Program-made: the position numbers and the translations under genes
Part shown: one piece after another, positions 1-64,000 of the stretch
How the letters are laid out: the number at the start of each line of letters is the position of its first letter
Position numbering within the stretch: the stretch's first letter is position 1
Notes under the pieces: model-generated
The model's input: only the letters and a program-made list of their open reading frames with translations
The model's database searches: none
Told to the model about the DNA's origin: nothing
Source of the DNA: Dysidea avara
Lineage: Eukaryota; Porifera; Demospongiae; Dictyoceratida; Dysideidae
Assembly (NCBI RefSeq): GCF_963678975.1
Contig: NC_089276.1
Span: 28,264,472-28,328,471 of the forward strand
Direction: 5' to 3'
Length of the DNA: 64,000 nt

Positions 1-135
1 TTTCGCGATTACAGTAGCTATCGCGAAACTTTTATGCCGGTTAGCTTCTACATGCACAGTAATAAATTATCAGCATCGTGAAACTTTTACGCCGGTAATA
101 CAAATGTGCAATTCGCGAAACTTTTCCCACGCGTA
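1..135. repeat. short dispersed TCGCGAAACTTTTA-type repeats
   Basis: Three related copies of a motif like TCGCGAAACTTTTAYGCCGG begin near 21, 75 and 113. The third is cut short after the CTTTT run. Each carries a CpG-bearing core (TCGCGAAA or TCGTGAAA), which stands out against the AT-rich surroundings. This looks like the edge of a larger repeat that starts before the window. Confidence 0.5.
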
Positions 136-1534
136 ACTTTCCCTGCCGCGGTACTGTACTCAGTATACTTTGTTAGCAAATTATACCTCTTTTGAGATGG
201 TCTTTCACTTCTTAGTTTAAAATGTTCATTACAAAAATATTGTTTTAAAATTATGGAACTTAATATTGATAAATATTGTACATGCCCATTGCAAAAAAAC
301 TATGATGCCTCCTCAGCAGCTAAGATTTGTGTACTAACAAGACAGGTATTTGCAGACCTGGCCACAGTTAACGGCAATCATAGAATTGACCAAAAAATCA
401 TAAATTTTATGATAATTATATTGATATATTCATCTACAATGCAAGTAGCAGAAGGAGGGATTCTAATGATACCATCCACTATTGTGAACCCATTATGGAG
501 ATGACGAATGATGCATGAAGATTGCATATGGACATACACAAACAGTAAATACGTGTAATAATCCTGCTGTACAATGGCATTTATTTTTTCCTGCAATTAT
601 GGACTAAACCCTTGACCTTTGCTTTGAATATTGCTACACAAGTTGTTAATGAATTTTACTATGCGAATACAGTCATTCTATGCAATTAACCATGCATGCA
701 CATAATTTTATGTATATTTATATAGAGAGATCCACCAATAGTAGAGGGCACGTTAGGAGGGCCTTAATGCACCCTCTAGACTACGTACTATACTGCAGGG
801 TATCTATTTTCACTGTCCTTACAGTTCAACCGTGGGGTTCAGAAATTTCAGTTAGGGTTTGGGTTCAGCATGCATTATTCTTTATAGACTACTATCTTGC
901 AATTTAAGCATGGCTAAAAGTCAGGGTTTTGGCAACTGACAGTTATGAAAAGTGATGAGTTCAAATTAAAACATTTTCTGCAATTTTTATGTTCACTTGC
1001 AAGTTTTACGATTTAGAGATGAATGAATGTCTGTGCATATTGCTGTTAATTCCACGCAAAAGTAACTTGGCTATTAATGAAGAGTACACTGCATCATCCA
1101 TCAACATTGAATTGACCAGAAGGAATCAATTACACCTGGTGCAGTCAAGAATGAATATGGCTAACAAAAATTGAACTGACTTGCTGTATTCCAGATCAAC
1201 TCTAGCTGGAAATCTGGCTGTTATTCAGTGCAGAGAACAAATGACCAGCTAATGTAGATGCTATACATGGGAATGCATCAGGACTGCATGTAGAACATGA
1301 CAAGCATTAGACCAATTCTCTGATATTTGTTCATTGTAATAATACCTCCATGTAACAATAGTTGTAAAAAAAGGGGGCATGTCCATGAAAAAGTTATGTG
1401 TTGGTGGTTTGTTAGCCATAAGCAATGCTCAATAGGCATTTCAGCCCATTAAATATCGTAAACAAACTATTCAAAGCTACAGCACAGTGCTAATGGTGAT
1501 GAAAGTAGGCTGGCACTAACCTCCCTAGGCAATG
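136..1534. other. no gene recognised
   Basis: AT-rich sequence with only short open frames (under 90 codons). None shows a recognisable domain, splice pattern or codon bias. I treat it as intergenic or intron of something outside the window. Confidence 0.5.
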
Positions 1535-1965
1535 CTATATTTCTGCCACAAGCCTTTGTGGGTGCCCATATCTTGATTGTTTATTTAAACGTTGTTTGAA
1601 AGCTGCAACTGTAGGTGCTAAACTCAGGTAAAGAATTCCAAAGATGCACAATTCCATTTGAGAAAAAGTTTTGTCTACTGAGTAACCTTGACCATTATTT
1701 GAATAGCTTAAGCAAGTGATCCCTGGTGGAGGATGAGGTGAAAAATGTGTAAATGTTTCTAGGTCATAGATCTTATTGAGTATTTTATATGTTTCAATCA
1801 TGTCACCCCTTTGACGTCTGCAGTAAAGGAATAAAAGTCAAGTAAGCTTTCGCATGGTAGATGAACAAGTCCATGTAGGCACATCGACATCTCTGTACTT
1901 TCTCAAGAGTGTCACTATCCTTGGCCAAGTAGGACTCCAAGTTTCTACACTCTAACAAGGCCAAT
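1535..1965 (-). pseudogene. non-LTR retrotransposon reverse-transcriptase tail, decayed
   Basis: The minus strand encodes MIETYKILNKIYDLETF and, about 50 residues later, a TVAAFKQRLNK stretch. This is the typical ending of CR1/L2-like reverse transcriptases (RRQRGDMIETYK... then VV.A.....FK.RLDK). Just upstream on the same strand, 1801-1960 reads as the preceding RT tail (KVQ.RC...) but with frame breaks and stops. Only the C-terminal tail remains, so this is a dead 5'-truncated copy. No target-site duplication was found. Confidence 0.65.
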
Positions 1966-2710
1966 AACCTGTGTAGCCTTTACACTTTTTCACCCAGGCT
2001 ATTAAAACTTCAACCAATTCAAGTCCCCTCTTTTGAAACTGAGTAGACTTTCCAAAAATTATAGATTCATGCCTCCCGAGGCCCTTAGTGATACACAGGT
2101 GTACACACCATACTGTTTTATAAGATGTCATGTAGCAATGACTTGTGGGTTTGTACTGATCTATGACATCATCAACAACACTTTGTGTGGCTAATTACCT
2201 ATACCGTGTGCCAGTCTGGTTAGTGTGTGTAAACTGTGGATTGGTTGGGTAACCATGTTACACACTATAAACACAACAAAGTGTTTTAGTACTAATTAAA
2301 ATTGATGAATTGTACTGAATTTCGACTTCACACATGTCCTATAGCTATACTTGGCCATTGGAAAGATGGAGGCCACTTTCTGAAGAACTCAGAAACCCCC
2401 ACCTAGCTATCTGCAAAAATCCTTTGTGCGATATGTAGATTAAAAGAAAAGGGGTAGCTAAAACAAGCTCAAGGCTAGCCTATGGGGAGTATATATAATA
2501 TAAATACTAAAGAAATGAAATCCACTTCAAAACAGCTAACATGTGAAAAGGGGTACCACTGCCATCTTCAAAAACCAAACCTTTGTGAAATCAAAGGTGG
2601 CAGTCAAGAAACAGCTGCAATGTAATACTGGCCAATTTCAATGTCATTAACTGATGTGAGTATCATTGCAGCCATTTCTTGGCTGTCACAATTATAACAC
2701 ATTCAATACA
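1966..2710. other. intergenic, no gene recognised
   Basis: No coding frame, RNA gene or clear repeat was found. The part next to 2711 should contain the 3' UTR of the minus-strand MMACHC gene. I saw no clean AATAAA on that strand close to the stop codon. Confidence 0.45.
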
Positions 2711-3496
2711 TCATACTGGTGTCCCGCTGGCTATTAGTTCATGACGGTTACAAGGAAGTGTAGCAAAATATATCTTCTGTTCTTCGGAGTATCTTTTTTC
2801 AACTTGTCCCTGTATCACATCTCTGTACGACCATTCTCTCCAGTGATGGTTAAACTCATCAAACAGCTTCAGTCTCATCTCATGGCTGGGAACACAGTCT
2901 ATTGGATACCTATGTTCCAACTGTGGAGCCAAAACTGTCCTAAATATAAGTGCACCTCTAAATGCAAACCACCCCCCATACTTTGGGTGCATGGAAACTC
3001 CATACATGGTATTGTCATTAATCCAAGGGTGTTCCCCTAAACACTCTCGCTGATAGTAATAAGCAGCTCCAGCAACATGGCCAGCTGTTTGTACTAGAAG
3101 TTTTGGCCTCCGTAATGCATCCATTTCATAATCCATTATTAAGTCCACTTGATGTGCAGGAAATTTCTTAACTAATCCAGTCAAATATTCTTTAATACAG
3201 TAGTCTAAGGGATCATTGTCTACCGACCATGATGGTTTACTAGCTGTGTATGGTTTGAAAAGAAGTTCAAACATATCCGGAGTGCTGATAAGTAATACGG
3301 CCAGCGTATCCGGAGGGTAAGAGAGTTTGAATACATCACTGTTAACTTGATCGTTATACCAGCCCACCTGTATATTAAATATTGTAGACGTCGTACACAA
3401 AACACAACTCCTTAAACGTACTAGAAACGGATACACCTCCAGACCTTTGTTAGTCACGAGAGCAGTTAGCTCCTCCGTCAAACTTTCCGCTGACAT
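2711..3496 (-). CDS. MMACHC: MMACHC (cobalamin trafficking protein CblC)
   Basis: Cytosolic vitamin B12 chaperone. In the family it removes the upper-axial ligand of cobalamins (reductive decyanation, glutathione-dependent dealkylation) and hands B12 to MMADHC. The match is strong: EVYPF, QTAGHVAGAAYYYQRE, HPKYGGWFAFRG, DCVPS, FNHHWREWSYRD and RYSEEQKIYFATLP follow the animal order. The model is complement(join(2711..3367,3422..3496)), 243 aa. The 54-nt segment 3368-3421 (GTACGT...ATACAG) has no stop, so the ORF reads through it, but removing it gives EVYPFLVGWYND, matching EVYPF.VAWYNE of vertebrate MMACHC. The protein ends soon after the conserved core and lacks the disordered C-terminal tail of the human protein. 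It is divergent from the LRRK1-like gene, with a short shared promoter. Confidence 0.93.
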   Translation of the reverse strand: MSAESLTEELTALVTNKGLEVYPFLVRLRSCVLCTTSTIFNIQVGWYNDQVNSDVFKLSYPPDTLAVLLISTPDMFELLFKPYTASKPSWSVDNDPLDYCIKEYLTGLVKKFPAHQVDLIMDYEMDALRRPKLLVQTAGHVAGAAYYYQRECLGEHPWINDNTMYGVSMHPKYGGWFAFRGALIFRTVLAPQLEHRYPIDCVPSHEMRLKLFDEFNHHWREWSYRDVIQGQVEKRYSEEQKIYFATLPCNRHELIASGTPV

Positions 3497-3670
3497 CTCC
3501 GTATATTAGCCAGTCTGTTAGCGCACGTGTCGTGCATTCAGAGAATTTTTTGCATACTCGTCTGTTTTTGGGCTGAAGATCGAGACTGTAGTGTGGTTCA
3601 CTGACTCGCTGACGCAGCACAAGGAGCTTCAGTGTAGAGAATGATCAGACACCATCTATCATCACTTTAA
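3497..3670. promoter_or_regulatory. divergent promoter between MMACHC and the LRRK1-like gene
   Basis: Only 174 bp separate the two putative start codons. The interval holds a CACGTG E-box near 3525 (in GCGCACGTGTCG) and is richer in CpG than its flanks. Sharing by the two genes is inferred from geometry and depends on exon 1 of the plus-strand gene being correct. Confidence 0.5.
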
Positions 3671-6600
3671 ATGTCTGGACAACGAGGAAACGTGAAGCGG
3701 TGAGTGTACGCTGTACCAAGTGGTAGAAACTTGTACGGACGAGACGTTAATGGCACTATCTGATAGTGCATGATAAATAATCTGGAAAGGGAAACCCTGT
3801 AACATTATCGCAGATCAAGTATTGACAAGTAGTTGCGTTCGGGGAAACTGAAATGGTATTCTTGGAATGTGCAATATATTTCATAAATGGCTCAGACCAC
3901 GAAGTGGTTGCCAGCTATTTGGAATTATATGAAGAGGGTGAAGTCGAGCATATCGTAGCTGTTCAAAGAGAAAACTGGCCAAACACCATTGATATGTGAG
4001 ACTGAGCCCTCTGAAATATAAATATATGTATATCAGCAATAGATTGTGCACATAAGTACGTGGAACAGGTAATACAATGTAAGGGATGTTAGAAGCTGGG
4101 TGGACTGACTCATGGGGGGCTTATAATATATCGATATGTTTGCTTGATAGGATCTAATGTCACCTCACCTGGAATTTCAACCTCAACAAACAGTCTGTGC
4201 ATTATGTGCCTATCAATGTAATGTCCGATTACCACAGGTATGGGCTGAAGGTCGGAGTTGGTGGGGAACGAATTGTTAAGTTTCCCCTAGGTAGTGGGGA
4301 TTTGTCAATGTCCAAGAAGCACACTGATGCAGCATTTCATGGATGCTGACTTACTATATGTCATCACTAAAACCTGCTTGAAGTAACTTGCAACTGGAAT
4401 AGCTACACTGTACACAATGGGCGATGGTGCAAAGCCCGATTAACCCCGGGCTTCTCTACTGGGAGATTTGTCAGGTTATGTGGGTGTTTGTATCACCAGT
4501 ACTTCCCCAGTAGGTGGGGAATTGTAATTTTCAGTGATACAAACCCCCACCTTCCCCCACCTCAGCCCATACCTGTGGTAGTCAGGGATTACATCAATAG
4601 GTGCATTATACCTGGTAACTTCGTGACTGATGTGTGTGGCTGTACACCTCAGCCTACATAGAAATCCTTGGAGTACACCTTTCTGATGTGTGCATAGTCT
4701 TGTTCTTGTGGTCTACATACTGAGGGTTGCTAGTGTGTAAGCCATGGTAACGATTTAGACAAGAAAGTGCTCTATAGCAACCACTTGGTAATTTCATACA
4801 TAAAGACTTTACTTAGTAATTAAAACAATTATGACTGTTAAAGTTGGGATCGCGGGGTTTGTACTTTCTCACAAATAAATATTGACCAGAAGCCAGCTTC
4901 ACAATACCTTCATGGCACCTTTGATTATTGGTTAGATATGTTCAAGCCCAAAAGTATCTTCAGATCAACCTGAAAAGCTTCCAGTGTGTTACTACGAAAT
5001 TAAAAAATATATTTAGTGAAATTTTCTGCTGACTGCTAACTATTGTAATCCTTCAGATAACGGTGACTCAATAATGGCTAAGGCTTGGTTCTTTCACTGT
5101 TAGACGTTGCTTCAGCCCAACAGGTGCCTTTTGGCATGCTGCAACTCTGTATGTACTGGGATCATTCATGTTTTCCATAGTAACTGGATTGATTGCAGAG
5201 ATGCTTATCACTCATTTGTAACACTAGCTGATCTTAACTGGAAACAAAGCATAATGGCCACTTCACAGTAATTGATGGTTGGGGAATACATATGAATAGC
5301 GCCTTCTTTGTTATGGTGCAGTATGTGTGGGTTCACCAATCATGCTGTAATTACATTATAAAAAAAGTTAACAAACAAGCTTAAATAAAATACTGCGGTG
5401 AAATACTTATCTCTTTTTGACTGTGCACATGTTATAGTGTAGCCTGTCCATTTGAAGGGGTGCATGCTCCATGATCATTACCATATTTACTTTGTTAAAT
5501 GTTACAAATAATGTCCTAATCTCAGGCCAGCACAAATTGTATCATACACTACTAGTAGGGACCACAAAGGAGTAGGCATGGCCCACAAAATAAAATCACC
5601 CAAAAAACAGCCTCAATTTTCCCTGACAACAATTGGGCAGTATTGGTTGGGTAAAATTAAGCCCAAACAAGCTTTCAGATCGACCTGAAACGCTTTCAAC
5701 AAGTTGCTACGGAAGTTTAAAAATAGTTTATTTAACGGAATTTTCTAATGACTAACTGACTGACTGACTGACTGACTACCTGATGCCTTCAGACAAGCGT
5801 AGCTCGATAATGGCTAAGGCTACGGGCTTGATTTTTCCACTATTCGACATCACTTCGGCCCGACTGGTGCCTTTTGGCATACCACAGTACATACAATGCA
5901 TTCTTCATGGGCTTACCAGTGTCCTCCTTTGTGTCCCATTCATCTTTGCTGACAGCAAAAAGTGTAGCACATTTTGCTGACAGCTAAAAGTGTAGCATTT
6001 GGTAGTAGCACGTTATGGCTTCCCTCCGTATCGGAAATCATCCGTAGTGGCTATTTTGATTGCAGGGGTGCTTTTTGAACAGTTCTTGATTTATACTGCT
6101 GTGTAACGGGTTGAACATAGCTAACTAAGAAGCGTAATCGATACTTCACTTTTCAGATGATAATTGACATAACTGGGATGCATGGCACCATTTGTTTTGG
6201 TATGCATGGATTGCAGATGTGGTTTTTGAACAGTTCTTGATCCGAAATGCTGTGTAATGGGTTGAACATAGCTGACAACGAAGCGTAATGGATACTTCAC
6301 TTTTCAGACAATAATTGATATAACTGGGGTGAGCGGCACCATTTCAGATGCAGGGTTCACCAATCATAATTAGTTACAAAAAAAGTTAACAAACAAATAC
6401 ACAGAAAAATTTGGAATTTTCAACTAGCAGTAAGGATATAACACTTCTTATTGTTTTACTGTGATTTAATATCGTGCACTACTCCAGCTTGTTTCAGTAC
6501 TTTTTATTGATGTGCTATGGTCCCTACTCTAGTTGAAAATTCCAAATTTTTCTGTGTACTTGTTACACTATTACACAACCAATGCTTTTATCACAATTAA

Positions 6601-9600
6601 GACTATATGTTGATAATAGCATGTAAGAATGATATTCATTAGGGTGGAATTTATAGCATAAAGTAGCTATGTAGCAATTGTATAGGTGTCCATCTCTCAT
6701 CAACGACATTTGGCTAATGCTCCTGCATGAAACAAATTTCACACCTATGTAATGCTGCCGACCATCATCGTGTAGCGTAATAATTTTTGAATGGTGTACG
6801 TAATTTTATGGCTTTTGCAATGACATGTATAGCCGATTACAACATTTTATGCTTGAAGTAGATTGCTACAGACAACCTCATTAATATGACAATCAAGGAC
6901 CAAAAAAGTAATCTACAGTAAATACAAGAGGCCATGAGGTAGCTAAGTTTTACATGGCCATTTTAGGAGGCAATCTTGTGACTAACTGTACAAAAGACCC
7001 ACATCTCTGTATTTTAAACCATTGAGATTGTATTTTTATGCAATCTGAATAGAAATAAGTTGGCTTCTTGGAATATAAAGATACATGTTCACCTTGCTAC
7101 TGATGGACAGGCAGAAGAACACACAACAAATGTACATGTATTCCTGGTAGCATCTCAATATGCTTGTTGTACAGAACACCTGCTGGTTGTACTGTTTACA
7201 CAATCAATAACACTCACTTGTTGTACTAGACCCTATAAACACAATGAAGTAATAAGGTTATGAAATACAATGCCACCATATTAACCATCAAAAGGATACC
7301 TTTGAAATGTGTACATTCACCTAAGCAATCAGATCAGGGAATGTATCCAACCAGAAATCACATTTATGAGTTTAGGTGTTCTAAAGGGACTGAGTGCTAT
7401 AGAGAAGTTTTGCCATAACGAGAAGGATGATCGGCCCATTGCAATGAAATACAGTTATGCAAAAAGGAGGAGCAAACCTGAAAGCCAGGTGAAGACCAGC
7501 TTTGGGGCTTGAACTGCAGTAAATAAAAACAGTTAGTTGAACTGTGAAACAAGTACAAAAGATCACAAGCATAATAAATCAAAGATGGCTATTAATAAAT
7601 GTACGATCCTCTATGTGTTGTTACATTGTAGTAGTACACATAGTTGTACAATTCCACAGGTTGCAGCACAAGCTGGTAGTATGTGGCAGTGCTGGTAGTG
7701 GTAAGAGGTCACTGAAGAACAACTGGTCAATGACCACATGGAGTACTGTAGTGGAGAAGATTGCAGATGTTGATATCATCACCTGTCAGGTACTACCTGT
7801 GTGTACGTGTGTACGTGTGTACTCCTTAAACGTAGTGTGTATCATACAGTATGTCATAGGGTTGGGAGGTATTTAGATATAGTTAAAAAGGTATTTTTCA
7901 GATACCGTTGTGGCTTTCTAAAAATACCGAATTTAATGTATTAATTAAAGTTTTGGTGGTTTAGTGGTGGCTACACATGAAGTCAAGCCCCACACAACCA
8001 TGTGTTTATGCTGTGGACAAGACAAACACAATACTTTACCTTTTGAGATATTCAAACCTTACTTTGTGGTACAATTGTCATTTCATTTGTTCCTTTAAAA
8101 GATAACTTTCACTACTAGCACAATGTGGGTATAAGTGTAAATCATAGCTTATCCAGGTTTTTAAAAAGTGTACAATATACAAGGTATTTTTAGTGATACC
8201 GAGGTATTTTTCCTAATACCGTACCGTTCTTCAAAAAAGCAATACTGCCCATCCCTACAGTATGATATTAGAAATTACGGTGGTTTGCACTTTCTCACAA
8301 AAAATAGCGACCTTTATAGCACCTTGGCAGTATTGGTGAGGTATATAAGCCCAAAAATGTCTTCAGTGCAATCTGAAATATTTTCTCAATATTGGAAGTT
8401 ATCTTGTATTTTGAAAATACATAAATAAATTTCATGGGAAGCTTTCCATCCCAATTCCAGGGTTATATACAGTAGATGTTGAGTACGTACCTTCAATTAT
8501 AGTGTCCAATGTAACACCATATGGTCTAGTAGAACATACATGCACACACAGACACAGATTGTATTTGCAGTGGTTGTATTAAAGTTATAAAGTATTATTA
8601 CACAGGAATTTTCTCTACGTGCAATCCAACAACCTTATGACTGTGTGAGCTTTGTTGTCATCTACCTGCCTGAAGACCAGGTAAGCTTGTGATGGGGTAC
8701 AGAAGACCTTTTGGGAAAATTTTCGTGTATTGGTTGTACAAAGTGGGAGATATTTGTACTGGCGTACCACATTTTAAAGAGATTGGGACCTTAATTGGGG
8801 TGCTGTGAGTGGGTGAGCTTTTTGTGGCTAAGGCTGTATGGCGCTGTGGCAGTTGGTCATGGGCCCAGCAGTCTCCCCCTTTACTGAGCCCTGTTTTCTC
8901 TCACTTGGTATCCACTAGTGTTATTAGTAGTTCTAGAAGATGGTACTGTTACAACCAGTAAACTGCTGGGATTTGGTGACAACACATTATATTCTTACAG
9001 TCATTGTTTAAAAATATTGTTTAAACAATGGAATTTTGACCCAGTGATTGTGACAAATGCATTGAGTAAATACGTGACTTGAGGGGGAAAATTTTCACAG
9101 ATAGCTAGCAATCTGCAAACATTTTTCTCCTCAAAAAACCCCACTATGTGGTATTTGTCTGCGTCTGTTTATTTTAGGAAAGTGTAGCGGCAGCTCAACA
9201 AGCACTAAGAGGTATTTATGAGTCTTTTGATAATGCCAGTGTCACCCTTGTGGAGAACAGACTTGGGGAGTACAAGTCACCATCCCTGCAACCAGAAAAG
9301 GTAAGCCACATCCACACAAACATGTGCACCAACATGTGCACCAACATGTGCACAGCATAAACCATTCCCACTGTTAGGTTCCAGTGTTGGTCCAGCTCAC
9401 TATTGATACAGAAGCCCCACCCATATTCTGGAGAGTGAGTGTTGCAGAGTGTATGCAGCTAACAGGAGTGTTTATCAGTTGTCTGGTGAAGCCAGTACTA
9501 GTGAATATTGGGACCAGTAGGAAGTGTGAGGTACAGTGTTATGTGTAGTAATGTATGTACAAATACGATAAATATTGAATAGTATAGCGGTGTATGGTTT

Positions 9601-12600
9601 TAAGCGTGTCTGTAAACAACTACTATAGCAAATAGGCTATAGTTACAGTTTGCAGTAGAATACTCACCAAAGTATCAATATACATGTAAAAATCGTTCAT
9701 GGTCAGTGCAGATATATGTAAAGTATGTACGTCTTTCCACATTCACATACACAATGTATTACATGTGTATACTTTCTTCTTTTTTAGTTGCTGTGTTGGG
9801 CTTGTAGTGAAGGCAAGTTGGATGTTCTCAAACTCCTTCTACCGTATATGGATAATGCTGATCCTGCCAATTATCTGTGCTGCATTGCTGCAAAACTGTC
9901 ATCCGCCAAGGTCAAGTCTGATCGTTCTATGATGTCCAAACTTTGTCTGATGGTGGATTACATCGCTAATTTTGGTGACAGAAGGAGAGTGCTAAAGAAA
10001 GTGGGGACATTGGTGGAGCAATATCCAGATGAGTGTTCAATCATGTTGAATATGATGGGGGAACAAGCTGATGATAAGCTGGTGTGCAGTAAGTTGAGTC
10101 TCACTCAGTTACCGGCATCGTGGATCTCACAGGATGATTACACTGTCATAGATATCTCCCACAACAGCTTACAAAAGGTGCCGATGGAATTATTCAAATT
10201 AGTGACCCTCAAGAAATTGAATGTGTCACACAATCATCTACAAACCATACCATCTCCTCTGCAGTGGAATTGTCCTAAGTTGCAGGACCTTTCGTTAGCC
10301 GCAAATGATTTGCGTAGTGAACGATGGCAGATTTTTATAACTTCTCCAGCAAGCAAGAGGAATTTGGCAACCAGTCATCCAGCTATCCCAACAATGTTGG
10401 CAAATTCTTTGATGAGAGTGAATATTAGCGGTAACTCAAAGTTAACACACCTTCCGGAGTGGTTATGTCTTTTATCATCACTCACTGTTCTGGACATGAG
10501 GGAATTACCCCAGGTACATTCCATCCCTCCACAATTATCACTAGTCCGGAACTTGTGTGTAATAAAACTCAGTCCTGGGTACATAACATCACCGCCTGCT
10601 TCTGAGGTTGCTTTAGGAACCTCAGCCATAATGACCTACCTGAGATGTCGCCATCGAGGGTCGCTGCAGTATCGTCACATCCGTGTTGTGTTACTAGGAG
10701 CACCGACCACTGGAAAGTTTACACTTTATTCGAATCTTGTCGGAGCAACTGATGTAGCCAAGTTGCATAAAACTTACATGAGTGTTGGCCGATATGAGTA
10801 CCCTCAGAAGAAACTGTTTAGTAATGACCCACGAGTTACTTTCCATGTGGTCTGCTTTACAGGATCTGAGAGTAGTCACCACTATATGTCACAATGTTTC
10901 TTCACTTACCGGTCTATTTTTGTGCTGCTTTGGAAAATCACTGATGGCAAGGAAGGATTAATGAGACTGCAACAACAGTTACACAACATTCATGCTCGTG
11001 TTCCAGGCTCTCCAGTAATACTAGTAGGAACACATGCTGACTTAAATAATGTTGTCAGTGTTACAACTGTGTCTGAATGGGAGGAAGAATTGTTTAGTTA
11101 TGTTCCTCAAGATTTAGCTGGTGCTCTAATCAGCAGCCCACTCCCACCCATCACCCATAGTATTGTAATGAATTGTAAGAGCAAGAGAGATGTTGAACAG
11201 CTACAAAATGTGTTGTACAAGATGGCATTGGATATGAGAAATCCTAAGACTAAAAAGTCAGTCATTAATGAGATGGTTCCTCGCAGCTACCTAGAGTTAC
11301 AGTCGCTGATACAGTCAGAGGTTAAGGCTATTCGTAGTTTGAAGGAAGCTCCTGTGAAGCGTCGCAGTCAGTTTATCAACTTTGTGAAGTCACACACTTT
11401 TCATAATACAGAACTTGAAGATGACGAAACAGAGATGGATGCTGCCTGCCGATTCTTACATGAAGCTGGTGTGATTGTACATTATGACATTGATGAAGTA
11501 CGTGACATCTACTTCCTGGATCCACAGTGGTTGTGTAATCTACTCTGCTCGCTCACCAATCCTCTAAACACCTCAGGCAGTATACTACGAGTTTCAGACG
11601 TTGCTAGTTTTTTAAATGAAGTTGGAGTTGCCAGCCTTCAACTACAACTACTTAAGATAATGGAAGTATTTAGTATTGCTGTTTGCCTTGACATGGACCG
11701 TGAGAGATTTCTGGTACCTTCCTTGCTGAGCAATAAGAGGCCACCCAACTATCCCTCATATGATTTGTGTGCCATAGACATCAATTGTAAACATTTTTGT
11801 TTTGGCTACTTGCCCAATGGTTTCTTTGCCAGACTCATGGCACAGACTCTTCTTCATATTAAACAGATGTCAGCTCAGCTTGTGGCGTGTACTACAGAGC
11901 ATAACTCAGCAGATCCCTTGCCTCTATTCGATGGGGAAGCTGCAGTAGCCATGCCAGAATTCGATGATCACCATGCGAAATACACTATCGATAGACGGAG
12001 TGGTTATTTGGTTCAAGATGACAGCTCTGCTGATGCAGAAGTGACTGGAAGTCATACTGAGCTAAAGAGGAAATTAATGACATTAGGGACTCTCCCCAGA
12101 TCACCTGCAAGGGATAGTAAGATCATTACATTGGCACGCCCCATGATGCAGCCATTGAAATCTGGTCATCACTCGTCGCACAGTGACTTGTTGCTAGGCT
12201 GGGTGTTCTGGCAAGAAGGAATGTACTTGTGTTTTCCTGGTCACACTCAGTTGTGGCTGGAGTCTACAGTGGAAGGTGTGGCTGTTGTGGTAACGGGTGA
12301 TCCAATACCACGTGTCAAAGTGTTGTCATACATCACCAATTGTGTGGATATGTTGTGCGAGGAACATTATTTGGGGTTAACCGTTTCTGTTGAGAATCCT
12401 TGTCCATCCTGTATAAAGAAATGTATCTCAGATACTGGGAACAAAGATCACACTGTGAATGGTTCCTTGCTAAATAGCTCAAAAACTCACTCCGATAATA
12501 CAAATGTTGAGCTTCAATCATCACAGGCTCAACCTACTGACACACAGGATGCTACTGATAGTTCACACAACGTTGCTAATAGCTCACATGATCCTTCAGA

Positions 12601-15600
12601 GACTTCTGAGCATGCAGAGAACTTTAACTATGCTCCACCAATGAGTCCAGCTAGTGGAGAAGTTACGTCTCCACTTTTAGAACTAGAATTTTCCTTCGAC
12701 TCGGTATCACAAAATGATAGTGTCCGTAAAAACTTGTTTGATTCTCCTAATGAAGATGACACAGAGTTTCTTTTTCCTTCAGTGAATGCCCCAGGGGATA
12801 AGGCATTGCCGAGGCTGGATCATGTGAGATCACATGTGAACATGTTTACCAACACCGAGTGTATCACAAAGGCATCAGCAGATCATGTGATCCTATGTGG
12901 ATCATGTGATCAAGAGGTGTTATTACGAAGTGTTGACCCATCAGTGTTACTGGAAGACTTCACCGATCACTTGTTGGTCGACCCTAACCAACTGCAGTTT
13001 GATGTGAATGGTGAGGAACTGGGCTCTGGGAGTTATGCTAAGGTATGTATATACGTATGTGTCATGCATCATCGTATATGTGCAGTAATGCTGTATAGTA
13101 GGGATCATGAAGGTTGGAGCTTTTTGGGAAAGCAAAAAAAATCACCCTAATACCTTATCTTGGCATCATCAAAATTGGCTCTAAAGGTATAGTCAAGCCC
13201 AACAATGTCTGCAGAGTAGGGTTGGGTGGTATTGAATTTTGTGACATGCGATTATTGCATGAGTCATTTAATGCGATTATTGTAATATTGCATGTGAAAA
13301 TTGAAACACAACCACACAGTTTGAAAAGTCCATATGACTGCTTGTTTTCACTGAGAATTAGTTTACAAACACAACTCCTTTGCTAACAAGTTAACTAATT
13401 GACATAGTTAGCAATAATATGCATGAACTGTATCAAATATGAGGTACAGAGGAGACAAAAATTAGATGATAAATGCGATAATTATTGCCTATGCGATAAT
13501 ATTGCGAAGGTAAAATACATGCGATAATGATATTGCGAGCACTTGCTTAGGTGATATTGGCGATTTATTGAAATATTGCCCAACGCTACTGCAGAGTAAT
13601 CCTAAACTCTTCTTACAACTCTCTCTGGCATTTAAAATAGTTTTCCATTTACTCACTGTTTAGCTATATAACTAATGTCTTCAGTCAAGTGTAACTGGTT
13701 AAGACTATGGGCTTGATTTCTTCGTTGTTCAATATTGTTTTGACCTGAGATGTGCCTTTTCGCTATCAGAATAGTCACTTTGCTTTTCAGTAATGAAGTG
13801 TTGGGGAACGTGTTTTGTCGCATCTCTTTAGTGGTTAGTGTTGCACCAATAACCAAAGTAGCCGATTATTCCGATAACCAATATTAAGCAACAGAATTAG
13901 CCGATACCAATAACCGATCTAATATACACTAATAACACTAACACTCATCCTCATCATTATTAAATGACTCATATTGGTGACATATCCATTGATATACAGC
14001 TCATTCGCTAAATTGTAAAGTTAGATATATACCACAAGTAAAAGTTACTCATGGTAAACAGGTTTTAAGTACTTTTTACTACTGCTATACAGTTGAGACA
14101 AGTGGCTGGTACTACATAGAAACCTAAACTCAGTTTACTATGGGCATGGCTTGTAGTCACTCACTGCTAAACCATCATCACATAACTTAATTAAAATGCC
14201 AAATAAATAACTTATGTCTAGCCTCCCCCACATCATTATACTACACAGCACAGTTAACATCGACTTTGATTTCATCAAAACTGATTAATCAGCTAGTAGC
14301 CAATATCGGCAGTTTTAGGTGCTTCTTGTACTGTTCATCATTTGTAATGTCGTTTAATGGGTGGAACGTAGCTGAAAACGAAGCGGTATGGCCACATTGC
14401 TTTCCATTATTTAATAGTCAGGGCATGTGTTTAATTGCTTGGTTGATTTTTATAATCTGTCTGGCTACTGCCATTCTCGATGCAGTTTATGCATTGGTGT
14501 ACTAGTCATAAATCATATTACCAAACAAGTGTGAAGAAGAATTTGAAATTTTACATTTGAGTAAGGATCACAGAAAGAAAAAAAAGCATTGAAACAAGGG
14601 AGGTCATCTACACCTGCAGCTATACTAGTGAATGTTTAAGTCGTACTTCAGTCATGGCTATACCCTGTCTGAAGTAAGGGTTTAATTTCCAGATGTTTGC
14701 CTATGCATGATTGCAGTATAGCGGACACGCATCAGTCGATCATGTCATTTAGTACTGCTGCTATGCATTTATAGGATTAGAAAGATAAAACTTAAGAAGG
14801 ATAAATGCAAGAAAACCTGTGACTAGCACCGAAGCTTCGAATGTTCATTTTATTAGCAAATGTTCGAAGGTGAATTTCAATATTCGTCCCAGCCCTATCT
14901 ACAACCATGACTGAATTCTAGTATATCTGCAGGTATAGGCAACCTTCCTTGTTTCACAACTTTTTGTTGTTCCCTTGTTTCACCAAAAATGTCTTCAGAC
15001 CAACCTCAAACCTCAAACCCTTCCAAAGACTTTCTATGGAATTTCAAAAAAGAATTTTATAATGTTTGATTACCTAACTGATCATATGCCTTAACTTCTT
15101 CACTGTTCGACATTGTTTCATCCTGAGATGTGCCTTTTCACCAACCACAGTACATACAATACATGCATCATGGACTTGCCTTTGTCCTCCCTTTGTTTGT
15201 TTTGCTGACAACTCAAGGTGTCAATTTGTTATAGCGTGATGTGGCTTCCCTATGGCTATGAGTATTTGTTGGTTATTATGCTTATCACACATATTTTCCA
15301 TAACAACTGGATTGAATGCAGAGACGCTTCTCGTACTGTTCTTCATTTGTAACACTGTGTAGCAGGCTAAGCATAGCTGAAAACAAAGTGTAATGGTCAC
15401 CTCCCTTTCTTGGTTGTTGGGGCATGCGTTCTGACGCAAAGTTACTGTTATGGCATTTCTGCACCATACTTTCTTATAATGCAGTGTGCACTGTTTCATT
15501 TGTCATAATTGTGTTATAAAAAGGTAAAAAAACAAGTAAAAGGAAAAATTTGGGATTTTAAGTTGGATTAGGGATCAAAGAAAAAAGTAGAGTGCCATTA

Positions 15601-18600
15601 AATGCTGCCAAGCTGTCATGAAGGGAAATTCAGACTGGTTTTAGGGTGATTTTTTTTTGGCTGGAAAAGCTCAGTTCTTCATGATCCCTAATATACAGCT
15701 GCAATTACTATGTCCTTATACAGTATGTAATAGTTATACCATGGCTGTGAGGGATTTTGCTGATATATACATATTATACACCCAAAGCCCGAGGGCTGCG
15801 GGTGTATATGTCAGCAAAATCCCATGTAGCCATGGTACAAGTGATATATATCACTTGGGACGCACTTGCCTAATAGGTGAAAGAACTAACGAGAACTCAT
15901 CCCATTTGTTTTATACAGTAGCATCTGAAGACCGATTGTGGTTTTAATAGCGTGGGCTAATAGCCATCAAAACGTTGTCCATACGTTAAAACATTATTAA
16001 TACGTTACTATGCTTCAACATGCAATGTTAGAAAACTTGCGATTGTGGGATGGAGTTTATTATTGTTATCATTTTTGTACTAAGTTAAGCCAACTAACTT
16101 CGCTATTGGGACAGTAAGTAAGTTATTATATTAAGTTAAGTACTTAGGACTGTAAGTTGCTAACCTATTTCAATGTAGCAGTAGTAGCTTTGCTGTTCTG
16201 TGGTTTGTTCAAAGGCTGATACATGGTGGGTAGAAATACGCTTCCACAATTGCCCAAACAATTATTTTGTGTCTTCATTATCCTTTAGTAACAACCAACT
16301 AGTCTATCTTAGCAAATGTACTAAGCTTAGCAACCACTACAAAAACGAATCCCCCAATACAAAGCTTTATGTTACTCAATATAACGAGTCAAAGCGCATC
16401 AATTCTTTGAACTGGCTGGGTATCAAAGTCATTGGCAAACCGCTTTCCCATGATATTGCCTGGGCAATATGCAAGTTAAACACCGAGCGGTGTCTTTGAA
16501 CGCCCACGCTAAGGTGGTATATACACTGTATAGTTGCTATTACTTTTAAAGTGATACAATACACAGATTTAGTACATAGCATGTATTGAATGGTATTGAT
16601 GTTGTATTGTTACAGTATGTTGACAATGCATGTAGTCTACCACAGCCTGCTTTCAATTTATTTCACACATGAATTTTGCAAACTTTATGTTATACTATTC
16701 CACAGATATGTACAGTCCAGTCTTAGGCTCAGTTGTTTTACACATAAACTTTTTAGTAGCTGAAAGTTTAGTCATTGCACAAGCATAGTATGTACACAAC
16801 ATGTATTGTGTAGTTTGTACTGTTCTTCAGTAAACTGTTGTGTTGGCAGGTATGTAAAGCACTGTATGGTGGGGTCGATGTGGCCATGAAAGTGTTCAAT
16901 GGTCGCAACAAACAGAACATGATTTTGGAACAATCATACAAAGATCTTCGGAGCGAGTTATCCATTGCAAGCCAACTACATCATCCAAGGATCTCCATGG
17001 TGATGGGTGTGTGTCTGAACCCACTTGGAATAATGCAGGAGTTGGCTCCTCTCGGGTCATTACGACAACACATTGCTAAGTGTCCATTTGGCATGACATC
17101 AGATGTCGTACATGCCATTGTTCAACAAGTGAGGGTATATGTGTGAAAACTTTTATATAATGTTCTACCATTTTGGGAGCTCAATCTAGAATATTAAGTT
17201 GGGGTTGGAGGTTGGGTTGGTTTTAGTGGTTCTATAGAATTCTGACAGAGGATCATTATAAGTGTGCAAAGTACACTCAAAACGCAAGGCATGATATTTT
17301 TTACTAGGGGGTCTGGAGGCATGCCCCCAAGAAAATTTTGAAAAATTGGGTCCTGACACACGATTTTAATGATAGAATTTTTGTGGTGTCACTGAATATT
17401 GTCCATTTGATTATACAACTTTAGGAAAGAATATCAATTAAACCTATTCATTTCTAAGTATGAGTAAAGGCTTTAGGTGGATAAACCTAATGCAGGAGTT
17501 AGCTCCTCTCAGGTCATTATGACAACACATTGCTAAGTGTTCATTTGGTATGACATCATATGTTGTAATTACATTATATGTATGTAAACTTTTATGTACT
17601 ATTATCAAACTTGGAAGTTTTCGTGCAAGTGATATTGTTCTTTGCATATTTGTTAGCTACACTGTTCACAATAAATATAAAGCTTTCTATCTTTGGAGAA
17701 CAGACATATAGACTTTGTTAGTTATGCCAGAATCGTTGCGTTCTTGACACATTTCCTATTACATTTTATTAGAGGTGCACTGATATGGAAATTTATCAAT
17801 ATTAGCTACAATATTACCGATACCAATATTTTTTTAGTGTTGGGTTACATCTAGGTTTCAGTATGGACACTACAATAAATAGCTAATGTGGTGATTGCCA
17901 AAACGTTTCTGTAAAAGATGTGATGAGAAGATCTGAGCAAAGAAAAAACTAAAAGCAGCTTTACTTGGGAATTGAACCCTTGGTAAAACAGGTAGCATCT
18001 TTTGTCTTACGTTTTATTGTGATACCGGTAATGATGCCGATAGTTATATCGGTGCACTTCTACATTTTATAGTCACAGTACATAGCTATTATGCTGCAAA
18101 ACGGTAGCTTATTATTTAAACATCAATGTGATATAGATTGCTTTTAGCTCTGAATGCTCATAAACAATCAAGATTGTTCTATTAGAATGTGCAGTAGAGT
18201 TGGAATGACTGTTCTATTAGAGTATCTATCTTTTGTTCATGAAATATACTGACTTCAGATATTATTTACCCTTCTCAAACTGCTGGAATAGTTTTAGTAC
18301 TAGAATTATGCTCAGATTTATTCTACTACAGCCATACAAATAAAATTATTGAGCACTTCAAATTATTTAGATCCCATAGTCCCAAGATGACTATTGGATC
18401 ACTACAGTACTATTCCATGTACTACAACCTTAATACTAGTGTACTGTATACAGAAATTAAATTGAAATTATTATTGTTGTTCCCCCAGATAGCAGATGGA
18501 CTACACTACCTCCACTCATTGTTCATCATCCATCGTGACATCAAGCCAGGAAATGTGCTTGTGTGGTCCCTGTCTTCTCAAGATGGGGTGGATGTGCGTC

Positions 18601-18753
18601 TGACAGACTATGGTGTGTCACAGTTCTCGTCACCTTTAGGGTTACGTAGTGTGAAGGGCACAGAAGAGTACATGGCACCAGAATTGTGTAAATATGGAGA
18701 ACAATCGTGTTATGATGAAAAGGTATGTACGTATGTAGTATATATGAAGTAAG

Positions 18754-18784
<31 letters not shown>

Positions 18785-20387
18785 GAGATTCATGTATTTT
18801 TTTTAAATTAGATTAGCTTTCTACGTATCTTATTTCCAGGTGGACATTTTCTCTCTGGGTCTGGTGATCCATGAGCTGGTTACAGGCCGTCATTTATTCT
18901 CTCAGATGATACACAAACATGATCAGTTACATCGTCTCTACCATACTCCTCCACCACAGCTAAGCCATGCCCTTGAACAATCACTCAGCAGTACTGAACT
19001 ACTAGCATCTCTTCCACGTAAGACACACCCAGGAGCACGTTACCCAAATCAACCAATCAATACTTGTCATTCTAATTGTTTCCAGCGTCTCATGGAGGCA
19101 TGTTTGTCCCGTTCACCTAACCAGCGACCTTCTGCGAAGGCCATTAGCACTATGTTGGGAGTTTGTCCAGCATCTTTACCACAACAAAGCTTTTTTATTG
19201 GATCAACCGTCACAGGGGCATGTCTGGGATTGTGCAAGAGTGGTGACATGATAATAGGGTATTCCCCACACAAATGGGAACTACTTGTCATAATCCCAGG
19301 AGTCTGGAACTACATGCATCATCCGATCCTTCATCCGGAGGACTCTATCACTGCTGCTACATGTGCAAATGGAGAGGTGTGGTTAGCAACCAAAAAGTCT
19401 CACATGATCTACAGTTTGACATTGCCAGATGTTGAGGAGGGTCACATGAGCTGGTCTAAACTTGCTGAACAGCCAGTGTTTATGATGACGTACGAAATCA
19501 ACGAGAACACTGCCATATTGATAGGACTGACTGAAGGAGTGGCAGCAATTTATGATGATTTTACTCTACGACACATGTTAGATCGGAATGCTAAGTTTGT
19601 TGACGTGGCTGTAGATATTGAGGGGTGTGCTCCAGTGGCTTGTGGGTGTTACCATAGCAACTATTTGTGGTTGGGCTGTGGATGTCACCTAGTTGCCATA
19701 AATCCAACCACTTATGGAGTGACACAGACATATCTGCTCAGTGAACATTCATGTCTTACTAAAGTTGTGTCTACTGCAAATAAGATTTGGGTCACCCTGA
19801 AAGATTCTTCCAAACTCATTGTGTGTCATTTAGATGACAAAGAAAAGTTATATATGAGGTACGATGTTGTTATATAATTCGTGTACATGATATTATGCAT
19901 TTAACCTTACTTACATGAAGGCCAAGAGTAGAGGTGGGAGAGTCTTTATTGCATACTCCTGCTAAGACTGTATACCTACTTCATTATTGTTGCCAGGTCC
20001 CAAATATAACTATATGCATATGTTGTTAATGATGCTATGCTTTTGGTGTCCAATTGTGAGTTTGTTGGATTTCCCAATAGGTCATTACATTTGATACCTA
20101 ATGGAATTCCCCATGATAAGACCAGCATTGTTGCCATGGCAGCAGCCAGGGATGTGTTGTGGGTGGGAACAAATGGAGGATACTTGTTTGGCTTCAATGC
20201 CAGGTCATGTGATCTCCTTGTGATGAGGCAACAACATTCAGCAATTGAGGACATTGTGTTACTAAGCAACCCTCGACAGCTGGTGACCTTTGGCAAGTCA
20301 AACTTGCTAGGAGTAAATGATGAAACTAATGGGTCATTTATTGTGTGGGAGATGTATGCCCAGCCAGAGAATAATAGCAAATTATGA
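3671..20387 (+). CDS. LRRK1: LRRK1-like ROCO protein kinase (ANK/LRR-Roc-COR-kinase-WD40)
   Basis: Model: join(3671..3699, 7660..7789, 8606..8680, 9178..9300, 9378..9530, 9788..13042, 16850..17128, 18489..18722, 18840..19858, 20081..20387), 1867 aa; all borders are GT/AG and in phase. Domains: N-terminal region with GSAGSGKR (about 17-24); ankyrin-like (about 171-260); leucine-rich repeats (about 275-450); Roc with GAPTTGKF at 474-481 and G4-like VGTHAD; COR (FLHEAGV, FLDPQWL); Ser/Thr-rich linker; kinase with GSGSYAKV, VAMK (Lys about 1269), HRDIKPGN (about 1363) and DYG (about 1388); WD40-like C-terminus. VWSL...DYG...YDEKVDIFSLGLVIHELVTG and the C-terminal ILIGLTEGVAAIYDD resemble LRRK1 more than LRRK2. 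Roc lacks the G1 Ser/Thr and the G3 Asp. The kinase motifs are intact, so it is probably an active Ser/Thr kinase. Exons from 9788 onward are well supported; 7660-9530 fit by phase; the first exon (29 nt, 4 kb upstream) is uncertain. Confidence 0.88.
3853..3995 (+). other. possible alternative first exon of the LRRK1-like gene
   Basis: An ATG at 3853 opens 47 codons (MVFLECAIYF..., then acidic VASYLELYEEGEVEHI) ending at a GTGAGA donor at 3996. Two bases remain, so splicing to the acceptor before 7660 would be in phase, as for the proposed exon at 3671-3699. It reads like real coding sequence, but I recognise no family. It may be an alternative first exon, an exon of another transcript, or chance. 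Confidence 0.3.
4186..4620. repeat. foldback element (long inverted repeat)
   Basis: The sequence around 4195-4285 (TGCATTATGTGCCTATCAA, then ACCACAGGTATGGGCTGA, then GGTGGGGAA) recurs in inverted form at about 4535-4615. The spacer also contains GTGGGGA-type inverted pairs. This is typical of a non-autonomous foldback or MITE-like element inside intron 1 of the LRRK1-like gene. Confidence 0.65.
4845..5400 (+). repeat. interspersed repeat family A, copy 1
   Basis: This is one copy of a family of roughly 0.6-0.8 kb. Landmarks in order: TTTGTACTTTCTCACAAA, AAGCCCAAAA, CAGATCAACCTGAAA, CTTCAGA...AATGGCTAAGGC, GGTGCCTTTTGGCAT, ATGTACTGG, and an end with AAAAAAGTTAACAAACAAG. Copies diverge but keep these blocks in the same order. 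No protein-coding potential was recognised, so it is probably non-autonomous. Confidence 0.7.
5550..6565 (+). repeat. interspersed repeat family A, copy 2 (longest)
   Basis: Contains the family A blocks plus a TGAC-type tandem run near 5753-5778 and an internal duplication: the stretch with GAACAGTTCTTGAT and GGGTTGAACATAGCTGAC occurs at about 6070 and again near 6225. Its distal end is an inverted pair: CACAGAAAAATTTGGAATTT at 6402-6421 against its complement at about 6538-6557, around a 115-bp loop. This copy defines the family best. Confidence 0.7.
7857..8257. mobile_element. hAT-like non-autonomous element (MITE)
   Basis: The ends are TAGGGTTGGGAGGTATTTAG and, in reverse complement, TAGGGATGGGCAGTATTGC. 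This is the same terminal style as the element at 13217-13588. The flanks hold a CAGTATGT/CAGTATGA pair, but on the left two extra bases separate it from the element, so the 8-bp duplication is imperfect. It lies in the intron 7790-8605 of the LRRK1-like gene. No transposase is encoded. Confidence 0.55.
8270..8460 (+). repeat. interspersed repeat family A, 5' fragment
   Basis: Shares GGTTTGCACTTTCTCACAAA, a CACCTTGGCAGTATTGGT...AAGCCCAAAA block and the CTTCAGTGCAATCTGAAA block with the longer copies. It stops before the later landmarks. It sits directly beside the hAT-like MITE, which may have inserted into it. Confidence 0.55.
13135..13880 (+). repeat. interspersed repeat family A copy, split by nested insertions
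   Basis: Family A blocks are present on both sides of a nested hAT-like MITE (13217-13588): AGTCAAGCCCAACAATGTC before it, and ACTAATGTCTTCAGTCAAGT, GGGCTTGATTTCTTC and GATGTGCCTTTTCG after it. A second insertion, about 13.84-14.32 kb, separates the last part (GTACTGTTCATCATTTGTAA...GTAGCTGAAAACGAAGC). Everything lies in the 3.8-kb intron that splits the kinase glycine loop from the VAMK exon. Confidence 0.6.
13217..13588. mobile_element. hAT-like MITE with 8-bp target-site duplication
   Basis: A 372-bp element begins TAGGGTTGGGTGGTATTGAA and ends with the imperfect inverted complement (TAGCGTTGGGCAATATTTCA read inward). It is flanked on both sides by the exact 8-mer CTGCAGAG (13209-13216 and 13589-13596). 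An 8-bp duplication with TAG-type short termini is characteristic of the hAT superfamily. The interior is AT-rich with GCGATAAT-type repeats and no ORF. Confidence 0.8.
13836..14325. mobile_element. possible hAT-like insertion inside repeat family A
   Basis: It interrupts a family A copy between ...CGCATCTCTTTAGTGG and GCTTCTTGTACTG. It starts TTGCACCAATAACC with CCGATAACC motifs and ends with CCAATATCGGCAGTTTTAGG. The termini resemble the GTGCAC.GATAT hAT-like element at 17.8 kb, but I could not fix exact ends or a target duplication. Confidence 0.35.
14930..15570 (+). repeat. interspersed repeat family A, copy near 15 kb
   Basis: Landmarks: TGTCTTCAGACCAACCTCAA, TTCGACATTGTTTCA, GATGTGCCTTTTC, CACAGTACATACAAT, ACTGTTCTTCATTTGTAACA, GCATAGCTGAAAACAAAG, and the AAAAAGGTAAAAAAACAAG end followed by AAAAATTTGGGATTTTAAGT. 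It is about as diverged from the 5.5-6.5 kb copy as that copy is from the others. Confidence 0.65.
15739..15835. repeat. palindromic hairpin element
   Basis: The arms CCATGGCTGTGAGGGATTTT... and ...AAAATCCCATGTAGCCATGG pair across a loop that itself holds CCCGAGGGCTGCGGG. It is about 97 bp and nearly a full palindrome. The GC-rich loop resembles that of the hairpin at 30.4 kb (CCCGGGCCTTCGGG). It lies in an intron of the LRRK1-like gene. Confidence 0.75.
17770..18062. mobile_element. hAT-like MITE, 8-bp target-site duplication CATTTTAT
   Basis: A 293-bp element starts TAGAGGTGCACTGATAT and ends with the inverted complement of TAGAAGTGCACCGATAT. It is flanked by exact CATTTTAT copies (17762-17769 and 18063-18070). 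Only two mismatches separate the 17-bp termini. The interior has no ORF. It sits in intron 17129-18488 of the LRRK1-like gene. Confidence 0.85.
18753..18777. repeat. (GT)n microsatellite in a short intron
   Basis: About 12 GT units lie within the 117-nt intron 18723-18839 of the LRRK1-like kinase domain, so length changes here would alter a large share of the intron. Confidence 0.9.
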
Positions 20388-23119
20388 AACGGTATTTATA
20401 TTTTTGTACATAGTGTTTGTAGTCAATTTTAGTCACGTCATGGTTGACTTGATTCACCTGCAAAATGTGCACATTTTTAATAATTTATTTTTCATACAAT
20501 GTAACTATGTAGATGGTTCACTAACACACAATGAAATCACAATACTGAAATGGTGTATTTTGTACAACTGTAAAAAGTGTTTAGCATTTTTTAGTTTCAA
20601 AGACTCCTGTTACTGTCCGGCATGACAATTAGTAGTATATTTGGGAATACCTAAGCATGCTCACAATGGAGAAAACTATTGGCGACACCGTTCAAACAGT
20701 GCTAGCGTATGTATCTGATATGTACTCTAATAGAGCAATCATGTACCATTATAACAGGCACATGTGACTGCTCAGGTTAGCTTGCAATTGACCTTTTGTT
20801 ATACAGTTGCAGAAGGCAATGTTAAATTTGTTCTATTTCTGGAATCACTTCAGGATATAATAATGCTATTGGACACATCTCAATACAGAGGGTTTCAATG
20901 AACATAACATTAATTTTACTCCTGGTAGTATTCCTCCTCATGTATCAAATTCTTAAAGAAAAAAATAGCTAAATGTGAAGTACATTCAGAGAGTCTGACT
21001 TGGATCTAGAAACTATCTCTAAGGAAAAGGTGTTTAGAGTGGCTGGGTCATTTGACACAGATGCCTAACCATGCACCGTGTCCCATTATTTGGATGGCTA
21101 TTTCCCTCATCCATTTCATGGACCATGACCAAGGAAGAGATGCCTAAAGATGATTTTGTCATTGCAGGGGGAGTTGGTGATGGTGAGTGGCATGATAAAG
21201 CTACAGTGATAGGGTTAATTAGAGGCAGGAGTATGTGGAATCAGTATACCTGTAATCAGCAGGAACATTAACTGGCTAGACAGGTTGATGGTCTGATGTA
21301 CAGCCTGCAGACAGTGCCTGTATAAGAAAATTTAGAATAAATTAAAGTGCATCATAAGTGTACTAAAGAGAGACAGTTGCAAACAATGTGGTGCTGCGTG
21401 TACAGTGTTTATACTGACCTATAGCTAGTTATTCTTTAAAAGCTATCCGACTATAAACTAGCTAGCTAGCTGTAGGCCACCTCAGGATGAGTAGCCAAAC
21501 ACATTAGCCTGCCAATGTGAAGAGAGGGAGTGTAGGTTCCATTTTGGCAATAAAGTAACAACATGAACATGTGTGCAGTACAACAGTTTATGGGAAAGGG
21601 TCCACACTTGAAATTAAAGTTTGTTTATGATCAAGATACTCTAATAGAGCAGTCAAAGGCATTCATATTATTTGAAGGACTCAAAATATCACATGACCAA
21701 AGAAATGAATAATAAAAGTGTTTAAATAGCTAGCTACCATACAATAATCTGTAAATTAAGTTTTGACTACTGAATGGTATTAATTAATGTCTTGCCTATT
21801 ATTCTTTTCTCAGTGGAAATGCATGAAAACACTAAAGTTCAGTACTCCACATTATTTCCCAAATAAAGTTTATGAGCAGTACACAATTTTATAATAAAAT
21901 ATCATAGCAGTAGAGAAATTGGTTATGTGGACTACTCCAAAATGCAGTAAAATAAAAGCAGTGTATGGCACAACTTAACCGTAATATTAATTAATACAGT
22001 CAGATTTCCTCTTATTTCGAGAGTGAAATATAATCAGATGCAGTCAAGTAGCAGTGATGCTGTCATTCCATTTATACAATGGTTGTAATTGTATATATAT
22101 ATAGTACAATTATACATTAATCATTCTATAGCTCATGCCAAACAATGACTTCTAATAGTTATACATAAAGTTTGACTCACTCTCCATATTGAAAAACGAC
22201 AAATGACCACCTACCCATGCAGTACACTGCACCTATAGCTACCCTTGTGCTTTATGTTGAAAAACTGTTGACCTTTGACAATTAACTATTAGCACTTAGC
22301 AAGCTTATCGGGGCAGTGTAATCTAAGCCGGCATGAAGCATAATGGTGGAATAATTTCAGGAATGATAGCTACGTACAGTACATATATGCAGGCAGAAGT
22401 TTCCTCTTCTGACAATTATTAAACTGTATTCTATATAGTGCTCTCCAAAATCACATTGATAGTTTTACTACAACTTCGATTCTTTCTCAGTCATAGCATA
22501 TGTACACAGCACACTATAATGGAAAACAAGCCATGGTGATTATCGAAGTTTCACCAGATTCTCAGTGCATGGGGTATAGCTAGTATTGCATTCATTAAAA
22601 TTTGAACAGCAGACGTTGTCAGGTACAAATGAAATGAAATTATATGCTTTAATTTGGTGGGTAATTCAGTAAATTTATAAAAACATAATAGATTCAAGCC
22701 TATAGCTAACTATATGAATCAATTTTGTATAATTAAATGCATATATACACAGGCGATGTATGTAGTTAAATCTGAGTGCGAGCTTAAAATAGTAGTTAAT
22801 AGCAAAGATAATGCTAATATATTCATACTATAAGTTGTTTAGGACATGTAGCTAATACTCTTGATATAGTACTGTAGTCTGCTCAGTACAGTCTGCAGTA
22901 TACATTATTATTCCTAACATAATTATGTCAGTGAAATTATAATTAGTTCTAAAATTATTCTATAATAGAGGGTAGTCATAGTAATAGTCAAACTGCGAGA
23001 CCTCGCATGACTGTAGGCCTAGGCAGCTGTCTCAATTCAGCACCTCAGCTGACCCTGTTGGCCAACAGGCTTCCAATAGCTAATCAAAAATTTTTTACAC
23101 GACACTGAATTGTTATCTT
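20388..23119. other. intergenic, no gene recognised
   Basis: The 3' UTR of the LRRK1-like gene should start here; an AATAAA lies near 21337. The rest is AT-rich without coding signal. Copies of the CTCTAATAGAG motif occur near 20724 and 21637. The short ORF at 21071-21271 has no recognisable relatives. Confidence 0.5.
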
Positions 23120-23400
23120 GTCAGGCTGCTAGTGATTATTCTCGGTAGTCTAGTGTAACAGCTATGCTGAATCAACTTGATTGGCAATCATTGGAGAGGC
23201 GAAGAGATGATTCAACTCTAGTTATGTTTCATAAAATTATCAATCAGTATTATATAGATATCCCTTGTGGTCATATCCTTCATAAAGTCCCCAGTTTCAC
23301 CCATATAGCAGCAGGAATTTCCTACAGCTACCCTCAAGAATTGATCCTTTCATGTACTCATTTTTCCCAAGAGTAATTCAATTATGAAATCATTTATCCG
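23120..23400 (+). pseudogene. non-LTR retrotransposon RT tail, decayed
   Basis: Translation gives DYSR, then a stop, then SSVTAMLNQLDWQSLERRRDD...MFHKIINQ. This matches the conserved thumb/tail of non-LTR reverse transcriptases (SSVT.ML..L.W..L..RR....L.MFYKI). The in-frame stop and the loss of the following FFPRTI.DWN block show that it is dead. It is a different lineage from the copy at 1.5 kb. Confidence 0.7.
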
Positions 23401-24352
23401 ATCACCTTGTGGAAGCTGACAATGTTGGTACTTTTTAAAGCTTTATTATTTAATGTTTAGTTGTTGTCAGCTTGAAGGCAGTTATCTGATGGTACATCAC
23501 CAGGTGAAGGTAACTGTTTCTTGCTTCCTGCTAAATTTTGTGCAAAGAGATTCAGGTCTGTAAAGACGGCTCCAGAAATTTTGGCAATAAGTTTTCAGAT
23601 TCCTGTTGAATGCACAAGGTGTCTGAGGGACATGCTCCCCCCAGGTAATTTTTAACACTGCGTGCTGGGTGCCTTTCTTTAATAGATTCACCAAAAAGTC
23701 TTGAAGAATGACATTATTTTTAAGCATAATAATGGTAGAATACGACTTTGGAGTATTACTACTGTGTTGGTCAGTTCAGGTAGCTAAACTAGCTAACTTT
23801 ATTGTGACATGTTCTGGGTAACTGACTGCTCTATTAGAGTATTTAAACTTAGCAAATCAATGCAAAATGCCTCAATACAGTTGACCGGTTTCAGAAACCT
23901 CCTGGATCCGCTCTTGATCTGTACCGTATAGCCTCAATATTCTGAGGGGAAATTTTTTTGCTGATTTTGCGGTTTTGGGGGTTACCAGCAAAACTATTAT
24001 CCTTGAAATATTTAGACCTCTGCTTTGGGAGTGTTTGCAAATCCGTAAATTTAATTTCAGCAACACTGCTCAACCTCAAAATATTTCGGCTATATATACG
24101 GTACATTATACAGTAACAATAGCAAGTGCCAGCGCCCATAAAGTTTTAATAAATAAGCGCCCAGCGCTAGACAGACATTATTAACTCGTGACATATGAAC
24201 CAGGCGGATTTTGCAATCGCAAAAGGCCTAATGAGTTTAGTCTGGTCAGTCCATTATAATTTGGTGATCATGCACACAGCACCCCAGTAATACCACAGCT
24301 CGTGCTACAGTAGGTTACGTAACGAGACAATCCTTAGAGCGAGTGTACACGT

Positions 24353-27300
24353 ATGGAAAAGGACATGAATCATGAAGGACTAAACCAGTTTAAAACACCT
24401 GAGAAGGGTAAGTATACTATTATCATAAGCTTAGTGTGGCATTCGGAGTCCGCTTTATACAACAGCTTCCAGTACTCCACTACTGAAGGATCTTCATAAC
24501 CACACCAGTTCAAATTATGCTGCTCGTTGGAAAGTGATCGGATCATTACTGGGTCTACCCAAAAGAAGACTTGACATCATAGAGTATGACAACCACCACA
24601 AAGCTGAGCCTTGTTGTAATGCTGTGTTGGAGGAGTGGCTTGAAATCGACCCCTTCGCTAGTTGGGAAAAACTGTTGAAAGTGATTGAGTCACCTACAGT
24701 GCTCATGGCCAGTGAGCAAATTCCTGAAAAAGGTGACTAGCATGTTATACATTTGTGTGCATGATAATTTACTACAGTATATGTGTTAGTCTCGTGTAGC
24801 CAGATCCTTTTCTTTCTTTTGTGTGGGGGTGGGAAAAGAAAAGAACATTGTATAACATCTTCGTTGGCCTATCCTGAGACTGTGGGGATTCTACTGCACA
24901 GCTTCCAGATTGTTTGTGGGTGTGAATGATGTGTTTTGCTAATCATTACGTCATTTGCATTCTGTTACCATAGATATAAAAGCAGTAGCTATGGTAATAG
25001 GATGCAAAGATCAGCAGATCACTTTTTCAAGAATTTATTTATTAAGGCTTTACAGCAAAGGTGCTGCAGGTCTGTAGGACACCTGGTCCTATGGAAACAG
25101 AATGCAAATGACACAACGATTAGCAAAACACATCATTTTCACCATAATCTGGAAGCTACGCATGAGCAGTAGAATCCCCACAATCTCGGGATAGGCCAAC
25201 AACGATGCTATACTGTGTTCACCAGACCCTTTTCTTTCCCTGCCCCCACACAAAAGAAACAAAAGGATCTGGCTACGTGAGATCATATAATTATGTGTAG
25301 CTGTTGGTATTAACAAGCTTTTGTGTATGTGCAGTGTCTTTGAAACCTGATGTGGATAAGTCAGTGGATAGTGACCAAGGTAGAGTGGACACATTATATT
25401 TTGTGCTTCATTTTATGTGTTGTTATTCATTGCTGTAGGAATCTCCACATTGTCAAACAGGGCGAAACAATTTAGTACACAAACACGGTTTGCTATTGAT
25501 GAAGATATTTGGCCACCACATCAACCGAAAGACTTTATACCAGTTTTACTAATTCAACATCAAGGCCAACACACTTTTAAACAGGCAACTGTACTTCAAT
25601 TGGCTGAATCAGTCCAATTAGGTGGTGTTCATCCCAAGCTTTACCCAAAGGACACCCATCAATCACTGAGAGAAGTACTCAACAACAGTAAGATTACTAA
25701 ACAGCTAGGTGATATCTTAGCTCCTCTACAAGAGAGTGACAATGCACATCTAATTTTAATTGATGGTTTGCCTGGCATTGGGAAGTCTTTATTATTGCAA
25801 GAAATTGCTTACAATTGGACAATAGAAAAGTTCTTACAAAAGTTCAAATTAGTTCTCCTTATACAGCTGCGTAGTCCAGCCGTGCAGCAGGTGTCGCTGG
25901 TTGATGATCTTCTTACCTTGTTCTGCAAAAGAGACAGGAAAGGTACAGAAATTGCCATTGCATCTAGTGATTACCTATATAAGAATGGTGGTAAAGATGT
26001 TGTTTTTCTTTTTGATGGCTATGACGAATTCCCAGTTAACCTACAAAAGGATAGTTTAATTGCCGATATACTGAAACGTCATGTGCTACCTCATTGTGGC
26101 TTGGTAGTGTCATCTCGCCACATGCCTCAGTGAGACTCCGAGAACAAGCAACCATCAGAGTTGATATCTTGGGCTTTGCTGAAGAAGAACGAAAGCTGTA
26201 CATTGAACACTGCCTAAAGGGACAATCACATGCAATTGACGAGCTTACCAAATATCTTCAATGTAATCTGACTATCAACGGCCTGTGTTTCATCCCCTTC
26301 GATATGGTTGTCTTGACTTACCTGTACAAACAGGGAATTCCCCTTCCCAGTAATTTTACACAGCTCTACAACTACTTCATCTGTCTTACCATCCGTCGAC
26401 ATCTTGCCAAGTGTAGGCAACCTCTTGATAACACCATTACTGATCTAACCAACTTTCCAGAGCCCTGTAACATAATAGTTCGGCAATTATCAAAACTATC
26501 ATTCCAGAGTCTTAATAGCAACAAGCTAATCTTTACCTTGGAGGAGATCAGAGCAGCTTGTCCAGGCATTGAAGGTATTGAAGGAGCTCTCAATGGCTTT
26601 GGACTGCTGCAGGCCATTCAACACTTTGGGCTCACTGGGAAAACCATGACTTTTAATTTTGTCCATTTTTCTATTCAGGAGTTCTTAGCTGCTTACCATA
26701 TTTCTCAGCTTCCACCTGACGAAGAGCTGCGAGTACTTGAAGCAAAGTTCTGGAGTGATATTCATTCTAAAATGTTTACAATGTACACCTCACTTACTAA
26801 AGGGCAGAGATTTGCTTTTAAACAATTTCTCTCTGGCAGAGATAACATGATTGCCATTTCTGAATTATTCTTGGAGAATCAACTAAAGTGTCTTCGACTT
26901 TTCCACTGCTTCCTTGAAGCCAATGATGAAGCTTTTTATGCTTGCATTCAAAATGGAAAAACTTTTAATGATAAAGTAATCGACTTATACAACACTAGCC
27001 TAACAGTTTATGATGTTGAATGTGTTACACTCTTCCTTACATTCTCACCTCACAAATATTGGAAGATGATTGACTTGTCATACTGCCATATCCAAGATCG
27101 TGGCCTTCATGTCCTTCACCGTGATTTAATGAATAGTGGTATCACTATTAAACAACTCAATTTGTCCTATAATGGCCTCACGAGATCATCTTCCTCCTCC
27201 ATCAGTGATCTCGCTGTTCACTGTAGAGTGGAATGGTTGGGTATTAGTGGTAACCGCACCATCGGAGAGGACCCTGCTCTGTATGACATGTTGTCCCACC

Positions 27301-27692
27301 CCTCCTCTGTGTTAGCTGGACTGGACATGAGATGGACCAGCTTATCATCACCATCAGCAACAATTGTCCTTTTCACTGCACTAGTAAAGAGAAACAAACT
27401 GCAGGGTCTCAACATTAACAATAATTCCATCACTGATGAAGCTTGTGATGTGATAGCTGCTTCACTGAAAAACAATATCTCTCTTGTCAGGCTGGAGGTG
27501 TATCGCAACAAGATGATCAGTTCAGAAGCTGCTTGTCGTCTTGTACAAGCCCTACAACATAGCGACACATTAGAACTGCTATGGCTACCCCGTTACACTG
27601 AAGATATTGAAAAGAGGATTGGATCACTGCAAGAAGAAGTCAACAAGAAAAGAGAGAGTAGAGGATGTCAAACAAAGCTGAATATTTACTGA
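24353..27692 (+). CDS. NLR-type receptor: Death-NACHT-LRR, with one frameshift
   Basis: Model: 24353..24407, 24466..24732, 25335..25379, 25439..27692; all introns are phase 1. With one missing base allowed for, it would be about 873 aa. Residues 19-107 form a Death-like fold (LLKDLHNHTSSNYAARW...LGLPKRRLDIIE...CCNAVLEEWL...WEKLLKVIE). NACHT: Walker A GLPGIGKS (231-238) and Walker B FLFDGYDEF (about 312-320), then winged-helix sequence and FNFVHFSIQEFLAAYHIS. C-terminal LRRs include LNLSYNGLT, GLDMRWTSL and LNINNNSITDEA. The frame breaks at 26117/26118: VSSR ends one frame, and PHASVRLREQATIRVDILGF, expected directly after it, is in another. One base is missing, through sequence error or a true mutation. 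Animal NLRs with this layout sense microbial or stress signals in the cytosol. The start may be further upstream. Confidence 0.85.
24791..25281. mobile_element. foldback MITE in NLR intron 2, with nested RT 3' end
   Basis: Long inverted arms: CTCGTGTAGCCAGATCC at the left pairs with GGATCTGGCTACGTGAG at the right. Pairing continues through TTTGTGTGGGGG, GTTGGCCTATC, TGGGGATTCTACTGC and AAAACACATCATT, about 180 bp per arm. The centre carries ATTAAGGCTTTACAGC...CTGTAGGACACCTGGTCC, which recurs inverted at 60.4 kb. No transposase is encoded. Confidence 0.75.
25030..25092 (-). repeat. retroelement 3'-end fragment shared with 60.4 kb
   Basis: The plus strand reads TTTATTTATTAAGGCTTTAC...CTGTAGGACACCTGGTCCTA. 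The reverse complement (AGGACCAGGTGTCCTACAG...GTAAAGCCTTAATAAATAAA) appears at 60374-60440. The (TAAA)n tail suggests the 3' end of a CR1/L2-like non-LTR element. Confidence 0.55.
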
Positions 27693-30300
27693 CATTATTG
27701 TAAATGTCTATTAATTAATTAAAAAATGTTTTTTAATGTGACAGTGTCCACCATGTGATGTTAAAATTTTCATTTTAAAGCAAGATTTGAAACTTGTACT
27801 AAAAAAAGAACCAGTTAAATGTATATCTACATATATAAGTCTTTTCCAAAATATCAGCAACACTTGTACCCCAGTACCAGACCTGGTTGGTATGACTGCT
27901 CAGTGATGGGATGACACAGTTACAGTACACCAAGTCCTCAACAATGGCATGGCTTTCCACAGACAACTTTAAACCTAGGCCTCTTTCTACACTACGGAGA
28001 TTGCTACAGCTACTGTACTAAGGAAAGGTCTTGTTGGCACTCTTGTAGCTAATTTTGTGTCTGCAGTACGGAAATGGTATTATAGTTCAACAAATTAATA
28101 GCTACTAACATATCATCAGTGTTGGATCGGGGGGGGGGGGGGGGGCACGTGCCCCATCCCTTTCAAAAAAATTGCATACAAGATCAAGATACTCTAATAG
28201 AGCAGTCAATCACTCTGATAAAGCAGTCACAGTGTTCATGAGGCAGTGTAGCTTAACTATGAAGCTATGAATAAGGATCTTTATATACTTCATAGTATAT
28301 AAAGGACAGCCATTGCTGCTGTGACCTTTTATTTGTTTTTGCTTGCTCATCAACTTTTCAGCTAAGTGCACCTCCCCCCTTTCCAAACTCTGGATCCGTC
28401 CCAGATCATGAACTTTTAAATTTGATTTCTTAGGGGTATATCCAGAAGGCAAATACAATGGTACATTAGCTAAATTGAAAAATGAAACTATTTCCATGAG
28501 TAAAGAGTGAAATACTCCAATAGAGCTGCATATGGCCAGAAATTTCCAAGGAATAAAACTTTCGCAAAACTGTGTATAATATGATTTTCACATTTTTAAA
28601 TTTTAGAAAACAGTTTGGTAAGGTGATACATATGTATAATCTTAAAACATTTCATGATTATATTTCCATGAAGCCATCATTACTCACGAAATTCACAAAA
28701 GTCTTGTCCTTTGAAAATTTCTAGCTATACGGTAGATCAATCGCACAAATACGTAGTTTTCATTAATGAAACGGTTGTATGTAACTGTACATATGTCTTC
28801 TGTGGCTGTGGGCACATGACTTGCAGGAAAAACTTGCAATCAATCACCACAAAATACACCTCATAGCTAACCACCCATAAGCTACAACCAAGTCAAGCTC
28901 TTGCAAATGGCTATTATGTAGGCATGCAATTGCGTGCATGCTTGCATGTACCAAGAGGATGAGCTGTATATCACTTTACAGTATGCACTAACTTTATGAC
29001 TGAAAACATTCTAATACAAACATGATGTTCTCTTACGTAACGAATGCATTGTAGGTATGTATAGAAAGTACGAATAGACCAGTTACGAGAGTATCTTCAT
29101 AGTGATAGATTCCTTGATGTGCATAACAGAGTAACTGGAAGGAGGAGCCCAATCTGTAGTTCTTGTGGCGGGAGTTATAGTCTGAGCCACGTTTGCTACC
29201 CCTACTTTTGTATGGATTCACGATGATTGCTTATCGTTAAAAGTTCTTATACAGTAACTTTCTGGGCTTATATAATATGTGTAGAGAAACTCTCTGCGAG
29301 CACAGTGATGCTAGAAACCTAAAGTCTGGCTTGTCAAAATGGCTTAAACTAATCTGGTTCTCCCATACATTTTGTGTTGGGCATTTCTGGGCCATGTAAT
29401 ATAAATGGTGTAATATCTCACGATTAAGGCATGTAATAGATACCTCAAATTCAGGACTAGATTTAATAGAAATTACAGCCAATTTCAGCTCGAGGTTGAC
29501 AATCACTTTCTTGTTCTATGGTGAATGGATATTTGGAAGGGAACATTCTAAGGCCTTGATTGTTTCTCATCCACGCCCGCATCCATTTTTATCCCACCCT
29601 GCCTTTAAGACTGGCTATCATTTTACAGCACAGCAAATGTTACTTGCATCTCAGAAGCGGTGCACATATATGGTAAAACATAAGCACTAGCTCTTAAAAG
29701 GCTTAGCTACCTTTATAGTAACAGACAGCTTGATTTGGAGTATTTTATTTTAATAATGAATAATGAAAAATAACCTCCTGCCTGCATGGAAATCTGAATT
29801 TTTGTGGATGAGAAACAGTTAATCAAGTTTGCCTGCAATTCCAACCTCTTGACACCTATTAGTGTTATGCTGAAACTAAAGTGTTGTGAATTAGGCCACT
29901 AGCTCCAACAAAATTCCTTGTTTCCCATTTCATGGACCTCAAAAATACATGCGGGCGGGTGGTTCATTATCCATTATTCATTATAGATATTTCCACTTCT
30001 TTTTTTGAAATAACTTACAGGTAAGAATACAGTAGAAATATTTAAACTACTAGGTGTACCCGCGCAAAATTCGCGTGATACTAAGACAATTGTCATGTGT
30101 TATTGTGTAAATACACTTAGACTCTATTTACGCTGTTTTGGGTGGGTAATAAATCTCATATACTCCACCTTGTTTTCTAATATACTCCACGCCTTCACGC
30201 ACAATATAACATATGCTCAAAATCCGGTTTGTCCAATCGTTATGCGTTGTTCACGTGTAGTGATTTAACGAGCGCAATTATTTTGTCACGTGAGGACGTA
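27693..30300. other. intergenic repeats, no gene recognised
   Basis: A 17-G homopolymer lies at 28129-28145. A repeat from about 28170 to 28420 carries the CTCTAATAGAG motif at one end and GGACGGATCCAGAGTTTGGA on the minus strand at the other. Near 29555-29827 an imperfect inverted pair (GTTTCTCATCCAC / GTGGATGAGAAAC) bounds about 270 bp with GGCGGG-type motifs just beyond. Open frames here (for example 29237-29506 minus) have no recognisable relatives. Confidence 0.45.
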
Positions 30301-30380
30301 TAGTTGCCATGGCGCTAGTATTATCGTAAGAAAACCAGCCGCTTTTGCCAAGCCTACAGCAGAAACAGCCGTGGATGAGG
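30286..30380 (+). promoter_or_regulatory. possible unannotated transcription start with E-box and splice donor
   Basis: A palindromic TCACGTGA E-box (30286-30293) lies 15 bp before ATGGCGCTAG (30309). Donor-like GTAAGA follows at about 30326 and GTAAGT at about 30380. The same E-box sits just upstream of both PGAM5 first exons. No protein could be assigned, and the ATG frame closes after six codons unless spliced. Confidence 0.25.
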
Positions 30381-30418
30381 TAAGTAATCTGAGTGTAATG
30401 TGAAATAGAGTCTAAAGC

Positions 30419-30557
30419 AGTTATACGGGCACAATGTGGAGTCTATGAAATTTATAAACCCTCAGGCCCTTAGTAGCGCCCTCGCTTCGCTCGTGTGCTA
30501 CAGCCCGGGCCTTCGGGTTTATAAATTTCATAGACTCCACATTGTGCCCGTATAACT
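30419..30557. repeat. perfect long palindrome (hairpin element)
   Basis: The arms start AGTTATACGGGCACAATGTG and extend over about 42 bp (through ATGAAATTTATAAACCC). They are matched exactly in inverted form at the other end. The centre is GC-rich (CGCCCTCGCTTCGCTCG...CCCGGGCC). Near-identical arms point to recent insertion or ongoing gene conversion. Confidence 0.85.
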
Positions 30558-30578
30558 ATTATTTAAATTCGAACATTA

Positions 30579-30700
30579 CTAATGATCAAGGAGTAATCAC
30601 ATCATTACATACCAACAAAGTCATGTTTACGCATAGCTACTGATGTGTACGCATACTTTAAAGTTGGTATGTAATGATGTGAATACTCCTTGATCATTAG
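30579..30700. repeat. second inverted repeat next to the hairpin
   Basis: Arms 30579-30616 (CTAATGATCAAGGAGTAATC...) and 30663-30700 (...GAATACTCCTTGATCATTAG) pair over 38 bp with about one mismatch, around a 46-bp loop. It lies 21 bp after the preceding palindrome. Confidence 0.85.
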
Positions 30701-30955
30701 ATTTCTTCAATTGTGTGTGGCTCTAACATCTAGCTATAATGTTGGTGGCTTCATGAACAAAGAGTGACTGATGTCATAGTTTTTATAATGTAGGTTAGCC
30801 TTGTGCACTGGAATTTCTGCGCAGTACTCAAGCAGATGGCTTATCAAGATGCATGTGCCCAATTACAGGCTCTATACATGCAGAGATCTACACAGTCCTA
30901 AAGGTGGCATATCAAGATGTGTCCCATTACAACCATGCACATAGATTAGTTTTGA

Positions 30956-31418
30956 GCAGCAGACAAATACCACAATTGGAATGTACTCTACTTCATTCGG
31001 ATGATGTTGCATGAACTAACAAAGCGTCTGAGTGTGATATGAGGATCAGTTTACCAATAGTTGGTGCATCACCACAATGAGCTATATTCTAATTCAACTT
31101 GCATTCATTTTATATTTAGTTAGAATGTGTTGTCAATAACTGAATTGGAGTTTTGATATTGTTGCGTACTTATTGCATGACAAAGTGTATATGCAGTACA
31201 GTATCAAGTATTCAAGTTATTCGGCTGTACTGAGCAAGGTCAACACCAGCACATGTATTTGAATAGAGAACAGCAGACAAATACGACAACTGGGATATAC
31301 TGTACTTCATTTGGATGATGTTGCATGAACTAACAAAGTGTATGAGTGTGATATGAGGATCAGTTACCAATAGTTGGTGCATTACCACAATGAGCTATGT
31401 TCTAATTCAACTTACATT
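30956..31418 (+). repeat. direct duplication of about 150 bp
   Basis: The segment from about 30957 to 31107 (CAGCAGACAAATAC...GATGATGTTGCATGAACTAA...AATTCAACTT) recurs at 31271-31418 with scattered substitutions. The two copies are offset by about 314 bp. No coding sense was detected. Confidence 0.85.
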
Positions 31419-31419
31419 A

Positions 31420-32696
31420 TCGTGGTTTATTGTTTGTTGGCTATTAGAATTGGAGTTCCATTTCTACATCCTAGTCATGGTATTGTTGTGTTGTGGTTGC
31501 TCAATTACAGGTTGTGTGTGTTCTATTAGGGTAGATAGCGCACAGTGGTGTAGATTTCAGGACATCTATCCTTGTAGTGGGCAGTGCAGTAGGGTGTATT
31601 CCAGGCTAGTCTTTCTTGTGTAGTCTCTGTCAAGTAACTTGATAGGAATGATAATTGCTCGTAGAATTGCCACACCCTCTATGAAACTCTCCTTTTATAC
31701 TGGTGGCTGTGTTTACCGGTTGATAGCGTACACACCAAATCACATGATCAAATTCGTTGATGTGATTGGTTAAATCCTGAAAAGTGACTAATCCTATTGC
31801 ATTATAAGCTTTTAGATAGTTAAACCATGACATCATCTGATTTCTATTGGCAACGCGTGTATAACGGAATGCCGTATACGCGTATCGTAAACTTGTAATG
31901 GCCATTGACAGTGATAAGTATCTTGCAACCAAGGTTAGCACGTAATGATAGACACCAAAACCACCTTTTGACACATTGATTTTGACGAGTAGTTGGTCTA
32001 GCGAGTTTGAAGCTAATCAGGGGAAAAACCTGGGAGGAGTTTGTATTTGAAATTTTTATGGCCTCGATTTTTACGTTTCTCATTCTGTCGTCCACAGGGG
32101 GAGAGAAACGTCTAGTGTAGGCTGGGATGGGGAAGACTGGTAACACGATAAGGGTCTCCAGAATGTTTTGGACAGATTCGTGTCTTCCTCAGGTAGTTAC
32201 GGTGGTTTAAAGGGTATTTCCCATAGTTTCACGAATCACCACCAATCTGGGATCAAAAGATTTGTTTCAAATTTTAGATTTGAATGGTACCGATCTGATT
32301 GGAATCCGACCAAGAATGACGGAACAGTGCTAGAAAAACATGTGCATGGGCGATTGGGAATTAGTATATAGATGAACCTGAACAGTGAAAAGCTAGGGCT
32401 TTCTGAATGCTAAACTAAATGCTGCTATGCAATCACAGGATAAATAATGAATAAAATGTTCAGTTGACAGCAATAATGAATGACCATGCGGGAAGAGAAT
32501 CTGCATGCGGGTGGGAAATAATGAATTATCTTGGAGTGGCCTTAGCCCTGCAAGTTAGTTTGTGAAATTTACAGATTAAGTCCGTTCAGATGTTTAAAAC
32601 CGGGCTGCTCTCCCAGCCAAATTCCTGCACCTTGTCCTGCACTGATGAGTCTTTTCCAGTTGCAACAAGCAGTGAGTCACCACATGCTACAAATCC

Positions 32697-32727
<31 letters not shown>

Positions 32728-33119
32728 GGGGGGGGGGGTGCTGTGCATGGCTCTGTAGCTTGTAGTTCAACAACACATCTCGCAACACATGTATTGCAGT
32801 TTGTATATGATTCGAAAAAAGGCAGACACCTCAACTCTCACGCATTATGTGTGAGACACACTCATTGGATTGTTGTCTGATGCACTGTTTTCCATCTCAC
32901 ACATCGAAAATTAAGCTCTGATGTATTTAATTTCACTTCAAACCTCTTGGCAAAGCACTAAACAGTGCTCTAATGGCTAAAAATGGAGAGTAATAACTGA
33001 AAATAGCCAAAGGAAGTTGCAAAGTTTGCAACTGTAACAGGAATTTTCCTACTAAGACAAGACCTCACGCATAAGTACGCATATCGCACGCATTTTAACC
33101 TCAAGTCTCTATGGTCTCA
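31420..33119. other. no gene recognised; simple repeats
   Basis: A (TG)n run followed by a G run lies at about 32699-32738. Several short ORFs occur on both strands (31630-32146 minus, 32168-32371 plus) without a recognisable family. Near 32520-32543 a GGAGTGGCC end followed by TTA resembles one terminus of the Harbinger-like element at 37.2 kb, but no partner end was fixed. Confidence 0.4.
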
Positions 33120-33139
33120 CTCCACGTGCACTTTCCAGG

Positions 33140-33394
33140 TTGAGGTCTCTGAAAAAAGGAGATCGCCTTGGCATTGTTAACTTTTATGACACAATTGAGA
33201 TGAGTGTATTGGGTCACTATCTGCCAAGTTCATTATCTTCTTTTCGGAACTGTGTGAACTTCATTCAAAATAATTTCACTATGTTAAAATCTCAATGTAA
33301 GAGAATCTTTGATTTAGCAGCGGCAATTTCAATATCCTCTTCTAGGAGAATATTTATGGCGAAGAGCTGCCAAGAATGGTGTGTGGACTTTTGA
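33140..33394 (+). other. unrecognised open frame (possible exon)
   Basis: An 84-codon frame preceded by an acceptor-like TTTCCAG. LRSLKKGDRLGIVNFYDT is faintly reminiscent of the start of a von Willebrand A strand (GDRLGIV.F.D). The rest (SSFRNCVNFIQNN...) does not support this, and no flanking exons were found. It could be a repeat fragment. Confidence 0.2.
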
Positions 33395-33684
33395 ACATTA
33401 TGTTGGCAAGACATTTTTCATTATTAATTGTGTGTTTTGTTTTTTGTTAATTGTACTCCTTGCCATGCCCACCTGTGGGGCTTTTTATGCCCTATTTTTG
33501 TGGTAGCATGTGTCCGAGGACATTTGATGGTAATTGTTTGTGTCATCAATAATACTGATGGTTCTTCTCCATCTTCTTAGTAGTGTTTCTCTTATAGACT
33601 AAGCTAGTACTATAAATACACCAAACACTTACTACTTTGATGGGAATGATGTGATAATCTACTCCACCCTTCGTCTAATCACTG

Positions 33685-33692
33685 TCACGTGA
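33685..33692. promoter_or_regulatory. E-box TCACGTGA before PGAM5 first exon copy A
   Basis: A perfect palindrome ends six bases before the ATG at 33699. The identical motif at the identical distance precedes copy B, so the proximal promoter was duplicated with the exon. In other animals TCACGTGA is bound by bHLH-ZIP factors (USF, MITF/TFE). Confidence 0.45.
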
Positions 33693-33698
33693 GTGTAT

Positions 33699-34244
33699 AT
33701 GGCGAATTACTTCGGCAGAATATGGCGAGGTGCCATGCTGTTCGCTGGATCAGGCGCTACCTTAGCCATGGTCGCGATGAGTTACGATGACGACAGGGGA
33801 GCTGAAAATGCCAACAACTTGCGCGCATCAACACAGTGGGACGATAACTGGGACCGGCGCGCGCCACCTCCTGATGCGGCTGATAGTACAGACGGTGACA
33901 AGCCCACCAAAGCCACTGCCAGTCGTCATCTTATACTGATACGCCATGGACAGTATGATCATAGATATGATTTGGCCCACAAACCAGATGAACTGAGGGT
34001 ATTAACACAATTGGGACACCAACAGGCAACCATCACTGGCAAGAGACTAAAAGAACTCCAGGCTGCAACAGGCAGTGGCTACAATGCCCTTATACATTCC
34101 TCATTGAAGAGAGCTATAGAGACAACTATTGACATAATACCATCACTAGAAGTGGTACCACCTGTGTCCAGTTGTGATCTGTTGATAGAGGGGTTACCAT
34201 GTAAACCAGATCCAGGGCAACCAGTATCATGGAAAAACAGACAT
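33699..34244 (+). CDS. PGAM5: PGAM5 first exon, copy A (partial duplicate or alternative exon)
   Basis: Encodes 182 residues parallel to exon 1 of the complete gene: N-terminal membrane segment ([29 protein letters not shown]), the WDDNWDRR multimerisation-type motif (family WDPNWD), the phosphohistidine loop [21 protein letters not shown], and the VSSCDLLIEG block. It ends WKNRH at a GTTAGT donor in phase 0, the same phase as copy B. The second catalytic block (CHANVIRY) is not encoded nearby; the only exons for it are at 40.6 and 45.7 kb, downstream of copy B. Unspliced, the frame would add about 50 unrelated residues and stop at 34394. It is either an alternative first exon sharing exons 2-3 (276 aa) or a truncated tandem duplicate. 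No stop or frameshift interrupts it, which suggests selection or recent origin. Confidence 0.8.
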
Positions 34245-37040
34245 GTTAGTAACAGTAATTTGGTCTCACATGGCCAGACAACTATTTTTCTGCACAACAC
34301 TTATCAATTAAAAAATATAAGTGCCTGTTTTGAAATAGCAGTCTGGCTACGTGAACTAGTAGTGAAGTTGTTGTCAGTGTTCTGCTTGCTATAGATGTGT
34401 ATACAAGACTTGCCTTCTGTGTAGCCTCAGGAACTAACTTATGAATTAATTTACCTGTTGCACACAACTAAGATGTCCTATGTATGTTTGTATACGTTTG
34501 TGACAGTGTGTGAGGCCATCAATGTTATACAGATAGTGAGGATTTTGTTCGTAAGTAACCCAGGATGCTTTTAGCATTAATAATGTTTCCCTAATATGGT
34601 GTGATTGTGATTGAACCATTGTTTGTACATCCTTATGTTGTGTTTAACTTTGTTTGTAAATACGCAGTATTAAGTTGAAAGTGTTGATGTGTGTTTTTTT
34701 AGTGACCACTTTATGATTGGTTAGTTAGTTCTGTTGTTTGTCACTTTTCGGTGATAAGGTTTGAACAACATCAACAGGTACACACTTTCAGAGCTTCTAT
34801 AGTAGTGTACTATTGTAGGTAACTGGAAAGCACTTGGTATTTATTCTAATAGAACACACAGGAAGGATGCACATTCAAATGCATCCCTGGCACTACCATA
34901 GCGCTATATCTGTGTAGCTCCACTGAAATACATTGGGAGTATTGAAATTGCCAGTCACTGCGTTCTAACAAAAGACAAAGAACAGACAAGTAACGTACCA
35001 CCCAAGCAAATGGTGTTTTTTTTTTGAAGTATTGCCATTCAGTCTTTTTCGACATTTGTGATTGCAAACTTTGATGCATGGGGTAACCATGTCTGACACA
35101 TATGCACAACACAGAGAATTGTTCAGTATATAGACTTGCATCACCACTAAACAGTGAAGTGATGTTACCTTACTTACTGATCAGCAGGAGAATACAAACC
35201 ATCAAATTTTCTAGCGATTGTATTACAAGGTAGTGATATGAACTGAAGTATATGTTTTGTATAAGGAAATCCACCACACATGGTGACTGTCCAACAGTTC
35301 CTAAGAATACTGTGTGGTATCCCACTATGCTAACAAATTATGTGAGGATTTTTCTTGTTAATGTGCAGTACGTATTATCAAGTGGGTGTGGTTCCACGTA
35401 AGTCTACATGCAACTACAGTAATTAAGAATTTCCAGAAGTTAGTTACCTACATTTCCAGTAGCATCACGGATCCTGTGATGGCATGTATGCCCACAGAGA
35501 ACAGCTGATACAATTCTGATAAGTGGGTGTGGCTCTACATATCCTGCACAGACAGCAAAGGATATTCCTGAATGGTGGGTATGGCTCCACGTAGAGTGTT
35601 TACAACTGCATTTCCACCAATACAATCAAGCTTGTTAACTTATAGTCACACGTAATCTCATCCGAGTCAGACCCAGACATTCAGTGAAGTGGATAAGACC
35701 CATTTGACCCGGACAAAATGTGACCCAAATGACCTAGATAATCCGAATGACCCGGCCCACTTACAATGCTGATTCTGTGCTCATGATAAGACGGTTGCTT
35801 TCATTATAACATTCAATAGTTTCAAACTATAGCAACATTTTTTCCTAGTTTGCACACATAAGAAAAAGTTGGTCTGGCTGCATGAGCTTGACCTGCACTA
35901 AATGTGAAGTTTGGGCTATAATAATGACTAGTACTTTTGGCCAATTATTTTAAATATGTACGGTAACTGATGTAAATCCTGGTCTTTCTACAAATATAAA
36001 GCTTCATACAAGTTGATGGTATTGCAGATTATCGTTGAAATTTAGCTCCTTATGATTCTCATATTGCAATGAGATGTTCTAGTCTCATCCTGGTTGCTTC
36101 TTTCGCAGAGGGGGCACTTATGATCACTAATCAATGAGTGCACCCCAGAGCAAGGACGAGACTAGCAGTGTGGTTTTTAATCACATGCATGATGTTTTAG
36201 TTGTGGTAAATACAGCTGAGGTCCTCCGTGATACTTTAAGAGTACACTAAGTGATGGTGTCAATGTCCAGGAAGGTAATCAAAAGAGACAACTTACAGAC
36301 TTTAAGGTCAGATGCCACCTGATACTGCATGTTGATAGATCCTTTGTGATATTAGATGGCTCCAGGCCATTTATTTTGCAAGTTTATTTATGGACATCAG
36401 TGCTATAGTGATCTGACGTAGGTTGAACTGATCTACATACTGTACTTGTGCATCATGTTCAAACATTCACTTCAAAAAAATTCAATTCTCTTGAATTGTT
36501 ACGTAACTACACTGTAGGCCAGGCTGGCCTTAATGTTACCCACTACATCTTATGCTGCAGCTGATAGACTAATAGCTCTGCCTACATGAACAACGCGTAA
36601 CTATAGCGTGTAGATTGTACCTCAACAACAAGGTAAATAGTTAAGTACTAGGTGTACCTGTGCAAAATGCATGTTACTATATAATGCTCTCTGTATATAG
36701 CATGTGGGACACACACAAATGCCGCTTCTTCATTCATATACACACAATCATTACCCATTCATTCAAACCAATGCATATGCAATGCACATATACATCCACA
36801 GTATGATAAACTAATAGCTCTACTACTTGTACCTCAACAACAGGGTAAAGTATGTACAACCACTAATTGCACTGCAGCTTTTTAATTTGATTTAATGATT
36901 TGAAGGGAGACTACATCAGTTCTAAGAACTGCTTCAGTGCCCTATACAAAGTACACAATATTATACAACAACATGCAACAAAAAATACTTACACAAGACA
37001 AAACAAAATTTACAAAACATAAATATGTACAACACAATAA
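34245..37040. other. no gene recognised between PGAM5 first-exon copies
   Basis: AT-rich, with a cluster of GACCC/GACCCGG motifs near 35670-35755. A short repeat ACTAGGTGTACC.G.GCAAAAT near 36650 also occurs at 30.05 kb. If copy A is a true alternative first exon, this is intron sequence of PGAM5. Confidence 0.45.
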
Positions 37041-37044
37041 TGTT

Positions 37045-38100
37045 TTAATTAACAAAACAATTGTTTGTAAGTAGCCTTAAAATTTGACAAGCAGTCAGTA
37101 CCACACAAATTTGGAGGCAAGCTATTCCAAATAATTACTCCACAATAGTAAAAACTACTCTTCCCAATTGATGAACGGATTTGCGGTACATACAATCGAT
37201 GTTTAGGCCACTACAATGAGATAACTTGTTTCTCATCAACTTCTCATAGAGTAACACATGCGGGCGGGCGGGTTATCTCATTATTGCACAAGCCATAGCT
37301 ATAAATTGCAGGATGTATATATTTGTACAAAACCAGTATAATAATCCTTTATTTTAGGTTATTGGCTGGGTGCACACCAAGCACTGGTGCAGACTAAGGG
37401 TAAAACTCCGACTGAATTCACATAAACTTCAACTTCAGTAACAAAGCTTTCAAGTCCTTTACGAGACTTCCACCAGTCTTGGAGTCATGTATCATACCCC
37501 AGTACAGCAGCGGTGTTAGGACGTGTAGGCTAGTCAATTTTGTTAGAGGGAGGGGCTGTGCAAGCTTGTGGCAGAAGTAGCAACACTAAAGCTACTATGA
37601 CTTTTCAGTAAGATATGATGGCCCTCCTCCACATAGGGCATGCAGGTCACAGTACCAATGCTAGTGTATATACACTGTATCACTCACTGTTGATGCCTTG
37701 GTGGTTGTTGATGCTCCAGAAAGCACTCTAATCAACACAGAAGTAAAAAAAAGCCTCAAAAATAGTGTCTGTATCTCAATGGGATTGCGGTTTTCCATAG
37801 AAATAGTGCTTTTCTACGTGATAATTAAACCCACTAACACAACACTCAAAAAAGCCATGCTGCAATCTCGTGCAATAATGAGTTTGCATGGGCAAAAGAA
37901 AATTTTAGTGCGGGCGGTTGATGAGAAACAAGTTATCTCATTGTAGTGGCCTTATTTCTTCCAGTATGCCCTGTATATGCTTCAGTTGAAACGAACCAGT
38001 CTTTTAAATACCTGGGAGACAGATGATGTAAAACTTTAAACACCTGTACAGCGGTATGAAAATGTCGCCTCTCTGCTAGTGTTAACTTGATACAGCTGCA
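37045..38100 (-). pseudogene. non-LTR retrotransposon RT tail interrupted by a MITE
   Basis: Minus strand from 38100 downward: IKLTLAERRHFHTAVQVFKVLHHLSPRYLKDWF...TEAYTGHTGRN, then, after a 746-bp insertion plus its 3-bp target duplication, KHRLYVPQIRSSIGKSSFYYCGVIIWNSLPPNL...NFKATYKQLF and a stop near 37065. This is the classical C-terminal RT tail (LTL..RR.......KC.H..SP.YL ... S......W.NLP). The frame is uninterrupted once the insertion is removed. The element is 5'-truncated. Confidence 0.8.
37206..37951. mobile_element. PIF/Harbinger-like MITE, 35-bp perfect TIRs, TTA target site
   Basis: A 746-bp element begins GGCCACTACAATGAGATAAC and ends with the exact inverse. The termini match perfectly for 35 bp and are flanked by TTA on each side (37203-37205 and 37952-37954). 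A 3-bp TWA duplication and GG-starting TIRs are typical of PIF/Harbinger. The interior contains GCGGGCGGGCGGG and GTGCGGGCGG motifs just inside the TIRs and no transposase. The ORF at 37698-37946 runs into the TIR and has no known domain. Confidence 0.88.
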
Positions 38101-38158
38101 TCACGTAAATTTTATTTGAGGGGAACCACCTGTACCCCGTGTGCATGTCGAATTATTG

Positions 38159-38166
38159 TCACGTGA
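38159..38166. promoter_or_regulatory. E-box TCACGTGA before PGAM5 first exon copy B
   Basis: Same palindrome and same six-base distance to the ATG (38173) as in copy A. Confidence 0.45.
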
Positions 38167-38172
38167 GTCTAC

Positions 38173-41100
38173 ATGGCGCATTACTTGGGAAGAATATGGC
38201 GAGGTGCCATACTGTTCGCTGGATCAGGCGCTACATTGGCTATGGTCGCAATGAGTTACGATGGCGACAAGAGAACCGAAAATTCCAACAAGTTGCGCGC
38301 GTTAACACGGTGGGACGATAATTGGGACCGGCGCGCGCCATCTCCTGATGTGGTTGATAGCACAGACGGTAACAAGCCCACTAAAGCCACTGCCAGTCGT
38401 CATCTTATACTGATACGCCATGGACAATATGATATGACACACAAACCAGATGAACTGAGAACATTAACACAATTGGGACACCAACAGGCAGTAATTACTG
38501 GTAAAAGACTAAAAGAACTCCAGGCTACAACAAGCAATGGTTATAATGCCCTCATTCACTCCACAATGAAGAGAGCTATAGAGACAACTAATGACGTAAT
38601 ATCATCATTAGAAGTGGTGCCACCTGTTTCCAGTTGTGATATGTTGAGGGAAGGGTCACCGTGCAAGCCTGAACCAACATCATCGCTATGGAAACCACAA
38701 GAACATGTAAGTACTGTATTGGGAAATTTATTACACAAGTTGCTGAAGGAATACTAGTCCATTATCTGCACAGTGCAAACATACGTATCAGGCTTGCCTT
38801 CTATGTGCATTGATACTATCTGGTCTTGTTTGTATGTAAAGATGGTTAAACTCCAGTAAAATTCAATTGCTATATGCTTGTATCAAGAGTTATTAACTCG
38901 TACTTGTACCGTATTCACAGTGCAAAATTAATGATTGATTTTTTGACCTGTCTCAAATTTTTGAGTAAACTTGAGTCCCTACGTACCTAGTGAGTCGTCC
39001 TTTGAGTTATTGTATATGTTGCAGGTTGTCTTGAGTGTTATAAGTATAAGTTTGGGAGTAGTTCAAATAGATTTATCCTCTAGGTGTGGTTGTGTTTGAA
39101 ACATTATGGTGCCGAGTTCTTGTTCAAGGTTTGACAAAATAATTTTCATTAACCATAAACCACTGTGGCCAGCACATGTTCTTGACGAAAACAGTATTCC
39201 TACAAAACATGACTATGCACACTCTTGACCATTGTGTATAATATTTCACAATGGAATTTGTGTCCATGACATATGTGATGATATACATACATGTACATGT
39301 GTCTTGACATGATGACAAATTGTCACGGTGTTTTGTATGAGGCCAGACATATTGTTTTGCTGTAACATGTCAACATTGTCATTAGTTGAGAAATGTCAGT
39401 ACCTGTTTTGAGGCCCCCAAAGTCGTGAACATGAATATTTTTATGGTGCATTGTATAAGTGTACAGTATCTACTCATCATACAGTCCCTATGGCAATTTC
39501 TGAACAGTTTACTGATCACAGTCACGTAATGTTAGGGTACGTGTGTTGTGTGTGTCCCCATCATGTTCATAGTGCATGATGATGAAAGTTTGCATTTTCC
39601 TGTTAAAAAACAATCGCACAAAGCCATCCTCATGCATCAATCCTTTGCAATAACTTGGCAGAGTAATGGTCATGCCCAAATATGTCTCTTAACACGCTCT
39701 GGTGTGTGTGTGTGTGTGTTTTAAAAAAATTGTTCACAATTAGATGTTGCTTTGTCCAAATGCATGCGGTTTAGAGTACTGCAGGTAGTGCATCCATGAT
39801 TTTGTACCACGCCTTGATGGCTAGCATACTCCACATATTGTTGTTCTCGGTATGTAAGGCTGTGTAGCAGGCAGAACATAGCTGAAATATCTGTGACGAA
39901 ATAACTGCTTTGCTTGCCAGCGATTAGTATTGGGGGCGTGCATTTGTCATACAATTACAGCCTGATACACCTGGCTCCATTCTTTCCTTTGCAGTCTATA
40001 GGAGTTCACAAATGATGAATTATGTACTACACCGTAACAAACAAGTGTATAGAAGAATTTACAAGCTAGTAAGAATCAAAAAGTGCCGAATCAATGTAAA
40101 ACATCCCGTATTTTAGCTACAGGCTAAAGAGAAATTAATTTGGTCTCCATTCAGCACTTTTTTTTATTGTACTAGCTTTTGAATTTCTTTACACGAATCC
40201 CTTGTCTAAAATCAGGTCACTTACGTATTTCAAACTTACACATTTCTTGTGGTCTTATAGAGGTGCCCACATCAATCAACACTTTCTTCCACCATAGAAA
40301 TTCAATCCCACAATACAAAGGTAATATGGTCACTTTATAAGAGAATGCTGACAGTAGCTGAACTGGTTAGAGCTAGCTCGAGTCCACTTGTTATCTTAGA
40401 ATTTTTGGAAAAGTTCTCACTAAAATTAGTAAGGACTTTGAAAGGAAGTGTTCCTGACGTCGCATACTATGACTTCATTTCTGAATGATGTTGTAATGAA
40501 GCATGTGAGGTTGGAAATGTATTAAGCCAGATTTGATGTACCAAAATCTTTTTCTTTTTGCTGTATGCTCTATTAGAGTATGTCATGTTTTGGTTTCTGT
40601 AGAAGTTCTATCAAGAGGGAGCTAGGATTGAGGCAGCATTTAGGAAGTACTTCTACAGAGCTAACCCGGAGCAGAAGAGTGACACTACTGACATCATTGT
40701 ATGTCATGCTAATGTCATCAGATACTTTGTGTGCCGGTATGTGTGTGTATGTTTGTTTGTGCGTACGTGCGTGTGTGTGTGTGCAGTAGTGTAGATTGTA
40801 GTGTGTCTGTATATATGCTTGTGTGGGTTACTACAAATCGAATAACAAAAAGTAAAGAGCTTGTTAGTGAAAAAAAAGAGAGCCCACACTGTTAGTACAG
40901 TACATACAGTAAATTGGCCTTGTTCATATGAACATGAATACACATTTTTGTGTCCATATTACACAGCTCCATTTTCCAACCAGGAGGCCTACTATATTAT
41001 AATGTAATTACATAAACTAATATTGTTAGCTGGGTGTATTGTCTAGTACTGTTATATTAGATGGGCAGCAGGCAGGCAGGCAGTGTTATAGTTAGTCTTT

Positions 41101-44100
41101 ATCAGAGAGATGTCCTGAATTCATTGTAGGATAATTTGTGTGTGAATATATGGGATGCTTTTACTTGTTCTAACCTTATTAAGTTCTAGTCTTTTAAGGG
41201 ACTGCAACTTCCAACAAACTTGTCTAACAGATGTTCCCTGAGGAAAGAGGGTCTAGAATACTTAGGTATAAGCTAGTTTAAACTCTAAACAACTTATGAT
41301 TTCAAAATGAGATGGTGTGTTTTCGCCATCACACTACCTGTTGTAATTGCCTCGTAAGACTACACATTCAATCAGAGGTCAACTGATCTCACACTGTTTT
41401 CCATGTCCCTGATCATGGTGATCTGGCTCTCTTCCTAAATAAGGAAGTTAAGGGTGTGCCTAATAAGGAAGTTACGGATGTTCCTAAATAAAGATGTGTC
41501 TCAGAATAGCGTACCAGGTAGCCATTTAGCACACATCCTTGCTAATGAATAGGACCTTGTGTGTGATCCTTATACTGGGATACAATGCTACATTGTGGTA
41601 ACACCTTGGCCCTAGTGAGAGCAATATTAGGACATGTAGTGTGTCTATTATATGGTGATTAGCTGTGTTGTGTTAATGTGTAAACCTTGAACCTGTGTGA
41701 ACATCTTAACCTGTTCAATAATAATTGTGCTTTGTTTAATGTGTTTGTTTAGTTTATTACACTTCAAACATGTTACTCTTACATGGATGGCCAATGTGTA
41801 TCTGTGTATGTTTTGGCCAAGATAAAATTGTTCAATTTGAAACATTATCCCTAGGACCTCCTTTGTATGGTTTAGGACCATCTCGTGGTGTCCATGTTAT
41901 AGAAGTGTCTGGGAATGTATTTATATAATTACAATTATAGGGTCCATGTACAGGTGTGACTGTGTCTGGTATTATCATCAAAGCTTGTGTCCTTTTTTTG
42001 GGACCATATTGAAAGTTTCTCTTTTAGTTATCAGAAAATAAGATAAGGTCTATTGTACACACTGCTCCTTTGTAATCCTCGTAATGCTTCAAACTTTAAA
42101 TTTAGCAAACATCTTGCGTGACAGAATACCATTATCCTTGTCAGTGACCTGGTGATAACTTGTATAACATGTTTACAGCTGAATGATGCTAGTCAGCAAA
42201 CAGCACACTAGACTTCTTGGACCTGTTTATACTACTAGCTCTACAGGCGTTAAACAATAAATTCAAAACACAACTTAAATTAAAATAACAACTATTGGCT
42301 TCTCTTGCCAAGTACTGTAGGCACTTGATTACACTGTTTCTTTATTGGTCAATATTTTCTATATTTGAAGATCAGTGGTTTCTTGTAATGTCAGTATTTA
42401 GTTTCTTTACATGGTTGCAAATTGGAAGGCTAAATTTGGAAATTGAAAAGCAAGGCTTGGCCCCTAGATACTTGTGATACTAGAATCTGCATTCCATGTT
42501 AGCTGCACGCGTAGTAAAGAGTCCCTGTGGAAGATAGTCAGTTTGTTTGTAGAAAAAGTTGTAAAAGTTAGTGAAATAATTTTGCCATTGACAGTCATAA
42601 GAAAGACCATACATATGTACCTACCTATGTAGAAAGACATTTACTCTGTAGAACACAGCATCCCATATACTTACTGTTATATATGTCTGAGACACTTGGT
42701 TAACAGATCACAGCTTAACAATAAAATAGTTCAGTGAACATTAAAACATTTTCACTTTGTCACTGACCTTGTTTTTGTGTTTGCACTAGAGAAGTGTGTA
42801 TGTGTCATGAGGAGCCTGACATGTTGTGGGAGGTTTGTTTAGTGGTGTTGACTAGATGAGTTCTCAGAAACCACTTTGTTTAGTTTAACTGTAGCCTCTT
42901 TTATTAAGTGCTTATGTATAAACACTAAAAAGTTGAAGACTTGAAACTTCTGACCACTTCTGTATCCAGACCACTTAAGTTATAGTGGCCGAGACAAATA
43001 GGTCCCAAATGTAGCTAAGGTGTACTTCATGACCTCATTAATATGACGTAAGTTCCACCAAATACATCAACTATGTCCCAAAATGAGTAACGTTATTAAT
43101 GAACAGCCACCTCATCATCGAGGCCACATTGTTTTTACTCCCATTAGTGTACTTCCCTTGTAAGAAGATTTCAGTGTATGTACATGGACAACTCAGTAAT
43201 CTGGACACTTGTCTTCACTACCAAAAATATAGCAACTGTACGTGTGTACACTTACAAACCAAATCAACCCCTTAATTCAGTACACCTCTGTAATTGAGGA
43301 CACAATGTGGTATACAGTAACTAGGTGTATTAGAGACTATAGCTTACACATATCCCCCAACCTGGAAACTTATAGCATTACCATGTGTAGTGTGGTTCAC
43401 TGGTTGTGTCACAATCAGAATTTGTTTGGACTTCTGGTTTGGTTGGGCAACTTGATTTCATTAGCAATGCAGTAATCATTAAAATTAAAAAGGACTTATC
43501 ATGTTTTTTGCTGGTAAATTCAATTTGTAGCATAGTGGTGCTGGGGTGTTACCCAACTTTGATTATTGACATAATACTGCTAATGTGCTTACAACTGTTG
43601 CTACTCCACCAAAGTTAGATCATAGACTTGTCTCTCTTTCTCTGTACGTGTGTGCGTGTGTGTGCAGGTGCATGCAAGCGTGTACATTCATGCACGTGTG
43701 TCAAGCTTGTATATGTATGGTCCGTTATACATAGTAAGAGGCAAATACACAGGTGCACTAATGCATGTGTGGGTGTGGGTGTTTGTGTGTGTGAGTAGTG
43801 CAAGCACGCATGATGTTGTGGGACAACTTATGCTCAAAGTTTTCACAAATCAACTCACATTGTTTAACACCTCACAATTACAAATTGGCATGGTTACTAA
43901 TCGCTTCATAGTAACATCTAGTCCTTTGTCTGTTTTCAGATTGGCATAAAATCTGATGCCAAACAGCAGATGTGTAAAAATAATAACAGCTCCATCTTCA
44001 ATCAGTCTCCATATGTTTATGGGAAGTGTTCTTGGCCTCTTACCAGAGGTTATATATTCATTGATGTTAATAAAAACATATGAACCCATAATTTCTCTTC

Positions 44101-45807
44101 CTTGTTTGATGCTTGCATATGTTGGGCCAAATATTTTAATGAAATTTGTACCATAGAAATGAAGCTTCTCATAGAGTAAAACCTCAATATATCCACCTTG
44201 ATATTTGACACTTACTGTAGTACGTACCTTACAGTGTGTACAGGGAACTTACCATTAGTTCTCAAATCAAATGTGCATATAAAAGTTTTGATACATACAA
44301 ATCAACCCAGGACACCTCTCTAGTTAGGCCACATTCTTGTGGTAGTAGTTACTGTAATTAACCACTGCTTGTTATGAATATTATTAAAGAAGTGTACACA
44401 CAATCTGTTTTGGCATTTGTGTGTGTATTTCCAAAGGTGTCCTTGTTTCTGGTGTGCATGCATATATGACAACCAGTTTGCTCAGTGTCCTGATTTTTCT
44501 AGTTCATTTCATGTAACCTTAACTGTGTCAATATCTACACTATAGAGTGCCTACCTAACCTTGGTAGACTTTACTTTACTGTAAGTTTGAATGTATATTT
44601 TTTACCATGGGACCATGGACAGGTGTTCTGATTATTGACATGTCCACATTATTTCAAGGTGTCCTTTTAAGAAGTCAGACTATCAGTATGTCTGTCACTC
44701 TAAAAGTTTAATCAATATAAACCATTTTTAAAAATATACACTCAAGCCAATTAAATTATGATATGTATTCAGTACACAGATGGTAACTAAGTTACCAACT
44801 TGATTTCTGACAACACAGCTGTACCCTACCCTATTCAAGGCACAATGTGACAACATTTACTAAGTTGAAATGCCATGGGGAACTAATGTAGGGCTTCTAT
44901 GGCACAAGGCAGTGTCTCTGTGCACCTGCCAATTATCACATTAGCTCTGACTGCCCTGGAAAACAGTTTTATTTAATGATCTGCGCCTGTCAATACAGCA
45001 ATAAAACTACTTGTGATTCAGTGCCCATTCCTTGTATAGAAACTAGGATGTGTCTGTTCCTAAGGCAATCAAACTACTTGCACACCCTGTACTAATGAAG
45101 TGATAGTGTGAACACTTGTGTTTTCTCACACGAATCAAGTGGCTTGATATGTTTAGTAGATACTTTTGTGGCACTTAAGAAAGTCATCATTGAGAGGAAG
45201 AAAAATTTGGCAGTTATTTACAGTGGGTGGTCACAGTTCCTGCTATTGTTGATGGAGGGTAGTGATCCATGTTTATGGTATGTGGTGATGGTATGACTGT
45301 GTTAAGTGGTGTTTGTCTTTTCTTTGTCAAGGTCCTTGCACAGGTGTTTAATGAGCATTATTTCTTTGCATAAGGGATGGATCCCACTTTATGGAAGGGA
45401 AGTGAAATTTGAAAATATAGATGGCAAATTTGCCATAAATTTTGTAAACTTCCAAGTATTTAAAACACAGGTTATTTAAGACACAGGCTTGTGTGTGCGC
45501 GTGTGTGTGTGGCATGGTGGATTTACCAAATAAATTATTGTTTGTAGGACCTACGATATTTTGCCATATTTAGTGTTTTAGAAATTGCTTCTTTATTAGC
45601 AATTCATTGATGACAACTTTACTAAGTTACAATTGACCAATCCTTTTTTATCACAGGGCTCTGCAGCTACCCCCAGAGGCATGGCTAAGGATGAGTCTTG
45701 CTCACTGCAGTATCACTCGGATCACAATACGACCTAATGGCCGTGTGACTCTCAAAGGCCTTGGGGATGCTGGACACCTCCCTGCAAATATGATCACGTA
45801 CTCTTGA
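38173..45807 (+). CDS. PGAM5: PGAM5 (mitochondrial Ser/Thr/His protein phosphatase)
   Basis: Model: join(38173..38706, 40603..40736, 45657..45807), 272 aa against 289 in human. In the family this is a mitochondrial membrane-tethered phosphatase of the phosphoglycerate-mutase fold, acting in mitophagy, fission and cell death (FUNDC1, DRP1, ASK1). Visible: N-terminal hydrophobic anchor ([17 protein letters not shown]), WDDNWDRR multimer motif, catalytic [37 protein letters not shown], then [16 protein letters not shown] and the second catalytic block [16 protein letters not shown], ending [33 protein letters not shown]. Phases 0 and 2 are consistent across the GT/AG junctions. An AATAAA lies at about 45999. 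A second first exon (33699-34244) lies upstream. Confidence 0.93.
39700..40200 (+). repeat. interspersed repeat family A copy in PGAM5 intron 1
   Basis: Recognisable blocks: GTAAGGCTGTGTAGCAGGCAG followed by AACATAGCTGAAAT, CATTTGTCATACAATTACAG, and ACAAACAAGTGTATAGAAGAATTT. The end has an inverted pair (TACAAGCTAGTAAG...TGTACTAGCTTTTG). It is more diverged than the copies in the first 16 kb. Confidence 0.5.
40737..45656. other. PGAM5 intron 2, no further gene recognised
   Basis: 4.9 kb between PGAM5 exons 2 and 3. It contains TG-rich microsatellites near 40770, 43650 and 45490. The open frames here (for example 42295-42477, 43956-44156, 45108-45296) have no recognisable family or splice logic. 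Confidence 0.5.
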
Positions 45808-46354
45808 GAATTTTGTCCATTTATTAAATTTAAATGTATTAATTTATTATTCCTTTTTTGTGTATATTATTTTATTAATCATGGCTATGCAGTGTGGAGT
45901 TGTGATTTCTTGGTTTTCGGTTTTGAAATTCCAAGAATTTGCACTTTAAAAAACCCAGTGCAAGTTTGTGCGTAATCATTGTGTGTGTGGCCCAGTTAAA
46001 TAAACCACATTTGACATCATTGAATATTGTGACAATAACAAAAACAAAGGCAGCAGTGTACAGTTGAGAATATTACTTATGTATAGCGGACAAATTAAAA
46101 TGTTATCTGAAATGCTAAATTTCCAATTCTAATAAGATACAACTAATTATCAGATACAATTACTCATGTAAGCACTAAATAATAAGAATACAATAAGGAT
46201 TTATATATTATAATGTATTAGACTTTGTCCAAAATGTAACCTGTGTCATAATGATAAAAGGAGTAAAATGTTATTAAAAATGTCCCAAGTGATATAGAGA
46301 CTGTACAAGAGAGTTGATTGTTAGGTCTGTTAAAATGGCCATCAGCTGAAGGTG

Positions 46355-48551
46355 TTAAAGGGAATCAAACCATACAATAATTTGTGTTGCAATGATTAAC
46401 ATCATTATGAAATAGTGCCCTGATCTTGATGTTTTAGCAGATGAGTTAAAAGGTGGTGCTGTAGGGGGTGGAGTTGATGTGGTTGGGGACGGCGGTACAC
46501 TAGATGTTGCACTCACTTCTGTGATAGTAATAGAAGGCGTTGGAGTCACAGAAACAACAGAACAAACACTTGTAGCATTGTAAGTGCTCGTACAGGTATA
46601 TCCATCTTCAACTTGACAGTTAAAACAGCCATCGCTAGATTCACTATTATTATCGTCACACTCCTCGTTGAATGTTCTTAATCCATCACCACATGTTGTA
46701 GGTCGACACATTGATCTCTCCAACTGTGTAGTGTCACATTCGTAATTGTCATGTGGCATACACTCACTGTTACACCCCTCTCTGCCAAGGAAGTTCATTA
46801 TTCCAGTGTCACAGAGTTCCCCTGCTTGGCGGATGCCATCCCCACATGTTGTATTGCTGCGTAGAACATCAAGACGAAAGAAATCAAAAGTAATTGTTGA
46901 TCTAATGTAGTGGTAGTAAGAGCTATTTAGATTGTCTGGGAGAGTATCGGTACTGCTTGGTGACCAAGTAACAAAGTGATATTCTGGATTGTTAAAGTTT
47001 TGGAGGGCTATTGGTGCCACATCATCACACAGTGTATTGTAATCAGTGGATAATGCACCAATGTACTGGAAGCTCTCTACTGGTCGATGCAACTTACCTG
47101 CAATCAATTCTGGTCCATTTAGAATGTTCACTTCATCTGCCACAATATTGTCATCCCCAGAAATTATCGTACAGAACACAATGTGTCTTGCAGCTGCTAG
47201 TGAACTGACTGGTTCAAGGACATGGCTGGTATTGGGGTGACTACAAGTATCATTGATGGCTCTGAATATAGCTGCCGCTATTGCACCACCATAGTAATCA
47301 CTGACACCAATCTCTTGGGCAATGTAGTGGATTTGTTCACCAAGGACAGAAGGATTGTTAGCTATTTCATCAGACTGACACAAAAGAGATGTATTTCTTT
47401 TAAAGCAATCTTCGAAAGCTTTCAATGCTGAGAGCTCAAATTGTAAGCAGGTGGGTGGATCTGGTGAGGGACACGTCTGAGCACGAGCCAACTCTTGTAC
47501 TTTCTGTTTTAGACACATCTCATGATCTCCGAGCCATTCTGTCAACCATGGTGTTGTAATGTTTGAACGAAGTCGCTCAACAGCTTGACAGTGAGCCATA
47601 CCAAAGGCTAGAGCAAATCCATTCTGTCCACATTCCAGTAAAGGTTCTACACATTGTTCGTAATGATCACATGATCCCAGAATACCACTCTCAGCACAAG
47701 ATGATGATGATACTGGAACTACACAAAACAACACAGCTAATAATTATTGTACAATTAATCTGTCAAAAATAAATCTAGTACATTCCTAACTAATACAACA
47801 CAATTTGTATTGGATTATCCAGTATCTAGTTTCAGTTGCATGACCACTACTAACCATGAGAAACACGTATGTCACACCAGCTGTTCGTTTCGCTGTTTTT
47901 CAGCACTTATAAGACTTACTAAGGTAACCAAGCCATGATCTAGGTGGAATACACAACGCCCGCGTTATGTCTGATTAAGCGGGCTTCGCTCCCAGGGCCC
48001 GCAAGTTGTATTTGGCGCGTGAAGGCTTCTTTTGTAGATTAAGTCGGGTTAGTGTACCACACATTAAAATGAAACCCTACACGTTTACAACAACTCGAGG
48101 GATGTGATTTTTATACAGCGACCACAAGTAGCTAAGATGGGTTGAGAAAGCGGTTATAATGTGACCTATTCAGTACTGAAGTAACTCATCCCACTCTTCC
48201 GCTTTGGAGGATGTGCTAACCGACCATTGAAACTTAATCTATTGCACGCGACTATTAGTCGTTTACCTCGTATGTGAAAGCAAACAAATCAGACACTATT
48301 TACGTTGCGAACATTAAAACTGCTAACATTACACAAAACAAAAGCTCCACGTTCGAAGAAATGAATGGATTTTGCACAAAAAATTTGCGTCACATACTAC
48401 GATTTCTTGCACAACACTTACAGCCTTACGAGGCTGACATACAATACGTGTACTACTCTGATATTATATGATACTTACAGGAAAAGGCTGAAGGCAGCGG
48501 GTAGACAATAAGCAAGATTGCAACCAGTGAGACAGCAGCAGACGAAATCAT
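46355..48551 (-). CDS. secreted GPI-anchored-type protein with Myxococcus Cys-rich repeats
   Basis: Model: complement(join(46355..47718, 48479..48551)), 478 aa, one 760-nt phase-1 intron. Exon 1 encodes a textbook signal peptide (MISSAAVSLVAILLIVYPLP SAFS). The large exon starts with a Cys-rich region (SSSCAESGILGSCDHYEQCVEPLLECGQ) and has several N-glycosylation sequons. Two CGDG...GE.CD repeats follow near 313-400 (CGDGIRQAGELCDTG and CGDGLRTFNEECDDN, ending DGCFNCQVEDGYTC), the DUF4215/Myxococcus cysteine-rich repeat. Then comes a Pro/Thr/Ser stalk (about 410-450) and a hydrophobic C-terminus (HYFIMMLIIATQIIVWF) with nothing after it, as in GPI-attachment signals. Function unknown; probably an extracellular surface protein. 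It is convergent with PGAM5 and lies downstream of TTC39 on the same strand. Confidence 0.8.
47930..48060. repeat. GC-rich imperfect hairpin in intron
   Basis: GCCCGCGTTATGTC...AAGCGGGCTTCGCTCCCAGGGCCCGC is strongly GC-rich for this window and can fold (AGCGGGCTTCGCT and GCGGGC/GCCCGC pairs). The loop style resembles the hairpins at 15.8 and 30.4 kb. It may be a decayed member of that group. Confidence 0.35.
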
Positions 48552-48819
48552 TTCTGCGTTGTTTCTCTTCTAAAATAACTTAAAACAATTCTCACTACTT
48601 AACTGTATCACAGAGCTCAGTAAAAGCGGGGCAACTGCAGACAAACAGCAAAGCAACCAGATATGAAGCGTTCCTTCCAGCAGCCTATTTTATAGGAACC
48701 ATCGCAATATAAACAATTAACATAATCACGACTAATATGGCTTCGTGTTCACGTGGGAGATGTTTAATTACAAGGCTACAAAATAAATATTATTGCATGA
48801 GTACACAGGGTAGGAAAGG

Positions 48820-61844
<13,025 letters not shown>

Positions 61845-63835
61845 CTATAAAACATTACATGAGAAATCACATGATAATGACGGAACAATAGACTACAATA
61901 ATACAGAAAATTCACACTCACATTAAAAGAATAACTAAACTATTGTGCCCATTCACAACATAAAATAGTTGTTACCACAAAGTATAATAATAATGGTTTC
62001 TGTCAAAGGAATGATTTCAACCGTTTTTTCCTTTATGATCACTCTAGCACTAAAGAGCTGGTTAAATGACATAATCTGTTGAATAAGAGTTTCCCATGGA
62101 TACCGTAAAATGCTACCAGACACTTGGGTAACAGGCTAATGTAACAATAGAACAAGTTAAAAGATATCTTGAATTAGTGTCAGCGTGAGATACTGTAACC
62201 AATAAACAATTGTAACACTGAAACGAGGACACCTTAATATTCAGTATGGTCCCCTAACTTTCTTATAATGACAATGGAGTCCTGGGAACACACTCTGTTA
62301 GCAATGTGTCCTGATTTCAAAGAACTACGTAAAAGGATACACATGTATGTATGTATGTACACTAAGGCAAATGGGACCACATCAAGGTGCCCATTTTATG
62401 GTGTCACAAATAAACCTCAGGACATTCTCCTAAAAATCGAAGCATTCTTGTGGTCCTAGATGTACCCACAGAGGTTCACCAGCTACACTATAATGAAATC
62501 ATGATTTAATCAGATTTTACCCCTCCACACACACATGCACTCTATCACAACCAAATGTACTTAGCACATATAATTATCATTATCTGGTCACACTATGAAT
62601 ATCAGCTATAGCCACACATGATCTCAACCACAGATGAGGGTAACAATATTAAACCAAACAGTTGTGTGGTAGGCCACAAAGTTACCACTACAAATTATTA
62701 TTAATGTGACGAAGAAATGATCTCTGTGGTGTTGTGTAGGGGTGTAGGGGGGCATGTTGATGGGTCGTGTGGAGGCACACGTTGATCATTACAAGCCATC
62801 AAGGTGATGTGTAGTGGACAAATCGGTTGCTGTCATGAGCAATGATCAACACATTTGTAATCTTTTGATATCCCTTCAAAATTGGCACCTCTTAGACTAG
62901 TAAAATGTGCTCAAAGAAAGGTGACCCAATCTTAGTGAATAGATTTAGGAAATTTAGGTAGGTGTTTAAGCAAGGGGGCCCATTTGCACTGATAAATTAG
63001 GCAGTATACCATACAATGCTTGAAACCATTTCACGTGAGCCAGCAATGATTACTGTACAATATGTTGATGAAGAGGTTTGGCACGCATTCAAGTTCTACT
63101 CCAATTGTGCTTACAATGGTCTGAAGAAAAAAACAAAGCTACTTAAATCAAACTTCCAAAATGACGATATGTAGCAGTCACCAATTTGCCACTAACGGTC
63201 TCTGCATTAACCAAAATCAATTGTCCAAGGTGAAAATATCCCTGTAGAGAGGTAGAAGAATCTGTTTCAAAGCGTAGCACTGAGGATCTTATGTAGTTCC
63301 ATCGATCAGTTCGTGTACATAGCTTATCCTACAACCTTGGGAGGTCACGGGTTTTAAGCTTTGTACATGTACGTACAGCTATGCTAGTATATACATCATA
63401 CACAAGTATGTGTGCACACACACACAATACTATGCTGAACTGCTTAATGATTATTCAAAACAGCATAACCACACATGTACCAAGGAAACAAAACATACAA
63501 TGTTAAAATTACTACATACATGGTACACATATAAGAACTAAACAGTGATGAATTATAGCTTAAATAAAATCACACAACATTCGTGGAACTTGTAATACTA
63601 CATACTCTACTACTATCTAGTTACACATGTGTACACTTCCAATAGTGACCAATGTCACTACTACCCTAGTCTGATAATGTGTCATGGCAACAGTGGTCGC
63701 TTGAGCTGGATAAAATATGTGAATCCTCATTAATTGCCAATGATTTATAGCGATTTAGAGGGTTTTGGTCAGACGTTCATATACGACATACAGATAAGGC
63801 ATCCTGTCTCCTACTGGATAAAAATACCCGTTCCA
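61845..63835. other. presumed TTC39 5' intron, no exon recognised
   Basis: The preceding TTC39 exon (encoding the helix before QCHSWLEEV) was not found on the minus strand here, so it is probably further upstream, outside the window. The short plus-strand ORF at 62268-62459 shows no family. Confidence 0.45.
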
Positions 63836-64000
63836 CATTAAAATTTGGTATGCAATGAAACGAGGCTCAAATTGGTATGCACCATTGGATTTGCCTGTTT
63901 GTGGAGAGCAAGATTGATATCAAATTCTTATTGATTTAAGTAGTTGCATTATACCAAGACCCATTAAAATTTGGTATGCAATGAAACGAGGCTCAAATTG
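63836..64000 (+). repeat. tandem repeat, 126-bp period, running off the window
   Basis: A 39-bp block (CATTAAAATTTGGTATGCAA...GAGGCTCAAATTG) at 63836-63874 recurs exactly at 63962-64000. The offset is 126 bp, so this may be the start of a minisatellite or satellite array. Confidence 0.75.

Follow-up and report, generated by a model that had tools for sequence, protein, structure and literature searches.

Four short exons (A to D, forward strand) at 7660-9530 of the window, that is, of the whole 64,000-nucleotide stretch of Dysidea avara DNA that was analysed, may encode the N-terminal domain of an LRRK1-like kinase gene that derives from a Ras/Rab-type small GTPase and has lost its switching parts. 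We place the probability of this reading at about one-half. Judged from the sequence, exons A to D are real coding sequence and most likely the start of a 10-exon LRRK1-like gene, and GTPase ancestry of exons A to C is likely. If true, an LRRK1-like gene that starts with a decayed small GTPase would be a new layout for LRRK, the family of a Parkinson's disease protein. LRRK proteins have ankyrin and armadillo repeats at their N-terminus and further Roco proteins have other regulatory domains; the available text of the two papers describing these layouts names no second G domain (PMC10643122; PMC6337361). No report of an LRRK with a second G domain was found among the matches listed in the open-licence literature, which is no proof of absence.

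The LRRK1-like gene model

Exon E (9788-13042, forward strand, as are all exons of the model) has a weakly ankyrin-like start followed by LRR, a degenerate Roc, COR-A, COR-B and the start of the kinase. In Pfam, LRR_8 (2.6e-11), COR-A (2.7e-16) and COR-B (7.5e-08) were all over cut-off, the Roc reached 26.3 bits, slightly below its cut-off of 27, and the ankyrin match at the exon start had an E value of 0.055 in one search and 0.3 in another. The top match of this exon among PDB sequences was LRRK1 (6.1e-57), with LRRK2 at 2.3e-36; long COR-B and WD40 loops are given as marks of the LRRK1 clade in the available text of PMC10643122. The kinase (Pkinase 8.3e-43) is located after COR and extends through the exons at 16850-17128, with the VAMK lysine, and 18489-18722, with HRDIKPGN and TDYG. 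These catalytic residues are kept, and the kinase looks intact from its sequence. The end of the kinase and a beta-propeller (Beta-prop_LRRK2 29.8 bits, over the cut-off of 26.9) are encoded at 18840-19858, and the last exon (20081-20387), whose phase fits, supplies the C-terminus and the single stop in the spliced frame. Spliced, the 10 exons give 1,867 residues.

Twenty more Roco loci resembling exon E (L024-L043, on C6, C8, C9, C10, C11, C12 and C13) were found in the genome, with 23-31% identity over the best match, and most of them have a very long open frame. A kinase match was present in four of the five loci scanned, the exception being L039, which by eye has an ankyrin exon upstream. 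At L041 and L043, the Roc match was below cut-off or absent.

Ahead of exon E, the four in-phase exons described in an earlier note are indeed open, have GT-AG borders and are separated from each other and from exon E by introns (A/B, B/C, C/D and D/E) that are all of phase 0. They lie at 7660 (or 7667)-7789 (A), 8606-8680 (B), 9178-9300 (C) and 9378-9530 (D). The peptides quoted in that note were found in them, and their length is 158 residues when counted from 7667, against the approximately 165 given there. The candidate first coding exon (3671-3699) begins with ATG, encodes MSGQRGNVK and the first two bases of an Arg codon finished by exon A, and ends at the donor GCG|GTGAGT; it is in phase with exon A when the latter is read from 7660. 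Seven first-exon candidates share this donor score, and of these it is in our opinion the best placed, lying in CpG-rich surroundings beside a divergent MMACHC gene. The CpG observed/expected ratio is 0.98 at 3401-3720 against a window median of 0.34, and 4.6% of 300-base windows reach 0.9 or more. The MMACHC gene (2711-3505, reverse strand, 1.4e-81) is arranged head to head with the LRRK1-like gene across the CpG-rich stretch, and some 175 bases would separate the two start codons, provided that the first exon is correct.

Two other neighbours on the forward strand were noted downstream. An NLR-like gene at 25384-27692, intron-bearing or frame-shifted, has a NACHT domain and LRR in two overlapping frames, and two similar histidine-phosphatase copies, presumably PGAM5-like, stand in tandem at 33693-34394 and 38167-38757.

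The coding character of exons A to D was assessed against phase-0 AG..GT stretches of similar length from six non-coding parts of the window, read on both strands. Open stretches with an equal or better codon score made up 2 of 1640 for exon A (from 7667), 10 of 1700 for B, 1 of 1640 for C and 6 of 1537 for D, under a codon model in which L026 and L030 overlap, so that one gene is counted twice. A scan of introns A/B, B/C and D/E revealed no extra phase-0 exon of 24-300 nt with a codon score of at least 1. A missing switch I exon inside intron A/B had been considered, and the scan gave no candidate for it.

Likeness of exons A to D to small GTPases

Exon A encodes a beta1/P-loop-like stretch, KLVVCGSAGSGKRSL, in which Arg replaces Ser/Thr, then a switch I region that is shortened, and ends in TCQ. 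Exon B contains the switch II/alpha2-like EFSLRAIQQPY and the beta4-like DCVSFVVIYLPEDQ, and exon C the alpha3-like ESVAAAQQALRGIYESF and the beta5/G4-like ASVTLVENRLGE. Exon D occupies the expected place of beta6 and alpha5 and is coding, without recognisable GTPase character. The consensus motifs themselves are altered. The P-loop-like motif with Arg after Lys, as described earlier, is present as GSAGSGKR and so departs from the G1 pattern GxxxxGK[ST]; IITCQE aligns with G3 (DxxG) and has no G3 Asp, and ENRLGE aligns with G4 ([NT]KxD). The protein is shortened between alpha1 and beta3. In our reading of the alignment, TCQ|EFSLR across the A/B border stands in the G3/switch II place. The earlier note had placed G4 in exon D (VPVLVQLTIDTE), where the profile instead assigns beta5/G4 to exon C, and it had seen a G5-like motif in exon D, which scores nothing in the profile and segment tests.

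Searches of Pfam, NCBIfam and PDB sequences with A-D gave no GTPase match at E<=10. For the main profile, 16 GTPase sequences from this genome were combined. With it, A-D plus short flanks scored 7.6 bits, which was reached by none of 1000 shuffles (best 5.7) and by none of 542 real stretches taken outside Roc from LRRK-like proteins and other proteins of the window, the highest of these stretches having 5.1; these control stretches overlap, and 458 of the original 1000 (near Roc domains, or of WIN_E, L026, L027, L041 and L043) had been removed before counting. The degenerate Roc of L043 scored 7.2 bits with the same profile. The match of A-D consists of two pieces in the correct order, the P-loop and then beta4-alpha3-beta5. 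Without the P-loop, B-C scored 6.9 bits and B-D 5.4 bits (0 of 1000 shuffles in each case), and everything after the P-loop 5.1 bits (3 of 1000). Addition of one sequence to the profile brought A-D down to 6.2 bits (1 of 1000 shuffles) and B-D to 3.3 bits (2 of 1000).

A profile alignment by hhalign placed residues 14-108 on the G1-G4 stretch of the 16-GTPase profile with a probability of 65% and an E value of 6e-5, a score reached by none of 300 shuffles and none of 200 real stretches. Most of this score is supplied by the P-loop: after shuffling of everything but the P-loop, 24 of 200 sequences still reached the real score, and with the P-loop left out the score of A-D was reached by 2 of 200 shuffles. 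An earlier profile of three Rabs aligned 18 columns only, at the P-loop, with a probability of 9% and a score reached by none of 200 shuffles. None of the Rab, Ras, Arf and Rho profiles stands out as the subfamily of A-D; their scores were reached by 6, 6, 13 and 45 of 1000 shuffles, respectively, and for B-D by 60 (Rab), 14 (Ras) and 55 (Arf), with no score for Rho. Whole-length pairwise tests were mostly near chance, the best being the Roc of L039 (7 of 1000 shuffles) and Rab9 (20 of 1000). In sum, each single test supports a GTPase weakly, and the support varies with the profile and the aligner.

The exons were also compared one by one with what we take to be the human RAB1A sequence, which was picked after the Rab1 exon pattern had been seen and was cut at the A-D exon borders, both of which could flatter the result. 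In global alignment to its own segment, exon A (carrying ten residues from the candidate first exon) was equalled by 2 of 5000 shuffles, exon B (residues 71-96) by 3 and exon C (97-140) by 8; exons B and C also match the profile, and exon D was at chance level. Exons B and C fitted their own segments with z scores of 4.0 and 3.9 and other segments with at most 1.2, and among real decoys z>=3 was reached by 1 of 200 for B, 6 of 200 for C and none of 200 for both. Exon A also fitted the wrong segment, that of C, with z 3.2, and without its first ten residues it scored z 2.6 against RAB1A. Across 17 GTPases, z was positive for A in 16, B in 15 and C in 16, with medians of 2.1, 2.0 and 1.9, against a median of 0.2 for D. 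These counts are not independent, since the templates are related to each other, and the cut points were transferred by pairwise alignment, with at least one (L054) misplaced by eye.

Intron positions offer a further comparison. Intron A/B, of phase 0, interrupts the protein directly behind the position equivalent to Gln-61 (CQ|EF). At the same codon, a phase-0 intron also occurs in a GTPase gene of a cluster on C4 (DTAGL|ERH); here, two pieces 3 kb apart (L058 and L059) were taken as consecutive exons of one gene, and this is the one place where the phase was read. The cluster itself (C4:42.40-42.87 Mb) is made up of Rab-like GTPase exons; the exon pair read has Leu at the Gln-61 place, and other exons of the cluster have match borders at the same switch II place. 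In the RAB1A search, the exon match ends at residue 96 in three genes at C12:24337-24371 kb, and four Rab1-like genes at C10:8559-8622 kb have a border at about 96-99; three of these four have another at about 140-141, through which the fourth reads. The 96/97 border corresponds approximately to DQ|ES (B/C) and the 140/141 border to where exon C stops (C/D), with match coordinates as the evidence for both. The Rab1-like genes lack the A/B border, theirs sitting a few codons earlier, and the intron matches therefore come from different GTPases. Rab subfamilies keep their own intron positions, which have served to classify strongly diverged Rabs, according to the available text of PMC3504004. 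By this measure, a mixture of matches counts for less than agreement with a single gene throughout. Overall, the GTPase-like stretch that the earlier note had put before ANK/LRR/Roc finds support for exons A, B and C, which match GTPase pieces in order and whose introns fit partly, but not for exon D.

Other explanations for the N-terminal exons

The rival that survives best, although we consider it rather unlikely, is that A-D belong to the LRRK1-like gene as real exons without being GTPase-derived, and are instead a diverged N-terminus or a fragment of another P-loop NTPase, with a chance likeness to Ras in exons B and C. NACHT/STAND ATPases, too, commonly read GSAGSGK. This explanation would suit the failure of curated GTPase families to match A-D, the dominance of the P-loop in the hhalign score and the unrecognised exon D; further, the first residues of exon E look weakly like an ankyrin repeat, the kind of repeat that human LRRK1 carries at this place. 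It sits poorly, however, with the specific fit of exons B and C to their own GTPase segments, with the absence of decoys that reach z>=3 for both and with intron positions that fit GTPase genes in part.

It is improbable that A-D form a separate upstream gene, a small GTPase-like protein of about 175 residues ending at a TAG after 9530, with the LRRK gene beginning downstream. The length would suit a small GTPase, read-through of exon D reaches the TAG after VQCYV, and the stretch 9531-9787 has a CpG observed/expected ratio of 0.79, from five CpG only. However, the first ATG of exon E comes no earlier than codon 21, the donor of exon D is in phase with exon E, and the read-through end has, by eye, none of CaaX, CC or CxC. 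No AATAAA or ATTAAA occurs in 9530-9790, although none occurs within 313 bases past the end of the full gene either. The D/E junction is of phase 0 and exon E opens directly at its acceptor, inside the weakly ankyrin-like repeat; on these grounds, the joining of A-D to exon E appears to be the best and simplest model.

It is hardly credible that A-D are a CENP-M orthologue or a CENP-M-type pseudo-GTPase fused to LRRK. The identity was raised by the seemingly alike short alpha1-beta4 spacing of A-D. According to the available text of PMC4080450, CENP-M, a pseudo-GTPase of metazoans, no longer has the switch I region; its distant members retain the P-loop, and the relatives identified include one protein from the sponge Amphimedon. 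Neither the PF11111 search, in which A-D gave no match, nor alignment with human CENP-M, which did no better than chance (under four settings, between 305 and 637 of 1000 shuffles reached the score), supported it, and the Leu described as invariant at the Gln-61 place in CENP-M (PMC4080450, in the same text) corresponds in our alignment to the Gln at the A/B border, which speaks against this identity. Across the genome, PF11111 matched once, over a 17-bit piece of a stretch that looks repetitive and non-coding. Human CENP-M scores -0.3 bits with the GTPase profile, and hence that profile would not reveal CENP-M kinship.

Equally improbable is a second copy of the Roc domain: the P-loop Lys is followed by Ser/Thr neither in A-D nor in the gene's own Roc, and the best pairwise score of A-D was with a Roc, but the genome's Roc profile gave A-D 1.7 bits (31 of 1000 shuffles) and B-D a score reached by 216 of 1000, and the exon structure is unlike, as Roc sits within one long exon.

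Relatives of A-D were sought more widely. When the genome was queried with A-D plus the beginning of exon E, all five of the matches obtained at E<=10 lay within the gene itself, and no relatives were found in viral contigs or prokaryote genomes, where in prokaryotes none were expected. In 2.3-4.6 kb upstream of the 20 Roco loci, tblastn of A-D gave nothing better than E 1.8; a distant exon could escape such short stretches. A genome-wide P-loop DNA pattern was uninformative (8,240 matches against 8,172 for the control).

Possible origin and working, and comparison with known systems

If A-D do descend from a small GTPase, the most plausible course is that a small-GTPase gene contributed exons with phase-0 introns at their edges, which came to lie before an LRRK1-type gene, where they would have replaced its first ankyrin repeats. 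Binding of nucleotide by A-D would then be unlikely, because Ser/Thr is missing behind the P-loop Lys and Asp from G3, NKxD is replaced by NRLG, and the switch I region is short. Its likeliest working would be that of a nucleotide-independent binding or regulatory module, like other pseudo-GTPases, which would place the kinase or hold it inactive. CENP-M, for example, is described in the available text of PMC4080450 as acting in complex assembly without GTP binding.

The gene's own Roc (10680-11240) has GAPTTGKF as its P-loop and CFTGS at G3, and is thus also without the P-loop Ser/Thr and the G3 Asp, unlike the Roc domains of its paralogues, where GK[ST] is kept in 12 of 13 distinct starts read. 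For this reason, nucleotide control looks weakened in this LRRK1-like protein, which may be an LRRK kinase with two decayed G domains.

Rabs are substrates of LRRK kinases, and LRRK1 phosphorylates Rab7A on Ser72 in switch II, according to the available text of PMC7886321. As LRRK kinases act on this part of Rabs, a Rab-derived pseudo-GTPase held in cis in place of the first ankyrin repeats could be a tethered mimic of Rab, a pseudo-substrate or docking piece that would do the work of a free Rab in a protein with a decayed Roc, an idea that we regard as doubtful. The place corresponding to the LRRK target in A-D is either Ser (of EFSLR) or Ala, depending on the alignment, and that part of the idea is therefore speculation. 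A natural fusion of a Rab-like remnant with an LRRK1-type kinase, if true, would be an evolutionary record of the Rab-LRRK partnership and a ready-made construct for studying how Rab engages LRRK.

In comparison with Rab and Ras, A-D have in common the order of P-loop, switch II-like stretch, beta4, alpha3 and beta5/G4-like stretch, and in part the introns; they differ in lacking the P-loop Ser/Thr and the G3 Asp, in the unrecognised exon D and in being part of a large protein. With LRRK1, which is the top PDB match, the gene has in common the order LRR, Roc, COR-A, COR-B, kinase and propeller, and by eye the start of exon E resembles one of the ankyrin repeats of human LRRK1. In contrast to LRRK1, the model has no recognisable N-terminal ankyrin array and has a GTPase-like stretch there, and its Roc P-loop and G3 are degenerate. 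In AGAP proteins, with whose pseudo-GTPase domain the earlier note compared A-D, a GTPase-like domain stands N-terminally in a longer protein that also contains ankyrin repeats. CENP-M is, like A-D, a GTPase remnant in which switch I is lost (PMC4080450, available text), whereas it is a stand-alone protein with Leu at the Gln-61 place and has no measurable sequence match to A-D. Similarly, the pseudo-GTPase domains of p190RhoGAP, as described in the available text of PMC5593906, are embedded in a large signalling protein, and A-D are likened to them by that description.
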